Shown here: in pieces, positions 1-64,000 of the stretch
How the letters are laid out: every line of letters begins with the position of its first letter
Numbering within the stretch: the stretch's first letter is position 1
Origin: Candidatus Tectimicrobiota bacterium
GTDB lineage: Bacteria; Tectomicrobia; Entotheonellia; Entotheonellales; Entotheonellaceae
DNA length: 64,000 nucleotides
NCBI GenBank assembly: GCA_026005175.1
Contig: BPKO01000005.1
Coordinates: 124,001-188,000, forward strand
Direction: 5' to 3'
Notes under the pieces: generated by a model
Database searches by the model: none
The model's input: only the letters and a program-made list of their open reading frames with translations
Told to the model about the DNA's origin: nothing
Made by a program: the position numbers and the translations under genes

Positions 1-978
<978 letters not shown>

Positions 979-979
979 C

Positions 980-1009
980 TTGTGCCGGCAAGCACCGCTG
1001 GCCTATAAT
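980..1009 (+). promoter_or_regulatory. Sigma-70 type promoter of the TGA-containing thioredoxin-fold gene
   Basis: A -35 box TTGTGC (980-985) and a perfect -10 box TATAAT (1004-1009) are separated by 18 bases. A strong ribosome-binding site, GGGAGGAGAGG, follows just before the ATG at 1029. The signals indicate that the downstream gene is actively expressed despite its internal TGA. Confidence 0.7.
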
Positions 1010-1028
1010 CTGGCCGGGAGGAGAGGCC

Positions 1029-1646
1029 ATGAGCACGCCCGTACGCATTGTGGCGTTTTCTGATTACCTGTGACCCTGGTGCTACCCGGCGGCGGTTCGC
1101 CTCCAGCGGTTGCACCAGCGCTACGGCGCGCGTATCCAGCTCGAGCACCGCGCCTTTCCGCTGCGCCCCCAGCCCGACGCCTCGGTGAAGTTTCAGGGGA
1201 CGTACCGCGAGGCGGCGTGGCAGCGCGCGGCGGCCCTGGCGGCGGCAGACGGGATCCGGTGGCGCATGTGGACTCGCGACGATTTTCCCCAGTGGAGCCT
1301 GCCGGCTCTGGAAGCGGCCAAGTGCGCGGCGCTTCAGGGGGAAGCGGCCTTTGCCGACATGAACCTGCGGCTGTTTCGGGGCTTTTTCGAGCAGGGGGTT
1401 AACATCGCCGAGCCCGAAGAGATCCTGACGCTGGCGCGGGAGGCGCCCTTGGATTACCCGCGCTTTGTCGACGACTTCCTGAGCGGCGGCATGCGCCAAG
1501 AGGTGCTGCGCGACTACGAAGAGGCGCTCACCCGCTACGCCGTGCACGCCATCCCCACCGTGGTCTTTGCCGAGCGCGAATGGGTGGTGGGGGCGGTGCC
1601 CTTGGCCAAGTACGAAGAGGTGCTGGCCAAGTTCGGCGTCACGTGA
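1029..1646 (+). CDS. DsbA/FrnE-family thioredoxin-fold oxidoreductase, probable selenoprotein (UGA = Sec15)
   Basis: The protein belongs to the DsbA/FrnE (2-hydroxychromene-2-carboxylate isomerase-like) thioredoxin-fold group, which catalyses thiol-disulfide exchange. From ATG 1029 the frame reads MSTPVRIVAFSDYL, then TGA (1071-1073), then PWCYPAAVRL and on without interruption to 1646. The TGA sits exactly where the first cysteine of the CPWC active site is expected, giving U15-P-W-C18. The cis-proline loop AIPTVVF (about residue 176) is intact, and the length (205 residues) is normal for the family. Its own promoter and ribosome-binding site precede it, and a hairpin compatible with a bacterial SECIS follows the TGA. 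No signal peptide is seen, so it is probably cytoplasmic. Gene finders would call only a truncated ORF from 1110. The alternative is a TGC-to-TGA sequencing error or nonsense mutation. Confidence 0.8.
1074..1106 (+). promoter_or_regulatory. Candidate bacterial SECIS hairpin immediately after the UGA codon
   Basis: An upper stem pairs GGCG (1091-1094) with CGCC (1098-1101), closing a GUU loop at 1095-1097. A lower stem pairs CUGG (1076-1079) with CCAG (1103-1106). The loop begins with G and lies 21 nt after the UGA, within the spacing known for bacterial SECIS elements bound by SelB. The region is GC-rich, so some pairing is expected by chance. Confidence 0.55.
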
Positions 1647-1655
1647 GGGAACACG

Positions 1656-2312
1656 ATGACCCAACCGCAGTTGCGCCGGGCCCTGGCCATTTTGCAGCGC
1701 GAGGTGCCGCGGTGGAAGGTGCCGGTGGTGAGCCTGATGGCGCAGGAAAAGCGCGACCCGTACCGCGTCCTGATCGCCACGCTGCTGAGCCTGCGCACCC
1801 AGGACCAGACCACGGCGGCGGCGGCCGAGCGGCTCTTTGCCCTGGCGGCGACGCCGCAGGCGATGTGCCAGCTGGACGCCGACACCATCGCCCGGGCGAT
1901 TTACCCGGTGGGCTTTTACCGCACTAAGGCGCAGCAGATCCTGGCCATCTCGCAGCGGCTGGTGGCGGAATTTGGCGGGCGGGTGCCCGACGACCTCGAC
2001 ACGCTGCTCACCTTTCCCGGCGTCGGGCGCAAAACCGCCAACCTGGTGCTGGCCGAAGGGTATGGCATTCCGGCCATCGGCGTCGACACCCACGTGCACC
2101 GCATTTCCAACCGCTGGGGCTACGTGCGCACCAAAACGCCGCTGGAGACGGAGATGGCCTTGCGGCGCAAGCTGCCGCGGCAGTACTGGATTGCTTACAA
2201 TCCGCTGCTGGTGGCCCTGGGGCAGTACTGCTGCAAGCCGGTGACGCCGCAGTGCAGCCGCTGTCCGGTGGCGTCGCTGTGCCCGCGCATTGGCGTGTCG
2301 CGCTGGCGCTAA
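1656..2312 (+). CDS. nth: Endonuclease III family DNA glycosylase/AP lyase
   Basis: This base-excision-repair enzyme removes oxidised pyrimidines and cleaves the abasic site. The 218-residue length is standard. The helix-hairpin-helix motif (TFPGVGRKTANLVL) contains the expected catalytic lysine K126. The catalytic aspartate is D144 in GVDTHVHR. The C-terminal [4Fe-4S] cluster motif is complete (C-x6-C-x2-C-x5-C within CKPVTPQCSRCPVASLC). The start ATG follows the preceding gene by 9 bases, so co-transcription with the thioredoxin-fold gene is likely. Some archaeal and bacterial relatives act on other lesions, so the precise substrate is inferred. Confidence 0.93.
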   Translation: MTQPQLRRALAILQREVPRWKVPVVSLMAQEKRDPYRVLIATLLSLRTQDQTTAAAAERLFALAATPQAMCQLDADTIARAIYPVGFYRTKAQQILAISQRLVAEFGGRVPDDLDTLLTFPGVGRKTANLVLAEGYGIPAIGVDTHVHRISNRWGYVRTKTPLETEMALRRKLPRQYWIAYNPLLVALGQYCCKPVTPQCSRCPVASLCPRIGVSRWR

Positions 2313-2331
2313 AGGAAGGACAGAGCAAGCC

Positions 2332-3396
2332 ATGACGTCGCACGAAGCCGCTGCCGGCCGCCTGCCGCCGCGGCAGCAGGTAACCCGCAAGTTTCCTGTG
2401 GTGGGTGAACGCCAGCCCTTGCCCGAAGCCCTTGACCTCGCGCGCTGGCGCTTGACCCTCGGGGGCGAGGTGGCCCGGCCCTTGGTCCTGACGTACGACG
2501 AGCTGCAGCGCCTGCCGCAGGTGGAAGTGACGGCCGACGTGCACTGCGTGACGCGCTGGTCCCGCCTGGGCGGCCGCTGGCGTGGGGTGGCCCTGCGCAC
2601 CCTGATAGAGCGGGTGCAGCCGCTGCCGGCGGCACGGTTTGTGCAGTTTCTGGCCTACTCGGCGCGCGGGCACGATTCTTCTCTGCCCTTGGAGGTGTGC
2701 CTGCACGAAGGGGTGCTACTGGCCTGGGCACTGGACGGCGAGCCACTGAGCGTGGCGCACGGCTACCCGCTGCGGGTGGTGGCGCCGACGCGCTACTTTT
2801 ATAAAAGCGTTAAGTGGGTGCGCGAGATCCGCTTTCTGGCCCGCGACGTGCTGGGGTACTGGGAGCGCGAAGGAGGCTACCACAACAACGCCGATTTCTG
2901 GCGAGAAGAGCGCTACGTGGCCGGCAACCTCAGCCCCCGCGAGGTGGCTCGCCTGCGGCGCACCGCCGACTTTCGCCTTTACCGCGGCCGGCCGCTGCTG
3001 TCGCTCGACTTGCGGCAGGCCGACTTTGCCGGGGCTGACTTGGCCGGGGTACAGTTGAAGAATTGCTGCCTTGCCGGGGCCAACTTGCGCGGGGCCAACC
3101 TGCGTGGCGCCAACCTCACCAATTCGGACTTGCAGGGGGCCGACCTGCGCGGCGCCGACCTCACCGGAGCGGACTTGGAAGGGGTGCTGCTCATGGGGGC
3201 CGACTTGCGCGGGGCGATCCTGCGCGGCACCCGCCTCGCGGCGGCCGAGTTCTGGCGTCCGGGACTGCCCCCGGCGCAGGTGGCTGGCCTTGACTTGCGC
3301 GGCGCCGCCCTTGAGGCGCTTCTCGAAGCGCAGCAACGCTTTTTGCGCGAGCAGGGCGTCCTGCCCGTCGCTTTCGCGAGCGGTCACGAGGAGTAG
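2332..3396 (+). CDS. Sulfite-oxidase-fold molybdopterin domain fused to pentapeptide repeats
   Basis: Residues about 15-195 resemble the oxidoreductase molybdopterin-binding (SuoX/YedY) fold. They include the cysteine expected to ligate molybdenum in DVHCVTRW, followed by WRGVALRTLIE and a conserved HGYPLRVVAPTRYFYKSVKWV segment. A tract of A(D/N)Lxx pentapeptide repeats follows (about residues 225-310: ADFAGADLAGV, ANLRGANLRGANL and so on), which should form a right-handed beta-helix. Start ATG 2332 has a good AAGGAAGG ribosome-binding site. No signal peptide is visible, although many YedY proteins are Tat-exported. The gene lies between nth and miaB with short gaps, in one apparent operon. 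Substrate and partner are unknown. The fusion itself is unusual and the repeats may be a protein-interaction module. Confidence 0.8.
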   Translation: MTSHEAAAGRLPPRQQVTRKFPVVGERQPLPEALDLARWRLTLGGEVARPLVLTYDELQRLPQVEVTADVHCVTRWSRLGGRWRGVALRTLIERVQPLPAARFVQFLAYSARGHDSSLPLEVCLHEGVLLAWALDGEPLSVAHGYPLRVVAPTRYFYKSVKWVREIRFLARDVLGYWEREGGYHNNADFWREERYVAGNLSPREVARLRRTADFRLYRGRPLLSLDLRQADFAGADLAGVQLKNCCLAGANLRGANLRGANLTNSDLQGADLRGADLTGADLEGVLLMGADLRGAILRGTRLAAAEFWRPGLPPAQVAGLDLRGAALEALLEAQQRFLREQGVLPVAFASGHEE

Positions 3397-3399
3397 ACG

Positions 3400-4764
3400 A
3401 TGACCCCCAAGAAGCTGGCCATTGTGACGTACGGCTGCCAGATGAACAAATACGACTCCGAGCGCATCGCCGGCTTGCTGCAACAGGCCGGCTACACGCT
3501 CACCGCCGACGTGCGCCAGGCCCACCTGGTGCTGCTCAACACCTGCAGCGTGCGGGAAAAAGCCGACCAGAAGTTTTACAGCGAGCTGGGGCGGCTCAAG
3601 CGCCTCAAAACCCGGCGCCCGGAGCTGCTCATTGGCGTCTGCGGCTGTATTCCCCAGCGGGCCCGTGACGAGATCCTACAGCGGGCGCCATACGTCGACT
3701 TGGTGTTTGGCACCCTCAACCTGAGCCGTGTGGTGGAGCTGGTGCGCCAGGTAGAGGAAACGCGCGAACCGGTGCTGGAGATCACCGACGAGGTGCTCGA
3801 CGACGACCTGGGCGTGCTGCCGGTGGCGCGCGACAGCCGGGTGACGGCGTTTGTCAGCGTCATGCAAGGGTGCAACAAGCACTGCTCCTTCTGCGTCGTG
3901 CCCGCCACCCGCGGCCCGCAGGTGAGCCGGCCGCTGCCGGTGGTGCTCGAGGAGGTGCGCCGCCTGGCCGAGGCCGGCTACCGCGAAGTGACCCTGCTGG
4001 GGCAAAACGTCAACGCCTACGGCAAGGACCTGCGGCCGCGCCGCGTCGATTTTGCCGACCTGCTCGCCGCCGTCAATGCCGTCGACGGCATTGCCCGTAT
4101 TCGCTTTGTCACTTCTCACCCCCTGGACTTTACCCCGCGGCTGATTGCCGCCATGGCCGAGCTGGACAAAGTCTGCGAGTACCTGCACCTGCCGTTTCAG
4201 GCCGGCTCCAACCGGATCCTGAAGCTGATGCGGCGCGGCTACACGGCAGAAGCGTACCGGGAGCTCATTGCCCAGATCCGCGAGGCGGTTCCCGACATTG
4301 CCCTCTCCACCGACGTCATCGTCGGCTTTCCCGGCGAGACGGAAGAAGACTTCCTGGAGACGCGCCGCATGCTGGAGCTGGTGCGCTTCGATTCGATTTT
4401 TCTCTTCAAGTACTCGCCGCGGCCGGGCACCCTGGCGCCGCAGCTGCCCAACCCGGTGCCCGAAGCGGTCAAGCAGCGGCGCTTCGAAGGCCTGCTCAAC
4501 ATGCAAAAGCGCATCGCCCTGGCCGCCAACCTCCCTTATGAGGGACGCACGGTAGAGGTGCTCGTCGAAGGCCCGAGCAAGAAGGATCCGGCCAAGCTCA
4601 CCGGCCGCACCCGCACCAACAAAATCGTCAACTTTGCGGGCGATGCCCGGCTCATCGGCGAGCTGGTGCCGGTGCGTATCACCCGTGCCGGGCTGTACGC
4701 GCTGGAAGGGGAGCTGGCATCGGCGAGCGCGACGCTGCCCTTGGTCGAAGTCGCCGCCTCCTAG
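3400..4764 (+). CDS. miaB: tRNA-2-methylthio-N6-dimethylallyladenosine synthase MiaB
   Basis: This radical-SAM methylthiotransferase modifies i6A37 of tRNAs to ms2i6A. The N-terminal MTTase domain has its three cluster cysteines (C13 in TYGCQMNKYDSE, then NTCSVRE and VCGC). The radical-SAM CxxxCxxC motif is GCNKHCSFC near residue 160, followed by VVPATRGPQVSR. A C-terminal TRAM domain ends the 454-residue protein. The ATG is 4 bases after the preceding stop, indicating co-transcription. Motifs and length fit MiaB better than RimO or MtaB. Confidence 0.94.
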   Translation: MTPKKLAIVTYGCQMNKYDSERIAGLLQQAGYTLTADVRQAHLVLLNTCSVREKADQKFYSELGRLKRLKTRRPELLIGVCGCIPQRARDEILQRAPYVDLVFGTLNLSRVVELVRQVEETREPVLEITDEVLDDDLGVLPVARDSRVTAFVSVMQGCNKHCSFCVVPATRGPQVSRPLPVVLEEVRRLAEAGYREVTLLGQNVNAYGKDLRPRRVDFADLLAAVNAVDGIARIRFVTSHPLDFTPRLIAAMAELDKVCEYLHLPFQAGSNRILKLMRRGYTAEAYRELIAQIREAVPDIALSTDVIVGFPGETEEDFLETRRMLELVRFDSIFLFKYSPRPGTLAPQLPNPVPEAVKQRRFEGLLNMQKRIALAANLPYEGRTVEVLVEGPSKKDPAKLTGRTRTNKIVNFAGDARLIGELVPVRITRAGLYALEGELASASATLPLVEVAAS

Positions 4765-4788
4765 GCACGAGCGCAAGAGGAAACCGAC

Positions 4789-5922
4789 ATGGCAGAGACA
4801 GCCGATGTGGTGGTGGTCGGCGCCGGGGTGATGGGATGCGGCACGGCCTACTGGCTTAGCCGCGCCGGCTACCAGGTGCTGGTGGTGGAAAAGGAGGCCA
4901 TTGCCTGTGGCGCCTCGGGCATGGCGGCCGCCATGCTGGAAGCAGCCGGCCACGGCGCCCGCCTCGACCTCGACGACCCGCTGGCCGAGCTGGCACGGGT
5001 GGGCTTTGCGCTGCACCGCGAGCTGGCCAGCATTCTGCCGGAGGAGTCGGGCGTGGACATTGGGTACCGGGAAAACCCGGTCCTTCACCCCGCCTTTACC
5101 GAAGACGAAGTGGCGGCGCTGCGCCCGCGCGCCTTAGAGCTGCACCTGGCCGAGCCCGAGATTACCTGGCTGGAAGGTGACGATTTGTGGCAGCTCGAGC
5201 CGCGTCTCAACCGCCAGGCGCTGGGCGCCATGGTGGCGCCGCAGGCGCAAGTGCTTGCCTATCGCTTTGTGCTTGCCCTGGCCCGCGCCGCCGAGCGCCG
5301 GGGCATGGTGATGCGCCACGGCGAAGTGGTGGGGCTGGAGCGGCAAGGGGCGCGGGTGACCGGGGTGCGGCTGCGCAGCGGCGAGACCATCGCCGCCAAG
5401 TACGTGGTGCTGGCCATGGGCCCCTGGAGCGGGCAGGTAGAGGCGTGGACCGGCCTGCGGGTGCCCGTCTACCCCGTGCGCGGGCAGCTCCTGGAGCTGC
5501 GAGTCCCCGACCCACAGCTAAATGCCTCCATCGTCTGGCAGGGCATGTACCTGGTGCACAAAGCCGATGGCATCACCCTGGCCGGGACGACGGAAGAGCA
5601 CGACAGCGGCTTTGTGGCCCAGCCTACAGCAGAAGGGCGCCAGGCTATTCTTGAGGCGGCGCTGCACCTGGCGCCGTCGCTAGAGGCAGCGGAAATCGTG
5701 GGGCAGGTGGCAGGACTGCGCCCTTGCTCCCAGGACCGGCTGCCGCTCATTGGCGCCGTGCCGGGCTGGGAAGAGCTTTACCTCGTCAGCGGCCACTTCC
5801 GCAGCGGCATGCTGCTGAGCCTTATCAGCACGCGCATCATCGCCGACCTCATTCTCACCGGCCAGACGGCCTTGCCCATCGCGCCATTTGATCCCGGCCG
5901 CTTTGGCAGCGCCGAAGCGTAA
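4789..5922 (+). CDS. FAD-dependent amine/amino-acid oxidase (DAO family, ThiO/sarcosine-oxidase-like)
   Basis: The protein begins with a dinucleotide-binding Rossmann motif (VVVVGAGVMGCGTAYWL) and has the C-terminal DAO signature GLRPCSQDRLPLIGAVPGWEELYLVSGH. This is the layout of glycine oxidase (ThiO), sarcosine oxidase and related FAD enzymes that oxidise secondary or primary amines. The family usually makes an imine or keto acid plus hydrogen peroxide, or passes electrons to a partner. The length (377 residues) is normal. It follows miaB with a 24-base gap and good ribosome-binding sequence. No thiG/thiS genes adjoin it, and thiC is 30 kb away, so the ThiO role is only one possibility. 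Confidence 0.82.
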   Translation: MAETADVVVVGAGVMGCGTAYWLSRAGYQVLVVEKEAIACGASGMAAAMLEAAGHGARLDLDDPLAELARVGFALHRELASILPEESGVDIGYRENPVLHPAFTEDEVAALRPRALELHLAEPEITWLEGDDLWQLEPRLNRQALGAMVAPQAQVLAYRFVLALARAAERRGMVMRHGEVVGLERQGARVTGVRLRSGETIAAKYVVLAMGPWSGQVEAWTGLRVPVYPVRGQLLELRVPDPQLNASIVWQGMYLVHKADGITLAGTTEEHDSGFVAQPTAEGRQAILEAALHLAPSLEAAEIVGQVAGLRPCSQDRLPLIGAVPGWEELYLVSGHFRSGMLLSLISTRIIADLILTGQTALPIAPFDPGRFGSAEA

Positions 5923-5928
5923 GGCGGC

Positions 5929-7128
5929 TCACGCCTCCGGCGGCTGCCACTGGTAAATGACTCCGGCTTCGCGCAAGGCGCGGATGCGCGCTTCGTCGTA
6001 GCCAAATTCCCGCAGTACTTCTTCGCTGTGCTGGCCGTGCAGGGGGGCGGGCCGGCGAATGCTCGCCGGCGTGGCGTGAAAGACCACCGGCGGCCCCACC
6101 AGTTGCGTGCGGCCTGCCACCGGGTGGTGCACGGTGGGCAGCAGGTTCATCTCCTGCACGTGGGGTTCGCGCCGCAGTTCTTCGTGCGTGTAGACGGGCC
6201 CAGAAGGGATGTGCTGGGCGTTGAGGGCGGCAATCCAGTACGCCCGCGGGCGCTGGGCAAATTGCTGCTGCAGCAGGGGAATCAGCTCCTCGGCGGCGTT
6301 GAGGCGCTTTTCCAGGCTGTCAAAACGCGCGTCGGTGGCCAGCGCCTCGAGGCCCACCACCTGGCACAGGCGGCGCCACTGCTCTTCGGAAAGGGCAGCA
6401 ACGGTGAAGTAAGCGCCCTCGGCGTCGCGGTAAGCGCGGTACGTGGGGATGTAGGGGGCGATTTCCTGGATGGTGAAGGGGGGTGGTTGCTCGCCAAAGA
6501 AGAGGATGCCCGACTGCAGCGCCAGGATGGTGGCAAAGAGGGAGGTGTCGATGAGCTGGCCCTGGCCGGTGCGCTCGCGGTGGTAAAGCGCCGCGCACAC
6601 GGCGTAGGCAATGAGCATGCCCGTTCCCATGTCGGCAGGGGGAAAGGCGCGGATAAACTCGGGTGGCGCCTCGCCCCGGTGCATGACGCCGCCAATGCCC
6701 TGCATCACCAAGTCAAAGCCCGGCATGTCGCGCAGCGGCCCGCGGTTGCCGTAGCCGGTGTTGGTGACGTAAATGAGGCGGGGGTGGTAGGCGCGCAGGG
6801 ACTCGTAGCCCAGGCCGTAGCGCTCGGCCACGCCGGGGCGCATGTTCTGCACCAGCACGTCACACTGCAGGGCCAGGTCGCGCACCACCGCCTGCCCCTG
6901 CGGCGTTTTGAGGTCCACCACCAGGCTGCGCTTGTTGCGGTTGACCCCCATGAAGAAGTGGGCTTCCCCTTTTTGAAACGGCGGGCCCAGGGCGCGGCAG
7001 CCGTCCCCGGCGGGCGACTCGACTTTGATCACCTCGGCACCCAAGTCGCCAAGGAGCATGGTGCCAAAAGGCCCGGCAATCCAGTTGCTGAGGTCGAGGA
7101 CTCTGATACCCTGCAGGGGGCCGGCCAT
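5929..7128 (-). CDS. CaiB/BaiF-type (class III) CoA-transferase
   Basis: The 399-residue protein shows the family hallmarks. The N-terminal GIRVLDLSNWIAGPFGTMLLGDLGAEVIKVE is followed by NRNKRSLVVDLK, VLVQNMRPGV, and MPGFDLVMQGIGG, which carries the aspartate that forms the acyl-enzyme in this class. These cytosolic dimers move CoA between carboxylic acids such as carnitine, oxalate, formate or aromatic acids. Start ATG 7128 was chosen because GGAGGAGG precedes it by 7 bases; an upstream ATG at 7143 would add five residues. The gene stands alone and converges with the FAD oxidase, leaving only a few bases between them. A second family member lies at 61.5 kb. The substrate cannot be told from sequence. 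Confidence 0.9.
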   Translation of the reverse strand: MAGPLQGIRVLDLSNWIAGPFGTMLLGDLGAEVIKVESPAGDGCRALGPPFQKGEAHFFMGVNRNKRSLVVDLKTPQGQAVVRDLALQCDVLVQNMRPGVAERYGLGYESLRAYHPRLIYVTNTGYGNRGPLRDMPGFDLVMQGIGGVMHRGEAPPEFIRAFPPADMGTGMLIAYAVCAALYHRERTGQGQLIDTSLFATILALQSGILFFGEQPPPFTIQEIAPYIPTYRAYRDAEGAYFTVAALSEEQWRRLCQVVGLEALATDARFDSLEKRLNAAEELIPLLQQQFAQRPRAYWIAALNAQHIPSGPVYTHEELRREPHVQEMNLLPTVHHPVAGRTQLVGPPVVFHATPASIRRPAPLHGQHSEEVLREFGYDEARIRALREAGVIYQWQPPEA

Positions 7129-7201
7129 CTCTGCCTCCTCCATCGCGTATGCAAGCCGCCATCCTACGGCAGTAGGAACGGCTTGGCAAGCAAGAAGCGC
7201 C

Positions 7202-7966
7202 TCAGCCACCGTAGCGGCGGCAAAACGCCGCCACCACCGCCCAGAGGTCGGGAGGCAGCAGCGCCTCGACCCGCGCGCGGATGGCCGGCGGGACGCCGTA
7301 AAAGGCCCCGGCAATGCCGCCGGCAATACAGGCCAGGGTGTCGCTGTCGCCGCCCAGGGAGACGGCGTTGCGCACCGCGTCTTCGTACGACTCGGCTTCG
7401 AGAAAAGCCACCAGGGCCGCCGGCACCGTGCCCTGGCAGGAGACGTCGAAGGTATAGGTGGGGCGCAGCGCCGCCAGGGTCACGTCGAGGTCGTAGCCCA
7501 GCTGCGCCACGCGCGCTTTGATGGTGGCCTTGTCGTGGCCGGTGCGGGCGAGAAACACCGCCAGGGCAGTGGCCTGGGCGCCTTTGATGCCTTCGGGGTG
7601 GTCGTGGGTGATGGCGGCAGAGCAAGCGGCTTGCCGCAGCACCTCGGCTTCGCAAGCAAACGCCCAGCCAATGGGGCTGACGCGCATTGCCGCGCCGTTG
7701 CCCCAGCTGTGGTAGGGCTGCGGGTTGTCCGCGTAGAGCCAGCGCAGGAACAGCTCCCCGTATCCGGCATGCGGGTAGCGGCGCGCCCAGTCCCGGATAG
7801 CCACCTGGTACGGCTGGCCGGTGAGGAGGGCATGGGCCACGGCCACCGTCAGCACCGTGTCGTCGGTAAAGCGGCAGTCGGGGTGGAAGAGCGGAAAGTC
7901 CTTGTGCTTGATGGGATTGGCCTCGTAGACCGAACCGATGAGGTCTCCGGCAATGGCGCCGAGCAT
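7202..7966 (-). CDS. ADP-ribosylglycohydrolase (DraG/ARH-like) family protein
   Basis: The protein (254 residues) matches ADP-ribosyl-(dinitrogen reductase) hydrolase-like enzymes. These use two Mg2+ ions to remove ADP-ribose from proteins or small molecules. Metal-binding motifs are present: GAIAGDLIGSVYE and RFTDDTVLT in the N-terminal third, THDHPEGIKGA in the middle, and SLGGDSDTLACIAGGIAGAFYG near the C-terminus. GGAGGAGG precedes the ATG. It is 73 bases upstream of the CoA-transferase on the same strand, so the two may share a transcript. No ADP-ribosyltransferase is visible nearby, so its target is unknown. Confidence 0.9.
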   Translation of the reverse strand: MLGAIAGDLIGSVYEANPIKHKDFPLFHPDCRFTDDTVLTVAVAHALLTGQPYQVAIRDWARRYPHAGYGELFLRWLYADNPQPYHSWGNGAAMRVSPIGWAFACEAEVLRQAACSAAITHDHPEGIKGAQATALAVFLARTGHDKATIKARVAQLGYDLDVTLAALRPTYTFDVSCQGTVPAALVAFLEAESYEDAVRNAVSLGGDSDTLACIAGGIAGAFYGVPPAIRARVEALLPPDLWAVVAAFCRRYGG

Positions 7967-8118
7967 AGCGGCCTCCTCCTGCGGCCGGTGGTTTTGCGCT
8001 TGACACCCCTTCTCTTGTCCCCCATGCTGGTATACAATACTGCGCCGCGGAATACCTCTCCAGGGTCCAGGCCTGTGCCCGGCGCAGGCGTTGCAGGCTG
8101 CTGCAAGAGGAGAAGGTT

Positions 8119-10479
8119 ATGGCCGTCCTGCCCAAGATGATCGGTGAACGCATCAAGCGGCGCGAGGATCCGGCGCTCATCCAGGGGCTGGGGCACTACG
8201 TCGACGACATTCCCATGGTGGGCACGCTGCACGCGGCGTTTTACCGCAGCCCGTACGCCCATGCCCGCATCAAGAGCATCAACGTGGAAGCCGCCAAGCG
8301 CCATCCCGGGGTGGTGGCGGTGCTGACCGGCGCCGACATCCTTGGCAAGGTGGGCACCATTCCCTGCGGCGCCGCCACGCCGGGGATGAAGCTGCCCACC
8401 AACCACGCCCTGGCGGTAGGGAAAGTGGGGTTTGTGGGCCAGCCGGTGGCGGTGGTGGTGGCCGACAACCCCTACACGGCGCAGGATGCCGCCGATCTCA
8501 TCGAGATGGACGTCGAGCTGCTGCCCGCGGTGGTCGATCCCGAGCAGGCGGCGCAGCCCGGGGCGCCAAAAGTGCACGAGGAGTTCGAAGACAACATCAT
8601 GTTCCGCGTCTACGGCCCGGCCCCGGAGCCCTCGCCCACGCCGCTGGGGCTGACCGACGAGTGGTTCCGCCAGGCCGACAAGGTGGTGAGCCTGAAGATC
8701 ACCCAGCAGCGGCTGGTGCCGATGCCCATGGAGCCGCGCGGGGTGCTGGCCACTTACGACCGGGGGCGCCGCCGCCTGACGGTGTGGATCTCGACGCAGA
8801 TCCCGCACCTGGTGCGCACCCTGCTGGCCGGGGCGCTCCGCATGCCCGAGCACCACATCCACGTCATCGCCCCGGATGTGGGCGGCGGCTTTGGCTGCAA
8901 GATCCAGCTCTACCCCGAGGAGCTGCTCATTCCCTACCTGGCGCGCGAGCTGGGGCGGCCGGTGAAGTGGATCGAGCGCCGGCGCGAGCACTTCACCTCG
9001 ACCATCCACGGCCGCGGCCTGGTGGAGTACTTCGACGCGGCGGTGAAAAACGACGGCACCCTGCTGGCCATCAAGTGCCGGGCCTACTGCGACATGGGGG
9101 CCTACATGCAGCTGCTCACCCCGGCCATTCCCAGCCTGGGGCTGATTCTCATGTCGGGGGCGTACGACTGCAAGGCCTTCGAGTACGAGCAGATCGCCGT
9201 GTTCACCAACAAGGTGGCCACCGACGCTTACCGCGGCGCCGGTCGTCCCGAGGCGGCGTATGCCATCGAGCGCCTCATGGACGCGATTGCCCGCGAGCTG
9301 AACATGGACCCGGTGGAGGTGCGGCGCAAGAACTTCAAGCGCGACTTCACCCAGCCGACGCCGGCGGGCTTGATCTACGACAGCGGCAACTACGAGGCGG
9401 CGCTCAACAAGGCGCTGGAAATTGTGGGCTACGAGGAGCTGCGTGCCGAGCAGAAGCGCCTGCGCGAGCAAGGGCGCTACCTGGGCATCGGCATCTCGTC
9501 GTACATCGAGATCTGCGGCATCGGTCCTTCTTACTTGCTGCCGCCCGGCGTGGGGGGCTGGGAGAGCTGCACGGTGCGCGTGGAGCCCACGGGCATGGTG
9601 ACGGTGCTCACCGGGGTTTCGCCCCACGGCCAGGGCAGCGTCACCTCCTTTGCGCAGATCGTCGCCGACGAGCTGGGGGTGCCGGTGGACAACGTGGAAG
9701 TGATCCACGGCGATACCGACGTGGTGCCCTACGGCATTGGCACCTTTGGCAGCCGCAGCCTGGCGGTGGGCGGCGCGGCGCTGCTCATGTCGGTGAACAA
9801 AGTCAAGGAGAAGGCCAAGCGCATCGCGGCACACCTGCTCGACGTGCGCCCCGAGGACGTGACGTACGGGAAAGGGGAAATTTACGTGACCTCGGAGCCC
9901 AGCCGCAAGGTGACGTTTGACCAAGTGGCCTTTGCGGCAGCCGACTTTTCCTGGCAGGGGCCGGGCAGCGCGCCGCCCGACTTGGAGCCGGGGCTGGAAG
10001 CCACCAGCCGCTTTGAGCCGGGCAACGCCACGTTTCCCTTTGGCACCCACGTCTGCGTGGTGGAAGTAGACCGCGAGACCGGCCAGGTGGAGATCAAGCG
10101 CTATGTGGCGGTAGACGACTGTGGCAACATCATCAACCCGCTGCTGGTGGCCGGCCAGGTGCACGGGGGCATTGCGCAGGGGCTGGCGCAGGCCCTCTAC
10201 GAGCAGGTGGTCTACGACGACAACGGCCAGCTCATCACCGGCAGTCTCATGGACTACGCCGTGCCCAAGGCGGCCATGGTGCCGACGTTGGAAACCGACC
10301 ACACAATAACGCCGACGCCGGTCAACCCGCTGGGGGCCAAAGGGGTGGGCGAGGCGGGCACCATCGGCTCGACGCCGGCGGTGGCCAACGCCATCATCGA
10401 CGCCCTGGCGCCGTTTGGTGTCAAGCACCTGGAGATGCCCTTCACGCCGGAAAAGCTGTGGCGGGCCATGAACCCGTAG
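8119..10479 (+). CDS. Molybdenum hydroxylase large subunit, form-II CoxL-like (xanthine dehydrogenase family)
   Basis: This 786-residue protein is the Mo-cofactor-binding large subunit of the xanthine dehydrogenase/aerobic CO dehydrogenase family. It has GERIKRREDPALIQGLGHYVDD at the start, the glycine-rich VGGGFGCK motif, and the active-site loop AYRGAGR. AYRGAGR marks form-II (CoxL-like) rather than true form-I CODH (AYxCSFR). The catalytic glutamate is in GVGEAGTIGSTPAVANAI near the C-terminus. RBS AAGAGGAGA precedes the ATG. The iron-sulfur (S) and FAD (M) subunits that normally accompany it are absent on both sides, so they must be encoded elsewhere. The substrate could be CO, an aldehyde or a purine. 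Confidence 0.88.
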   Translation: MAVLPKMIGERIKRREDPALIQGLGHYVDDIPMVGTLHAAFYRSPYAHARIKSINVEAAKRHPGVVAVLTGADILGKVGTIPCGAATPGMKLPTNHALAVGKVGFVGQPVAVVVADNPYTAQDAADLIEMDVELLPAVVDPEQAAQPGAPKVHEEFEDNIMFRVYGPAPEPSPTPLGLTDEWFRQADKVVSLKITQQRLVPMPMEPRGVLATYDRGRRRLTVWISTQIPHLVRTLLAGALRMPEHHIHVIAPDVGGGFGCKIQLYPEELLIPYLARELGRPVKWIERRREHFTSTIHGRGLVEYFDAAVKNDGTLLAIKCRAYCDMGAYMQLLTPAIPSLGLILMSGAYDCKAFEYEQIAVFTNKVATDAYRGAGRPEAAYAIERLMDAIARELNMDPVEVRRKNFKRDFTQPTPAGLIYDSGNYEAALNKALEIVGYEELRAEQKRLREQGRYLGIGISSYIEICGIGPSYLLPPGVGGWESCTVRVEPTGMVTVLTGVSPHGQGSVTSFAQIVADELGVPVDNVEVIHGDTDVVPYGIGTFGSRSLAVGGAALLMSVNKVKEKAKRIAAHLLDVRPEDVTYGKGEIYVTSEPSRKVTFDQVAFAAADFSWQGPGSAPPDLEPGLEATSRFEPGNATFPFGTHVCVVEVDRETGQVEIKRYVAVDDCGNIINPLLVAGQVHGGIAQGLAQALYEQVVYDDNGQLITGSLMDYAVPKAAMVPTLETDHTITPTPVNPLGAKGVGEAGTIGSTPAVANAIIDALAPFGVKHLEMPFTPEKLWRAMNP

Positions 10480-10481
10480 AA

Positions 10482-10534
10482 AAAGGGGACAGGCTACTTT
10501 TCTCCAGCCTCAGAAAAAGTAGCCTGTCCCCTTT
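10482..10534. repeat. Long perfect palindrome between convergent genes (terminator and/or REP-like repeat)
   Basis: Two exactly complementary 20-base arms (10482-10501 and 10515-10534) enclose a 13-base loop. The left arm starts AAAGGGGACAGG and the right arm ends CCTGTCCCCTTT. It fills the gap between the coxL-like stop and the stop of the convergent TonB receptor, so it could terminate both transcripts. The core resembles short palindromic repeats often seen near REP-associated tyrosine transposases, but no such gene lies nearby. That resemblance is from memory. Confidence 0.75.
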
Positions 10535-12620
10535 ACCAGTTGTAGGCCACGGTGAGGCCGCCGTAGACGTTGAATCCGGGCGCTGGCTCAAAAAAGCGCC
10601 CGCCGGTGGCATTAATGCGTACGTTGCTGTTGTATTTCTCGTCAAAAAGGTTTTGGATGCCGAAGAAGGGGGCCAGCTGCCAGGGGCCGAGACGGCGCTC
10701 TAGGCCCAGGCGCAGGTTGGCCACGGCGTAAGCCTCGTTGGTGACGGTGTTCTCGTCGTCGGCAAAGAACTCGCTCACATAGAGAAGGTCAAGACCGCCG
10801 TAGAAGCCGCTGCGGTGGCGGTAGAAGAGCTCGGCATAGACCTGGTGCGGCGGCAGGCCAGGGACCTCGTTGTCTTCGAGGTCCACGCCCTCCTTGACGA
10901 ACTCCGTAAACACGGCGTTGAGGTACGTATAGGCCAGGCTCAGCCGCAGGCCTTCCAGCAGCTCCAGGCGCAGGCCGAGCTCGGCGCCAAAGCGCCGCGA
11001 CTTGCCGGCGTTGCGGAAGAAGGCGCGGCCGGTAGGGTCCTCGAAGCGAATCAGCTCGTCGCGCAGGAAAATAAAGAACAGCGCGGCCTCGTACTGCAAG
11101 CGACCTAAGGCTAGCCCTTTTACCCCCACCTCGTAGTTGATGGCTTGCTGCGGCTCGATCTCCGGGTTGATGCCGCCGCCGCCGCCGGGGCGGTTGACCA
11201 GCTCGGTGGTGGTGGGAGTTTCAAAAGACTGGGCGATGGTGACGTAGAAGTTAGCCGCGGGCAGCGGATTGAACAAAAGCCCGAAGCGGCCGGTGAGCTG
11301 GTCGAAGGTGCGCGCCCCGGTGTCGTCGCCGTCGCTGAGCAAAAAGTCGTCGATGGCAAAGCGCACGTTGTCGTAGCGGGCGCCGAGCACCAGGGTAAGG
11401 GGGTCAAAGAGGGAGAACTCCACTTGGGCGTAGGGACCGACGCTGGTGACGCGTTCGTCTTGGTGGAGGCGCAGCGTCTCGCCGGGCTGGCCGTCGACGT
11501 TGTCGAAGTTGCGGCGGCGGTCGTCCTGGTGCTGCACGTCGATGCCCACCGTAAGGCGCTGGCGCCGGCCCAGGAGCCGCCCGCGGTAGATGTACTTCAA
11601 GCCGCCGCCAAGGAAAGTGCGGTCGAAGTCCACCACCTGGAAGGGAATAGAGTTGCGGAACTGCCGCGCCGCATAGAAGCCGGTCACTTCCAGCTCGTGG
11701 CCGGGCAGGAGCTCCCGGCGGTACACCAGCCCGAGGCGCTGCTGCGCCACCTCTTCTCCCGTGCGGAAGCGCAGGTTGTTGGGGGCGGCCTGGCGCCGGT
11801 CTTCTGCCACTTCTTCCTGCGTCAGGCCGCCCGGGTCGTCGGCGCGCGGCGAGTCGACGAGGCTAAGAAGGGCAGTGAGGGAGGAGACGGCGTCGAGGTC
11901 AAAGCGAAACTTGCCGTTGACGACCACGCTTTCGGTGCGGCTCAAGTCGCGAAAGCCGCCCAGCTCCAGGCGCGAGACGCTCAGCAGGTAGTTGAGGGGG
12001 CCCACCTGGCCGCCGCTTTTGAGCTGCGCTTTCCACAGGCCAAACTCCCCGTGCAGGGTGCGGGCTTCCACAAAGGGGCGCGGCGGGCCGTCTTCGGTCA
12101 GGATGCTGATGACCCCTCCGGAAGCGTTGCCGTAGAGGGCCGAAGTTGGGCCGCGCAGCACCTCGATGCGCTGCGCCGAGCCCAGGTCGAGGCTGTCCAC
12201 CTGGCTCTGGCCGTCGGGGAGGGTCTCGGGGATGCCGTCGACGAGGATCTTGATGCCGCGGATGCCAAAAGCGGCGCGGGCACCAAAGCCGCGGATGCTG
12301 AGGCGCAGATCCTGCGCGAAGTTGAAGCGATTCTGGGGAAAGACGCCGGGCACGCGTCCCAGCGCCTCGTCGAGGCCGATGGTCTGCTGCCCGAGCTGGA
12401 TCGCCTCTTGCTCGACGACGCTGATCGCCGCCGGCACCTCCAGCAGCGGCGTGGCCACCCGCGGCGCCGTCACCACCACGGGAGGCAGCCGCAGCGGGGC
12501 CTCCGGCGCCGGCGGCGCCTGCGCCCGGGCAACAGCCAGCGCGCTGAGGAACACGCCGGCGCTAATGAGCCATACGTGGCGAGAGCCGAGAGGGCGGGCT
12601 GTGGCGCCAGTGGGGTGCAT
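10533..12620 (-). CDS. TonB-dependent outer-membrane receptor
   Basis: A signal peptide (HVWLISAGVFLSALAVARAQA) leads to a TonB-box-like VVVTAPR. The plug domain follows (EEAI-like start, then ALGRVPGVFPQNRFNFAQDLRLSIRGFG, IKILVDGIPETLPDGQ, IEVLRGPTSALYGNASGG). The remainder forms a 22-strand beta-barrel rich in alternating aromatic residues and ending in the typical terminal phenylalanine/tryptophan strand (LTVAYNW). At 695 residues it has the size of ferric-siderophore receptors such as FecA/FhuA, which use proton-motive force through TonB-ExbB-ExbD. No TonB or periplasmic binding genes adjoin it. The ATG has AAGGAGA upstream. The ligand (siderophore, metal chelate or other) cannot be inferred. 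Confidence 0.92.
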   Translation of the reverse strand: MHPTGATARPLGSRHVWLISAGVFLSALAVARAQAPPAPEAPLRLPPVVVTAPRVATPLLEVPAAISVVEQEAIQLGQQTIGLDEALGRVPGVFPQNRFNFAQDLRLSIRGFGARAAFGIRGIKILVDGIPETLPDGQSQVDSLDLGSAQRIEVLRGPTSALYGNASGGVISILTEDGPPRPFVEARTLHGEFGLWKAQLKSGGQVGPLNYLLSVSRLELGGFRDLSRTESVVVNGKFRFDLDAVSSLTALLSLVDSPRADDPGGLTQEEVAEDRRQAAPNNLRFRTGEEVAQQRLGLVYRRELLPGHELEVTGFYAARQFRNSIPFQVVDFDRTFLGGGLKYIYRGRLLGRRQRLTVGIDVQHQDDRRRNFDNVDGQPGETLRLHQDERVTSVGPYAQVEFSLFDPLTLVLGARYDNVRFAIDDFLLSDGDDTGARTFDQLTGRFGLLFNPLPAANFYVTIAQSFETPTTTELVNRPGGGGGINPEIEPQQAINYEVGVKGLALGRLQYEAALFFIFLRDELIRFEDPTGRAFFRNAGKSRRFGAELGLRLELLEGLRLSLAYTYLNAVFTEFVKEGVDLEDNEVPGLPPHQVYAELFYRHRSGFYGGLDLLYVSEFFADDENTVTNEAYAVANLRLGLERRLGPWQLAPFFGIQNLFDEKYNSNVRINATGGRFFEPAPGFNVYGGLTVAYNW

Positions 12621-12667
12621 GCGGTTCTCCTTATTGTACGCTAGGATTCGCTTGCTGTGCTACAGCC

Positions 12668-12731
12668 GGTCGCCCTGTCTTGGGGGTTGGTCAGGCTCCC
12701 TTGGGCACAGGAAGACTCTGTACAGGCGACC
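12668..12731 (-). other. Stem-loop-forming leader upstream of the TonB receptor
   Basis: Bases 12722-12731 pair with 12668-12678 over ten base pairs with one bulged base, enclosing about 43 bases of further GC-rich sequence. It lies directly after the yceI stop and 48 bases before the receptor ATG, on the coding strand of both. It may be an attenuating leader of the receptor or a hairpin ending yceI transcription. It lacks a U-run and does not match a riboswitch I recognise. Confidence 0.35.
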
Positions 12732-13268
12732 CTAAGGATGCACTGCGACAATGGTGAAGATAACGTCAACCTCGTTACGGATCGGATTGAAAAAAGCATT
12801 GTAGTTGATGCCAAAATCGCGGCGGCAGAGACGTACGCTGCCCTGCACCACGAGTTCTCCAGCCTGCTGTGTCACGGTCACAGGAATCGCAATGCGCTTG
12901 CGGACGCCGCGGATCTCGAGCTCGCCCTCCACTACGTAGCGCTTGCCGCCCTCGTGGCGCACCGCCGTGGAAGTAAAGGTGATGGTGGGGTACTGCGCCA
13001 CGAAGAGAAAGTCCTCCGAGCGCAAGTGCTTGTCGCGCTTGGCGTTGCCCGTATCGATGGAGGCGGCGTCGATGACAAAGTGCACACGCGAGGCTTCTGG
13101 GTTGTGGGCATCGGCCAGAATCTCGCCACCAAATACGCGAAACGTACCAAGTGGTCGCGCTAGCAGCGAGTAGGCTTTGAAATGAAACTGACTCTTCTGC
13201 GGGGAAATGACATAGCGGGAGCCAGCAGCCGCGATGCTGGCTAAGGCCAAAATCGCACAGGCAACCAT
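12732..13268 (-). CDS. YceI-like polyisoprenoid-binding lipocalin-fold protein
   Basis: A signal-peptide-like start (MVACAILALASIAAAG) precedes a YceI domain: SRYVISPQKSQFHFKAYSLLARPLG, FVIDAASIDTGNAKRDKHLRSEDFL and ITFTSTAVRHEGGKRYVVEGELEIRGV. This is the beta-barrel fold that binds isoprenoid or amide lipids in the periplasm. The 178-residue length is normal. The frame stays open for 26 codons further upstream, where it encodes what looks like the first residues of an ABC ATPase (see the adjacent remnant). ATG 13268 lacks an obvious ribosome-binding site, so the real start may be the upstream ATG at 13346. If so, the protein would carry an extra N-terminal tail that hides the signal peptide. 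Confidence 0.85.
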   Translation of the reverse strand: MVACAILALASIAAAGSRYVISPQKSQFHFKAYSLLARPLGTFRVFGGEILADAHNPEASRVHFVIDAASIDTGNAKRDKHLRSEDFLFVAQYPTITFTSTAVRHEGGKRYVVEGELEIRGVRKRIAIPVTVTQQAGELVVQGSVRLCRRDFGINYNAFFNPIRNEVDVIFTIVAVHP

Positions 13269-13346
13269 TGCTTCGCGCAGGACCGGGCGCCGGCCGTAGC
13301 CCAGCGTCACGTGCTCGAAAGCCACCAGGGGAGCGCCTGCCTGCAT
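13269..13346 (-). pseudogene. Remnant of an ABC-transporter ATPase N-terminus fused in frame to yceI
   Basis: The 26 codons upstream of the yceI ATG, in the same frame, read MQAGAPLVAFEHVTLGYGRR followed by PVLREA. That is the classical opening of a metal-type ABC ATPase (FEHVTLGYGxxPVLxxV, normally followed by a Walker A motif). Here the sequence passes straight into the YceI signal peptide instead. This looks like a deletion junction that removed the rest of an ATPase gene. The call rests on motif resemblance only. Confidence 0.5.
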
Positions 13347-13374
13347 GGCCTGCTTCTAGCGCAGGGCGGCCACG

Positions 13375-14892
13375 TCAGTGCCCCGGCTCACCCCAGGTGG
13401 CTTTTACCGCCTCGCGGTCGACGCTGCCTTCGGCGGTCTTGGGCAGCGCCTCGGTAAAGCTCACCCACTTGGGCCGCTTGTAGCGGGCGATGCGGCTGCC
13501 CACGTGGTCGATCACCTGCTGCGCGGTGAGCGTGGCGCCCGGGCGCAGCTCCACCACCGCCTTGATGGCCTCCCCCCACTGCGGGTCGGGGACGCCGAAG
13601 ACGCACACGCCGCTCACCCCTTCCAGCTCCATGATCACCGCTTCCACCTCTGCCGGGTAGACGTTTTCGCCGCCGGGCTTGATGAGCTCTTTTTCCGGCT
13701 TGCGCCTGACGTAGTAGAGGTAGCCCGCTTCGTCGAGGCGCCCCACGTCGCCGGTGTGGTGCCAGCCGCCGCGGAAGGTGTAGGCGGTCACCTCGGGCTG
13801 GCGGAAGTAGCCCTGAAAGACCACCGGGCCGCGCACTAGGATCTCGCCGGGGGTGCCCACCGGCACCTCGCGGTCGTAGTCGTCTACCAGCTTGATGCGG
13901 CACAGCGGTGCCGCCTTGCCGGCGCTGCCGGGATGGTCGGCATAGCGCTGCAGGGTGACAAAGCCGCTGGTTTCCGTCTGGCCAAAGCCGGTCCAGAACT
14001 GCGCCGAGGTCTGGGCGTGCAGGCGGGCGATGGCCTCTGGCCCCTCGAGGCCCGTGACGTGCTTGAGGCTGGGCAGGCGGCTGCCGGCCTGCTGCGCCGC
14101 GTCGAGCAGGTTGCTGAGCACCGGCGGGAAGCTGGTGATGTACGTCACGCGGTGGGTGTCGATGAGGCGCACCGCCTGTGCGGCGTCAAAGCGGGGCATC
14201 ACCACATTGGCGCCGCCGGCGTGCATCACCGCCAGCGCAGCGCCCAGGGCGGCAATGTGAAACAACGGCAGCGCCAGCAGGTGGCAGTCGTGCTCGCTGA
14301 GGCCCAGGCAGGCCATGCTCTGCAAGTTGGCGGCCAGGAGGTTGGCGTGGGTGAGCACGGCGCCGCGCGGGATGACGTCCACGGCGGCCGTAGAAATCAC
14401 CGCGAAGGGGTCCTCGGGGCGGGCCGCAGCGGGTGCCTCGGCGTCGCGATAGAGCTGGGCGAGGGGCGTAAAGCCCGCGGCCGGCGTTTCTTCAAACGTG
14501 TACCAGTGGGCGATGTCCTGGCGGCTGGCGGGCCACTCGGCCACCTGCGGCCGCGTGGTGGCGTCGACCACCAGCAGGCGCGGCTCGGCGCGCGCCACGA
14601 TGCGACCGATTTCTTCCGGCGACAGGCGCCAGTTGATGGGGTAGGCAAGCAGGCCGAGCTTGGCGCAGGCACCGTAGAGCTCGAGGTAAGCCGGATGGTT
14701 GAGGGCCAGGACGCAGACGCGCTCGCCCTTCTGCAGCCCCAGCCCGGCCAAGCCGGCGGCCAGGGTGTCAACGCGGTGCAGGAACTGGCGGAAGCTCAGG
14801 GTGCCCTGCTCAGAGACGACGGCAGGGCGGTCGGCGTGGATCTCGGCGTTGCGCTGCAGCATGTCGTAGAGCGTGAAGTCGTGCACGGCCAT
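13375..14892 (-). CDS. Acyl-CoA synthetase-like protein (ANL superfamily) with altered catalytic motifs
   Basis: The 505-residue protein aligns along the whole length of AMP-forming acyl-CoA ligases. It has GYFRQPEVT, GGWHHTGDVGRLDEAGYLYYVRRKPEKELIKPGGENVYPAEVE (motifs A7-A8) and the GFGQTET motif (A5). Two catalytic regions are abnormal. The P-loop, usually YTSGTTGxPKG, reads STAAVDVIPRGAVLTHAN. The C-terminal A10 motif, usually PKTxxGKIxR, reads PKTAEGSVDRE, so the universal lysine of the adenylation step is missing. It follows the dipeptide ABC genes on the same strand and has a ribosome-binding site (AGGAGACGCGAC before ATG). It may be a binding protein or an enzyme specialised for thioesterification. 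The reading frame is intact. Confidence 0.85.
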   Translation of the reverse strand: MAVHDFTLYDMLQRNAEIHADRPAVVSEQGTLSFRQFLHRVDTLAAGLAGLGLQKGERVCVLALNHPAYLELYGACAKLGLLAYPINWRLSPEEIGRIVARAEPRLLVVDATTRPQVAEWPASRQDIAHWYTFEETPAAGFTPLAQLYRDAEAPAAARPEDPFAVISTAAVDVIPRGAVLTHANLLAANLQSMACLGLSEHDCHLLALPLFHIAALGAALAVMHAGGANVVMPRFDAAQAVRLIDTHRVTYITSFPPVLSNLLDAAQQAGSRLPSLKHVTGLEGPEAIARLHAQTSAQFWTGFGQTETSGFVTLQRYADHPGSAGKAAPLCRIKLVDDYDREVPVGTPGEILVRGPVVFQGYFRQPEVTAYTFRGGWHHTGDVGRLDEAGYLYYVRRKPEKELIKPGGENVYPAEVEAVIMELEGVSGVCVFGVPDPQWGEAIKAVVELRPGATLTAQQVIDHVGSRIARYKRPKWVSFTEALPKTAEGSVDREAVKATWGEPGH

Positions 14893-14910
14893 GTCGCGTC
14901 TCCTGTAGGC

Positions 14911-15831
14911 TCAGGGTTGTCGGCGCGTCTCCCCGCGCAGCCGCGGGTCGAGCAAGTCGCGCAAGGCGTCGCCCAGCATGTTGAAGCCAAACACCGCCAG
15001 GCTGATGGCCACGCCGGGCCAGATGGCCATCCAAGGGGCTTTGTACATGTAGCTGCGGCCCGAGCCGCTGAGCATTTCGCCCCACGAGGGGTAAGGCGGC
15101 GGCACGCCGAAGCCAAGAAAGCTGAGGGCGGCCTCGATGAGGATGGCCGCCCCCAGGCCCACGGTGGCCAGCACGATGATAGGGGCCACGACGTTGGGCA
15201 GCACGTAGCGCAGGAGAATGCGCGCGTGGCCGCAGCCGACGGCGCGGGCAGCCTCGATGAAGGGCTGCTCGCGCACCGCCAGCACGGCGCTGCGGATGAC
15301 GCGCGAGCCGCTGGCGGCGGTGAGGACGCCCAGGGCGAGGATGACGTTGCCCAGGCCGGGACCGATGACGGCCATGATGCTGAGCAGGATGACCAGCCAG
15401 GGAAAGGCCTGCCAGGCGTCCACCAGGCGCTGCACGTAGGTATCGAGGCGGCCGCCAAAGTAAGCGCTGAGCACTCCCACCAGGGTGGCCAGGCCGGTGC
15501 CCAGACTCACCGTGCCCAGCCCCACCAGCATCGACACCCGTGCCCCGTAGACGATGCGGCTGAAGAGGTCCCGCCCCATGTTGTCCGTGCCCAGCAAGTA
15601 CCTCGTGCTGCTTGGCTTCAGGCGGTCGCGCAGGTGCATTTCGTCATACGGAAAGGGGGCGATCCAGTCGGCAAAGACGGCCAGCACCAGCATCAGCAAG
15701 ACGATGAGGGCCCCGACACCGCCCAGCGGCTTTTCCCGCACCAGGCGCCGCAGCAGGCGCCATCTTCCCGGGCGGGGCCGCGGGCGCGCCACGGCGTCCC
15801 TGCGGCCCAGGGTGGCCGCGTGCTGAGCCAT
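14911..15831 (-). CDS. Peptide/nickel-type ABC transporter permease (DppC/OppC family)
   Basis: This inner-membrane permease (306 residues) has an N-terminal OppC_N segment (about residues 25-75, with a hydrophobic helix ALIVLLMLVLAVFADWIAPF). The TGTDNMGRDLFSRIVYGAR-type motif and five further membrane helices follow. The EAA loop (EAARAVGCGHARILLRYVLPNV) contacts the ATPase. ATG 15831 was chosen for its GAGGAGG site; an upstream ATG at 15879 overlaps the preceding gene. It forms an operon with the DppB-type permease and the solute-binding protein just upstream. ATPase subunits are not adjacent, though DppD/DppF-type genes occur at 62.9 kb. Confidence 0.9.
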   Translation of the reverse strand: MAQHAATLGRRDAVARPRPRPGRWRLLRRLVREKPLGGVGALIVLLMLVLAVFADWIAPFPYDEMHLRDRLKPSSTRYLLGTDNMGRDLFSRIVYGARVSMLVGLGTVSLGTGLATLVGVLSAYFGGRLDTYVQRLVDAWQAFPWLVILLSIMAVIGPGLGNVILALGVLTAASGSRVIRSAVLAVREQPFIEAARAVGCGHARILLRYVLPNVVAPIIVLATVGLGAAILIEAALSFLGFGVPPPYPSWGEMLSGSGRSYMYKAPWMAIWPGVAISLAVFGFNMLGDALRDLLDPRLRGETRRQP

Positions 15832-15844
15832 GGCAGCCTCCTCC

Positions 15845-16789
15845 TCACCGGTAGTGAATCCGCGGGTCGATGTAAGCATAAGCCAGGTCGACCACCAGGT
15901 TGCTGAGCACCACGATCGTGGCCAGCACCAAGTTGACCCCCGAAATCACCGGGTAGTCGCGATAAGAGATGGCCTCGAGCAGCAAGCGGCCCATGCCGGG
16001 CAGGCCAAAAATGCTCTCCATGACCACCGTGCCGCCGGCCACCTGCGCCGTCTGGATGCCGAGAATGGTGATCACCGGCAAGATGGCGTTGCGCAGGGCG
16101 TGCTTGAGCAAGATGACGCGTTCGCCCAGGCCCTTGGCCCAGGCGGTGCGCACGTAGTCCTGCCGCAGCACTTCCAGCATCATCGCCCGCGTCAGGCGCA
16201 AGAGGCTGGCGGCGGAAGCAAAGCCCAGGATCATGGCTGGGATGGCGAACTGCACCAGGTGCCCCCAGGGATCCTCGTGCCAGGCGATGTACTGGATGGG
16301 CGGCGTCCAGCGCCACCAGAGCGAGGGCAGCACCACCACCAGTGTCGCCAGCCAGAAGCCCGGCACCGACAGCCCGCCAATGGCAAAGCTGCGCGCCAGG
16401 TAGTCCGGCCAGGTGTCCTGGCGGGCGGCCGAGAGCACGCCGATGGGGATGGCCATAAGCAAGGCAAAGGCGATGGCCAGCGCGCCCAGCTCCAGGCTCA
16501 CCGGCAGCCGGCGCAGGATCTCGCCCAGCACCGGCCGCCGCGTCCACAGCGACTCGCCCAAGTTGCCCCGCACCACCTGGCTCAGCCAGACGACGTACTG
16601 CACGTGGATGGGCCGGTTGAGGCCCAGCTTGGCCCGCATCTCCTCCAGGTCTTTGGCGTAGGTGTTTTCCTCCACCATCATCGCCACCACGTCGCCGGGA
16701 ATGAGCCGCGACAGGGTAAAGACGATGGCGGTGACCAGCAGGAGCGTGGGCACGATGAGCAGCAGGCGCTTGATGAGGTACTGCCGCAT
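15845..16789 (-). CDS. Peptide/nickel-type ABC transporter permease (DppB/OppB family)
   Basis: The 314-residue protein begins with the canonical MRQYLIKRLLLIVPTLLLVT helix. It carries the DppB pattern LGLNRPIHVQYVVWLSQVVRGNLGES and the EAA-loop sequence RTAWAKGLGERVILLKHALRNAILPVITILG. It ends after VNLVLATIVVLSNLVVDLAYAYIDPRIHY, the family's terminal helix. It forms the translocation pore together with the DppC-type protein encoded 13 bases downstream. It lies 33 bases downstream of the solute-binding protein gene. Confidence 0.92.
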   Translation of the reverse strand: MRQYLIKRLLLIVPTLLLVTAIVFTLSRLIPGDVVAMMVEENTYAKDLEEMRAKLGLNRPIHVQYVVWLSQVVRGNLGESLWTRRPVLGEILRRLPVSLELGALAIAFALLMAIPIGVLSAARQDTWPDYLARSFAIGGLSVPGFWLATLVVVLPSLWWRWTPPIQYIAWHEDPWGHLVQFAIPAMILGFASAASLLRLTRAMMLEVLRQDYVRTAWAKGLGERVILLKHALRNAILPVITILGIQTAQVAGGTVVMESIFGLPGMGRLLLEAISYRDYPVISGVNLVLATIVVLSNLVVDLAYAYIDPRIHYR

Positions 16790-16822
16790 GGTGCTGCCGG
16801 GCGGGCTGCCCGCCTCCTCCCT

Positions 16823-18464
16823 TCAGGCTTTGTCGAACCACACCTCGATGAGGCGGCTGCCAAAGTCGTAGCTGGTGTTGACCATGTAGTTCTTCACGTG
16901 CGGCTGCCACGAGCCCACGGTAAAGCCGGTGTAAAAGGGCACGTAGTACATCTGCTCGGCCAGGTAGCGCTGGATGTCGTAGATGAGCTGCCGGCGCTTC
17001 TCCACGTCCAGGGTGCGGCGCTGCGCGTCGAGCAGCTGCGCCAGCTTGGGGTCGTTGACGTAGCTCTGGTTCTTGAAGTGGCCGGGGTAGTAGGGACCGT
17101 AGAGGTAGTTGTCCGGCTCCGTGTAAGGCGTCTGCAAGCCCAGCGCCAGCATGTCGTACTTGCCCAGGAAGGTGCTGGAGATGTAAGCGCCGTACTCCTT
17201 GGCCTGGATGGTCGCCCTGATGCCGACTTGCTTCAGGAACTCGGCGGCCATCTGCACGAAGTCCTTCCATACCGAGCCGTAGGCAAACGTGGTGTGCAGC
17301 GGCGTTTCGAAGCCGTTCGGGTAGCCGGCCTGGGCCAAGAGCTTTCTGGCCTCCTTGGGGTTGTACTCCCAGTAGCGTGCCGCTTCGCCCAGCTGGTCCA
17401 CGGGCAGCGACCAGTCCACCAGGAAGGCAGGGACGTGGGCGGTGAGCACGCCGCGGCCCTCGTTAAGGGCGGCCAGCATGCCCTGGCGGTCCATGGCCAT
17501 GGAGATGGCGCGGCGCACGCGCACGTCGTTGTAAGGCGGCTGGTCGGTGCGCATGTAGAAGTACGCAAAGACGTTGGAGTGGTACTCGAGGTAGGTGTAG
17601 TCGGGGTTGCTCTGCTTGAAGGAGGGGTAGTCTTCCTGGCGAATGGCGGTGATCCACTCCGGGCCGAAGTCGAGCTGTCCGGTGCGGTAAGCGGCGGTGC
17701 GCGTGGAGAGGTCCTCGAAGACGATCCAGTGCACCTCGTCAAGGTAAGGCCGGCCGCTCATGTAGTAGTCGGGGTTGCGCTTAAGGATGCTTTGCTTGTT
17801 GGGATCCCAGCGCTCCAGAACAAAGGGACCGGTGCCGATACAGCTCTCCTGCTTTTTGAGGTCGCCGTGGGCTTCCACCGCTTCGCGGGGCACGATCCAG
17901 CTGCCCGCCGGCGAAGCCAGAATATCGAGCAGCCAGGCGTAGGGTTCCTTGAGCACGAACTTCACCGTGTACTTGTCGAGCACCTTCGAGGCGCTCGACC
18001 GAGGAGAGCATGTAGCGGTTGGCGTTGCCCGGGGTCTGGCGGAAGCGGTCGAAGGTGAACTTGACGTCTTCGGCGGTGCACTCGCGGCCGTTGACCGGCG
18101 GCTTGTTGTGCCAGTGGACGCCGCGGCGCAGGCGGAAAATATACGTGGTGGGATCGGGGTTCTCCCAGGCCTCGGCGAGGTCGCCTTCGAGGAGGTAGCG
18201 CCCCGGCTTGACGTCGGGGCCGAACTTGTGGCGCAGCAGCTTGCTGTGGGTGAAGCTAAGCAGGGTGTGGGTGCGGTACGTGATGGTGAGGTGCGGGTCG
18301 AAGTGCACCGGGTCCCAGCCGCGCAGGCGCGCAATGCCGCCGCGCTTGGGGGTGGCGGCCGCCGCGGGCAGAGAGGCGGCGGCCAACGCGGCGCCCCCCA
18401 GGAGGCCGCCCTGCAACACGTGGCGGCGGGAAAGAAGCGGGTCGTGGAGAACGGGCTGTCCCAT
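16823..18464 (-). CDS. Family-5 extracellular solute-binding protein of the peptide-type ABC importer (frameshifted)
   Basis: The protein captures peptides or similar ligands in the periplasm for the two downstream permeases. The N-terminal part shows a twin-arginine-type leader (SRRHVLQGGLLGGAALAAASLPAAAA). SBP_bac_5 features follow: LAEAWENPDPTTYIFRLRRGVHWHN, then ECTAEDVKFTFDR. The reading frame then breaks near 17990. The upstream part reads SSVERLEG and the downstream part VLDKYTVKFVLKEPYAWLLD. Removing one G restores a continuous protein of about 546 residues, with GTGPFVLERWDPNKQ and the usual C-terminus. The rest is well conserved, so a sequencing error is more likely than a true pseudogene. 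Confidence 0.85.
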
Positions 18465-18564
18465 CGGCGTGCTCCTGATATAACCCCTCGCGCCCAGGCG
18501 CGAGTTGCCCTATGATACTCCCGGGGTGTAGAGGTCGGGCGCGGTTTGACAGAGGACGACACCG

Positions 18565-19234
18565 GTGTTCTTCAGCCCGCTGGTGCTGCTGTCGATGCTG
18601 CTGCTGGTCCTGAGCCTGGCGGTGCTCTTTGTCGTTGTCCAGCTCGGGATCATTGGCTATGCCTTCGAGAAAGTCGGCGTCCCCCAGGAGTCCCTCTTCA
18701 GCCTGCTTATGCTATCATGGTTCGGGTCGTGGATAAACATCCCGGTGGCCCGCCTGCGCACGGGGGCGCCGCTGAGCGAGGGAATGGTGATCTACTTTTT
18801 CGGCCAGCGCTACCTGGTGCCGCGCTGGCGGCGGCAGGAGACGGTGGTGGCGGTGAACGTGGGCGGGGCGGTGGTGCCGGCGCTGCTGTCGCTGTACTTG
18901 CTCACCCAGGCGCAAGCGCCGCTGCGGGTACTGGTGGCCACGGCCATCGTGGCGGCCATCACCCACGTCTTTGCGCGCCCGGTGCGCGGCCTGGGCATTG
19001 CCGTGCCCTTGTTTCTGCCGCCGCTGTGTGCGGCGCTGGTGGCCCTGCTGCTGGTGCCCGCCCAGGCCCCCCCTGGCCGCATACGTGGCCGGCACCCTGG
19101 GCACGCTGATCGGTGCCGATCTTCTCAATCTGCACAAAATCGGCAACTTGGGCGCGCCGGTGGTCTCAGTTGGCGGGGCGGGAACATTTGACGGCGTGTT
19201 TCTCACCGGCATCATTGCCGTGCTGCTGGCCTGA
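18565..19234 (+). CDS. DUF1614-like integral membrane protein (frameshifted at a C7 run)
   Basis: The roughly 222-residue protein has six or so hydrophobic segments: VLLSMLLLVLSLAVLFVVVQ, VGGAVVPALLSLYLL, AVPLFLPPLCAALVALLLV and a C-terminal GTFDGVFLTGIIAVLLA. The loop WFGSWINIPVARL and the terminal ADLLNLHKIGNLGAPVVSVGGAG agree with DUF1614, a family without established function. The start is a GTG with AGAGG upstream. The frame breaks at a run of seven C's near 19069: it reads QAPPGRIRG in one frame, while PPLAAYVAGTLGTLIG continues in the next. Restoring one base joins them, so an indel error in the homopolymer is likely. It is divergently oriented from the solute-binding protein gene. Confidence 0.75.
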
Positions 19235-19244
19235 AAGGAACCCG

Positions 19245-19922
19245 ATGGCGACGCATCAGACGATTGCCGGCTTTTCGGACGCCGAACTGCTGCAGCGCAT
19301 GGTTGACACCCACGGCGAGCGCTTCCACGCCGGTTTTTGGGCGCTGGTGGCGCAAGAGGTAATGCCGCGGCTGCCGGCGCAGCCGGTGGTGGTGGATCTC
19401 GGCTGCGGCCCGGGGCTGTTCCTGCGCGACTTGCTGCAGCGCTATCCCCACGTGCGGGGCTACGGCTACGACGTCACCCCGGCAATGATCGCCCACGCGC
19501 AGCAGCTCGGCTGCGGGCCGCAGGTGACCTTTGCCGTACACGACGTCACCGCTCAGCCCTTGCCCCTGGCCCCTGCCTCCGTCGACTTGGTGTGCATGAC
19601 AGCGGTGCTGCACCTTTTTGACGACCCCTTTGCCGTGCTTGCCGAGGCGACGCGGCTCCTGCACCCTGGCGGACTGCTGCTGCTTTACGACTGGATCCGG
19701 CGGCCGCTGGCCACTTACCTTGCCGAGCGGCTCGAAGGCGAGGGCGAAGCCCGCCTGGCCAGCCGGCAGCGCTGGCTGCGGCTCTTTCCCGTGCACAACA
19801 AGTACACTTCGGATGACTGGCAGTGGCTGCTGGCCGAAGCGCGCTTCAGCGTGCTGTGCAGCGCCCGGCTGCGGCCGCACTTCGAGGTCTTTGTTGCCAC
19901 GCCGCAGCCAGCCTCGAAGTAA
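19245..19922 (+). CDS. SAM-dependent class I methyltransferase
   Basis: This 225-residue Rossmann-fold methyltransferase has motif I VVVDLGCGPGLFLRDLL, motif II GYGYDVTPAMIAHA, and the post-motif segment VDLVCMTAVLHLFDDP typical of the Methyltransf_11/25 families. ATG 19245 follows AAAGGAA and lies 10 bases after the DUF1614 stop, so the two are probably co-transcribed. No substrate-specific domain is visible. It could act on a small molecule, a lipid or a protein. Confidence 0.85.
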   Translation: MATHQTIAGFSDAELLQRMVDTHGERFHAGFWALVAQEVMPRLPAQPVVVDLGCGPGLFLRDLLQRYPHVRGYGYDVTPAMIAHAQQLGCGPQVTFAVHDVTAQPLPLAPASVDLVCMTAVLHLFDDPFAVLAEATRLLHPGGLLLLYDWIRRPLATYLAERLEGEGEARLASRQRWLRLFPVHNKYTSDDWQWLLAEARFSVLCSARLRPHFEVFVATPQPASK

Positions 19923-19940
19923 CCCGGGCTGTTGAAGGCT

Positions 19941-20389
19941 TCAGCGCGTCACCAGCACCGGGCAAGGCGCAAAGCGCACCACTTTTTCGGCCACGCTGCC
20001 CAGCAACACGTGCTTGAGCCCGGTGCGCCCGTGCGTGCCCATGACGATAAGGTCGCTCTGGCGCGCCTTGGCCACATCGACGATGTTCTGGAAGGGCACC
20101 CCGTGCACCACCACCAGGTCGCCGTCGAGGGCCGGCGTCGCGCACCCCGCTGCAAGTAGTGCTCTAGCCCCTGGCGCGCCTGCTTTTCGAGCTCCTGCAA
20201 GTAGCCCTCGGGCACGGTTTGCGTCGTTTCCGCCACGGTCAGCGGCAGCTCCGGCATGACGTGGGCCGAAACCACGTGCAGCAGCGTCAGGCGCGCTTGC
20301 AGCTGCTTGGCCAGGTCGATGGCGTATTGCAGCGCGTGTTCGGAGGGCTCGCTGAAGTCCACCGGGACCAGGATGCGCTGAAAAGGCAT
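19941..20389 (-). CDS. Universal stress protein UspA family (frameshifted)
   Basis: The N-terminus MPFQRILVPVDFSEPSEHALQYAIDLAKQL and the C-terminus SDLIVMGTHGRTGLKHVLLGSVAEKVVRFAPCPVLVTR are diagnostic for UspA. The C-terminal segment contains the G-x2-G-x9-G(S/T) nucleotide-binding pattern. The two lie in different frames: one reads YLQRGARRRP and the other ATPALDGDLVVVHGVPF, with the break near 20137 in a GGGG run. Correcting a single base gives a normal protein of about 149 residues. The start has GAGGAGGC upstream. These cytosolic proteins bind ATP and aid stress survival. Confidence 0.85.
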
Positions 20390-20536
20390 GGCTTGCCTCC
20401 TCTGTTGCCGCAAATTGCTCCGCGCCCGCGGAGACCCTTGGAAGACACCCTGTACAAGACCTGTGCCACGTCTGCCGGCAGCCGCCTTGGCGCAGGGGCG
20501 CGGCCCTGCGCCCGCTCCCTCCTGCCATGCCCTTGT

Positions 20537-20566
20537 GACAGGGTGTCCACATGCGGACACCCTGTC
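20537..20566. repeat. Perfect 12-bp inverted repeat (hairpin) downstream of the quinone reductase
   Basis: GACAGGGTGTCC (20537-20548) is followed by a six-base loop and its exact complement (20555-20566). It lies between the stop of the quinone reductase and the uspA start, both on the minus strand. It may terminate the reductase transcript, although no T-run follows. A 9-base part of the arm (ACACCCTGT) recurs near 20445. Confidence 0.55.
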
Positions 20567-20585
20567 CGGGGTGCGGCGAGGGGCT

Positions 20586-21554
20586 TCAGGGCAGCAGCAG
20601 CACTTTCCCCGTGGTACGGCGGCCTTCGAGCTGGCGATGGGCTTCGGCCGCCTCGGCCAGCGGGAAGGTGTGTTCCATGCGCAGCTTGAGCTTGCCGCTG
20701 GCGATCCAGCCCAGCACGTCGCCGGCGCGCTTTTCCAGGCTGGCGCGGTCGGCGATGTAGTGGAACAGGCTGGGGCGGGTGAGAAAGAGCGAGCCCTTGG
20801 CGTTGAGAATGGCCGGGTCAAAAGGCGGCACCGGCCCGCTCGACTGCCCGTAGAGTACCATGTAGCCCAGCGGGGCGAGGCAGTTGAGGCTTTTCTCAAA
20901 CGTCGTCTTGCCCACCGAGTCGTAGACGACGTTCACCCCCTTGCCGTTGGTGAGGCGCTTGACTTCGGCCTCGAAGTCCTGCTGCGTGTAAAGAATTACC
21001 TCGTCGGCGCCGGCTTCGCGCGCCAGGGCCGCTTTTTCTTCGGTGGACACGGTGCCGATGACGCGCGCCCCGCACTGCTTGGCCATCTGCACCAGCAGCA
21101 GCCCGACGCCCCCGGCGGCGGCGTGGATGAGGCAGGTATCGCCCGGCTTGAGGGGATAGGTGCTGTAGGCCAGGTAGTGCGCGGTCATGCCTTGCAGCAT
21201 AGCGCCAGCGCCCACTTTGAAGTCCAGTTCGTCGGGCAAGCGCACTAGGCGCGCTTCCGGCGCCACCACGTACTCGGCATAAGAGCCCGGGATGCCCGTG
21301 TAGGCGACGCGGTCGCCCTCTTTGAAGAGGGTGACCTCGGGTCCTACGGCCACCACGGTGCCTGCTCCCTCTAGCCCCAGGGTGTAGGGCAGCGGATTGG
21401 GATAGAGGCCGGTGCGCTGGTAGACGTCGATGTAATTCACCCCCGCGGCAGCCAGCTTGACCAGCACCTGTCCCGGCCCCGGGGTGGGAGTGGGGACGTC
21501 TTCGTACTGCATGACCTCGGGGCCACCAAAGCGATGGATGCGAACGGCTTTCAT
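20586..21554 (-). CDS. NADPH:quinone oxidoreductase (zinc-independent MDR family)
   Basis: The 322-residue protein shows the QorA layout: MKAVRIHRFGGPEVMQYEDVP at the N-terminus, and GVNYIDVYQRTGLYP and LGLEGAGTVVAVG in the GroES-like domain. A nucleotide-binding AAAGGVGLLLVQMAKQCGARVIGTVST motif follows in the Rossmann domain. Structural-zinc cysteines of alcohol dehydrogenases are absent, as expected. The family reduces quinones by one electron or reduces enone substrates with NADPH. The gene has its own upstream gap and a weak GGAGTGTTGCCCT ribosome-binding region. Confidence 0.9.
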   Translation of the reverse strand: MKAVRIHRFGGPEVMQYEDVPTPTPGPGQVLVKLAAAGVNYIDVYQRTGLYPNPLPYTLGLEGAGTVVAVGPEVTLFKEGDRVAYTGIPGSYAEYVVAPEARLVRLPDELDFKVGAGAMLQGMTAHYLAYSTYPLKPGDTCLIHAAAGGVGLLLVQMAKQCGARVIGTVSTEEKAALAREAGADEVILYTQQDFEAEVKRLTNGKGVNVVYDSVGKTTFEKSLNCLAPLGYMVLYGQSSGPVPPFDPAILNAKGSLFLTRPSLFHYIADRASLEKRAGDVLGWIASGKLKLRMEHTFPLAEAAEAHRQLEGRRTTGKVLLLP

Positions 21555-21652
21555 AGGGCAACACTCCTGTGCGGCAGAGAGGAAACGGGATCGTGCCCTT
21601 TATCCTCACCCCGAAGTCGCGGGCGCGTCAAGTCCAAAATCACCCCGCGGCA

Positions 21653-21961
21653 TTAAGACAGCTCGTCGAGCCGCTCGCGGCAGGCGCGGACCAGGCGGGC
21701 AGCCCGCCAGGCCTGGAAGCTGAAGAGCAGGCCGCCTGCGCACCCGCCCAGGAACAAGAAGCGGGCCAGAGGGTGGGCGGTGCCGAAAACCGCTTCGGAG
21801 AGCGTGCCCGTGCTCAGCAGCACGGGCAGCATGAGCAAGGCCACACCAAAGCCGATGGCCCCCAGCAGGCTGCAGCGTGAGGCGGTGCGCACCGCTTCTT
21901 GGTAAGCCGCGCGCACCTCCTCGGGCGTCGGCACCGCAGAGGGGGTCTCTTGGTTGTCCAC
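21653..21961 (-). CDS. Small two-helix membrane protein of unknown function
   Basis: The 102-residue product starts from GTG (VDNQETPSAVPTPEEVRAAY) and contains two hydrophobic segments (SLLGAIGFGVALLMLPVLLS and PLARFLFLGGCAGGLLFSF). It ends with a charged tail, RAARLVRACRERLDELS. I do not recognise the family. It follows another small membrane protein by a few bases, in a run of tiny genes downstream of the sodium:solute symporter, so it may be an accessory of that transporter. This link is inferred from position only. Confidence 0.55.
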   Translation of the reverse strand: MDNQETPSAVPTPEEVRAAYQEAVRTASRCSLLGAIGFGVALLMLPVLLSTGTLSEAVFGTAHPLARFLFLGGCAGGLLFSFQAWRAARLVRACRERLDELS

Positions 21962-21967
21962 CGCGCC

Positions 21968-22208
21968 CTATGCCCCCGGCAGCTGCGACCCGGCCCAGGT
22001 TGGCCAGCAGCTGCGTCCAGATGCCAAACAGGGTGAGCAGCACGGCCACCAGCACGGCAAGCAAAATTGCCGGCACCAGCGGCCAGTCTTGCCTTTCCCC
22101 TCCGCCCCCGTCGTCGCCGTCCCACCCGTCGTGGTGGCCACGGTATCCGTTGCGGTGGGCGTCCAGGGGAAAGGCCCGCACCGGCTCTTTGAGTTCCAGG
22201 CGCTCCAT
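21968..22208 (-). CDS. Small single-helix membrane protein, probably frame-broken at its end
   Basis: From ATG 22208 (GGAGGG seven bases upstream) the product reads MERLELKEPVRAFPLDAHRN, then a Gly/Asp/His-rich stretch. A membrane helix follows (LVPAILLAVLVAVLLTLFGIWTQLLANLG). The credible protein part ends near 21975. The frame otherwise runs to 21606 as an antisense-like shadow of the next gene. Deleting one G from the five-base run at 21973-21977 would place a TAG at 21970-21968, right before the next gene's GTG. That gives a 79-residue protein. Its function is unknown. Confidence 0.5.
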
Positions 22209-22271
22209 CACACGACCCTCCGGCTTCAGGCAGGCGAAGAGGGCCGGGCGGAGCGCCCGGTGGCCCCTTCG

Positions 22272-22352
22272 CTACAAGACGGTTCCTAGAATAATAAGCC
22301 ACAGCACGATGGCGGCCAGGCTGAGCAGCAGCAGCCGATCCTCAAGCGCCAT
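22272..22352 (-). CDS. 26-residue single-transmembrane microprotein
   Basis: ATG 22352 opens a short frame encoding MALEDRLLLLSLAAIVLWLI plus six more residues, ending at TAG 22272. Almost the whole product is one hydrophobic helix. AGGAGA lies eight bases upstream. It sits between the symporter stop and the next small membrane gene on the same strand. Such peptides often act as small subunits or regulators of transporters, as KdpF, AcrZ and similar peptides do, but that role is inferred here. Confidence 0.5.
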   Translation of the reverse strand: MALEDRLLLLSLAAIVLWLIILGTVL

Positions 22353-22404
22353 CCCGTGTCTCCTCTCATTGTATCCCGCCACGTTACGGCCGCGCACCGC
22401 GGGA

Positions 22405-24243
22405 TTAGTCGTTTCCCTCAACGGCAGCCGGCCGGCCGCGCACTTCTTCCACCACCGGCTTGAGCTCGGTAAAGGCGCGCTGGATCTGCTCCGGCGTGGT
22501 GTACGACAGGCGGGCCTTGAAGGCTAGCCCCCACATCATCACCAGGCCGAGCATCCACCACACCACCTGCCAGGTCCATACCGGCGGCAGGCCGGCGATG
22601 GAGAAGAAGTGGTTGCCGACGACCATCCCCGGGGCCGATGGCAAAGACGAACCAGACCACCATGGCCCACAGCCAGAAGCGCCGCTTCTTCTGGAGCTCA
22701 GGCGACCCGCGGTCGATGTCGTCAAGCCAGCCCGTCATCTCCCGGCGGATCTCCATAACCCGGCGGTCTTGCTGGTCCGCGCCGCGCGTCACCCCTGACA
22801 CCAGGGCCGCGACGACAAAGGCCACGAGGCCGCCCCAGCCGGCGCTGTGCAGGTTCAGGGGGTACTTCCAAGCGGGAAACGAAAAAGTGAAAATCACCGC
22901 CAGGATGCCCGCCAGCAGCCCCAACGCCACCCCCTGGCGGGTGAACTTGCGCAGGTACAGGGTATCCAGCAGGGGCAAGTAGAGCAGGAAGCCAAACGAC
23001 ACCGCCAGGCCGCCGAGCATCACCAGGGCACGGCGGCTGGTGAGAGCGACGATCATCGCCACCGCCACCACCACGAACACCAGCAGCCGCCCCACCCACA
23101 CCTGCTCGGCATGGCCGGCGCTGGGGCGCAGCACACGCACGTAGAAGTCGCGCATGAGGATGGCGCCGCCCGTGCCCATGTAGGCCGCCCCCGTGGACTG
23201 CATCGCCGCCAGGGCGCCGACGATGACGAAGCCGGCCAGCGGCCCCTGGGATCAGCACCTTGATGATCTCCGGCACCACCTCGGAGTCCTTGGCAAACTG
23301 CAGCACGCCGTCTTCGAGCAGGGCGCGGCCGCCCAACCCCTGGATGGCGGTGAAGAAGAAGAGGGCAAAGCCGATAAACAGCGTCGAAGCGAACACCTGC
23401 TGCCAGGGAAACGGCTTGGGATCGCGGTTGCTAAACACCCACATGTGAAAAGCCGGCGAGGCCATGATGCCCATGAGGGCAAACATGTAGGTGAGCTGGA
23501 ACATGCCCGTCCACTCCGTCTTGCCCACCAGCCACGGCTTCCAGGCGCCGGGGATGGTAAGGTACTTGGCTTCGAGCTTGGAGATGCGGGCGATAAAGGC
23601 GTCCCAGCCACCAAAGTGGGCCAACACCAAGGCCCCAATGGTAATGATCCCCAGCCACAGCAGAAAGGCTTGCAGGGCGTCCACCCAAGCGACACTGCGG
23701 ATGCCGCCGGCGGCGACGTAGAAAAAGACCACCGCCGCCAGGAAAATGGAGCCCACCACCAGCGGCACGCCGGTGGTGACGTGGAAAATGGCCCCCGAGG
23801 CGATCAGCTGCACCGCGGTGTAAAAAGCGCTGTAGAGAAACGCGATGACCACGATGAGAAAGCGGATGAACTCCCCCCAGCCGCGCTGGGCCGCCGTAGT
23901 AGTAAGCGTAGAGGTCCCCCGGGGTGATGAAGTTGTAGCGCTTCCCCAGCATCCACAGGCGCTTGGCAAAAAACGTCGCGGTGATGGGAATGGTGAGCAC
24001 ATAAAAAGAAGCAAAGGCGTAGGCCAGGCCGGAAAACGCGATCAGCCCCGGGTGGCCGATGTACGTCCAGCCGCTAAACGAGGTGGCGGTGGCGGCAAGG
24101 AGAAACAGCCACATGGGGAGCTGGCGCTCGGCAATGGCCCAGCGCGAGGCGGTGCGTGCCCAGAAGTAGCCGCGCACCCCCCAGTAAATGCAGTACAACC
24201 AGTAGGCAACGGCGAAGATCCACACCCACGCTGCGGTCGACAT
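22405..24243 (-). CDS. Sodium:solute symporter (SSS family), three frameshifts
   Basis: Reconstructed across frames, this is a protein of about 612 residues with some 13 membrane helices. It imports a solute with Na+, as in the PutP/PanF/ActP family. Diagnostic parts are SGWTYIGHPGLIAFSGLAYA, RYNFITPGDLYAYYYGG, IRSVAWVDALQAFLLWLG and VIVGALAAMQSTGAAYMGT (sodium-site region). ATG 24243 has GGGAGGGGG upstream. Frame breaks occur at a C6 run (about 23875), near 23246 and in CCCCGGGG near 22628. Each is fixed by one base. The protein sequence is otherwise well preserved, so errors in the consensus are likely. The substrate is unknown. Three tiny membrane-protein genes follow it. Confidence 0.8.
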
Positions 24244-24409
24244 GGCTTCCCCCTCCCTGCAAGGGCGAAACGACGCGCCGTGTCCTCCTCCTTCCATGAA
24301 GGCAGCGAGGGCACGCTGTGAGCATTTCTAATACCAGCGGCAGAAGGTGTCAAGAGGAAAAGACAAAAAGAGTAAAAAAGGTCGATGGCCGTGTGACGCT
24401 CGCGCGGCG

Positions 24410-24438
24410 TTGACAGGGGCAGGCCGGCGTGCTAGGGT
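24410..24438 (+). promoter_or_regulatory. Sigma-70 promoter of the ThDP-enzyme gene
   Basis: A perfect -35 TTGACA (24410-24415), a 17-base spacer and a -10 TAGGGT (24433-24438) precede the gene start by 38 bases. GAGGAGG lies between the promoter and the ATG. Confidence 0.6.
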
Positions 24439-24475
24439 CTGGGGCGGCTTTGGGTCCTCACAGAGGAGGCATTCC

Positions 24476-26116
24476 ATGCAGGCTGCTGCTGCCGTTGCCG
24501 AGATTCTCAAGCGCGAGGGTGTCGAGTTTCTCATTGGCTACCCGGTCAATCCCATCATCGAAGCCGCCGCCAAGGCGGACATTCGCACCATCATCGTGCG
24601 CCAGGAGCGCACCGGGCTGCACATGGCCGACGGCTTCAGCCGCGTCAGTTCTGGCCGCCGCATCGGCGTCTTTGCCATGCAGCACGGTCCGGGGACAGAG
24701 AACGCCTTTGGCGGTGTGGCCCAAGCCTACGCCGACTCGGTGCCCATCGTCGTCTTGCCGGCCGGCTATCCTCGCCGCTTGATCAACCTCCCCCCTAACT
24801 TCAACGCCTTTCTCAACTACCGCCACGTCACCAAGTGGATCGAGCAGGTGCCCTGTGCCGACGCCATTCCTGCCGCCTTGCGCCGTGCCTTCACCCAGGT
24901 GCGCAACGGCCGGCCGCGGGCCGGCGCTGGTGGAGATTCCCCGTGACGTCTTTGACGAGGAAGTGCCCGAGCCGCTGGCCTACACGCCCACCACGGCCCA
25001 CCGCTACGGGCCCCGGACGCCCAGGACGTGGCGCGCGTGGCGCGCGTGCTGGTGCAGGCACGGCGGCCGGTGATTTACGCCGGCCAGGGGGTGCACTACG
25101 CTCAGGCCTGGCAGCCGCTGCGCGAGCTGGCCGAGCTGCTGGCAGCGCCGGTGACCACCAGCCTGGAGGGCAAAAGCGCCTTTCCGGAAAACCATCCCCT
25201 GTCGCTGGGCTCAGGCGGGCGCTCGCTGCCCAAGCCCGTACACCACTTCTTGCAGCATGCCGACGTCATCCTGGGCATCGGCTGCAGCTTTGCCACCACC
25301 AACTACGGGGTGGCTATGCCGCCGGGCAAGAGGATCATCCACGCCACCCTCGATCCGGCGGACGTCAACAAGGACGTGCCCGCCGACGAGGTGCTGCTGG
25401 GTGATGCCGCCCTCACTCTCGACGCCCTGGTGGCGGCGGTCAAAGACGAGCTGGGCCGGCACGAGCGTGACAACGCGGCGCAGGTGGCGGCCGAGATCCG
25501 ACAAGTCAAAGAAGAATGGCTGGCGCAGTGGCTGCCCAAGCTCACGTCCAACGAGGTGCCGCTGTCGCCTTACCGCGTGATTTGGGACCTCATGCACACC
25601 GTTGATCGCGCCAACACCATCATCACCCACGACGCCGGCAGCCCACGCGACCAGATGTCGCCGTTTTGGGAGACGGTGGCGCCGCTGACGTACCTCGGCT
25701 GGGGCAAGACGACGCAGCTGGGCTACGGGCTCGGGCTGGCCATGGGGGCCAAGCTGGCAGCGCCTGACAAGCTGTGCATCAATGTGTGGGGCGACGCCGC
25801 CATTGGCTTTACCGGTATGGACTTCGAGACCGCGGTGCGCGAGCGCATCCCCATTCTCTCGATTCTGCTCAACAACTTCTCCATGGCCATCGAAATTCCC
25901 ATCATGCCGGTGGCCACCGAGAAGTACCGTAGCACCGACATCACCGGCAACTACGCCGACATGGCACGGGCTTTTGGCGGCTACGGCGAGCGCGTGACGC
26001 GGCCCGAAGAGATCGTGCCGGCGATCAAGCGCGGCATTGCCAAGACGCAGGAAGGCATTCCGGCACTGCTGGAGTTCATCACCGCCAAGGAGACTACCTA
26101 CTCGATTTTCAAGTAA
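24476..26116 (+). CDS. Thiamine-diphosphate-dependent enzyme (acetolactate synthase-like), two frameshifts
   Basis: The reconstructed protein of about 546 residues has the three-domain ThDP fold. The PYR domain has the catalytic glutamate in RQERTGLHMADGFSRVS. The central domain contains RRPVIYAGQGVHYAQA. The PP domain has the GDAAIGFTGMDFETAVRERIPILSILLNN metal/diphosphate motif. Frame breaks lie near 24920 (NGRPR against GPALVEIPRDVFDEEV) and near 25012 in a CCCC run. One-base corrections join them. It resembles acetolactate synthase, glyoxylate carboligase, oxalyl-CoA decarboxylase and benzoylformate decarboxylase, and I cannot choose between these. The convergent 3-hydroxyisobutyrate-dehydrogenase-like gene suggests hydroxy-acid metabolism. 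Confidence 0.82.
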
Positions 26117-27021
26117 GGCGAGGGCGCGGGTGGCGGGCCTGCACGCCGTTGAGCTCTTCCAGCAGGGTGACGATGGCGGCATGATCCCACTGACCGCGGC
26201 CGGCGTTATGCACGGCGCAGAAGAGCTCGGTGACCAGCGCGGTGACCGGCAGGGAGAGGCTCAGGGCACGGGCCATGGCGAGGGCGTGACGCAGGTCCTT
26301 GAGCTGCGAGTCGACTTTGCCCCCCGGCGTGAAGTCGCCGGCCAGCACTTTGGGGGCTTTGAGCTCCAGGGCGCCGCAGCGCCCCAGGGCCGGCGCTCAG
26401 CGCCTGGACCACCTGCGCCGGGTCAAGACCGGCCTTGGCGCTGTAGACCAGGGCTTCGGCCATGCCGGCCAGGGTGGTGGCCACCAGGATCTGGTTGGCC
26501 AGCTTCATGTGGCCCCCCATGCCCACCTGCTCCCCGGCGTGCACGATGGTGCGCCCCAGCACCTCCAGGAGAGGGCGGCAGGCCTCAAAGGTGGCTCGCG
26601 GGCCGCCCACCATGATGGCCAGGGTGCCTTCACGAGCGCCGACGTCAGCGCCGCTTACCGGGGCATCGAGCATGGCCACCTGGTGCTGCTGCAGCCGTGC
26701 CGCCAGGCGGGCCGAGACCTCGGGATTGCCGGACGTCATGTCGATGACCACGCTGCCCGGGCGGGCACCCTCGATGACCCCTTGCGGGCCAAGAAGGACA
26801 CGCTCCACGTCAGGGGCGTCGGGGAGCATGGTGAAGATGACCTCGGACTGCGCAGCGACCTCGCGCGGTGAGGCGCAGGGCGTGGCGCCGCGTGCTGCCA
26901 GCTCGCGTACCGGTGGCTGGCTGCGGTTGTGTACTGCCAGGGGATAGCCGGCGGCCAGCAGGCGCAGGGCCATGGGCTTGCCCATCAGTCCCAACCCGAT
27001 GAACCCTAGCCGTTGCCGCAT
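26109..27021 (-). CDS. NAD-binding beta-hydroxyacid dehydrogenase (3-hydroxyisobutyrate dehydrogenase family), frameshifted
   Basis: The N-terminal Rossmann motif LGFIGLGLMGKPMALRLLAAG is followed by the substrate-binding signature DAPVSGADVGAREGTLAIMVGG. The catalytic-lysine region is GGHMKLANQIL. These place it among 3-hydroxyisobutyrate, tartronate-semialdehyde and related dehydrogenases. The frame breaks near 26380; the C-terminal part (KVLAGDFTPGGKVDSQLKDL to the end) lies in the next frame. One base restores a 303-residue enzyme of normal length. Its stop lies 8 bases inside the end of the convergent ThDP enzyme gene. Confidence 0.85.
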
Positions 27022-27120
27022 GGGATGCCTCCTGGGCTGTGAAGAAACAAGAGGAGAGGCGGCCGGCCGCGTGCGCGTGCGGGGAACACGGCGCAGCGCA
27101 TCGTCTGGAAACGCTGCAGG

Positions 27121-27618
27121 CTAGGCGGAAGCCGCTGGCACCGTTTCTGGCTCCGGCGCTGGCGGTGCCTGGGCATGGAGCCAGGTCATGCGCTGGGCAT
27201 TGCGCAGGAAGTCGTGCCGCAGGTCGGCCAGCGTCACGCGGTCGAGCACCGCGTACATCTGCCGCTCGGCTTCGCCAAACGTCTGCAGGAGCAGGCAGTC
27301 CTGCAGCGCCTCGCAGCAGCGCTCTTGGGCCAAACATTGGTACATGGGCTGATCGGCCTCCATTGCCCGCACCACGTCGCCCAGGGTGATGCTCTCCGGC
27401 GCGCGCGCCAGGGCGTAGCCGCCGTTTTTCCCCCGCACCGCGTGGACAAGGCCGGCGCGGGTCAACTTCTGGAACACCTTCGAGAGGTAGCTCTCCGAGA
27501 CGTTCTGGCTGCGGGCGATATCGCCCAGCAGGACAAAGCGCCGCCCCTCGAGCTGTGCCAGGGCCCATAAGCCGTGAATGGCCATGTCCGTGCTCTGGGA
27601 GAAGCGGAGGCCTGGCAT
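27121..27618 (-). CDS. Rrf2-family transcriptional regulator, probably Fe-S cluster sensing
   Basis: The 165-residue protein begins MPGLRFSQSTDMAIHGLWAL and has the Rrf2 winged helix (DIARSQNVSESYLSKVFQKLTRAGLVHAVRGKNGGYALAR). Cysteines at QCLAQERCCEALQDC lie in the region where IscR/NsrR-type members bind a cluster. Start ATG 27618 has GGGAGGA upstream; a longer frame to 27825 would overlap the divergent promoter. The regulator is divergent from the sigma factor and could control that gene and itself. It could respond to Fe-S status, nitric oxide or redox state. Confidence 0.9.
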   Translation of the reverse strand: MPGLRFSQSTDMAIHGLWALAQLEGRRFVLLGDIARSQNVSESYLSKVFQKLTRAGLVHAVRGKNGGYALARAPESITLGDVVRAMEADQPMYQCLAQERCCEALQDCLLLQTFGEAERQMYAVLDRVTLADLRHDFLRNAQRMTWLHAQAPPAPEPETVPAASA

Positions 27619-27653
27619 GGTGTCCTCCCTTTCGCAAGGTCGTTGCCTGATGT

Positions 27654-27682
27654 ACCATACCCAACTTCTGACACCGGTGCAA
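27654..27682 (-). promoter_or_regulatory. Promoter of the Rrf2 regulator
   Basis: On the minus strand, -35 TTGCAC (27682-27677) and -10 TATGGT (27659-27654) are 17 bases apart and lie 36 bases before the ATG. It is back-to-back with the sigma-factor promoter. Confidence 0.5.
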
Positions 27683-27703
27683 GCGGCAGCGTCCCGCCAG
27701 CCC

Positions 27704-27732
27704 TTGACAGGCTCCGGGCGACGCTCTATATT
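27704..27732 (+). promoter_or_regulatory. Promoter of the sigma-70 family factor
   Basis: A consensus -35 TTGACA (27704-27709), a 17-base spacer and -10 TATATT (27727-27732) are followed by a leader of about 90 bases to the sigma gene. Confidence 0.7.
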
Positions 27733-27823
27733 CCAGACATGGTGAGTCCACTTATCGGGTTTTTGCATGAAAGGGTGCGCCGCCGCTGGGACGCTGGCGC
27801 ACAAAGCGAGAGGTAAGGTGGCC

Positions 27824-29161
27824 ATGCTTTCCTTGACGCCGCCGCCAGGCCGTTTCCTGGAGGCGTCGCGGGCAGAAGCCGCTACGCCCGAGACGGAGCC
27901 GCTAGAGACCTCGGTGATGACCCGCTACTTCCACGACGTGCGCCGCTATCCGCTGCTTTCGCGAGAAGACGAACAGGCGCTGGCGCGCACCATTCAGGAA
28001 GGCAACCAGCAGTGGCGGCAGCAGCTCGTAGAGCACCTGCTGCACGTACCGCTTCTGCTCGCCTGGCGCGCCCGCCTGCGGCGGGGCACGCTGGCTCTGG
28101 GAGCGGTGTGCGTGACCGCGCCGACCCCGGCGGCTTTTCTCGCCGTCCTCGATCAGCTCCAGCGCCTGCGCTGCCAGATGCGCCAGCTCCTGCACCGCCA
28201 CCCCGAGCGCCCGGCAGCGGCGATAGCGGCGCTGCGCCAGGCCATGCAGGCGCTTTTGGCGCCGTTTTCCTGGCAGCCCGCTTTTTTACAGCAGGCCTGG
28301 GCGCGCTTCGATACGGCCATGGCCGCCGCTTCCCCGGCACGACAGCAGCGCCAGGCGGCACGTTATCTTTCTACCCTGGGCTACCGCCTGGAAGAGCTGC
28401 GGGCTTTGTGGCACGCGCTGCACGGCGTGCGGGTGCGCGTGGAGCGTGCCAAGCAGGAAATGGTGATGCGCAACCTGCGCCTGGTGATCAGCGTCGCTCG
28501 CGAGTTCAGCCACAGCGGCTTGCCGCTTGCCGACCTCATCCAGGAAGGCAACATTGGCCTCATGCGCGCCGTGGAAAAGTTCGACTACCGCCGCAACCTC
28601 AAGTTCAGCACCTACGCCATCTGGTGGATCAAGCAGGCGATGCGGCGCGCCGTCTACGAGCAGTCCACCCTCATTCGCGTCCCGGAATACATGTACGAGA
28701 GCGTGCGCCAGGTGCAGCGCTTGCTTCCCGACCTCCTGGCCGAGCTGGGCCGTCCCCCCACGCCGCAGGAACTGGCCGAGCGCTTGCAGATGCCCCTAGA
28801 GCGGGTTGAACGCAGCCTGGCCCTGGTCAGCGAGCCGCTGTCGCTGGATCAGCCCCTGGCCGACGAAGACGCCCGCACCCTGAGCGAGGTGCTGCCCGAT
28901 GCCGGCGCGCCCGAGGGGTCGGAGGCGCTGGTGCAGCGGGATCTGGCTGCCCACACGCAGCAGGCCCTGGCCGTGCTGACGCCGCGCGAAGCCGAGGTCA
29001 TTCGCCGCCGCTTTGGCCTGCACGGCAAGCCGGGAGAGACGCTGCGCCAGATCGGCATCGACTTGCGCCTGAGCCACGAGCGCGTGCGCCAGATCGAAGC
29101 CGAGGCGCTGGCCAAGCTGAAGCAACAGGGCGCCACCCTGCGCGTCTTCCTCGAGCCGTGA
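27824..29161 (+). CDS. RpoD-related RNA polymerase sigma-70 factor
   Basis: The 445-residue protein has region 1.2 (TSVMTRYFHDVRRYPLLSREDEQALARTIQEGN). A poorly conserved spacer of about 130 residues follows, then region 2 (RNLRLVISVAREFSHSGLPLADLIQEGNIGLMRAVEKFDYRRNLKFSTYAIWWIKQAMRRAV). Region 3 includes IRVPEYMYE. Region 4 (LTPREAEVIRRRFGLHGKPGETLRQIGIDLRLSHERVRQIEAEALAKL) carries the -35-binding helix-turn-helix. The missing acidic region 1.1 and the short length point to a group 2/3 alternative or stationary-phase-type sigma rather than the primary one. ATG 27824 follows AGAGGTAAGG. It is divergent from the Rrf2 gene, which may regulate it. Confidence 0.93.
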   Translation: MLSLTPPPGRFLEASRAEAATPETEPLETSVMTRYFHDVRRYPLLSREDEQALARTIQEGNQQWRQQLVEHLLHVPLLLAWRARLRRGTLALGAVCVTAPTPAAFLAVLDQLQRLRCQMRQLLHRHPERPAAAIAALRQAMQALLAPFSWQPAFLQQAWARFDTAMAAASPARQQRQAARYLSTLGYRLEELRALWHALHGVRVRVERAKQEMVMRNLRLVISVAREFSHSGLPLADLIQEGNIGLMRAVEKFDYRRNLKFSTYAIWWIKQAMRRAVYEQSTLIRVPEYMYESVRQVQRLLPDLLAELGRPPTPQELAERLQMPLERVERSLALVSEPLSLDQPLADEDARTLSEVLPDAGAPEGSEALVQRDLAAHTQQALAVLTPREAEVIRRRFGLHGKPGETLRQIGIDLRLSHERVRQIEAEALAKLKQQGATLRVFLEP

Positions 29162-29173
29162 GGGGCCAATCCC

Positions 29174-29202
29174 TTGACAGCCCTTCGCGCGCCGGCCATA
29201 AT
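29174..29202 (+). promoter_or_regulatory. Promoter of moaA
   Basis: Consensus -35 TTGACA (29174-29179), a 17-base spacer and -10 CATAAT (29197-29202) lie 27 bases before the moaA ATG and after the sigma-factor stop. Confidence 0.65.
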
Positions 29203-29229
29203 AGCGTACACCACCACGTGGAGTCCCGC

Positions 29230-30291
29230 ATGCACCCGACACCGCTGCCGAGCAGCCAGATGCCGTTTGTCGATACCTTGGGACGGCCGCTGCGCCACTT
29301 GCGGGTGTCGGTGACCGACCGTTGCAATCTGCGCTGCCAGTACTGCATGCCCGAAGAGGAGTACGTCTGGCTGCCGCGCCAGGACGTGCTGACGTTTGAG
29401 GAAATCGCCACCCTGGTGCAGGTCTTTACCGAGCTGGGGGTGGACAAAGTGCGCCTCACAGGGGGCGAGCCGCTGCTGCGCAAGAACTTGCCGGCGCTGG
29501 TGGCCATGCTGGCGCGCAACCCCCGCATCCGCGACCTGGCGCTTACCACCAACGGCGTGCTGCTTGCCGAGCAGGCCCAGGCCCTGCGTGACGCCGGCTT
29601 GCACCGCGTCACCGTGAGTCTCGACACCCTGCGGCCTGAGCGCTTCCGGCAGCTGACGCGCCGCGACGCGCACGCGCGGGTGCTGGCGGGCATTGAAGCG
29701 GCGCGGCGGGCGGGGCTGACGCCGCTCAAGCTCGACACGGTACTCATCCGCGGCTACAACGACGACGAGATCCTCGACTTGCTGGCCTATGCCCAGGGCA
29801 TTGGCGCCGAGCTGCGCTTCATCGAGTACATGGACGTGGGAGGGGCGACGCACTGGTCGCGCGACAAGGTAGTATCCCGCGCCGACATCCTGGCCTTGCT
29901 TGAAGCGCACTACGGTGCGGTGACGCCCGTGGCAGAGCGCGGCTGGGCGCCGGCCGAGCGCTTCTGTTTGCCTGACGGCACGATTTTCGGCATCGTGGCT
30001 TCGACCACGGCGCCGTTTTGCCGCACCTGCGACCGCAGCCGCCTCACCGCCGACGGCATGTGGTACCTCTGCCTCTACGCCACGCGCGGCATCGACCTGC
30101 GCCGGCCGCTGCGCCGCGGCGCCTCGGCGGCCGATCTCAAGCGCCTCATCGTGACTACCTGGCAGGCGCGGCAGGACCGCGGCGCCGAGCAGCGCCTCGA
30201 GCTGGAAGCCCTTGGCTTGCGCAGCGCCTTCGTGCATCCCGACGAGCTGCGCCAGGATCCCCACCTGGAAATGCACACCCGCGGCGGCTGA
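29230..30291 (+). CDS. moaA: GTP 3',8-cyclase MoaA (molybdenum cofactor biosynthesis)
   Basis: This radical-SAM enzyme starts molybdopterin synthesis by converting GTP to 3',8-cyclo-7,8-dihydro-GTP. The N-terminal SAM cluster motif is CNLRCQYC in VSVTDRCNLRCQYCMPEEEY. The GTP-binding C-terminal cluster is CRTCDRSRLTADGMWYLC. The protein ends with the essential Gly-Gly tail (HTRGG). Start ATG 29230 lies just after a strong promoter; the internal ATG at 29263 would also fit the family. Its product would serve the CoxL-like and sulfite-oxidase-fold proteins of this window. No other moa genes adjoin it. Confidence 0.95.
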   Translation: MHPTPLPSSQMPFVDTLGRPLRHLRVSVTDRCNLRCQYCMPEEEYVWLPRQDVLTFEEIATLVQVFTELGVDKVRLTGGEPLLRKNLPALVAMLARNPRIRDLALTTNGVLLAEQAQALRDAGLHRVTVSLDTLRPERFRQLTRRDAHARVLAGIEAARRAGLTPLKLDTVLIRGYNDDEILDLLAYAQGIGAELRFIEYMDVGGATHWSRDKVVSRADILALLEAHYGAVTPVAERGWAPAERFCLPDGTIFGIVASTTAPFCRTCDRSRLTADGMWYLCLYATRGIDLRRPLRRGASAADLKRLIVTTWQARQDRGAEQRLELEALGLRSAFVHPDELRQDPHLEMHTRGG

Positions 30292-30321
30292 GCCGCTCTC
30301 GCCATAAGCCGCCAAGCCGGC

Positions 30322-30350
30322 TTGACGCCCGTCCCGGCTTTCCGTAGAGT
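30322..30350 (+). promoter_or_regulatory. Candidate promoter of the ECF sigma/anti-sigma operon
   Basis: TTGACG (30322-30327), a 17-base spacer and TAGAGT (30345-30350) lie 93 bases before the ECF sigma gene. ECF operons often have a second, autoregulated promoter, which I could not identify. Confidence 0.4.
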
Positions 30351-30443
30351 GCGGGTCCCGGACGCTCCCGGCGGCCGCGGCCTCTTGCCTTCCCGCCACG
30401 GCGGTAGGCGCAACGCGTCTTTTCGGCACGAGAAAGAGGCACC

Positions 30444-30965
30444 ATGGCGGAGATGGCGCCCCCCGATGCCGCCTTGCTGGCGCGCATTGCCCAGCGCGAC
30501 GGCCAAGCCCTGGAACTCCTGTACCACCGCTACGGCCGCCAGGTCTTTTCTCTGGCCCGCGCCATGCTCGGCGATCAGGCGCAGGCGGCAGAGCTGACCC
30601 AGGAGGTTTTTCTTCTTGTCTGGTGCAGTGCCGGCACCTACCGCCCCACGGGCTCCGCCTTGGCCTGGTTGCTGCGCCTCACCCGCAACCGCGCCATCGA
30701 CCTCCTGCGCCGCCGGCGCCGCCAGCGCCGCGGGCAGCCGCGCGGCAACGAGTTGCCGCTGGCGGCTGGGGCCGATGCCGCCGAGCAACGGGCGGTGCGC
30801 GACGCCGTGGCCGCCTTGCCTCCAGAGCAGCGCCAGGCGCTGTGGCTGGCGTTTTTTCAAGGCATGAGCCATCAAGAAATCGCTGCCTACTTGCAGATCC
30901 CGCTGGGAACGGTAAAAGCACGCATCCGGCGTGCCTTGCAAGCGTTGCGGCAGCGGTTGCAGTAG
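30444..30965 (+). CDS. ECF-type RNA polymerase sigma factor
   Basis: The 173-residue protein contains only regions 2 and 4. Region 2 is LLYHRYGRQVFSLARAMLGDQAQAAELTQEVFLLVW, with ALAWLLRLTRNRAIDLLRRRRRQ. Region 4 is ALPPEQRQALWLAFFQGMSHQEIAAYLQIPLGTVKARIRRAL. Such factors direct RNA polymerase to a small regulon after release from a membrane anti-sigma. The next gene, 89 bases downstream, encodes that anti-sigma. It resembles the SigK/RskA pairing, but the inducing signal is unknown. Confidence 0.93.
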   Translation: MAEMAPPDAALLARIAQRDGQALELLYHRYGRQVFSLARAMLGDQAQAAELTQEVFLLVWCSAGTYRPTGSALAWLLRLTRNRAIDLLRRRRRQRRGQPRGNELPLAAGADAAEQRAVRDAVAALPPEQRQALWLAFFQGMSHQEIAAYLQIPLGTVKARIRRALQALRQRLQ

Positions 30966-31054
30966 TGCCAGGCACGATGGGGTGCCCACGTCCAAAACGC
31001 GACGCAGAACGTTGAAACAGGTAGAGAGCCCCTGGATGGCCGTAGGACACGCGC

Positions 31055-31798
31055 ATGGAGCCATCCCTGAGCTGCGAACAGTGTGAAGACCTGCTTGCCG
31101 ACTACGCCCTGCAGGCCCTGACACCCCAGGAGGCCGAGCCCGTGGCCGTCCACCTGGCGACTTGCCCGCGGTGTCAGGCGTCGCTGGCGGCTTACGAGGA
31201 CACCCTGACGCGGCTGGCCCAGGCCGTGCCCCAGTATTCGCCGCCGCCAGCCCTGTGGCGGCGCCTGCGGCGCCGCTTGCCCGCCCCACCTCTGGTGTCC
31301 CGGCCGCGCCGCGGGCGCCGGGCGCTGGCAGTGGCGGCAGGGGTGGTGCTGCTTTTGGGGGCGGCGTGGGGAGCCTGGCAAGCGCAGCGGGAAGTCGTTC
31401 GCCTGCGGCAGCAGTGGCAGGTCTTGCGTAGCGAACTCGAAGTGCAGCGCCGGGCGCTGGCTTTTCTCACCTTGCCGGAAGTGCGCCAGGTGTCCCTGCG
31501 CAGCGACGGCGGCCGTGCCCGCGGCGTGCTGCTGTGGCATCCCGAAGCGACGCAGGCGGTGCTCATCGTCCAGGACTTGCCCCCGCTGGCGCCGGATCGC
31601 GTCTACCAGCTGTGGCTGCTGTGGGATGGCAAGCGCGACAACGGCGGCATCTTCCGCGTCGACGCCCGCGGCTTTGGCCTTCTGGAAGTGCACGCCCCCA
31701 AGCCCCTGGCCGCTTATCAGGCCGCCGGCATCACCGCCGAGCCGGCCGGCGGCAGTCCAGGCCCCACCTCGCCGCGCCTGCTGGGAGGGCGGCTGTAA
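31055..31798 (+). CDS. RskA-like membrane anti-sigma factor with zinc-type N-terminal domain
   Basis: The cytoplasmic N-terminus (about residues 1-60) has a ZAS-type H-x3-C-x2-C motif (VHLATCPRC) preceded by CEQCEDLLADYAL, and should hold the ECF sigma inactive. A single membrane helix follows (ALAVAAGVVLLLGAAWGAW, about residues 92-110). A periplasmic anti-sigma-K-type domain ends the protein (VLIVQDLPPLAPDRVYQLWLLWDGKRDNGGIF). Its 247 residues fit RskA. Regulated proteolysis would release the sigma factor. The ATG at 31055 lacks a strong ribosome-binding site. Confidence 0.9.
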   Translation: MEPSLSCEQCEDLLADYALQALTPQEAEPVAVHLATCPRCQASLAAYEDTLTRLAQAVPQYSPPPALWRRLRRRLPAPPLVSRPRRGRRALAVAAGVVLLLGAAWGAWQAQREVVRLRQQWQVLRSELEVQRRALAFLTLPEVRQVSLRSDGGRARGVLLWHPEATQAVLIVQDLPPLAPDRVYQLWLLWDGKRDNGGIFRVDARGFGLLEVHAPKPLAAYQAAGITAEPAGGSPGPTSPRLLGGRL

Positions 31799-31810
31799 CC
31801 GCCGCCGGCG

Positions 31811-32507
31811 TCAGTACCAGATCGCCATGCGCAGGCCACGGGCGTCGCGTGGCGGTGCAGGCGGCAGGCAGGTGGCCTGGCCGGTGGCGATGCGGTAAGC
31901 GGTGCGGGTGAGCACCGCGGCGTCGAGCAGGTCGTCAGGGGCTGCCTGCGAGCGCGGCAGCGGCGGCAAAGCGGCCAGCGCCTCGCCCAGCTGCCGCAGC
32001 CAGGCTTCCGGCGCGCTCTGCAGGAGGTGCAGGCGTGCCTGGCGCCCGGCACGGGTCTTCTTGCTGGCGGCCAGCGGCCGGCCCGCCAGGGCCGCAAAGG
32101 CGAGTTCGGGGTGGGCTTCGTAGACGGTGGCTTGCCAGGACGGACTCAGCAGGCGGTCGACCTCTCGCACTTTGGGCAGCAGGCCAAAGGCCTGGCGGCT
32201 GAGGCCATAGGGCCGCACCTGGGCGTACTGCGTTGCTTCCAGCAGCAGCCGCGCCGGCGGGGAAAAGACGCTGCTGGCGCGCCGCCCCAGCAGCCGGCGC
32301 GCCAGCCGGTCGCAGCAGCGCCCGCCAGGGACCGGAGGGCAGGCCGATAGGGATGTCGACGGCCAGAACGCCTGCCCCCAGAGCGAGCACCTCGGCAAAG
32401 CGCGGGCACACCTGCACCGCATAGGCCAGGGGGACGGCGGGAGGAAACGCGACGCGCACCACGAGCCAGCCGCCGCGGCAGCCGTCAACCCCGGCGATCC
32501 AGCGCAT
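31811..32507 (-). CDS. DUF429-family predicted RNase H-like nuclease (frameshifted)
   Basis: The start MRWIAGVDGCRGGWLVVRV is followed by VLAVDIPIGLPSG. These are the two conserved aspartate motifs of DUF429, a family predicted to share the RNase H nuclease fold. After a frame break near 32327 the sequence continues with ASSVFSPPARLLLEATQYAQV, PKVREVDRLLSPSWQATVYEAHPELAFAAL and APDDLLDAAVLTRTAYRI. These are also typical of the family. One base restores about 231 residues. It begins 4 bases after the stop of the PilZ gene, so the two form an operon. Its biological role is not established. Confidence 0.8.
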
Positions 32508-32511
32508 GACT

Positions 32512-32826
32512 TCAGTCGCAGTAGTGCCGCAGATGCTCCCACGATTCGTTGCGCCAGCGGGTCCTGGCGCTGGCCAAAAAGCGCACCCCCACCCCGCGCT
32601 CGTCGGCCCACACCACGTGGGCCACCAGCTTGCACGGCTGGCCCGAAGGCAGCAAGAAGCTGGTGACCAGCGACTCGCCGGGCTGCAGCCGGGGCGTGTA
32701 GGCAAGGTACATGCCGCCAAAAGAGACGTTTTTGGCCAGGCCCATGCCGGCGCGGCCGCGCGCATCGGCAAAGTCGACGCGGAAAGCCGTGGCTTTGCGC
32801 GCGTATTTTCGGCGGTTTCCCCACAT
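32512..32826 (-). CDS. PilZ-domain protein
   Basis: The 104-residue protein is essentially one PilZ domain: RRKYARKATAFRVDFADARG, then NVSFGGMYLAY, and the C-terminal VVWADERGVGVRFLA. PilZ domains usually bind cyclic-di-GMP through RxxxR and (D/N)xSxxG motifs. Here NRRKYARKA and NVSFGG match these well. GGGAGAGG precedes ATG 32826. With no partner domain, it may act by contact with motility or secretion proteins. Confidence 0.88.
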   Translation of the reverse strand: MWGNRRKYARKATAFRVDFADARGRAGMGLAKNVSFGGMYLAYTPRLQPGESLVTSFLLPSGQPCKLVAHVVWADERGVGVRFLASARTRWRNESWEHLRHYCD

Positions 32827-33010
32827 GGTTCCTCTCCCAAGACAGCCGTTGCCGCCCAGTATCTGGCCCTTTAGGCACGCAAAGGCCATGCCAGAGGAGA
32901 GGCGGCGGCAACGCCCGGGCTGCGCTGCCCTTGGCGGCTGTGGCGGGTCTCGCCCGTGAGACGCCCCCGGCTGCAGGGTATCATCAGGGTGTCCTTGCGG
33001 AGGGAAGGCC

Positions 33011-33649
33011 ATGGCCCCGCTCAAAACCCATCGCACCGCGGTGGTGGCCATTCCGCCGGCCGAGCTCTGGGAGCCCATCCAGGCCATCCGGCGCCGCCAC
33101 GACCGCCAGGTGCGGCGCTGGATGCCGCACATCACCCTGCTTTACCCCTTTGTGCCACCGAGTGAATTTGCCTCCGCGCTGCCCGAACTTGCCGCCGCCT
33201 GCGCCACGATTGCTCCTTTTACCGTGACCCTGGCGACGTTTCGCTACTTTGTGCATGCGCGGGGCACCGCCACCTTGTGGCTGGCGCCGCAGCCGCCGCA
33301 GCCCCTGGTGGCCCTGCAGGCCGCCTTGCAGGCGCGCTTCCCGGCCTATGACGAGCAGTCGCGCTTTGCCGGCGGCTTCACCCCGCACCTGAGCGTGGGC
33401 CAGGCTCCCTCGCTGGCCGCCGCCCGGCACCTACTGGCGCAGCTGCAAGCCACCTGGCAGCCCCTGTGCTTCCAGCTTACCGCCGTGGCCCTGATCTGTC
33501 GTGAGGCCCGCGGTCCCTTTGGCGTCCACGCCTGGCTTCCCCTCGGCCCCTCTAGTGCAGCCCTAGGCGCGTCAGGTAGCCCTTCTCCCGCGCCTGGTGC
33601 AGCATGTAGCCAAAAAACGCTGCTCCCAGGCCGAGGTAAGCCAGATTGA
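33011..33649 (+). CDS. 2'-5' RNA ligase/cyclic phosphodiesterase superfamily protein (LigT/2H)
   Basis: Two HxT/S motifs define the 2H phosphoesterase superfamily: PHITLLYPF (near residue 38) and PHLSVGQ (near residue 123). These act on 2',3'-cyclic phosphates or make 2'-5' RNA linkages. Length is 212 residues, but the last 33 or so are low-complexity and overlap the convergent ABC permease gene by 98 bases. The functional part probably ends near residue 180. GGAGGGAAGG precedes the ATG. Which RNA or nucleotide it acts on is unknown. Confidence 0.85.
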   Translation: MAPLKTHRTAVVAIPPAELWEPIQAIRRRHDRQVRRWMPHITLLYPFVPPSEFASALPELAAACATIAPFTVTLATFRYFVHARGTATLWLAPQPPQPLVALQAALQARFPAYDEQSRFAGGFTPHLSVGQAPSLAAARHLLAQLQATWQPLCFQLTAVALICREARGPFGVHAWLPLGPSSAALGASGSPSPAPGAACSQKTLLPGRGKPD

Positions 33650-34337
33650 GCGTAAAGGCCACGGCCAGGGTGGAAACCTCCAGGGTGCCGGTGCGCAGCA
33701 CGGCGCGCATGCCTTCAAAGACGTGCGTCGAAGGCAGCAGCACGGCCACGGCCTGCAGCCAGGGCGGCAGCACGTCGAGGGGATAGAACACCGCCGACAC
33801 CGGCTGCAGCAAAAAAGGCACGCCCCACACCAGCGCCTCGGCCGCCTGGCCAAAGCGCAGCACCAGGGCCATGGTGCACATCCCCACCGCCCAGCCAAAA
33901 AGCAGCAGGCTGAGCAGGAAGGGCAGCAGCGCTGGCCCCAGGCGCAGCAAGTTGAAGGCGTAGAGGGTGTAAGCCAGGCTGCCCAGCACCAGGGCGTTGA
34001 GCGCGGCGCGCAGGACGCCCATAAGGCAGGTGGCCAGGAGGAGCTCCGCCACGCGGATGGGGGCAATGAAGAGGTTGAGCAGGTTTTTGACCCACACTTC
34101 TTCGGTAAGCGACAGGGTGATGGCCAGCTGCGCGCGGTACAGCACGTCCCAGAGGATCAGGCTGCCCAGGAAAAAGACCACGGCGTCGGGCAGCACCAGA
34201 CGGCGCAAGTAAGCGGTGACAAAGCCCCACACGAGCAAGTCCATCACCGGCCAGAAGACGATTTCGCCCACCCGCGTCGGGCTGTGGCGGTAGAGGTAGA
34301 GGTAGCGCAGCAGCAAGCCGCTCACCCGCAGCCACAT
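33552..34337 (-). CDS. ABC-2 type exporter permease
   Basis: The 261-residue protein has six membrane helices in the ABC2_membrane pattern. It begins RVSGLLLRYLYLYRHSPTRVGEIVFWPVMDLLVWGFVTAYL and ends with the conserved FYPLDVLPPWLQAVAVLLPSTHVFEGMRAVL. It pairs with the ATPase gene just upstream, whose TGA overlaps this ATG (TGATG), so the two are translated together. Such pairs export drugs, lipids or polysaccharide. Nothing nearby indicates the cargo. Confidence 0.88.
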   Translation of the reverse strand: MWLRVSGLLLRYLYLYRHSPTRVGEIVFWPVMDLLVWGFVTAYLRRLVLPDAVVFFLGSLILWDVLYRAQLAITLSLTEEVWVKNLLNLFIAPIRVAELLLATCLMGVLRAALNALVLGSLAYTLYAFNLLRLGPALLPFLLSLLLFGWAVGMCTMALVLRFGQAAEALVWGVPFLLQPVSAVFYPLDVLPPWLQAVAVLLPSTHVFEGMRAVLRTGTLEVSTLAVAFTLNLAYLGLGAAFFGYMLHQAREKGYLTRLGLH

Positions 34338-35119
34338 CAGGTCTCCTCCGGTCGCGCCGCCACGTCGTGCAGGCTGCCGTCGCGGGCCAGGGTGATGAAG
34401 AGTTCCTCCAGGGAGGCGGCGCGGGTCCGCGCCAGCACTTCCTGCGGGGTGCCCTGGGCCACGAGGCGCCCGCGTGCCAAAAAGAGCACGCGATGGCACA
34501 GGCGCTCGACTTCGTGCATGTTGTGTGAGGTGTAGAGCATGGTGACGCTGCGCTCGCGCTGCACTTGCCGCAAGATGGCGCGCACCCGCGCCGCGATGTC
34601 GGGGTCGAGGCTGGCCGTAGGTTCGTCGAGAAACAGCACCTCGGGGTCGTTGAGAAAGGCTTTGCAGAGGTGCAGGCGGGTGAGCTGGCCCGAGGAGAGA
34701 GCCCCGGTGAGGCTAGAAGCCGCGTCGGCAAGCTCGAAGAGCTCGAGCAGGGCGGTGATTTTAGGCCGCGGCCGCCGCAGGCCGTAGAGGCGCGCAAAGA
34801 CGTAGAGGTTTTCCCACACGGTGAGGTTGGTGGGCAAGGAGACGTAAGCCGAGGAGAAGTTGACGCGCTGCAAGATGGCCCGCCGGTGCCGTGGCATCTC
34901 CAATCCCAGGATGCGGATGTGCCCTCTGGTAGGGGTCAGCAGCCCGAGCAGCAGGTGCAGGGTGGTGGTTTTGCCTGCCCCGTTGGGGCCGAGCAGGCCG
35001 ACGATTTCCCCGCGGGTAACGGTAAAAGAGAGGTCGGCGACCGCCGCCACTGGCCCGAAGCGCTTGCTCAGCTGGCGTACCTCGATGACCTCGCTTGCCA
35101 CGCCGGTCTCCTGCAACAC
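34337..35119 (-). CDS. ABC-2 type exporter ATP-binding protein
   Basis: The 260-residue ATPase has Walker A GLLGPNGAGKTTTL and a signature loop LSSGQLTRLHLCKA. Walker B is EVLFLDEPTASLDPD, and the switch histidine is in LYTSHNMHEVERLCH. The C-terminal sequence resembles the DrrA/NodI group of ABC-2 exporters. It energises the permease encoded directly downstream. Confidence 0.92.
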   Translation of the reverse strand: MLQETGVASEVIEVRQLSKRFGPVAAVADLSFTVTRGEIVGLLGPNGAGKTTTLHLLLGLLTPTRGHIRILGLEMPRHRRAILQRVNFSSAYVSLPTNLTVWENLYVFARLYGLRRPRPKITALLELFELADAASSLTGALSSGQLTRLHLCKAFLNDPEVLFLDEPTASLDPDIAARVRAILRQVQRERSVTMLYTSHNMHEVERLCHRVLFLARGRLVAQGTPQEVLARTRAASLEELFITLARDGSLHDVAARPEET

Positions 35120-35173
35120 GTCACCCTCTGCTGCCGCGCCCGCGCTGCCTGCGCGCGGGGGACACTGGCCGCC

Positions 35174-35407
35174 TTACCTGGCTTCCTGGTGGAGCTTGTG
35201 CAGCTGCTGGCGCAGCTTCATGATTTCACGGGCAAAGACCTTGGGGTTCACCCGCGCCGTGTCGGCACGGTAGGCCTCGATGTGGCCTGCCAGGGTGGGC
35301 GAATCGGCAAAGCAGAAGACCTCTTCGGGCTGGACCCGCAGTTCGGTGAGCTGCTCGCCCACGGCGAGCAGGTAGACGGCGAGAAAAAAGTCTTTTACTT
35401 CGGCCAT
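35174..35407 (-). CDS. Small conserved-looking protein of unknown function
   Basis: A 77-residue product, MAEVKDFFLAVYLLAVGEQL followed by TELRVQPEEVFCFADSPTL, ends in a basic amphipathic helix (VFAREIMKLRQQLHKLHQEAR). It has GCAGGAGAACGCC before the ATG and sits alone between thiC and the ABC exporter. I do not recognise the family. It is soluble and mainly helical by inspection. Confidence 0.5.
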   Translation of the reverse strand: MAEVKDFFLAVYLLAVGEQLTELRVQPEEVFCFADSPTLAGHIEAYRADTARVNPKVFAREIMKLRQQLHKLHQEAR

Positions 35408-35477
35408 GGCGTTCTCCTGCGCACGGGTTCTGCCATAAGGCTACCCATGGCGCGGCCGCCGTGCAATGGCCGGGAAA

Positions 35478-35505
35478 CGGCGGCACCCGGCGCCGGGTGC
35501 CGCCG
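35478..35505 (-). terminator. Perfect palindromic terminator hairpin after thiC
   Basis: A 28-base perfect palindrome (two 14-base arms, core ACCCGGCGCCGGGT) begins 6 bases after the thiC stop. On the minus strand it is followed by GTTTCCC, a short T-run. It most likely ends thiC transcription. Confidence 0.6.
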
Positions 35506-35511
35506 CTTTGC

Positions 35512-37372
<1,861 letters not shown>

Positions 37373-37431
37373 CTCCCGCGTATGCAGTTGTGCGTTACTA
37401 TGTTAGCGCACGGCGCCAGGGCGGGCAAGTC

Positions 37432-38274
37432 CTAGCCTTTTACCGCGCCGGTGAGGCCGGCCACGTAGTGCTCGACGAAAAACGAGTAAATGAGCGCCAC
37501 CGGCACCGAGCCCAGAAGGGCGCCGGCCATGAGCGGCCCCCAGAAGAGCACGTCGCCGCGCATCAGCTCGCTCACCACCCCCACGGGAATGGTCTTGGTC
37601 TGGGGCGAGGAGAGAAAGACCAGGGCGTAGAGGAACTCGTTCCAGGAAAGGGTGAAGGCAAAGATGCCCGCCGAGAGGATGCCGGGGATGGCCACCGGCA
37701 GCACGATCTTGCGCATCGCCTGCAGGCGGGTGGCGCCGTCGATGCGGGCGTATTCTTCCAGCTCGCGCGGGATGGCTTTGAAGTAGCCCATGAGCAGCCA
37801 AGTGCAAAAGGGAATAAGAAACGTCGGGTAGGTAAAAATCAGCGCCCAGGGCGTATCGAGCAGGTGGAAAAAGTCCACCACCCCGGTCAAGGGAATAAAG
37901 AGCAGGGTCTGGGGCACGAGATAAGTGATGAAAATCGCCGTTCCCAGGGTACCCGCCCAGCGAAAGCGCAGCCGCGCCAGGGCATAGCCGGCAAGAATGC
38001 CGCAGAAAAGCGAGATGGCCGTCGACACCACCGCCACCAGCAGCGTGTTGAGGAGCCAGTGGCCAAAAAGGGTGCGCTGGAAGAGAAACTGGTAGTGCTC
38101 CAGGGTCGGTCGCGTCGTCCAAAACGGCGAGATACGGAGGTTGTAGAGGTGCTGGTCCGGCTTGATGGAGGTGATGAACATCCAGTAGAAAGGAAACAGC
38201 GTAAAGACCGTAAACCCCAGCAAGGGCAGGTAAAAGCCAAAGAACTTTTTCCAGCCGCGCTGCCGTACTGCCAT
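37432..38274 (-). CDS. Carbohydrate ABC transporter permease (MalG/CUT1 type)
   Basis: The 280-residue permease has six helices. Its EAA loop, ELEEYARIDGATRLQAMRKIVLPVAIPGI, is diagnostic for CUT1-family inner subunits. The N-terminus KKFFGFYLPLLGFTVFTLFPFYWMFITSIK and the C-terminal region are also typical. It is the last gene of the binding protein - MalF - MalG operon; its ATG directly follows the MalF-type stop. The ATPase is missing here and a shared one is presumably encoded elsewhere. Confidence 0.92.
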   Translation of the reverse strand: MAVRQRGWKKFFGFYLPLLGFTVFTLFPFYWMFITSIKPDQHLYNLRISPFWTTRPTLEHYQFLFQRTLFGHWLLNTLLVAVVSTAISLFCGILAGYALARLRFRWAGTLGTAIFITYLVPQTLLFIPLTGVVDFFHLLDTPWALIFTYPTFLIPFCTWLLMGYFKAIPRELEEYARIDGATRLQAMRKIVLPVAIPGILSAGIFAFTLSWNEFLYALVFLSSPQTKTIPVGVVSELMRGDVLFWGPLMAGALLGSVPVALIYSFFVEHYVAGLTGAVKG

Positions 38275-39285
38275 TTACGTCTCTCGCCGGATGTAGCGCA
38301 GTTGCAAAATCACGGCCAGCAGCAGCACCGGGAACATGAACAGCGAGATGGCTGCGCCCTGGCCCAGCTTGCCGCTGATCACTCCCACCTGGTAAGCGAG
38401 GGTGGCAAAGAGGTGGGTGCTGTTGTGCGGCCCGCCGCGCGTCAGCACGTAGACCAGCTGGAAGTCGGCAAAGGTGACGATGATCGAAAACAGCAGCACC
38501 ACGGTCAGGATGGGCCGCAGCAGCGGCAGGGTGATGTACCAGAAGCGCGCCCAGCCCCCGGCGCCGTCGATTTCCGCCGCCTCGTGCAGCTCCGGGTCGA
38601 TGGTCTGCAGGCCGGCCAGCAGGGTGATGGCAAAAAACGGAAAGCCGCGCCACACGTTGACGGCGATCACCGAGCCCATGGCCAGTCCCGGGGTGCCGAG
38701 CCAGACAAAGCCGCGCGGGCTAGGGGCAATGCCCAGCTGCCACAGCAGGCGCGCCAGGCCGATTTCGCGCAGGATCCAGTTGAGCACGCTGTAGGTGGCG
38801 TCGAAGATCCACAGCCAGGCCAGAGTGCTAAGTACCGTGGGGACAATCCAGGGCAGGAGCATCGAAGCGCGCAGCAAGCGGTTGAAGCGGAAGTGGCGGT
38901 TGAGCAGCAGGGCCAGGGCCATACCCAGCACCAGCTTAAAAATCGTCGCAATGCCAGTGTAGACAAAGGTGTTCTGGACGGTACGCCGGAAAATCGAGCT
39001 GTCGAGGATGGTGAAGAAGTTTTGCAGGCCGACAAACGCCCCTGGCCGGCCCACCACTTTGTCGCTGACGCTGAGCCACACCCCCCAGAAAAAAGGGATG
39101 GCCAGAAAGGCCACCAGAATGAGCAAGGTGGGGGCCACCAGCAGCACGAAGAGCACGCGCTCGTCTTCCAGCCAGGTGGCGAGGCGGCGGCGCAAGGCCG
39201 CCAGCGACCAGGGGCGCGCTGCTGCCACCTCCCGGGGGTATGAGACCACGCCTACCTGCGACTCAGGCAGCGTCTGCTTGGCCAT
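38275..39285 (-). CDS. Carbohydrate ABC transporter permease (MalF/CUT1 type)
   Basis: The 336-residue protein starts in the cytoplasm. Its first helix is VLFVLLVAPTLLILVAFLAIPFFWGVWLS. The EAA loop is ELHEAAEIDGAGGWARFWYITLPLLRPILTVVLLFS. It forms the pore with the MalG-type subunit, its stop being directly adjacent to that start. The upstream binding protein gene ends 48 bases before it. The sugar is unknown. Confidence 0.92.
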   Translation of the reverse strand: MAKQTLPESQVGVVSYPREVAAARPWSLAALRRRLATWLEDERVLFVLLVAPTLLILVAFLAIPFFWGVWLSVSDKVVGRPGAFVGLQNFFTILDSSIFRRTVQNTFVYTGIATIFKLVLGMALALLLNRHFRFNRLLRASMLLPWIVPTVLSTLAWLWIFDATYSVLNWILREIGLARLLWQLGIAPSPRGFVWLGTPGLAMGSVIAVNVWRGFPFFAITLLAGLQTIDPELHEAAEIDGAGGWARFWYITLPLLRPILTVVLLFSIIVTFADFQLVYVLTRGGPHNSTHLFATLAYQVGVISGKLGQGAAISLFMFPVLLLAVILQLRYIRRET

Positions 39286-39333
39286 GGCGAAAGTCCGTGG
39301 GGGCTGCCGGGGCCGGCCCCGGCAGCCTGCCGC

Positions 39334-40653
39334 TTAGGCTTCGTACACTTTTTTCAGCTCCGACTCGGCCCAGGCAATGGCCCCCTGGGCGTCGCCGCTC
39401 TGGATGGCACGGGCAAACATGTCCACGATGATGTACTTGGCAAACACCTCTTGCGCCTTGGCGTTGGGCGGTCCCTCGTAGCCAAAGACGCGGCTATACT
39501 GTGCCAGGCGGCGGTAGGGGTCGAGCTTGGGGTCTTTTTCCCACATCTCGATGTTTTCCCAGTAGGGCGTGGGGCCCAGGCTGTAGCCTTCCTGCACCTC
39601 CATCCAGCGGGTGAAGTTGTCGCGCTGCATGACGAAGCGGATCCACTCCTTGGCCGCCTCCACGTTGGGTGAGTACTTCATGATGGCGTGCTCTTGGGTA
39701 AGGTGCATGTGGTAGCGGCCGGCCGGCCCGGCAGGGTTGGGGGCGTGGTTGGACACTTTGGCCAGGTGCGGGAACTTCTGCTTGGCCACGAAGTAAATGC
39801 TTACGCCGTTGAGGGTGGCCGAAATGGTCTCGGCAAAGTAAGCGCGATTGTTGCTGGTGTCGTCCCAGGCCAGGCCGCCCTCGTCAAGCGCTTCTTTGTA
39901 GAAGGCCATGCAGAACTTGACCGCCTCCAGGGTCTCCTTGCTGTTGAGCACCACCTTGCCGCTGGCATCGACTTCCTTGCCGCCATAGCTCCACAGCAGC
40001 GGGTAGGCAAAAGAAGGCGGGTCGCCAAGGCTGTGGCCAAAGGCCTGGCCGATGGGATAGCCCATGGCTTTAAGCTTCCGCCCTGCTTCGAGGTAAGCGT
40101 CCCAGGTGTCGGGGAACCGGGTGATGCCGGCCTGCTGGAAGAGATCCTCGCGGTAGACGATGGCGTTGCCCACAAAGCAAAACGGCACTGCCTTCCAGCG
40201 GCCGCCCACTTTGCAGGAATCGACGAGCTGGGCGTAGTAGGCGCCGTCGCGGCGGCTGATCTCTTCGGCAAGGTCGTCGACATCCACCAGGTTAGGGCCG
40301 TAAAGCTGCGGCCAGTTCCAGAACATCTGTACCACGTCGGGGCCGGTGCCGCTTTCGATGGCCGTGCTGATGCGCGCCTGGAGGTCGTTCATGTTGATGG
40401 TCTCGATGGTCACCTCCACCCCGGTGGCTTTTTGAAAGTCCCGGGCCATGCGGCGCATTTCGTCATCGGCCGGCGCCACGAAGCTCGACCACTGCAGGTG
40501 GTGCAGCTTGGTACCGCGCAGCGCCGCCGGGGCGCGCCGTGGCAGGGCCAGGGTGGCGCCGGCACCGAGGGCCATGGCGCCGGCCATCTGCAAGAAGGTG
40601 CGGCGACAGAGACCGGGGGCCTCCCGACTCGAGGTATGCACCTGCTGTGACAT
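39334..40653 (-). CDS. Family-1 extracellular (sugar) solute-binding protein, Tat-exported
   Basis: The 439-residue protein carries a twin-arginine leader (CRRTFLQMAGAMALGAGATLALP). The SBP_bac_1 fold follows: MARDFQKATGVEVTIETINMNDLQARISTAIESGTGPDVVQ, AVPFCFVGNAIVYREDLFQQAGI and a C-terminal ANLAQEV-like helix region. It delivers a carbohydrate or similar ligand to the MalF/MalG permeases downstream. ATG 40653 lies in AGGGGAAGCCC context. The frame stays open upstream to 41055, but that part is an antisense shadow. Confidence 0.9.
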   Translation of the reverse strand: MSQQVHTSSREAPGLCRRTFLQMAGAMALGAGATLALPRRAPAALRGTKLHHLQWSSFVAPADDEMRRMARDFQKATGVEVTIETINMNDLQARISTAIESGTGPDVVQMFWNWPQLYGPNLVDVDDLAEEISRRDGAYYAQLVDSCKVGGRWKAVPFCFVGNAIVYREDLFQQAGITRFPDTWDAYLEAGRKLKAMGYPIGQAFGHSLGDPPSFAYPLLWSYGGKEVDASGKVVLNSKETLEAVKFCMAFYKEALDEGGLAWDDTSNNRAYFAETISATLNGVSIYFVAKQKFPHLAKVSNHAPNPAGPAGRYHMHLTQEHAIMKYSPNVEAAKEWIRFVMQRDNFTRWMEVQEGYSLGPTPYWENIEMWEKDPKLDPYRRLAQYSRVFGYEGPPNAKAQEVFAKYIIVDMFARAIQSGDAQGAIAWAESELKKVYEA

Positions 40654-40801
40654 GGGCTTCCCCTCCTTTTGCAAGGGTCTTGCACCGGCAACGCCCGCTT
40701 CCCGGGCAGTGACGGTCACAGAAGTACTGCGAAGCGGCGGGCGTGTCAAGAGGGAAGCCCAGAGACCCGCCAGCCAAGGGAAGGCAGGCCGGCCGCTGCC
40801 G

Positions 40802-41159
40802 TTACCCCTTGAGCAGCTTTTCCCAGGTGGCTTCGGCGCTGCTGCGCACCTGGTGCTCGGCGAGGTACTTTTCCAGGGCGGCGTCGTGGATGGGGCTGAC
40901 AGCGTGAAACGTGACGGTGAACTCGTCGGGCCGCAGCCAGTTGCCTTTGCGCGCCAGCCAGACCGAGACGATGCGGTAGCAGGGATCGGGTGGGCGCCGG
41001 GCTGCCAGCTCTTGCCGGAACTTGGCGTCGCTGAACAGATCGGGCGACCAGTCAAGGCGAATGGGACGCCCCGCCTGCGCCATGTAGCAGAGGTCGAGCC
41101 CGGCCTCTTTCAGCTCCCGCCGCAGGCGGAGGTAGTCGGCATAGGTGAGCACGATCAGG

Positions 41160-41176
<17 letters not shown>
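40802..41176 (-). CDS. Uncharacterised 124-residue protein coupled to the ABC-F ATPase
   Basis: The product starts MQATDDLIVLTYADYLRLRR and has no membrane segment or recognisable catalytic motif. Conserved-looking parts are LCYMAQAGRPIRLDWSPDLF and FTVTFHAVSPIHDAALEKYLAEH. Its start overlaps the end of the ABC-F gene by 17 bases, so the two are translationally coupled and probably functionally linked. I do not recognise the family. Confidence 0.65.
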
Positions 41177-43037
<1,861 letters not shown>

Positions 43038-43093
43038 GCCACACAGTCTAGTCAACCCGGCGCCGCAGCGTCAAGGCCGCCCCCGGCTGGCAA

Positions 43094-43122
43094 TTGCACC
43101 CGGCACGCCGTCGGTCTATAAT
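43094..43122 (+). promoter_or_regulatory. Strong promoter of the unknown gene at 43.2 kb
   Basis: -35 TTGCAC (43094-43099) and a perfect -10 TATAAT (43117-43122) are spaced by 17 bases. The downstream gene starts at 43219, leaving a leader of about 90 bases that contains no element I recognise. Confidence 0.65.
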
Positions 43123-43218
43123 CTTAACCTCAGGCATTATCGAAGGTTAGTATAAAGGCGTGGGGTGTCCGGTGGCGCCCCAGGCGGAGCCACAGGCAGT
43201 ACAAGGGGAGTGCAAGGG

Positions 43219-43833
43219 ATGGCAGGCTATCGCCAGCAGCTGTTCCAGCAGTTTGCTGCCCAGGGTATTGCGGCGAGCATCGAGGCGTTTAAAGCCACGT
43301 ACCAGCCCAAAAAAGAGAACCGCTTCCACTTTGACGGCGTCACGTACGAAATCGGGCCGGCCAAGCTCAACGGCGAGTGGATCGAGTTCGAGATCAGCTC
43401 CAAGATTCCTCAGGACGAACTGACCGACCGTGGCGAGTTCGAGCAGTACTTCGAGGCCATCTGTGCCCTCATGCAGCAAGACGACCGGCCGCCCAGCGAC
43501 ACCGGCATGGACAGCATCGTGCACGAGCTCGGGCAGCAAGAAGTGAAAGAGCGCGACTACGTGCGTCTCGTTTACCGCTATCGCCTCGACGAGATGTACA
43601 GCGACGAGGCGGTAGCGGCCGAAGTGGCCAAACTGCGGGCCAACCCGCAGGCCCGTTCCCTGCCCGACATCCCCGGCGTGTACACGCTGGCCGGCCGGGT
43701 GGTGCTGCGGTGCGTGGAGGACTTCATGCGCCAGGAAGCCACGCGGCGCATGGAGCGTCTTATCGAGGCCAACCAGGAAGTGCGCAAGCGCTTCGGGGTG
43801 AAAACCCGCAAAGCGGTCAAAATGGGCAGCTAA
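43219..43833 (+). CDS. Conserved-looking soluble protein of unknown function
   Basis: The 204-residue product begins MAGYRQQLFQQFAAQGIAAS and continues with FHFDGVTYEIGPAKLNGEWIEFEISSKIPQDEL. It contains a long acidic middle and a basic C-terminal tail (QEVRKRFGVKTRKAVKMGS). There is no signal peptide or membrane helix. It is monocistronic, with its own near-consensus promoter and AAGGGGAG/AAGGG ribosome-binding sequence, and converges with cvpA. I do not recognise a domain. Confidence 0.7.
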   Translation: MAGYRQQLFQQFAAQGIAASIEAFKATYQPKKENRFHFDGVTYEIGPAKLNGEWIEFEISSKIPQDELTDRGEFEQYFEAICALMQQDDRPPSDTGMDSIVHELGQQEVKERDYVRLVYRYRLDEMYSDEAVAAEVAKLRANPQARSLPDIPGVYTLAGRVVLRCVEDFMRQEATRRMERLIEANQEVRKRFGVKTRKAVKMGS

Positions 43834-43839
43834 AGGGCG

Positions 43840-44511
43840 TCACGGCTGCCCGAGCCGCTGGCGCAGCAGCCGCTCGAACGCCTGCCGGTCGCTTTCGGAG
43901 ATGCCCTCTGGGGCCGACGGCGGGGAGGCTGGGGTGCGCGGTGGGGGGACTTGCAACGGCGGCGGCGGCGCGAGGGGAGGCAGGCGTGAGCCCAGGCGCT
44001 GGCGCAGCTGGCCATAGAGGCGGTGGAAGTCGTCGTAGATCTGCGCGGGAAGCAGCGAGGCAAGCAGCGCCGCGGTGCGGAAAAAAGGCGGCGCCAGGGC
44101 CGAGCGCTGCGCCAGGGTGGTGGTAAACGACGGCAAAAAAGCGGTGGTGAAGACAAGGAACGCCGAGAGCATTACCGCCATCTTGAGCAGGCCAAAGAGC
44201 CCTCCCAGCAGGCGATCGAGCAGCGACAGCCCGGCAGCCCGCACCAGGCGGCCCAGGAGCCAGGAAAACAGCAGGTAAAGGACCAAGGTGCTCACCACGA
44301 GGGCGGCAAAACCAAGGAGCTGGCGCAGCCAGGGCCTGCGGATGACCCCGGCCAGCAGCTCGGCAATGAGATGAGGATATCCCTGGGCGGCCAGCATCAC
44401 CGCAGCGGTGAGGCTCAGCAGGGCGAGCACCTCGCGCGTCAGGCCGCGGAAGAAGCTCCACACCGCAGCGATTAAAAATGCCGCGCCGATGACGACGTCG
44501 AACCAGTACAT
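43840..44511 (-). CDS. CvpA-family membrane protein
   Basis: The 223-residue protein starts MYWFDVVIGAAFLIAAVWSF and has the CvpA signature RGLTREVLALLSLTAAVMLAAQGYP with four membrane helices. A proline-rich cytoplasmic tail follows (LPPLAPPPPLQVPPPRTP). CvpA is needed for colicin V production in E. coli and for envelope stress tolerance in other bacteria; its molecular function is unsettled. It is divergent from the LysR gene. Confidence 0.85.
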   Translation of the reverse strand: MYWFDVVIGAAFLIAAVWSFFRGLTREVLALLSLTAAVMLAAQGYPHLIAELLAGVIRRPWLRQLLGFAALVVSTLVLYLLFSWLLGRLVRAAGLSLLDRLLGGLFGLLKMAVMLSAFLVFTTAFLPSFTTTLAQRSALAPPFFRTAALLASLLPAQIYDDFHRLYGQLRQRLGSRLPPLAPPPPLQVPPPRTPASPPSAPEGISESDRQAFERLLRQRLGQP

Positions 44512-44598
44512 ACGCCTCCTGGCGGGCGGCCATGCGACAACGCCCGCATGTATATAGGGGGTTTTGCCGGCAAAGGCAACAAAAAAGTTGACAGCGCC

Positions 44599-45558
44599 AT
44601 GGACGGCCACCTGCGCGATCTTGACCTGCGCCAACTGGAGATCTTCTACTACGTGGCAAAGTGCCGCAGCTTTTCGCGCGCCGCCGACTTGCTCCTGCTC
44701 ACCCAGCCCACCGTCAGCGGGCACATCAAGGCCCTAGAAGACCGCCTGGCGCTGGTTCTCTTTGACCGCCGGGGGCGCGAGGTGCGCTTGACGCGCGCCG
44801 GCGAAGTGCTCTACGGCTATGCCCGGCGGCTGCTGGCCACCAAAGCCGCGGCCCTGCAAGCCCTGCAAGAGCTACAGGGCGGGCTGCGCGGCGAGCTCGT
44901 ACTGGGCGGCAGTAGCATTCCCGGGCAGTACCTGCTGCCGCGCCTCCTGGGCGTCTTTCGCCAGCACTACCCCGACATCACCGTCACCCTCACCATCACC
45001 GACACCGCCAACGTGCTGGAGCGCATCGTGCACGGGGAGCTGGAAGTGGGCATGGTGGGGGCCCACCTTCCCCACCCGCAAGTCGTTTACTGGCCGGTGG
45101 TGGACGACGAGTTGGTGCTCGTGGTGGCCCGCCACCATCCCTGGGCGGCGCAGCGCCGCGTGCCCCTGGCCGCTTTGGCGCACCAGCCGTTCCTTCAGCG
45201 CGAGCGCGGCTCCGGATCGCGCCTGGTGGTGGAGCAGACGCTGCGCCAGCACGGCTTTGACCCAGCAGCGCTGCGCGTGGTGGCCGAGATGGGCAGCACG
45301 GAGGCCATCAAGCAGGGGGTAAAGGCGGGGCTAGGGGTGGCGATCGTCTCGCGCCTGGCCCTGGCCGACGAGCTGCAGGCCGGCACGCTACAGGCCGTCG
45401 AGCTGGCCGGCGTGCGTATGCAGCGCCACTTCTTTCTCGTCCGCCACCGAGGGCGGCCCCTCTCACCGCTGAGCCAGACGTTTATCCGCTTCGTCGAGGA
45501 GCGGGAACCGTGGGCCCTGCTTGCCGCCGGCCAGGAGGAGGCCCCGCCGCGTGCGTGA
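44599..45558 (+). CDS. LysR-family regulator resembling the selenium-metabolism-associated type
   Basis: The 319-residue regulator has an N-terminal winged helix (DLRQLEIFYYVAKCRSFSRAADLLLLTQPTVSGHIKALEDRL) and a periplasmic-binding-protein-like effector domain. Its sequence LTQPTVSGHIKALE, FDRRGREVRLTRAGEVLYGYA and LRGELVLGGSSIPGQYLLPRLLGVF closely resembles a LysR subfamily that I recall being annotated as selenium metabolism-associated. This assignment is from memory of the family pattern. ATG 44599 was chosen; the frame is open to 44548. Its end overlaps the GTG of the next gene, so the glycosyltransferase is co-translated. The same genome probably makes a selenoprotein (1029-1646). Confidence 0.82.
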   Translation: MDGHLRDLDLRQLEIFYYVAKCRSFSRAADLLLLTQPTVSGHIKALEDRLALVLFDRRGREVRLTRAGEVLYGYARRLLATKAAALQALQELQGGLRGELVLGGSSIPGQYLLPRLLGVFRQHYPDITVTLTITDTANVLERIVHGELEVGMVGAHLPHPQVVYWPVVDDELVLVVARHHPWAAQRRVPLAALAHQPFLQRERGSGSRLVVEQTLRQHGFDPAALRVVAEMGSTEAIKQGVKAGLGVAIVSRLALADELQAGTLQAVELAGVRMQRHFFLVRHRGRPLSPLSQTFIRFVEEREPWALLAAGQEEAPPRA

Positions 45559-46243
45559 GGGGCTGCGCGTTTCGGTGATCGTTCCCACCCTCAACGAGGC
45601 GGCCTACCTGCCGGCCACCCTGGCGCGCGTGGGGCTGGCGCCGCAGGACGAGCTCATCGTCGTCGACGGCGGCAGCGACGACGGTACGGTGGCCGTGGCC
45701 CAGCGCTTCACGTCGCAGGTGCTCGTCACCTCGCCCGGCCGGGCACGGCAGATGAACGCCGGCGCGCAACGGGCCCAGGGTGACGTGCTGCTTTTCCTGC
45801 ACGCCGACACCCTGCTGCCGCCAGACGGCGTGGCGCTGGTGCGTGCTGCCATGCAGCCGCCCGAGGTCGTCGGCGGCGCGTTTGCCCTGGCTATTGTGCC
45901 CGCCACGCCGGCGCTGCGGCTGGTGGCCTGGGGGGCCAATTGGCGCACCCGCCTGGCGCGGCTGCCTTACGGCGACCAGGCGCTCTTCGTGCGCCGCCAG
46001 GTCTTTGTCGAACTAGGTGGCTACGCCGACTGGCCCTTTCTGGAGGACGTGCAGCTGGTGCGCGCCTTGCGCCGCCGTGGGCGGCTGGCTTTCATCGCGC
46101 AGCCGGTGTGCACCTCGGCACGCCGCTGGCAGCGCGAGGGGGTGCTCTATACGACGCTGCGCAACCTCGCCCTTATCACGCTCTTTTTTTGCGGGGTCTC
46201 CCCGCACGTGCTCAAGCGCTGGTACGCCAGTGCCCCCAGGTAA
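45551..46243 (+). CDS. Family 2 glycosyltransferase of the TIGR04283 type (rSAM/selenodomain-associated transferase 2)
   Basis: The 230-residue protein has the GT-A start VSVIVPTLNEAAYLPATLARV, the metal-binding LLFLHADTLLP, and PYGDQALFVRRQVFVELGGYADWPFLEDVQLVRALRRRG. These closely match TIGR04283. That family was named for its association with selenodomain radical-SAM proteins and has also been linked to arsenosugar synthesis. The GTG start at 45551 overlaps the LysR stop by 8 bases. No membrane anchor is seen, although LALITLFFCGV near the end may associate with membranes. Confidence 0.8.
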   Translation: MREGLRVSVIVPTLNEAAYLPATLARVGLAPQDELIVVDGGSDDGTVAVAQRFTSQVLVTSPGRARQMNAGAQRAQGDVLLFLHADTLLPPDGVALVRAAMQPPEVVGGAFALAIVPATPALRLVAWGANWRTRLARLPYGDQALFVRRQVFVELGGYADWPFLEDVQLVRALRRRGRLAFIAQPVCTSARRWQREGVLYTTLRNLALITLFFCGVSPHVLKRWYASAPR

Positions 46244-46260
46244 CCGCCGGCCTTTTTCGT

Positions 46261-46289
46261 TTGACACCCCGCCAGAAGACGTGGTATAC
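46261..46289 (+). promoter_or_regulatory. Promoter of the PHP-norQ-norD genes
   Basis: Consensus -35 TTGACA (46261-46266), a 17-base spacer and -10 GTATAC (46284-46289) lie 84 bases before the PHP gene. Confidence 0.5.
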
Positions 46290-46372
46290 GGAAAAAGCTG
46301 CCCGCGCGCCCTGATGCTGCACGCCGAGCCTGTCGTAGGCCTTAGCCGCTGGCCCGAGATGGAGACGGATGC

Positions 46373-47086
46373 GTGATGATCCTCGACTTGCACATCCACA
46401 CCAGCCGTTACTCCGCCGACAGCAGCCTCTGTCCGCAGGTGCTCATTCGCGAGGCCAAGCGGCGCGGCCTGCACGGCGTGGTGGTGACCGAGCACGATTG
46501 CTGCTGGGACCGCTTCCAGGCGCAGGCCCTGGCGCAGGAGCACGGCTTTCTCTTCCTGCGTGGCATGGAAGTCAGCACCGACCTTGGCCACATTCTGGTC
46601 TACGGGCTGGAGACCTACGTGCCCGGTATCATGCGCGCCGAGACACTGCGCCGGGTGGTCGAGGCGGCCGGCGGGGCGATGGTGGCGGCGCACCCCTTCC
46701 GCCGCGCGTTTACCCGCCAGTTTCGCAACGGCCGCGAACCCATGCCGCGGTCGCTCGAAGAGGCGGCGCGGCACCCGCTGTTTGCCCTCGTCGACGGCAT
46801 CGAGGTCTGTAACGGCGGCAGTGCCGATAGCGAGAACCGGCTGGCCATGGAGGTCTGTCACTACCTGGGCTTGACGCCCGTAGGGGGTAGCGACGCCCAC
46901 TCCGAGCACGGCATCGGCTACTACGCCACCCGTTTCGAGGAAGGGATCGCCAGCGAAGCCGACGTGGTGGCGGCGCTCAAGCAAGGACGCACACAGGCGG
47001 TAATGTACCACGCGCACGAAAACGGCGGCGGCTACATAGAGAGCCAAGGGGCAGCGCGCTTTCGGCAGGCGCGAGGGTGGTGCTGA
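46373..47086 (+). CDS. PHP-domain metal-dependent phosphoesterase
   Basis: The 237-residue protein shows the PHP motifs [48 protein letters not shown] and [12 protein letters not shown], which bind a two- or three-metal centre. Relatives hydrolyse phosphodiesters or nucleoside 3',5'-bisphosphates (TrpH type). It ends in a TGATG overlap with the NorQ-type gene, so its product may work with that AAA ATPase. This pairing is not one I know as standard. Confidence 0.85.
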
Positions 47087-47961
47087 TGCAGTCGCGGGAG
47101 ACAGCAACGCGGCAAGAATTGGCCGTGGAAGAGTACCGCCTGCGGCGCAAGCCGTATTACTTGCCTATTGCCGATGAAGTAGAGGTCTTTCTGGCGGCCT
47201 ATGAGGCGCGGCTGCCGGTGCTCCTCAAAGGTCCCACCGGCTGCGGCAAGACGCGCTTTGTCGAGTACATGGCCTACTTGCTCTACCGCGAGGCGCCCTA
47301 CGCCACCCCGGAGCGGCTGGAAGTGCCCAATCCCCTTATCACCGTGGCCTGCCACGAGGACCTGACGGCCGGCGACTTGGTGGGCCGCTACTTGCTGGTG
47401 GGCGAAGAGACGGTGTGGATGGACGGGCCGCTGACCAAAGCGGTGTGCAGCGGCGCCATTTGCTACCTGGACGAGATCGTTGAGGCGCGCAAGGACACCA
47501 CGGTGCTCATCCACGCCCTTACCGACCACCGCCGCATCTTGCCCTTGGACAAGCGCGGTCTCATCCTCGAAGCCCACCCCAACTTCTTGCTGGTGATCTC
47601 GTACAACCCCGGGTACCAGAGCGTGCTCAAGGACCTCAAACCCAGCACCCGCCAGCGCTTTGTGTCCCTTGAGTTTACTTACCCCTCGCCGCAGCAAGAA
47701 GCCTGCATCATTGCCCACGAAAGCGGCGTCAGCCCCGAGGTGGCCGCCGACCTGGCGCTGCTGGGGGCCAAAGTGCGCAACCTGTCGACGCACGGCTGTG
47801 AGGAAGGGGTGAGCACGCGCCTGCTCGTTTACGCCGGGCAGCTCATCGCCCGCGGCATCGAGCCGCGGCGTGCCTGTGACGTGGCCATCTGCCGCGCCAT
47901 TACCGATGACCTCGAGGTGCAGCGCGCCGTGGCCGAGCTGGTGACCACCATTTTCCCTTGA
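47086..47961 (+). CDS. MoxR-type AAA ATPase of the NorQ/CbbQ family
   Basis: The 291-residue ATPase starts at ATG 47086, inside the overlap with the PHP gene. Walker A is [18 protein letters not shown] and Walker B is [23 protein letters not shown]. The sensor region [27 protein letters not shown] and a C-terminal CbbQ_C-type end fit the family. NorQ and CbbQ remodel metalloenzymes (nitric oxide reductase, RuBisCO) together with a von Willebrand A partner, which is encoded next. Neither NorB/C nor RuBisCO genes are present, so the client is unknown. The form-II CoxL is one candidate, because CoxD/CoxE play an analogous role. Confidence 0.9.
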
Positions 47962-47968
47962 GACTGCC

Positions 47969-50194
47969 ATGGCGCCCCTGCACCCCTTCTCTTCCCAGGA
48001 CGTGCCGCTGGCGGCGCAAGACCGCTCGCCGGCTTTGCCGCATGCCGTGGCGCTGGCGCAAGTGCGCCGCATCTTGCAGCTCTACGCCCAGGCGCTGCGG
48101 GGCCGGCCGCTGCAGCTGCATCCCACCGCCGAGCTGGCGGTCCAGGCGCTCCCTGCGGGCGACAGCCCTGTCCTCTACGTGCCGGAGTATATCGACACCT
48201 TTGCCGAAGCTGAAGCGAACTTTGCCGCTTACAAGGTGATCATTTTGCGCCAGGTGGGCTACTGCGAGTGCGGCACCCTGTCCTTTTCCTGGCCGGTGTT
48301 TGGCCAGCGCTACCCCGCAGCCTGGCAGCGCCTGCTGGCCTTGGGCTGCCGCCCGCCCGACGCCGCTCCCTCTGACCGGGAGGGCTTCTTTGCTGCGTTT
48401 CCGCAGCCCGAGCTGGCCCGGCAGCTGTTTTGCATCCTGGAAGACGCCCGCGTTGAGGCCTATCTGCGGCGGCGCTACCGGGGAATTCGCGCGGCGCTGG
48501 CCCGCTTTGCGGCGCAGCGCTTGCAGCAGCGGCCGCCGCTGCTGCAGCTTCCCTGGCCGCAAGTCCTGCTCGAGGGGCTCTTGCAGTGGACGCTTGGCGG
48601 TCCGCGGGGAGCCGCGTGGCCGCCTCCTCTAGCGCCAGCGCTTGCCTTGCTCTGCGCTCGTGCGGTGCCGCTGCTGGCCCAAGAAGCGACCGTGTACGAC
48701 ACGGCGGCAGCGGTGGTGGATTGCTACGGCCTGCTGCACCAGCGGCCCGAGCGGCTGGCGGCCATGGGGCAGGCAGCGCTGGACCAGGTGGCGGCGGGGG
48801 ACCTCGACCTGGCCAGGCTGCTGTGGCAGGCCGGCGACGGCGAGACGAGGCAGCCGGCGCTGCCAGATGACACCGACCCGACTGCTGGACCGGCTACCGG
48901 TTCTCCCGAAGGCAAAACCAAGCCTGAAGAGCTGCAGCAGCCGCTGCGGCTCGAGGCCCTCGATGAAGCCTTGGCCCGCTTTCCGCTTAGCCCCATTCCG
49001 CCAGAAGTCTTGCAGGAGCTGCTGGCCCGTGGCGAGGTGCAGATCGTGGGCCTGCAGCAGGGAGAGGTTGGTGAGACGAGCGGGCTCTTTCTTCCCAACC
49101 TGGAAGGCCGCGACGGCGCCATGGCGGCCGGTGCGCCCCCAGAGAGCAGGCCGCACCCAGCGCACGCAGCCAAAGAAGAGCCGCTGCTGCCCCAGGAGGG
49201 AACGTTTCTCTACGACGAGTGGGACTACCTCCTTGGCGGCTACCGGCGCCACTGGTGCCGGCTGGTGGAGACGGTGCTGACCGATGAAGGCACGGCCTTT
49301 GTGCAGGAGACACGGCAGAAGTATGCCGACCTCCTGGCGCGCCTGCGCCGGCAGTTCCAGCAGCTGCGCCCCGCAGAGCGGCAGCGGCGCCGGCGGCTCG
49401 TCGACGGCGAGGCGATCGACCTCGACAGCGCGGTGGCCGCGGTGGTAGACCGCCGGGCCGGCCAGCCTTTTTCTGATCACGTGTACGTGCGGCGCGAGCG
49501 GCGCCGGCGCAGCGTGGCCGCCGTCTTCCTGCTGGACATGAGCGCTTCTACCGACGACGAGGTACCGCCGGCGCCGGCGCAAGAGGCCCCGACGCCGCGC
49601 CCGTACGACTTCTCTGGCTTTGTCCAAGACGATTATTATGCGCCGCCGGCAGGGCCTGCCCCGCGGCGGCGGGTCATCGACGTGGAAAAAGAGACAGTGG
49701 TGCTGCTGGCCGAAACCCTCGAAGTGCTCGGCGATGCCTACGCCGTGTACGGCTTTTCGGGCTACGGCCGCGACCAGGTCGACTTCTTTGTGGTCAAGGA
49801 CTTTGCCGAGCGCTACGATGCGCGCGTGCAGGGGCGGATTGCTGCCATCCAGCCGCAGCGCAGCACGCGGATGGGACCGGCCATCCGCCATGCCACGCGC
49901 AAGCTCCAGCAGCAGGAGGCGCGCACCCGGCTGCTCATGCTGCTCAGCGACGGCTACCCGCAGGACCACGACTACGGCAAGGACCGCACCAGCAAGGAAT
50001 ACGGCATTCAGGACACCACGATGGCGCTGCACGAAGCGCGGCGCAAGGGCGTACAGACGTTCTGCATCACCGTCGATCCCGGCGGACACGACTACCTGCG
50101 CGCCATGTGTCCTGACCGGCAGTACCTGGTGATTGCCGAAGTGGAAAAGCTGCCGCAGGCGCTCCCCAAGATTTACCGGGGGCTGACCATCTAA
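47969..50194 (+). CDS. NorD/CbbO-like von Willebrand factor A domain protein
   Basis: This 741-residue protein is the usual partner of NorQ/CbbQ ATPases. The C-terminal VWA domain (about residues 505-740) has the MIDAS motif as DMSAST in VFLLDMSASTDDE, plus LLMLLSDGYPQDHDYGKDR and the TFCITVDPGGHDYL strand. The N-terminal two-thirds is the NorD-type helical region with low-complexity inserts. It starts 7 bases after norQ. The pair likely delivers ATP-driven conformational change or metal insertion to a client enzyme. Confidence 0.88.
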   Translation: MAPLHPFSSQDVPLAAQDRSPALPHAVALAQVRRILQLYAQALRGRPLQLHPTAELAVQALPAGDSPVLYVPEYIDTFAEAEANFAAYKVIILRQVGYCECGTLSFSWPVFGQRYPAAWQRLLALGCRPPDAAPSDREGFFAAFPQPELARQLFCILEDARVEAYLRRRYRGIRAALARFAAQRLQQRPPLLQLPWPQVLLEGLLQWTLGGPRGAAWPPPLAPALALLCARAVPLLAQEATVYDTAAAVVDCYGLLHQRPERLAAMGQAALDQVAAGDLDLARLLWQAGDGETRQPALPDDTDPTAGPATGSPEGKTKPEELQQPLRLEALDEALARFPLSPIPPEVLQELLARGEVQIVGLQQGEVGETSGLFLPNLEGRDGAMAAGAPPESRPHPAHAAKEEPLLPQEGTFLYDEWDYLLGGYRRHWCRLVETVLTDEGTAFVQETRQKYADLLARLRRQFQQLRPAERQRRRRLVDGEAIDLDSAVAAVVDRRAGQPFSDHVYVRRERRRRSVAAVFLLDMSASTDDEVPPAPAQEAPTPRPYDFSGFVQDDYYAPPAGPAPRRRVIDVEKETVVLLAETLEVLGDAYAVYGFSGYGRDQVDFFVVKDFAERYDARVQGRIAAIQPQRSTRMGPAIRHATRKLQQQEARTRLLMLLSDGYPQDHDYGKDRTSKEYGIQDTTMALHEARRKGVQTFCITVDPGGHDYLRAMCPDRQYLVIAEVEKLPQALPKIYRGLTI

Positions 50195-50208
50195 CAGAGG
50201 AGGGCGTC

Positions 50209-50811
50209 TTGGTCACCGTCATTGGCCTCACCGGCGGCATGGGTTCGGGCAAGAGCACCGCGGCCCGCATCCTAGGAGAACTGGGCGCCGAGGTGATCGA
50301 CGCTGACCGCGTCGGCCACCGCATCTACGCCCCGGACACCCCGGCCTGGCGGGAAATCGTTGCCGCCTTTGGCCCCGAGATCCTGGCCGCCGACCGCACC
50401 GTGGACCGCCGCAAGCTCGGCGCCCGGGTCTTTGCCGAGCCCGAGGCCTTGCAGACCCTCAACCGCATCACGCACGGCAAGATCTATGCTTACATTCAGG
50501 GTCAGCTCGACTACATTCGCGCCAAGCAGGCAGCACGTGTGGTGGTCGTCGAGGCGGCGGTGCTGCTTGAGGCCGGCTGGCGGTCGCTGGTCGATCAGCT
50601 GTGGGTGATTGCCGCCGACGAGGCGGTGGCCCTGGCGCGCCTCAAGGCGTACAAGGGCATGACAGAAGAGCAGGCGCGGGCTCGCCTGGCGGCGCAGCTT
50701 TCTAACGAAGCGCGCATTGCCCAGGCCGATCGCGTCATCTGGAACAACGCCGATCTCGAGGCGCTGCGCCGGGCGATCGAAGAGGCCTGGCACAGCCTCG
50801 AGCGCGCCTAA
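50209..50811 (+). CDS. coaE: Dephospho-CoA kinase
   Basis: This enzyme performs the last step of coenzyme A synthesis, phosphorylating dephospho-CoA. The 200-residue protein has the P-loop GLTGGMGSGKSTAARILGELGA, followed by VIDADRVGH (the catalytic aspartate motif). The lid region RLKAYKGMTEEQARARLAAQ and the end DRVIWNNADLEAL also match CoaE. The start is TTG, supported by AGAGGAGGGCG five bases upstream. Its TAA overlaps the end of the convergent ATP-grasp gene by 4 bases. Confidence 0.94.
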   Translation: MVTVIGLTGGMGSGKSTAARILGELGAEVIDADRVGHRIYAPDTPAWREIVAAFGPEILAADRTVDRRKLGARVFAEPEALQTLNRITHGKIYAYIQGQLDYIRAKQAARVVVVEAAVLLEAGWRSLVDQLWVIAADEAVALARLKAYKGMTEEQARARLAAQLSNEARIAQADRVIWNNADLEALRRAIEEAWHSLERA

Positions 50812-51521
50812 GGTGAGGGGGAAGCGGCCAGCACCATGCGGGCGTCAACCGCCAGGGCCCCCTGGGGGTAGGCGTAGACAGGGTTGAGGTCGATTTCCCG
50901 CACCTGCGGGGTGCGCTGCACGAAGTCCGACAGGGTGAGCAGGAGGCTTTCCAGCGCCGCCAGGTCGGCCGGCGGGGTGCCGCGGTAGCCCTGCAGGAGG
51001 GGAAAGCCTTTGATCTCGCGAAGCATCTCGGCGGCGTCTCGGGGCGTAAGGGGAACGATGCGGAAAGCCACGTCCTGCAGGAGTTCCACCAGCACGCCGC
51101 CCAGGCCAAACATGAGCACCGGGCCAAAGGTGGCGTCGGTGGTCATGCCGACGATCACTTCCACCCCGGGAGGGGCCATGCGCTGCACGGTCACCCCCTC
51201 GAGCCGGGCCGCCGGCAGGCGCTGTGACACTTGATGGCAGATGTCCTGAAAGGCTTGCTGTACCTCGGCCCCGTTGCGCAGCTGCAGGCGCACGCCGCCC
51301 ACGTCGGACTTGTGGACGACATCGGGGGAGGAGACTTTCAGCACCACGGGGTAGCCGATGGCCTCGGCCAGCCGCACCGCTTCTTCGGCCGAGGTGGCCA
51401 GCTGCGGCAGCGTGGTGGCAATGCCGAGGTCGTGCAGGACCTGCTTGGCTTCGAGTTCGCTAAGGAGGGTACGGCCTTGCTGCAAGGCGGCGGCAATCAC
51501 GGGATGGGTCGCCACGGGCAT
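50808..51521 (-). CDS. ATP-grasp protein (acyl-CoA synthetase NDP-forming beta-subunit type)
   Basis: The 237-residue protein matches the ATP-grasp_5 domain of ADP-forming acetate/acyl-CoA synthetases. It has [43 protein letters not shown] and [40 protein letters not shown]. The C-terminal [23 protein letters not shown] is the family's metal-binding end. The CoA-binding alpha part is absent, so it is either a separate beta subunit or a partner of an alpha subunit encoded elsewhere. ATG 51521 has AGGAGAG upstream. Confidence 0.88.
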
Positions 51522-51610
51522 CAGCTCTCCTGGTTGCGGGTTGCGGTTGCGGCAGGAGTCTACCACTGCCCGGGTGGGCCGTCAATGCGGGCAGGCGTGG
51601 AGGAAAACCC

Positions 51611-52333
51611 ATGCGTGCAGACGGACGGCGGCATGACGAGCTGCGGCCGGTGACCATCACCCCAGGGGTGAACAAGTACGCCGAGGGCTCGGCCCTCATT
51701 GCCATGGGCGATACGCGGGTGCTGTGCACGGCCTCGGTGGAAGAGACGGTGCCGCCGTTTCTGCGCGACACCGGCTCGGGGTGGGTGACGGCCGAGTACG
51801 CCATGCTGCCGCGGGCCACAGCGACGCGCAGTGCGCGCGAAGCCACGCGGGGGCGGCTAGGCGGCCGCACGCAGGAAATTCAGCGCCTCATCGGCCGCTC
51901 GCTGCGTGCTGTTGTCGACCTGGCGCAGCTGGGCGAGCGCACCATTTACCTTGACTGCGATGTCCTGCAGGCCGACGGCGGCACGCGCACGGCTGCCATT
52001 ACCGGCGCCTACGTGGCCCTGCACTTGGCCTTGCAGCGCCTGGTGACGCAGGGCCTGCTCTCTGCGCTTCCCCTGCGCGACAGCGTGGCGGCGGTGAGCG
52101 TGGGCATCGTTGCCGGCGAGATCTATCTTGATCTCAGCTACGACGAGGACGTGGCGGCAGAAGTCGACATGAACGTGGTGATGACGGGTAGTGGGGCGCT
52201 GGTCGAGATCCAGGGTACGGCCGAAAAGCGCCCCTTTGACGAAGCGCAGCTCTTGCAGATGCTATCTCTGGCCCGCCGCGGCCTTGCCCAGCTTACGGCG
52301 GTGCAGCGGGCTGCCCTGGGGCTGGCGGGGTAA
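51611..52333 (+). CDS. rph: Ribonuclease PH
   Basis: The phosphorolytic 3' exoribonuclease matures tRNA 3' ends. The 240-residue protein begins [29 protein letters not shown]. It contains [36 protein letters not shown] and [23 protein letters not shown], all characteristic. It lies just upstream of the tRNA-Pro gene, on the same strand. GGAGGAAAACCC precedes the ATG. Confidence 0.95.
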
Positions 52334-52380
52334 AACCCCTGTTGCAGGCCGGCGGTACCCTATGATAGCTTACAGCACGG

Positions 52381-52455
52381 CGGGGCGTAGCGCAGTCTGG
52401 CGAGCGCGTCGGTTTTGGGAACCGAAGGTCCCCGGTTCAAATCCGGGCGCCCCGA
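52381..52455 (+). tRNA. tRNA-Pro (anticodon TGG)
   Basis: A full cloverleaf can be drawn over 75 bases. The acceptor stem pairs CGGGGCG with CGCCCCG, with A as discriminator. The anticodon arm is TCGGT-TTTGGGA-ACCGA with anticodon TGG. The T arm is CCCGG-TTCAAAT-CCGGG. CCA is not encoded. The reverse strand of its 3' end carries the last codons of an island gene, which indicates an integration or deletion junction at this tRNA. Confidence 0.95.
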
Positions 52456-52838
52456 CTTGGAAACTCAAGGAGCGGCGAGCCACTGAAGATCCAGGTCTCA
52501 ATCTCCGGCTCGATAACTACCACCTCGGCACGACCTGCCAACCCCTTCTTCTTGAGCTCTTCACGCACGGCAGCCTCGGTGGCCGCGGCTGTGTCGTGCG
52601 GGTTGCCGTCGAAGGCGTGGTCGAAGACGAGCAGGCCCCGTGCGTCTTGTGCCGCGCCGATGAGGCCGGCCAGCAGCTCCGCGCCCGTGTGCAGGCAGCC
52701 CGGGTCGTGCTGGGGATGCCGGTAAAGCTGGTAGGCGATCTCGCGGATGCCAAGAGCACGGTAGCGCCGGCCGAGCAGCGCATCAAGCGCAGCCTCGATG
52801 TCCTTATCGGCCACGAGGCCCACCAGCTCGGCCCTCAT
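52437..52838 (-). CDS. TOPRIM-like/DUF4276-type protein paired with an AAA ATPase, C-terminally cut at tRNA-Pro
   Basis: The product begins MRAELVGLVADKDIEAALDA and has LLVFDHAFDGNPHDTAAATEAAVREEL and a C-terminal EPEIETWIFSG. This order (acidic xxDKxxE, then an aspartate-rich strand, then ExExW) resembles TOPRIM-fold nucleases of the DUF4276/RloB kind that accompany AAA ATPases in phage-defence modules. The frame ends inside the tRNA-Pro gene; the last residues (PSRGARI) are antisense tRNA sequence. Relatives continue well past the ETWIFSG motif, so 133 residues is probably a truncated length. Its ATG overlaps the ATPase stop (ATGA). Confidence 0.6.
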   Translation of the reverse strand: MRAELVGLVADKDIEAALDALLGRRYRALGIREIAYQLYRHPQHDPGCLHTGAELLAGLIGAAQDARGLLVFDHAFDGNPHDTAAATEAAVREELKKKGLAGRAEVVVIEPEIETWIFSGSPLLEFPSRGARI

Positions 52839-54147
52839 CTGAGCACTCCCGCCGCAAATAGCGTTGCAAGGTCAAGCGTCCCCCGCCACGCCTTGAGGCG
52901 CGGGTGGTCGCTGCCGCGGACCACCGCGGTTGCTCCCTCCTTGCCGCGCGCAAAACAGAGCAAGTCCTCTGGGCGTGCGAGGCCGAGGATCACCGGCGAG
53001 TGGGTGGCCAGGAGCACTTGCGCGCCGTAAACCGACGAGAGCGCCTGATAGACCGTCTCCACAGCACGGGGATGGATGCCGTTTTCGGGCTCCTCGACGA
53101 GATAGATCCCGCCCTCGACGTCGCCGCTGTAAGCCAAAAGCGTGAGCGCTAGAAGGCGGAGCGTGCCGTCGGAGACGAGCCAAGCGGGCGCCTCGAGCCC
53201 GTTTTCGTAGCGGATGACCAAGTAGCGGTGCCGGTCCTCGGCGCGTTCGGCCGTGTCGATGTTCACCACGTCGGGCAGGGCCTCGCGCACGTGTTCGATC
53301 CAGCGCCGGTAGCGGTCGGGGTCGGCTGCCTTCAGGCGGTCGATGACGTACGGCAGGTTCGAGCCGTCCGGCAGGAAGCCCGCCTTGCGGGTCGGTGCGG
53401 CAGGTCGCCGCATCGCTTCTGCCGAGAGCGCCAGCCGCCGCACCCCGGCCCTGGAGCGTGTCGCGCAGCCAGAGGGCGCAGGGAAAGCGCTCGCGGTCTT
53501 CCGGCAAGCTCGCGAGCGCGGCCTTTCCTGAGGGGAGCGTAAAGGGCGCATTCCAGCCTGTGGTCTCCGAGATGTAGTCGGCGCGCTCGCCCCGTACGAC
53601 GATTTTCTTCCATCCGGCGGGCGCGTGCCGGCGTGGCGGCTTGACGATGTGCTCGGGTGGCTCGGCCGGCGCGGGGAAAAGCGCGGCTTGCCGCGGAGGC
53701 CTGGGCGTCTCGGATGCGGCCTTCATAAGCCACAGGTTCTCTCTCTCGACACGAGGGGTATCGTCAGTTTGGATCGCGATCTCGTAGCGGACGCGGTCGT
53801 ATCTGCTCTTTGTTTGGTCTCGAAGAGCGGGGGGAACGGCGAGCTCGAGGGCAACCTCAAAGCGGCCTCCTTCACGCAGCCACGTGAGGTGCTTCGGGTC
53901 GGGGCCCGCGGTGCGGCACGTCGGTGCGGGGGTCACCGCGCACCGCCGCATCAAGATCGGTTCGGAGCAAGTCGCCGACGAAAGCCACCACATCGAGGAA
54001 GGTGGACTTGCCGCTCGCATTTGGCCCTACCAGAAGCTGAAACGGCGCGAGCGGCTGGTCGATGTACTGCAAACACCGGTAGCGAAGCGCCTGCATGCGC
54101 ACTATTCCGCATTGCCTGCTGACGGGACCTTCTCGACTTCGGTTCAT
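52835..54147 (-). CDS. AAA_21-type ATPase of a defence-like AAA/TOPRIM pair (two frameshifts)
   Basis: The N-terminal segment MQALRYRCLQYIDQPLAPFQ followed by LLVGPNASGKSTFLDVVAFVGDLL holds Walker A. The C-terminal part holds GGIYLVEEPENGIHPRAVETVYQAL (Walker B and D-loop) and VLLATHSPVILGL. This is an SMC/RecF-like ATPase of about 437 residues. Frames change near 53925 and near 53446. One-base corrections give a continuous protein. ATG 54147 has GGAGGTGGTGAC upstream. The next gene overlaps its stop by 4 bases, so the two are expressed as a pair. OLD, PARIS, Gabija and Septu share this two-gene logic, but I cannot assign it to one of them. Confidence 0.7.
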
Positions 54148-54266
54148 GTCACCACCTCCGAGCAGTAAGCCGCTGCCTCTGCCATGGTGTCGTCCGTGGC
54201 GCCATGGCAGCGCATCTGCTTACATATGGCCGGCGAGGCCGCGGCGAGGCTTTGGAAGTCGCAGCG

Positions 54267-54713
54267 TTAAGCCGCAAAGCGAATGATTTCCAGCTCTGCT
54301 GCGCGGTCGACGCCCGCGAGAATCTCGTCCACACCGCGGAGTACGCGATCCTCTTCCCGCTCATTCAAGCTTGGACGATACGCCGTGACCACTCTGACAT
54401 TATCTCCCTCAAGATCGACTGCAAACAAGAGATGAAATGCATCGTGGCCATAGCACGAGAGCGACGGGGTCAGGTCTTGAATCGTGACTTGCCCCGAGCG
54501 GACCATCGCCCAGGGGTTCACCCACACCGCCTCAGCGCTAGCCGAGGCCGCCTGCGTGGCACAGGGGTGCGCCTTCAAATCGTAGGGAGATGGTCCATGA
54601 GGTCTCCCGTTGGCAACAGGCGCACCGTTGTCTGCAAGCGGAGGCACGACCACGCCCAGATCGTAAACTCGCTGCGGCAGCGCAGCAAGCAGGTGATCGA
54701 TAAGAGCTTGCAT
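54267..54713 (-). CDS. Chimeric ORF with a DUF4258-like C-terminal part interrupted by an inverted-repeat element
   Basis: The last 66 residues (SLSCYGHDAFHLLFAVDLEGDNVRV, then VTAYRPSLNEREEDRVLRGVDEI) resemble the end of small DUF4258-type toxin-like proteins. The preceding VTIQDLTP is encoded by the 22-bp inverted repeat at 54466-54487. The first 75 residues come from inside the element and look non-homologous. The gene was therefore probably split by the element and the present ORF is accidental. I give low weight to any function. Confidence 0.35.
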   Translation of the reverse strand: MQALIDHLLAALPQRVYDLGVVVPPLADNGAPVANGRPHGPSPYDLKAHPCATQAASASAEAVWVNPWAMVRSGQVTIQDLTPSLSCYGHDAFHLLFAVDLEGDNVRVVTAYRPSLNEREEDRVLRGVDEILAGVDRAAELEIIRFAA

Positions 54714-54972
54714 CCCCTAGACCTGCAGCGCCTCGCCGCGGCCTCGCTGGTCAGCTTTGAGCGGAGGTGCGCGCTGGCTCGTGCCTTGCGGCAAGCCCAG
54801 GTGGCGGCGCAGCGGCGCAAGACCCAGGCCGCAGAGCCTTGCTGTCCTGGCGCCAAGGTGGCTTTTGTCCACCCCCGCACCTGACAGCTCTCCTGACGCA
54901 GCCGCGGGCTGCCGCGCCTGGGCCCTCAAGGGGGACGCTGCTGGCGACCTTCACGATTCAAGACCTGACCCC
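54466..54972. mobile_element. 507-bp element bounded by 22-bp perfect inverted repeats, no transposase
   Basis: The left end (54466-54487, starting GGGGTCAGGTCTTGAA) and the right end (54951-54972, ending CAAGACCTGACCCC) are exact reverse complements over 22 bases, with the GGGGTC side outermost. Between them lie 463 bases with no convincing gene. The end sequence resembles widespread short repeats found near REP-associated transposases, and the layout is that of a non-autonomous MITE-like unit. The left end lies within a small gene it seems to have disrupted. The 54714-55053 stretch holds only the right half of this element and the spacer before the FtsK gene. Confidence 0.6.
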
Positions 54973-55053
54973 ATGCCCTGATCCCGAGCCGCGATGAAGG
55001 GTGGCCTCGCCCACCTGCAGCGGCGGTGGACTCCCAGAGGCCAGGGCTGCCGG

Positions 55054-56885
55054 CTAAGCGAGGAGCTGGCGGAGCTCTGCATCGGTGACGTAGGGGGCTT
55101 GCAGCCGCTCCGGCTCGCCCAGATCCCTGAAGAGCAAATCCCCGCGCCCGAGGAGGGTGGCAGCGCCGGGATGGTTCAGAATGAGCCGGGATTCGAGCGG
55201 TTTGGTCACCTTCAGCGCGACCCGGGCGACCAGGTTGGCATCGATGACCCCCTTCACGATCTCCCGACTGGGGCGCTGGGTGGCAAAGACCAGATGGAGG
55301 CCGGCTGCCCTTCCCCTGGCTCCCAGGCGGGCGAGGCGGGGCCCTCGATCTCTTGTCGTCTTTGGCGGTTCCCAAGCACAAGGTCGGCGTACTCATCACA
55401 GAGGCACAGGAGGCGGGGCAGCGGATGGGCCGCGCGGGCGTTGTAATCGCGCAGATCATCGACTTGCAGGGCCACGAGGCGCCGGTACCGCGCGTCCATC
55501 TCTTCGACCAGGGCATCCAGCACGTCGAGGAGGTCAGTCTCGTCGGGATAGACGATCGGCTGCCACAGGAAAGGGGAGTTTTCACAGGGGCCAAAAGCCG
55601 TCCGCTTTGGATCGATGAGGAGCAGGCGCAGGGTCTCGGGACGATTCGACACCACCAGACTCGCGATCAGGGCCCTGAGCCAGGTGCTCTTGCCGCTTCC
55701 GGTCGTTCCTGCTACCAGGATATGGCAGTTCTCCGGTTCAGCAAGATCGGCCCAGCGCAGGGAGCCGTCCACCCGCACGCCAACGGGAAACCGGGTGGTC
55801 CCGGTCGCTGCCGGTGGAGGGAGCTTCTTCCTGAGATCTCGCCAGAGGACAGGCTGGCGGTCGGGCCGCTGGACGTCGATGGCGATCCGCCCCTGCTGAA
55901 TGGACAACTGAGGGGGCTGCTCGGTCTCGAGCCGGGTCCAGACACTGTTTGCCACTTCGAGCACCTGTGAGACCTTGACCCCGCGCTCCGGTACGGCGAA
56001 GAACCGGATGAAGGTGGGCCCCACCAGGGGCTCCCCGTCGAGACGCAGCGGGGCTTTGAACTCGGCAAAGGCCGCTATCACCCGCTGGGCGAGTTCTATA
56101 TACCGTGGCGGAAAAATGGGCGGTGGGACGGGACCCATGACGCCTGCGAGACGCCCGAGCAAGGCCTTCAGCCGCGCCTGGATGTCGGCCAGCCGGACGG
56201 GCTCAAAAATCACTTCCCGGCGCTCCGGCTCAAACGCCACCAGGGCGAGGGATGGCGCGCCGGCGTGGCGCCAGCGGGGATCGCTCTGCAGCAGCAGGTG
56301 GTAGAGGCCGCACTGGCAGAGATCGACCTCTGGGGACGTGCGGCCCAGCTTGAGCTCGACCAGGCAAAGCGCGCCGGTGGCAGGCTGCCGCAGGAGTGGT
56401 CTGCCCGTCCCCGCACCACGACGGTGTCCTGCCACGCGGGATCCGTGATTTCGGCTTCCAGCTCCTCTTCGTGGCCGACAAAGATCCGCTGCCGGAGGGC
56501 TTCCAGTGAGACCCCAGGCTGGCGGCGGCGCTGCTCCCACAGAACTTCGGCCACCCACTGGCACAGCTGGCGGACCGCCTCCCAGTAAGCAAGCACCGCG
56601 TTGGTGGCCTGCTGGAGCTCGGCCTGGTGGCGGCCCAGCTGCGGGGCCGACCTGCCACAGGTAGGCGTGATCGACCAGACGGCCTATCCACGAGGCGAGA
56701 GTGGCGTCTGCTTGCTCAAGGGGACGCACGAGGTTCTGCGCCGGATCCGGGCCGGTGAGGGCCACAAATGTCTCGTGGAACAGGCGCCCCAGGAGCGGGA
56801 GGGACGGCTGCCCGGGGCCGCCCGGGCAGCCGGCAGTCTGGTACAGGTGCTGGCGAATCTCGGAAACCGTGAGCGTCCGAGGCAT
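55054..56885 (-). CDS. PD-(D/E)XK nuclease domain fused to an FtsK/SpoIIIE-type DNA translocase (three frameshifts)
   Basis: The reconstructed protein has about 610 residues. After an N-terminal helical region, residues about 150-220 contain GRAD, then TGALCLVELKLGRT and DLCQCGLYHLLLQ. That is the D...ExK...Q pattern of PD-(D/E)XK nucleases. The second half is an FtsK motor: HILVAGTTGSGKSTWLRALIASL (Walker A), LLLIDPKRTAF and LLCLCDEYADLVL (Walker B). The C-terminal end (HLVFATQRPSREIVKGVIDANL, ARVALKV) continues with PGAATLLGRGDLLF. Frames change near 56637, 56392 and 55345. ATG 56885 has AGGGGAG upstream. It is the last gene of a three-gene operon. I infer DNA tracking plus cleavage, comparable in logic to HerA-NurA. 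Confidence 0.72.
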
Positions 56886-56895
56886 GGCTTCTCCC

Positions 56896-58864
56896 CTATG
56901 GTCGCTCGACTGCCTCAGGATGGAGAAACACCACCGCCGGAGGCCCGGGCAGGTAGCCAACCTCTCGGGCATACTGCCTTGCCAGAGAAGCCACCTGCTC
57001 CTCCGCAAGGCCCAACTCCTGGACTACCTCCGTGAGGCGCAGCAGCCAGCGACCCACCAGGTGCTCCCGGAGGCGCTCGAGCGCCTCCGGAGGCACCGCA
57101 GAGCCTTCCAGCACGTCAGCGAGGAAGTCCTGAAGGGGACGAGGAAGGTGCTGGCACAGCCAGGGCCCTTCAGTTCCCCGGGAGAAACGTCCCGGCCGTC
57201 GACCGTCAGGTCTCCTGCTTCGGCTTCGTTGAGAAGCCGCCGGGCAGCGGCCAGGGCGGCATAGGCCTCGGCCGAAGGCCGAAGGAGCCGCTGCCCGCTC
57301 TCTTGCAGCTGCTTCAGATACTGGCGCGTCGCTTTGGCAGTGGCCGGGATGTCCCGCAGCCGCCGGTCCCGGATAAGAAGCAGCCGGGGGAGCTGGCCCC
57401 GCTGGACGAGCCCGAGCAACCGCCGCAGGCGCGCGGCCAGGCTCGTCATGTGCTCGGCGTGGCAGACCGCCACCCCCCATTTGCTGACTCCCGTACCATT
57501 AGCAGATCCACGTCTCGCATCGGCGAGCGCTTTCCTCGCATCCCGGCTGGTCGGCTTACTTCGAGAAGAAGGGCCAAGCCCCCGGCATAGACGCCCTCGT
57601 CTAGCTTGGGCCGCGGGCGCTCGAGCTCCTCGTCAAAGACCCTCTCCCATACTGTTTCGAGATCAAGCAGGGGAGGCGGTGGCAGCGGCGGGCGGTGGAT
57701 CAGTACCCGCCGCCTTGCTTCAAACAGGTCCCGGCAGGCCCAGAGGAACTTGCGGGCAGAGATCCCTTCCGGCGGCACGGCAGCCTCGATCTCGGGGCGC
57801 GTCAGCGGCCAGAAGGGATCCGGGTCCTGGCAGAGCGCCCTGGCCCGCTGGAGAGCTTCGGAGACTTCCAGCCGCTTGGCGGCCAGCACCAGGGCCGTTT
57901 CGCGGTTAAGCAGGTCCAGTGTGGACTCATCCTGGGCTAACCGATGATAGTGGGGCCGCGCGGACTGAGTCCCGCAGGACCCGAAGAAAGGACGTCTGCA
58001 CGCAACTGATAACGGCTAAGTTGCGACGCTCGATGAACAGGTGGTCAGCGATGCCGCTGGCAAAGACCCAAAGCCCGTATTGGTCCGCCGGGTCGATCTG
58101 GAGTCCCTCCATCTGGTCAAAGGCCAGGACGATGGCAAAGGGGTGGGCAGCCAGCCGGGAGAAGGTAACGATCGCCTGCTTGGCCCGCTCCTCGTCGTCA
58201 AGAGTCCCGGCCGCGCCAAGCCGCTCCGCTGCTTCGTCTCGCACGGCTCGGCCAAGTAGCCATTGGTAGGCTTCGAGCCGATGGACTCCGGCCAGGTAAT
58301 ACCGCAGCACCGTGCTCACCTCGGGATCCAGCCAGAGGCGGAACACCAGCCTTGTCAAAGGTTCTGCGAGCCAGGCCAGCAGGGCAGGCCCCGGGCGGAT
58401 GCTCGGTCCGGAGCCGCTGCCACCAGGCCGTGACCTCACTGAGCGAGGCGTCAGCGCGTCCCAGGAGCTGCCGGCCCACCACCAGTTCCACCTGGCTCAG
58501 GTCGTCTTGGCCGGGGGTGCTACGGGCGAGGTCCTCCACCAGGCGACTCAGGAGGTGGCGGAAGAAGCGATCAGGATGGGTAGGGGGCGGCACGTAGATA
58601 AACCACCCCTCGGCGTCTTGCTGCACCCGGCGCCGCAGTCGCTGCAGCAGATGGGTTTTCCCCGAACCGGGCTCGCCGTGAAGCATCAGCCCCCGGGACT
58701 CACCCTCCTCCCGAACCTTCCGGACGGTCTCCAGACACGCCTCGAAGGCCCCTCCGGTTGATCGTTTCGACGTCCACCGGGACTTTGTCCCAGGCGGAAT
58801 CGACTCGGTCCCCCTCAAAGGGATTGGGAACCGTGCTGAGCAAGGGTTCCAGCTCTGGCTCCAT
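56896..58864 (-). CDS. Large P-loop (STAND/AAA-like) ATPase of the FtsK-nuclease operon (five frameshifts)
   Basis: The reconstructed protein of about 655 residues starts MEPELEPLLSTVPNPFEGDR. It has Walker A SRGLMLHGEPGSGKTHLLQRL and a Walker-B-like IVLAFDQMEGLQIDP, followed by sensor-like NLAVISCVQTSFLRVLRDSV. The C-terminal half is a helical, Arg/Leu-rich region ending PAVVFLHPEAVERP with no recognised domain. Frame breaks lie near 58755, 58393, 57955, 57472 (a six-G run) and 57165. Each needs one base. It begins 3 bases after the winged-helix gene and ends 10 bases before the FtsK fusion, so all three are one operon. It could be the sensor or switch subunit. Confidence 0.7.
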
Positions 58865-58867
58865 AGC

Positions 58868-59681
58868 TCACTCCAGCCGCAAGCCGATGGCCATGAAGTA
58901 GCTCCCCCATCGATTTGGAACCATCCTCTTCCGCTCCTCCGGCGTCAGCTGAGCCGGTCGGTCGTGGGACTGGAGCTGCACCTTGCCTTGCTCGGCCAAG
59001 CGGAGAACCGCCTGGTTAAAGGAGAGCGTGTCGGAAAAGTAAGAGCGAACCGCCTTCCGGAGGTCGGGAAGGTAGACCAGAGCCCCGCGGACGGCGTGGG
59101 GGTTGAGGTGGAGCATGGCATCACGGATCGCTTGCTTCCCGGCCTCCCAGAGAAAAGCCCGCAGCGCTGCCCAGATGCTTCCGGGAGCAAAGCCCTGCTT
59201 CTGGAAGGCGCCTACCAGATTCTCCACCGCCGGTCGGAGGTACTCCTGCAGCTCGGGAGGGGCGAGGCCATAGGGTTCCCGGCGGCCGCGCCTTGGGTGC
59301 TTCCAGACGCGGCCTGCTTGGCAGAGTTCGTCCAGCGTCCTGTCCACCAAGGATTGGGCAGCCCGCGGCAGCTTCTTCTTCAGGGCGGCCTTGGTGAGCG
59401 GGCCGTGCCGCTCCAGGAGCTGCACGACCCGCTCTTGGACAAAGAGCGTAAAGCGACGGGACGCGTATCCTGGGGGACGAAGCGGCCACTTGAAAAGGCG
59501 GCCCTGCCGAACCAGGAGCGCAAGCCGCTCGTTGAGCCACTCCGGCGAGAGCCGCAGGCCAGGGGGGAAGGGCGCGCCGGATCTTGGACAGGGTGAGAGG
59601 CTCAGGCCCTGCGGCGACAACCTTGCAGATCAGTTCTTCCAGATCGGCAGGAGGAAGCGCTGGCTCGCCACGCTTTGGCAT
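58868..59681 (-). CDS. Winged-helix-containing first protein of the FtsK-nuclease operon (one frameshift)
   Basis: The reconstructed protein of about 271 residues begins MPKRGEPALPPADLEELICK, followed by a helix-turn-helix-like LTLSKIRRA. After a frame break near 59574 it continues PEWLNERLALLVRQGRLFKWPL and VQERVVQLLERHGPLTKAALKKKLPRAAQSLVDRTLDELCQAGRVWKHPRRGRREPY. These look like two tandem winged helices. The C-terminal half is uncharacterised. ATG 59681 has AAGGAG nine bases upstream. It may recognise DNA or regulate the operon. I do not recognise the family. Confidence 0.6.
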
Positions 59682-60182
59682 CCGATCGGCTCCTTCCTCT
59701 CGCAGGGTCGCCCCGCCGCCAGCGCGGGCGACCTTATTTCCGGCCTGACATCCAGTGCCGCACGCAACACTTGGAAACGACAATACTGCCATGAATTGAT
59801 GCAACGCAGAGGATGCCATGGACAGAAGGAAGGGTCAAGCCGGGGGAGGCCCAGCCGCTGGGCCAAGGCCGCATAGACGGCATCAGCGCCCCTCAAGTGG
59901 AGCTGGGCTGCCAGGCTGGCACTGCGCTGGGCCAGCGACCGGTCCACGGGCACCAGCGGGACGTTGGGTAGCCGCTGGAGCAGGGCTACCACGCGGGTGG
60001 CCAGGGCTGACGATCCCGTCCGGCGGGCCACGGCCCCCTGCCAGCTCGGGAAGAAGTAGGGCGGGGCTAGCGAGAGCCTCTCCTTCTTCCACGCGCTCTC
60101 TGAGCCAGGCATGACTTGCCTGGTGGTGAGCGTCGGTAGGAACGAACCGCACCACCCACACGCTGGCGTCCACCACGTACAC
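59630..60182 (-). CDS. VapC-like PIN-domain toxin (frameshifted)
   Basis: The start VYVVDASVWVVRFVPTDAHH has the first PIN aspartate. SPALLLPELAG carries the conserved glutamate. After a frame break in a C5 run near 60036, the sequence continues AVARRTGSSALATRVVALLQ and LRGADAVYAALAQRLGLPRL with the third acidic site. The GTG start lies 1 base after the antitoxin stop. PIN toxins are Mg2+-dependent RNases. The end is unclear, since the normal family length would stop near 59780, and the present frame overlaps the start of the next gene. Confidence 0.75.
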
Positions 60183-60183
60183 C

Positions 60184-60444
60184 CTACAGCTCCCGCCGCT
60201 GCTCTCGGACAGCCTCAACGGCAGAAAGGCCGGCGGGCCAGCAGGCGCCAATCTCCTGGGCCAGTGCCTCCATGTCGGCCCAGACCCTGAAGGCCTCAGC
60301 CCGCACTCCCTCCGTCTCCGCCACGGGCACCAGCCGTGCGATGACGCGGCTCCGATAGGTGATAGAAATGACCTCGCCCTCGCGGACGCGGCGTAACACC
60401 TCGCTGGTGCGTTGCTTCAGCTCCCGAATTCCAATCTCCTCCAT
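60184..60444 (-). CDS. Phd/YefM-type antitoxin
   Basis: The 86-residue protein starts MEEIGIRELKQRTSEVLRRV and continues REGEVISITYRSRVIARLVPV, the canonical Phd/YefM fold that binds operator DNA. Its C-terminal half should block the PIN toxin encoded next. AGGAGGGG precedes ATG 60444, and a short palindrome lies just upstream, consistent with autoregulation. Confidence 0.88.
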   Translation of the reverse strand: MEEIGIRELKQRTSEVLRRVREGEVISITYRSRVIARLVPVAETEGVRAEAFRVWADMEALAQEIGACWPAGLSAVEAVREQRREL

Positions 60445-60454
60445 AACCCCTCCT

Positions 60455-60468
60455 TATGTGACTACATA
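60455..60468 (-). promoter_or_regulatory. Candidate antitoxin operator
   Basis: TATGT and ACATA form a perfect inverted repeat around four bases, 10 bases before the antitoxin ATG and overlapping a possible -10 (TATGTA). Phd-type antitoxins bind short palindromes of this kind. The remaining 230 bases up to 60695 hold no gene I can support. Confidence 0.4.
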
Positions 60469-60695
60469 CGCGACACACGCCAAAAGTGCAGCCGGCACAT
60501 GAGTAAGGAGGGCGTGCTGGGCAGTGGCGCCGGAGCACGCAAGCGGTGTGCGTTGAGCGCCGCAGGCGGCAGCTTGCCCCACGGCGCTTTCCCTGGCATA
60601 GTATGCGGGGAGAAGCCGCGAGAAGGGCAACCCTCCGGCTCGGGTTCACCACGGGTGGCTAAAAGGCGCTACGTTAGGAGATAAGGAGGCTCAAC

Positions 60696-61470
60696 ATGCC
60701 GACCCCTGGTCCACAAGGGGGTGCGGCTGGCCTACGAAGACCGCGGCGCGGGCAAGCCGGCGTTTGTCTTCGTCCACGGCTGGACGTGCAACCGCTCTTT
60801 CTTTGCCCCGCAGGCCGAGTACTTTGCGCGGCGCCACCGGGTGGTGTCGGTGGACTTGCGCGGCCATGGCGACAGCGACAAGCCCCAGGGCGAGTATTCG
60901 ATTGCCACCTATGCCGACGACCTCGCTTACCTCATCGGCCAGCTGGGGCTCGGCAAAGTGATTGCCGTGGGTCACAGCATGGGCGGCATCACCGTGTTGC
61001 AGCTGGCCGCCGCCCATCCCGACTGCGTGGCCGCCATCGTCATGGTCGACCCGGCCCCTTTTGTGCGTCCGCCCGAGCTGCGCCAGGCTGCCGAGACGAT
61101 GATCGCCGCCATCGAAGCCGGCAATCAGGAGCCCCGCCGGCAGTTCATCACCGAGCGCCTCTTCTTGCCCACCTCCGACCGCAAGCTGGTGGAAGACGTG
61201 CTGGCCGTCATGCTGGCGGCGCCGCCGCACGTGGCTGCCAGCGCCATGCGGGGCATTCTGGCCTTCGACGGAGTAGCAGCGGCGGCGCGGTGCCGGGTGC
61301 CGGCCCTGCACCTGGCCGCCACGCCCCCTCTTAACCCGCCGCACCAGATGGCGGAGTGGCTCCCGGGAGTGGTGCAGGGCTGGACGGTGGGGGCCGGGCA
61401 CTTCAACCAGCTCGAGGTGCCCGAGCAAGTCAACGCCATGATCGAGGGCTTCTTGCGCCACTACGTTTAA
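60696..61470 (+). CDS. Alpha/beta-hydrolase (frameshifted at its start)
   Basis: The sequence after the fifth codon is a typical alpha/beta-hydrolase: GKPAFVFVHGWTCNRSFF (oxyanion hole), DLRGHGDSDKPQGEYS, and nucleophile elbow VIAVGHSMGGITVLQL. The catalytic histidine is in TVGAGHFNQLEVPEQV. AAGGAGG precedes ATG 60696, but from that ATG the frame is wrong after three codons. Removing one C in the CCCC run at 60703-60706 gives MPTLVHKGVRLAYEDRGAGK. The corrected protein has 257 residues. Esterase, C-C hydrolase or haloperoxidase-like activity cannot be distinguished. Confidence 0.88.
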
Positions 61471-61517
61471 GACCCCTGCGGCGCGAACAGAGAAAACGCG
61501 ACGGGGAGAGAGCGAAA

Positions 61518-62733
61518 ATGGACGGCGAAGCGCAGGCCACACCCCCACCGCCCTTACAGGTGCTGGCCGGGGTGCGAGTGCTCAGCTTTACCCAGTTCCT
61601 GCTGGGCCCCTCTGGGGTGCAGTACCTGGCCGACCTGGGCGCCGAGGTGATCAAAATCGAGCCGCCCGGCGGCCGGCTCTGGGAGCGCCACTGGTCGGGG
61701 TGCGACCTCTTTCTCAACGGCATGAGCGTTTTCTTTCTGTGCGCCCACCGCAACCAGCGCAGCCTGACCCTGGACCTCAAGCACCCCGAAGGGCAGGAAA
61801 TCGCCCGGCGCCTGGTGGCCCAGGCGGACGTGCTGGTGCAGAACTTCCGTCCCGGGGTGATGCAGCGCCTGGGGCTGGACTACGACGCGGTGCGGCCGCT
61901 CAACCCACGGCTGATCTACGTTTCGGCTTCCGGCTACGGCATGCAGGGGCCCTACCGCGACCGCCCTGGCCAGGACCTCCTGCTGCAGGCGCTCTCTGGG
62001 CTGGCGAGCATCTCCGGGCGCGCCGGGCAGCCACCGACACCGGTGGGGACGCCGGTGGTCGACCAGCACGGGGCGACCTTACTGGCCCTGGGGGTGCTGG
62101 CTGGGCTGCTGGAGCGGCAGCGCACCGGCCGCGGCCTGCACATCGAAGTGAGCATGCTGCGCGCGGCGCTCAACCTGCAGTACGAGCTCCTCTCTTACCT
62201 GCTCAACGGCGCGCAAATGCGCAAGAGCCCGACCAGCCTGGCGAGCATGTTCCATCCTGCCCCCTACGGGGTCTATGCCACCAAAGACGGATACCTGGTG
62301 CTGTCGATGACCCCGCTGCCGCAGCTACAAGCGGCCCTCAACCTTCCCGAGCTCGAGCCCTACGCGCGGGTCCCATACAACTTTGCCGACCGCGAGGCCA
62401 TCGCGCGGCTGCTGGAGCCGGTCCTGCGCACCCGCACCACCGCCGAGTGGCTCGAGGTGCTGCTGCCCCAGGGGGTCTGGGCGGCGCCTGTCCTGGCCCC
62501 CCGGAGAGATCTTCGCCGATCCGGCCATCCCAACCGCCGAGCTGGTTGAGGCGTTTGACCACCCGGTGGCCGGCCGCGTGCGGCTGCTGCGCTTTCCCCT
62601 GGAGTTTTCCACCGGCCGAGCCACAGTGCGCCGCCCCCCGCCGCTGCCAGGAGAGCACACCGACGAGATCCTCGCCGAGCTGGGCTTGAGCGAGGCCGAC
62701 GTCGCGCGCCTGCGCGCCCAGGGTGTGGTATAG
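61518..62733 (+). CDS. CaiB/BaiF-type (class III) CoA-transferase (frameshifted near the end)
   Basis: The protein shows VLAGVRVLSFTQFLLGPSGVQYLADLGAEVIKIEPP, NQRSLTLDLKHPEGQEIARRL and VLVQNFRPGVMQRLGLDY. The active-site aspartate motif is RPGQDLLLQALSGLASISGR. After a C6 run near 62500 the frame changes. The C-terminal PGEIFADPAIPTAELVEAFD and GEHTDEILAELGLSEADVARLRAQGVV are in the next frame. One base restores about 405 residues. GGGAGAGAGCG precedes the ATG. It lies 47 bases after the hydrolase gene, so the two may form a small pathway for a CoA-activated acid. Confidence 0.88.
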
Positions 62734-62743
62734 GGCAGAGGGT

Positions 62744-62772
62744 TTGACAGCGGCGGAATTTTGTGGCTAAAT
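62744..62772 (+). promoter_or_regulatory. Promoter of the dipeptide ABC ATPase genes
   Basis: Consensus -35 TTGACA (62744-62749), a 17-base spacer and -10 CTAAAT (62767-62772) lie 102 bases before the DppD-type gene. Confidence 0.55.
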
Positions 62773-62874
62773 AGAAAGCCCTTGTGTAGGTAGAATAAGT
62801 GAGCCGCATAGAAGTGGCCGCCCGGCGACGGCCAGCGAAGCGGCTGCGCGTGATGGCATGACAAGGGAGCCGGC

Positions 62875-63873
62875 ATGGCGACGCTGTTAGCGGTGCGAGA
62901 CCTGACGACGTACTTTTACACCCCGGAAGGGGTGGTCAAAGCCGTCGACGGGGTCTCCTATGATGTGGAAGAAGGCGAGATCGTTGCGTTGGTCGGGGAA
63001 AGCGGCTGTGGCAAGTCGGTCAGCGCCCTCTCCATCATGGGGCTCATTCCTACCCCGCCGGGGCGCATCGTGCGGGGGGAAATCCTCTTTCAGGGGCAGA
63101 ACCTCCTGGCGCTAGACCGCGAGCAGATGCGCCAGATCCGGGGCAAAGAGATCGCCATGATTTTTCAGGAGCCGATGACCTCTCTCAACCCGGTGCTGAC
63201 CATCGGCCGGCAGCTTACCGAAACCCTGGAAGTGCACCGCCAGGTGAGCAAGGAAGAGGCAACGCGGCGGGCTATTGAGGTGCTTCGCGACGTGGGCATT
63301 CCCGACGCCGAGCGCCGCCTGGGGCAGTACCCGCACCAGTTCAGCGGCGGCATGCGGCAGCGGGTGATGATTGCCATGGCGCTCATTTGCCAGCCCAAGC
63401 TCATTTTGGCCGACGAGCCCACCACCGCCCTCGACGTGACCATTCAGGCGCAGATCCTGGAGCTGCTCAAAGAGCTCAGCCAGCGCTTCGGGGTGGCCAT
63501 CGTGCTCATCACCCACAATCTGGGCGTGGTGGCCCGCTATGCCGACCGGGTCAACGTCATGTACGCCGGCAAAGTGGTCGAGCGCGGCCCGGCGTGGGAC
63601 ATTTACTACCACCCGCGCCATCCTTACACCCTGGGGCTGCTGCGCTCGGTGCCGCGGCTGGACCAGCCCAAGAAAGACAAGCTCGACCCCATCGAAGGCC
63701 AGCCGCCCGACCTGGTCAACCTGCCCCCCGGGTGCAGCTTTGTCCCGCGGTGCCGCTTTGCCGTCGCGCCCTGCCACCAGGAAGTGCCACCCCTGGTGCC
63801 GGTGGGAGACGGCCACCTGGCTGCTTGCTGGGTGGCGGACAAGCTGGCAGAGGAGGCAAAGGAGAAGGCGTAA
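62875..63873 (+). CDS. Peptide-type ABC transporter ATPase (DppD/OppD family)
   Basis: The 332-residue ATPase has Walker A ALVGESGCGKSVSALSIMGL, the signature QFSGGMRQRVMIAMAL, and Walker B LILADEPTTALDVTIQ. The C-terminal oligopeptide domain contains the cysteine pattern CSFVPRCRFAVAPCHQEVPPL, which binds an Fe-S cluster in this family. It energises a DppB/DppC pore together with the DppF-type protein starting directly after its stop. It could serve the permeases at 14.9-16.8 kb, or another set beyond the window. Confidence 0.95.
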   Translation: MATLLAVRDLTTYFYTPEGVVKAVDGVSYDVEEGEIVALVGESGCGKSVSALSIMGLIPTPPGRIVRGEILFQGQNLLALDREQMRQIRGKEIAMIFQEPMTSLNPVLTIGRQLTETLEVHRQVSKEEATRRAIEVLRDVGIPDAERRLGQYPHQFSGGMRQRVMIAMALICQPKLILADEPTTALDVTIQAQILELLKELSQRFGVAIVLITHNLGVVARYADRVNVMYAGKVVERGPAWDIYYHPRHPYTLGLLRSVPRLDQPKKDKLDPIEGQPPDLVNLPPGCSFVPRCRFAVAPCHQEVPPLVPVGDGHLAACWVADKLAEEAKEKA

Positions 63874-64000
63874 ATGGCAGAAGCGTTAAGCCGCGGTGAA
63901 GAGCAGGGATTCCAGGGCTCGGGGGCCACGGCCAACGACTACATCCTGGAGGTGCGCCACCTGAAGAAGTACTTCCCGGTCACTTCGGGCATCGTCTGGC
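63874..64000 (+). CDS. Peptide-type ABC transporter ATPase (DppF/OppF family), N-terminal fragment
   Basis: The ATG directly follows the DppD-type stop. Only 42 residues are in the window (ANDYILEVRHLKKYFPVTSG and a few more), matching the start of DppF/OppF ATPases (LLEVxxLxKxFPV). The rest, including Walker A, lies outside. Confidence 0.8.
   Translation, partial: MAEALSRGEEQGFQGSGATANDYILEVRHLKKYFPVTSGIVW

Follow-up and report, generated by a model that had tools for sequence, protein, structure and literature searches.

A predicted FrnE-type selenoprotein with an in-frame UGA codon in its active site

The gene at positions 1029-1646 (plus strand) of the window, by which we mean the whole 64,000-nucleotide stretch of DNA analyzed here, very probably encodes a FrnE-type oxidoreductase of the DsbA/thioredoxin fold, predicted to be cytosolic, in which the UGA at codon 15 is decoded as selenocysteine (Sec) by the organism's own SelA, SelB, SelC, and SelD, with a downstream hairpin as the putative SECIS element. 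The assignment of the gene draws on its translation, a PF01323 match, and a fold match to FrnE.

The interrupted frame and its surroundings

With TGA translated as U, the frame opens at an ATG (1029-1031), closes at a TGA (1644-1646), and contains one internal stop, the TGA at 1071-1073. The product is 205 amino acids long and begins MSTPVRIVAFSDYLUPWCYPAAVRL. The internal TGA occupies the first cysteine codon of a D-Y-L-[U/C]-P-W-C motif and is predicted to specify Sec15 of a U-P-W-C active site, in which Cys18 (codon at 1080-1082) is the second residue of the UxxC pair. The first-pass annotation, made from the DNA alone, had described a frame broken only by this TGA and had predicted a truncated call from 1110. 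Both statements were borne out, as the table-11 ORF list holds a 178-amino acid ORF that starts at TTG 1110 and leaves out the active site. Since table-11 calling strips the active site and no NCBIfam model scored above its cut-off for the window protein, genome annotations will probably overlook the enzyme or cut it short.

The gene had also been credited with its own TATAAT promoter and ribosome-binding site, and both sequences can be read directly on the plus strand. A purine-rich stretch, GGGAGGAGAGG, lies at 1016-1026, just 5′ of the ATG, and is a putative, strong ribosome-binding site. A possible -10 box, TATAAT, lies at 1004-1009, spaced 18 nt from a weak TTGTGC (980-985); TATAAT also occurs 5′ of the gene in a relative (G003). 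However, the TTGTGC/TATAAT pair fell below the threshold of a consensus promoter scan, and the promoter claim could not be strengthened.

On its 5′ side the gene borders the end of ligA; on its 3′ side are an endonuclease III-like gene and then a molybdopterin oxidoreductase fused to pentapeptide repeats. G003 has these three genes (FrnE, endonuclease III, molybdopterin protein) in the same order, whereas a second relative, G004, does not, so little about function can be learned from the neighborhood. The fused protein itself (2326-3396) combines a PF00174 molybdopterin-binding oxidoreductase domain with pentapeptide repeats in a fusion that looks unusual, and G003 has a 71%-identical homologue of it at the same place. 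Elsewhere in the window, a TPP riboswitch lies at 37278-37389 on the minus strand (63.6 bits). A codon-usage scan of the window for more TGA-interrupted genes, insensitive enough to miss the TGA at 1071 too, gave no convincing case.

Selenocysteine genes, homologues, and the downstream hairpin

The source assembly (4.0 Mb, 14 contigs, 77% complete) contains selA (638 bits), selB (391 bits), selD (379 bits), and a tRNA-Sec gene, selC (76.5 bits, anticodon TCA). These are the four genes that the first-pass annotation had proposed looking for in the same genome, and all are present. selA adjoins selB, and the tRNA-Sec gene is ~7 kb away on the same contig. The selD gene (G000:C9:120631-121554, minus strand) has one in-frame TGA of its own, in the context VACAG-U-ASKMS and followed by a hairpin, at what we take to be the SelD active site; it is probably a selenoprotein gene itself. 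By sequence, then, the organism's Sec set is complete, and it probably makes at least one selenoprotein besides the window protein. selB is present in all five genomes examined from the organism's phylum.

We read the codon aligned with position 15 in 110 homologues. It was TGA in 54, TGC or TGT in 56, and nothing else in any of them, the share of cysteine being inflated by search patterns for related loci that were built with Cys at this site. Thus position 15 is Cys or Sec throughout, in agreement with the earlier proposal that the TGA stands in place of the first CxxC cysteine, and the gene shows the in-frame UGA at a redox-active position, alternating with Cys, that marks predicted bacterial selenoproteins. 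Two of four relatives, both of the same class (G003 and G004), have a homologue, with 61% and 56% protein identity and TGA at the same codon. About 50 further TGA homologues came from Methylomirabilota (Rokubacteria) and Dehalococcoidia, in a search that covered one genome per species, 95 genomes from the phylum of the Rokubacteria homologue and 393 from the class of the Dehalococcoidia homologue. In the Methylomirabilota genomes examined, FrnE is mostly of the Sec form; in Dehalococcoidia, that form is patchy. One Rokubacteria genome encodes a Cys-form FrnE homologue together with a distant paralogue that has a TGA in its own UPWC motif (L088, G006:C131:21599-22201).

Conservation is concentrated around the UGA. 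Across the three class members, nucleotide identity is 86-97% over the 36 nt that begin with the UGA, compared to 52-62% for the remaining downstream part of the gene. Where residues are identical, the codon too is preserved more often inside the 36-nt stretch than outside it for two of the three pairs (P 0.001, 0.04, and 0.14).

Just 3′ of the UGA, folding predicts a hairpin (1076-1118) with a G in its apical loop, a putative bacterial SECIS element. GGCG (1091-1094) and CGCC (1098-1101) flank the loop GUU (1095-1097) within a longer, imperfect stem. A hairpin with a G-starting loop had been placed 21 nt downstream of the TGA; the loop does start there with a G, but this is the start of the loop and not the base of the hairpin. 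The segment 1066-1125 has a minimum free energy of -27.6 kcal/mol (z -2.2 against dinucleotide shuffles). Refolding, which the first-pass annotation had suggested as a check, thus recovers the hairpin, but its stability hardly exceeds that of synonymous variants encoding the same peptide (-10.6 versus -10.0), and no covariation could be shown. RNAalifold found little consensus structure among the homologues, and explicit pair counting found no compensatory changes, since the stem scarcely differs between homologues and a pairing register offset by one seems to be used by some of them. On its own, the hairpin of the window gene beats chance by only a modest margin and would not convince.

The comparative data carry the case. 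We counted as SECIS-like any hairpin that fitted simple bacterial-SECIS criteria with an energy of -6 kcal/mol or lower. Such a hairpin, with a G in the first two loop bases and at bacterial-SECIS distance, was found in 52 of 54 TGA homologues (96%) and in 57% of Cys homologues, and the excess over a synonymous-codon null was greater for TGA than for Cys forms (Mann-Whitney P 3e-5; relatedness not removed), both comparisons overstating independence since the sequences are related. In almost every Sec member, 19-21 nt separate the UGA from the start of the loop.

The distribution of selB points the same way in Dehalococcoidia. There, 17 of 18 Sec-form genomes had selB above the cut-off, compared with five of 10 Cys-form genomes and 12 of 20 genomes that had neither form; for the sampled genomes, Sec form versus Cys form or none is 17/18 versus 17/30 (Fisher P 0.0075). 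The contrast is available only in this class, as 84 of 95 Methylomirabilota genomes have selB over the cut-off and co-occurrence in that phylum is uninformative. Six Methylomirabilota assemblies with the TGA form gave no match to selB and are probably incomplete.

These results bear on three other readings of the UGA. TGA is one base away from TGC and TGT and the assembly is 77% complete, as would suit a sequencing error at a true cysteine codon or a dead gene. Yet many independent genomes, at identities of 30-61%, have TGA at this codon as well, and the frame is open and conserved on both sides of it. As the 61%- and 56%-identical homologues carry the TGA in independent assemblies, a miscalled base can for practical purposes be dismissed, and we judge that conservation in practice refutes both error and pseudogene, to which we attach almost no probability. 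None of the three findings that the first-pass annotation had said would refute its reading was observed. The chance that the UGA is a true stop, with a functional product of 178 residues from 1110 as in the table-11 annotation, seems to us just as negligible: the ORF from TTG 1110 is open, but its product would be without two parts that are invariant in every homologue, the first strand and the active site, whereas a ribosome-binding site and ATG lie 5′ of the UGA and the residues SDYL just before it are kept between species.

Slightly less remote, though still very improbable, is that an opal-suppressor tRNA reads the UGA as Cys, or as some other amino acid, instead of Sec. Homologues do have Cys at the position, and unusual natural Cys and Sec tRNAs have been reported (PMC7609411). 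In this genome, however, the tRNA-Sec(UCA) is canonical and selA, selB, and selD are complete, and UGA ends both the window gene and ligA normally. The TGA-specific conservation, the downstream hairpins, and the association with selB fit decoding as Sec.

Predicted fold and proposed redox mechanism

Residues 7-199 match the Pfam family PF01323 (DSBA) with an E value of 4.9e-20. Sequence matches in the PDB are similar to one another (the YjbH-type GK0824, 1.1e-5; SCO1869 of S. coelicolor, 6e-5; D. radiodurans FrnE, 7e-5), so sequence alone does not single out FrnE. The AlphaFold model (pLDDT 95, pTM 0.91) has the order beta-alpha-beta, helical insertion, beta-beta-alpha. In a fold comparison, D. 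radiodurans FrnE structures took ranks 1-5 (Z 23-24 over about 200 residues), followed by 2in3, YjbH, SCO1869, GST kappa, and DsbM. Position 15 (Cys or Sec), Cys18, and the cis-proline Pro176 are invariant in the aligned homologues. The modeled protein thus combines the thioredoxin fold with helical insertion, the CxxC/UxxC pair, and the cis-proline of the DsbA family, and FrnE is its closest characterized protein by predicted fold, placing it in the FrnE subfamily. The DsbA/FrnE assignment made at first pass is therefore supported by Pfam, PDB sequence matches, and fold comparison alike.

In the model, the first strand comprises residues 5-11 (E5-11) and the active site begins at residue 15. 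A signal peptide could not fit ahead of it, so a cytosolic location is most likely.

Judging from FrnE and other DsbA-family reductases of the cytosol, the protein is most likely a disulfide reductase or isomerase, with Sec15 as nucleophile and Cys18 as resolving residue. Once the UGA had been decoded by the genome's SelA, SelB, SelC, and SelD with the downstream hairpin as SECIS, the mature 205-residue enzyme would present its Sec-Pro-Trp-Cys site to Pro176. The Sec15 selenolate would attack a disulfide in a protein or small thiol, giving a mixed selenylsulfide; Cys18 would resolve this, leaving a Sec15-Cys18 selenylsulfide that a cellular thiol system would re-reduce. The C-terminal CXXXXC of D. 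radiodurans FrnE is absent after residue 170 in every aligned homologue, including the window protein, a point against this scheme as far as re-reduction is concerned.

The same selenoprotein might instead depend mainly on glutathione or another small molecule, in the manner of GST kappa or HCCA isomerase, and not be a protein disulfide reductase. Both of those enzymes share the fold, with Z scores of about 21 that come close to FrnE, and FrnE and the cytosolic reductase DsbM have been crystallized with GSH. However, the UxxC pair is kept, pointing to thiol-disulfide exchange, and FrnE structures rank first, if by only 2-3 Z units. We regard the glutathione-dependent function as unlikely and prefer the disulfide reductase or isomerase.

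A Sec-only clade and its relation to known proteins

A maximum-likelihood tree built from 109 homologues places the window protein in a clade of 33 sequences (support 100/99), all with Sec and mostly from the phylum to which the Rokubacteria genome belongs. Over the best tree, Sec and Cys exchanged at least seven times (the starred branches alone force two), compared to 36-37 times with shuffled labels; these roughly seven changes supply naturally occurring Sec/Cys pairs in which the reasons for retaining selenium could be studied. The clade, which is common in Methylomirabilota, has the invariant signature PWC[YF]PAAVRL plus FxGTxRE, and those of its residues that are absent from the Cys relatives include P20, F55, G57, T58, E61, W89, and A174. 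In the tree, the window gene clusters with Methylomirabilota sequences rather than with G004, a member of its own class, so the gene may have moved between phyla.

With more doubt than confidence, we suggest that the clade may be a distinct Sec-only FrnE subfamily (UPWC[YF]PAAVRL, FxGTxRE, and A174 before the cis-proline), with Sec kept across many species of at least two phyla for a dedicated cytosolic redox job absent from the Cys relatives. Another cysteine, Cys99, occurs in 30 of the 33 clade members and in 13 of 56 Cys-form homologues. Not being general, it is possibly an extra, third redox residue.

COG2761 corresponds to the FrnE group. A literature search for FrnE together with selenoprotein returned no relevant paper, and the connection runs through COG2761 in a 2005 study that found DsbA-like selenoproteins of that COG, with a UxxC motif, in the Sargasso Sea metagenome (PMC1088965). 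DsbA-like selenoproteins were counted in sequenced bacteria in 2006 (PMC1794560), and a 2026 review lists a "DsbA-like protein form 1" under PF01323 as well as a Methylomirabilota assembly with 63 predicted selenoproteins (PMC13188914). The window protein resembles the COG2761/PF01323 proteins in its domain, in having Sec for the first CxxC cysteine, and in having Cys-containing homologues. Its match to form 1 (e.g., NIP15863.1) is by description only, and its clade has its own PWC[YF]PAAVRL and FxGTxRE signature.

D. radiodurans FrnE is described as a cytoplasmic disulfide reductase whose C-terminal CXXXXC is proposed to help regenerate the active site; this motif occurs in many FrnE members but not all, and is not obligatory since S. 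roseofulvus FrnE lacks it (PMC8945050). The window protein resembles FrnE DR_0659 (PDB 5cnw, 5cp1, and 5xwh) in fold (Z 23-24, rmsd 2.7, 22% identity), in its CP(W/F)C-type site, and in its predicted cytosolic location. It differs in having Sec for Cys, in being shorter, and in lacking the CXXXXC. The same DsbA-type thioredoxin fold, helical insertion included, is seen in the cytosolic DsbM of P. aeruginosa and in YjbH, GST kappa, and HCCA isomerase (Z 20-23). Their identity to the window protein is 14-24%, and none of them is entered as a selenoprotein. No description of the breadth of the Sec form was found in the literature searched. The window gene thus belongs to a kind of selenoprotein on record since 2005 and widens its known range; what is modestly new is the well-supported clade, with Sec in all 33 proteins and FxGTxRE as its own motif, and how widely Sec is used in the two phyla.

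Follow-up and report, generated by a model that had tools for sequence, protein, structure and literature searches.

A minus-strand gene trio of a Candidatus Tectimicrobiota bacterium, a probable diverged member of the predicted Orc/CDC6, nuclease and HerA/FtsK counter-invader systems

The locus described here lies in a 64,000-nt stretch of contig BPKO01000005.1 (positions 124,001 to 188,000) from a Candidatus Tectimicrobiota bacterium; this whole stretch is called the window. Three genes, A, B, and C, follow one another on one strand (Table 1). The intergenic gaps are 3 bases (A–B) and 10 bases (B–C), and direct reading of the sequence bears out the layout given in the first-pass annotation. 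Nine frame switches are needed to read the trio through: one in A, five in B, and three in C. A run of at least four identical bases lies within 22 nt of eight of the nine switch points, against a baseline of 43% of all 45-nt windows across the trio span. In an unrelated gene nearby, the CoA transferase at 61356, the Pfam match ends in frame at position 315 of 366, and the apparent C-terminus sits in a different frame. Given the homopolymer-type runs at the switch points and the broken unrelated genes nearby, the breaks look like assembly errors, a reading that is unproven.

Table 1. Features of the trio, in window coordinates.
Feature	Position	Strand	Remarks
Gene trio A-B-C	59681-55054	minus	direct reading of sequence
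Gene A, predicted winged-helix protein	58868..59681, stop included	minus	270 aa read-through; frame switch near 59561
Gene A frames	59681-59562 + 59560-58871	minus	
Gene B, predicted Orc/CDC6-type AAA+ ATPase	56896..58864	minus	655 aa read-through
Gene B frame switches	near 58747, 58397, 57946, 57480, 57160	minus	
Putative nuclease-like domain without ExK, upstream of C-terminal wHTH in B	57171..57590, approximate limits	minus	
Gene C, predicted PD-(D/E)XK nuclease + FtsK-alpha + FtsK motor	55054..56885	minus	600 aa read-through
Gene C frame switches	near 56648, 56374, 55336	minus	
Predicted nuclease active-site stretch in C (GRLFH, GRAD, ELK, Q)	56313..56792	minus	
FtsK motor in C (Walker A GTTGSGKS, DPKRTAF, Walker B CDEYAD, ATQRP)	55057..55805	minus	Pfam FtsK_SpoIIIE

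The profiles used earlier to search for A, B, and C loci included the window row. A separate specificity test used profiles from homologs without any window row, run against 842 frames of the window. Only the trio frames matched, in gene order: A with E = 1.4e-26 (profile of six non-cyanobacterial homologs), B in five frames (E = 1.3e-30 to 1.8e-5), and C in four segments in three frames (best E = 3.1e-127).

Protein C matches the Pfam FtsK_SpoIIIE motor with E = 6.1e-34, and its closest PADLOC match is the motor of SspH (E = 3.6e-56 over 276 residues). The FtsK_alpha match of the window protein, 0.013, is below the cut-off; three homologs match at 1.9e-9 to 7.2e-11. The N-proximal part is predicted to be a RecB/Cas4-like PD-(D/E)XK nuclease domain with its active-site residues kept. 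PDDEXK_1 is matched in three cyanobacterial C homologs (E = 5.6e-16 to 2e-11) and in three motor-less homologs (E = 3.3e-22 to 1.1e-17). Across all 61 C proteins compared, there is no variation at nuclease residues H37, D162, E170, K172, and Q184 (read-through numbering), nor at the Walker A lysine and the Walker B aspartate and glutamate of the motor, which suggests that both predicted activities have been kept together. The Fe-S cysteines found in the cyanobacterial C nuclease are missing from window C. A 3′-5′ exonuclease part is absent from window C and from all nine non-cyanobacterial full-length C proteins. Among 50 cyanobacterial C proteins, 38 have at least 840 residues and 38 carry a DTE motif near the start; an exonuclease Pfam match was found in 3/3 tested.

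Protein B contains a Walker A sequence, GEPGSGKTHLL, and a Walker B-like sequence, AIVLAFDQME, in the window read-through. Structural information comes from a model of the homolog at locus L044 (pLDDT 88.9), a member of the family whose profile recovers window B. Its best PDB matches in Foldseek and VIA are ORC/Cdc6, TnsC, and BrxC. ORC/Cdc6 heads both lists (E = 4.4e-6; Z = 16.8, rmsd 3.1, 241 aligned), and Z runs from 16.8 to 13 across ORC, Cdc6, TnsC, and BrxC. By the fold of the modelled homolog, B is an Orc/CDC6-family AAA+ ATPase. The same model has an α-β-β-β-α-β succession at residues 436–511, followed by a C-terminal wHTH at 605–660. This order of elements fits a PD-(D/E)XK core and then a wHTH, as judged from the order and not from a fold match of the domain alone. 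No D...ExK motif was seen in B, either in the window or in the homologs shown. The match of B to the BrxC profile of PADLOC is weak (E = 5.8e-4), and the PADLOC collection includes a model for neither A nor B.

Protein A is predicted to be a three-winged-helix protein, since the model of a homolog (locus L048, pLDDT 91.1) has three wHTH units. A evolves fast, with 14–28% identity to the first alignment row and a single exception at 53%. In a first search with A alone as the query in 60 relatives, its own genome gave the sole match. Among the rows displayed when A and B were compared by VIA and Foldseek, DndG, SspB, and FokI do not appear, which excludes nothing.

The first-pass annotation had read the trio as a winged-helix protein, a P-loop ATPase, and a nuclease–FtsK fusion. 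The model of the A homolog, the sequence matches of B, and the Pfam matches and conserved active sites of C agree with it on all three. It had also put the trio forward as a candidate for an undescribed kind of system, and here it no longer holds, since the domain set was already predicted in 2024, as the available text of PMC10853773 (NAR 2024) indicates. That text predicts "Orc/CDC6 + nuclease + HerA/FtsK" counter-invader systems. As described there, the Orc/CDC6 AAA+ protein carries a dead nuclease as an insert and ends in a wHTH; the active restriction-type nuclease belongs to one of two families; and the motor is HerA/FtsK, accompanied in one set by FtsK-alpha. A subset includes a protein with two to four wHTHs, and in some members a 3′-5′ exonuclease is fused to FtsK. 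Judged from this text description, the trio matches the class as a diverged member. It shares the Orc/CDC6 AAA+ ATPase with a C-terminal wHTH (B, by model), an FtsK motor with FtsK-alpha, as in that one set (C), and a multi-wHTH protein (A, with three in the L048 model); the putative nuclease-like insert of B and the predicted nuclease of C may correspond to the two nucleases of the class. The window version differs in that it has no optional 3′-5′ exonuclease, which most cyanobacterial trios seem to have, and no Fe-S cysteines like those of the cyanobacterial nuclease. We found no experimental test of this gene set in the literature searched, where an empty result is weak evidence.

Homologous trios with the same gene order are found in Cyanobacteria, Acidobacteriota, Planctomycetota, Thermodesulfobacteriota, and Myxococcota. 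A full-length B directly precedes C at 59 of the 80 loci kept, and an A profile match is present at 53 of those 59; the other 21 loci have no single-ORF full-length B beside C (cut contigs, broken frames). Where the A profile found no match, four loci (L046, L053, L054, and L055) have an upstream ORF that aligns as A, L044 starts near a contig end, and no upstream ORF was called at L049. The recurrence of the trio elsewhere, which had been proposed as a check, is therefore observed in several phyla. In a tree, the nearest kin of window C are from Acidobacteriota and Myxococcota (three rows, support 100/99); L057 and L054 sit on long branches and their placement is unsure. Two sets of matches to B were set aside: the Tolypothrix/Nostoc and Synechococcus plasmid matches are other ATPases and no trios, one of them beside HerA and NurA genes, and scanning viral contigs with the B alignment yielded seven loci at which the match is confined to about 42 residues around the P-loop.

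In our view the trio is fairly likely to be an anti-invader module that targets DNA and belongs with the predicted "Orc/CDC6 - nuclease - HerA/FtsK" systems. Its defence function is a prediction, for which the same-order trios, the invariant catalytic residues, the Orc/CDC6 fold of B, the three wHTHs of A, and the match to the class all argue. A and B would sense some feature, or some state, of DNA that is entering the cell or being replicated and, using ATP, would load C onto it. C would form an FtsK-type ring through which double-stranded DNA is pumped, and the RecB/Cas4-like nuclease domains joined to it would cut this DNA as it passes; in most cyanobacterial versions, the putative 3′-5′ exonuclease domain would be added. 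The three proteins would act as a complex on invading DNA and spare that of the cell. The accessory distribution of the genes also favours the anti-invader reading: the trio occurs in 11 of 386 diverse genomes, the window's own included, and B in 38 of 291 cyanobacterial genomes. Five cyanobacterial genomes have three B matches each, and one trio copy is on a conjugative plasmid, that of Pseudanabaena sp. PCC 7367. The fold match of B to BrxC, which comes from a defence system, and the nearest kin of window C in Acidobacteriota and Myxococcota point the same way.

Around the trio in the window, a mad3/mad4-like gene pair (PADLOC matches) and a Phd/PIN toxin-antitoxin pair are found as flanking neighbours, and both are in keeping with defence. 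The locus had been described as a defence-like island beside a tRNA-Pro. That description is upheld only in part: the two gene pairs are there, but the GC profile around the trio is flat, and a search for a repeat of the tRNA-Pro end, as an integration mark, gave nothing above 12-base matches. At other trio loci the neighbours are mostly ordinary, which, like PADLOC having no model for A or B, counts against the anti-invader reading.

Some features would suit a housekeeping or repair role equally well. In one cyanobacterial genus, B is present in 15 of 16 genomes, and three genomes of one family share a chromosomal spot at which a motor-less relative lies next to a nicotinamidase-like gene. 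The trio could then be a DNA-end processing or recombination-repair machine like HerA-NurA or AddAB, in which motor and nuclease resect broken or stalled DNA and A and B act as the loader. The pairing of a motor with a RecB-family nuclease and the exonuclease-sized N-terminus of 38/50 cyanobacterial C proteins would fit such a machine, and the ParA-like gene that 23 of 59 loci have in their downstream flank hints at vertically kept chromosomal loci. We regard repair as unlikely, given the absence of B from 253 of 291 cyanobacteria and of the trio from 375 of 386 bacteria sampled, the plasmid copy, the fast evolution of A, and the kinship across phyla. The conjugative plasmid and the ParA-like gene could be taken differently, as signs of a system by which a mobile element is maintained or transferred (plasmid partition or conjugation DNA processing), since FtsK, Orc, and wHTH parts serve elements too. 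However, most copies seen are on chromosome-sized or ordinary contigs, no recurrent transfer genes are among the neighbour clusters listed, and partition systems do not usually have an active-type nuclease fused to their motor; this explanation seems to us highly improbable.

A special form of the anti-invader reading is phosphorothioate-dependent restriction unlinked to the modification genes, in which the trio would attack DNA without the DndABCDE mark, as DndFGH and SspFGH do. Of 291 cyanobacterial genomes, 38 have B, and DndC exceeds the cut-off in 36 of these; among the 253 that lack B, it does so in 36 (Fisher, 1.6e-23). Counted by genus, the figures are 23/24 and 17/91. In a subsample limited to genomes of at least 3.3 Mb they are 30/32 with B and 7/27 without; 48 B-less genomes were taken by handle number, and the 27 of that size were picked by hand from the table. 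The count by family, 13/13 against 4/17, comes only from listed rows, which hold all the DndC-positives but few negatives, so it is biased and is not relied on. The window's genome also has DndC over the cut-off, with an apparent dndA-E run, and no SspH-like protein besides C, whose motor has SspH as its nearest PADLOC relative. However, B and DndC cluster in the same families of Cyanobacteria, many B-less genomes of family f267 have DndC too, and no dnd gene lies within the 80 trio loci and four further loci searched. Outside Cyanobacteria, DndC is found in one of 14 other trio genomes, against 2 of 66 others; its absence from the remaining 13 means that the link between trio and dnd does not hold generally and may reflect phylogeny. 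We therefore hold this form of the reading to be quite unlikely. It is tempting, and equally doubtful, to see the cyanobacterial trio as the missing partner, encoded apart, that carries out restriction for orphan DNA phosphorothioation, with its kin in other phyla using another self mark or none. If so, the window's genome would be a rare non-cyanobacterial instance of the pairing. The available text of PMC8569181 reports dnd genes to be enriched, and dndFGH absent, in Nostocales; with phosphorothioation common in Cyanobacteria and dndFGH reported absent, a functional co-occurrence would answer what restricts unmarked DNA there.

As an anti-invader module, the trio would give a class known from prediction a concrete example of just three genes, with nuclease and motor sites conserved throughout its family and intact copies in culturable cyanobacteria. 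Several known systems resemble it in part. SspFGH of V. anguillarum, as far as PMC8092258 is available, likewise has three genes, one protein with a Walker A motif, and a C-terminal motor of the FtsK type, together with ssp modification genes, of which none were noted beside the trio. C has 600 residues, against 1561–1766 for the SspH profiles, and matches just positions 1236–1558 of 1561 or 1472–1761 of 1766, the motor part only. Since A and B have no PADLOC match to the SspG and SspF models, identity with SspFGH was rejected. DndFGH, BREX, MADS, and HerA-NurA were also considered, and none of them was adopted. According to the available text of PMC10853773, DndFGH/DptFGH, like the trio, comprises an NTPase, a multi-wHTH protein, and a nuclease with a HerA/FtsK motor; unlike the trio, it has a kinase-like P-loop protein as DndF and a larger multi-domain protein as DndH. 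In the window's genome, which is 77% complete, dnd_assoc_2 (DptH-type) had no match, nor had it any in 14 controls. BREX has an Orc/CDC6-type ATPase, BrxC, among the fold matches of B, and BREX-related HerA/FtsK (BRC) systems add HerA/FtsK and wHTH proteins (available text of PMC12839542); the PglZ or methyltransferase of BREX was not noted beside the window trio. With MADS, the likeness seen consists of mad3-, mad4-, and mad8-like matches: the C motor matches mad8 (4.2e-21) and the trio's neighbours match mad3 and mad4, a pair absent from the recurrent neighbour clusters listed. HerA-NurA is a ring motor that works with a nuclease. The trio, by comparison, has its predicted nuclease in one protein with an FtsK-like motor, and includes a putative Orc-like ATPase and a wHTH protein besides.

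The three genes of the operon, A (winged-helix protein), B (Orc/CDC6-type AAA+ ATPase) and C (nuclease-FtsK fusion), lie on one strand separated by 3 bases (A-B) and 10 bases (B-C), as the first-pass annotation had it. Nine frame switches are needed to read them (one in A, five in B, three in C). At eight of the nine switch points, at least four identical bases occur in a row within 22 nt, compared with 43% of same-size windows in the span. Because of this proximity, and because unrelated genes near the trio also appear broken, the breaks are taken, on sequence grounds, for probable assembly errors. Profiles built from homologs alone find the frames of A at 1.4e-26 (six non-cyanobacterial homologs) and 9.3e-14 (30 homologs), B in five window frames and C in three, and match no window frame outside the trio. 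Directly upstream is a frame-broken pair of a Phd-type antitoxin and a PIN-domain toxin. A frame-broken AAA_21 ATPase beside tRNA-Pro matches the mad3, HEC-01A and AriA models, and its small partner weakly matches mad4.

Positions of the trio, its neighbours and related loci (G, genome; C1, contig; L, compared locus)
Feature	Location	Strand	Remark
Gene A	window 59681-58868	minus	stop at 58868; direct reading of frames
Gene B	window 58864-56896	minus	direct reading of frames
Gene C	window 56885-55054	minus	direct reading of frames
AAA_21 ATPase and small partner	window 52440-54147	minus	
Antitoxin-toxin pair	window 59630-60444	minus	
Apparent dndA-E run	G000 (window's genome) C1 ~1114900-1122400 (L131 ~9917-17410)		then methyltransferase-like gene
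Motor-less form	L038 7342-10725; L039 7539-10799; L040 659-4118		winged-helix protein, B relative, stand-alone Cas4-like nuclease; no FtsK
ParA-like gene, examples	L058 near 8751; L122 near 8674		
DPPY-type methyltransferase-like gene	L073 1839-2783; L089 2414-3250; L091 1302-2267; L112 2732-3691		
B-like ATPase, Tolypothrix plasmid	L003 3603-9992		annotated exonuclease-domain protein; adjoins DUF87/HerA and NurA genes

The trio is a real, recurrent operon. A two-row B profile matched 11 of 386 genomes, the window's own included; their gene contexts showed the trio to be intact in three cyanobacteria, and the motor-less form to be present in three genomes of another family. Among plasmids, a search located the trio on pPSE7367.01, a conjugative plasmid of Pseudanabaena sp. 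PCC 7367. Scanning named genomes with a short segment of the motor gave 243 stretches and 208 relatives. The best 80, which were kept, comprise 65 loci in Cyanobacteria and 15 loci (14 genomes) in Acidobacteriota, Planctomycetota, Thermodesulfobacteriota, Myxococcota and others titled Deltaproteobacteria. Recurrence in other genomes, part of the check proposed at first pass, was borne out among these 80: full-length B immediately precedes C in 59, and 53 of the 59 also have an A profile match. In a tree of C (32 rows), a non-cyanobacterial clade that includes the window (13 rows, support 100/100) is set apart from a cyanobacterial clade, and the window's C groups with one Vicinamibacteria and one Myxococcota row (100/99).

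In 23 of the 59 loci the trio is followed downstream, on its own strand and often within 200 nt, by a ParA-like ATPase gene, which may be either a trio partner or the mark of a shared chromosomal site. Related Leptolyngbya-like cyanobacteria carry a gene resembling DPPY-type DNA methyltransferases upstream of A.

B matches AAA_16/AAA_22. The nearest intact B, from Vicinamibacteria, was modelled (L044, pLDDT 88.9), and its top PDB matches are Orc/Cdc6, TnsC and BrxC, with Z from 16.8 down to 13. In this model, the AAA+ part is followed by an alpha/beta segment whose elements come in the order of a PD-(D/E)XK core, and then by a C-terminal winged helix; no ExK is seen in that segment in the window or in the homologs compared. 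A, modelled on a homolog (L048, pLDDT 91.1), has three winged helices, and its structure matches are generic winged-helix proteins. No PADLOC model covers A or B.

C consists of three parts: a PD-(D/E)XK nuclease of the RecB/Cas4 type, FtsK-alpha and an FtsK motor. The window's C matches FtsK in Pfam at 6.1e-34 and FtsK-alpha weakly (0.013); three intact cyanobacterial homologs clearly match PDDEXK_1, FtsK_alpha and FtsK, with a DNA_pol_A_exo1 3'-5' exonuclease N-terminal to the rest. The 61 C proteins compared, which come from the 59 loci, the window and the plasmid copy, show no variation at H, D, E, K and Q of the nuclease or at the K of Walker A and the D and E of Walker B in the motor. 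Neither the Fe-S cysteine motifs nor the exonuclease occurs in the nine full-length non-cyanobacterial C proteins. The first cysteine motif is present in 47 of 50 cyanobacterial C proteins and the three-cysteine motif in 49; 38 show the length and DTE motif of the exonuclease.

Of 291 cyanobacteria, 38 have B matches, 32 of these with an E-value of 1e-150 or better; in one cyanobacterial genus, B is present in 15 of the 16 genomes. A motor-less relative of the trio lies next to a nicotinamidase-like gene in three genomes of one family; within its class, 11 of 49 genomes carry the B of this form. B is thus accessory overall and nearly fixed in places, and this near-fixation leaves room for a repair role. 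Five cyanobacterial genomes (G051, C1; G447, C1; G588; G499; G610) have three B matches each; G051 has two of its three in tandem behind a single A gene.

A possible link with phosphorothioation in cyanobacteria is what could raise the interest of the operon. DndC is above the curated cut-off in 72 of 291 cyanobacteria: in 36 of 38 with B (the exceptions are G431 and G540) and 36 of 253 without (Fisher 1.6e-23). The contrast is 30/32 against 7/27 in sampled genomes of at least 3.3 Mb (5.7e-8), and 23/24 against 17/91 by genus (1.9e-12); all three tests count related genomes as independent, though they are not. The window's genome also has DndC above the cut-off, within an apparent dndA-E run at a contig end, the names beyond DndC being read from translations; it has no SspH-like protein besides C. 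PMC8569181 describes Nostocales as enriched for dnd genes, with the dndFGH cluster absent. Against a general link stands the scarcity of DndC in other non-cyanobacterial trio genomes (1/14, versus 2/66 other genomes); DndC is absent from the three motor-less genomes in that set. No dnd genes occur in the searched flanks of trio loci, and in single-contig genomes the trio and dnd loci are far apart.

The first-pass annotation had regarded the operon as the best candidate in the window for an undescribed anti-phage or anti-plasmid system. Operon and recurrence stand; a new kind of system is not supported, since its domain set matches a class already predicted in PMC10853773. Searches of one library of open-access papers, seen as listings, yielded no experimental work on this gene set, which does not prove its absence. 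By analogy, A and B may sense DNA and load C, which would pump and cut it. The systems that PMC10853773 predicted by comparative genomics combine an Orc/CDC6 ATPase, in which a dead nuclease is inserted before a wHTH, with an active nuclease, HerA/FtsK (one set has FtsK-alpha) and a protein of 2-4 wHTH; some also have a 3'-5' exonuclease fused to FtsK. The authors of that paper suggest that the Orc/CDC6 part localises the apparatus and the FtsK part intercepts DNA. The words cyanobacteria and Cas4 are absent from its main text as searched. Related BREX-like systems centred on HerA/FtsK are described in PMC12839542. The trio shares the Orc/CDC6 ATPase, the FtsK motor and the multi-wHTH protein of the PMC10853773 class and fits this predicted class.
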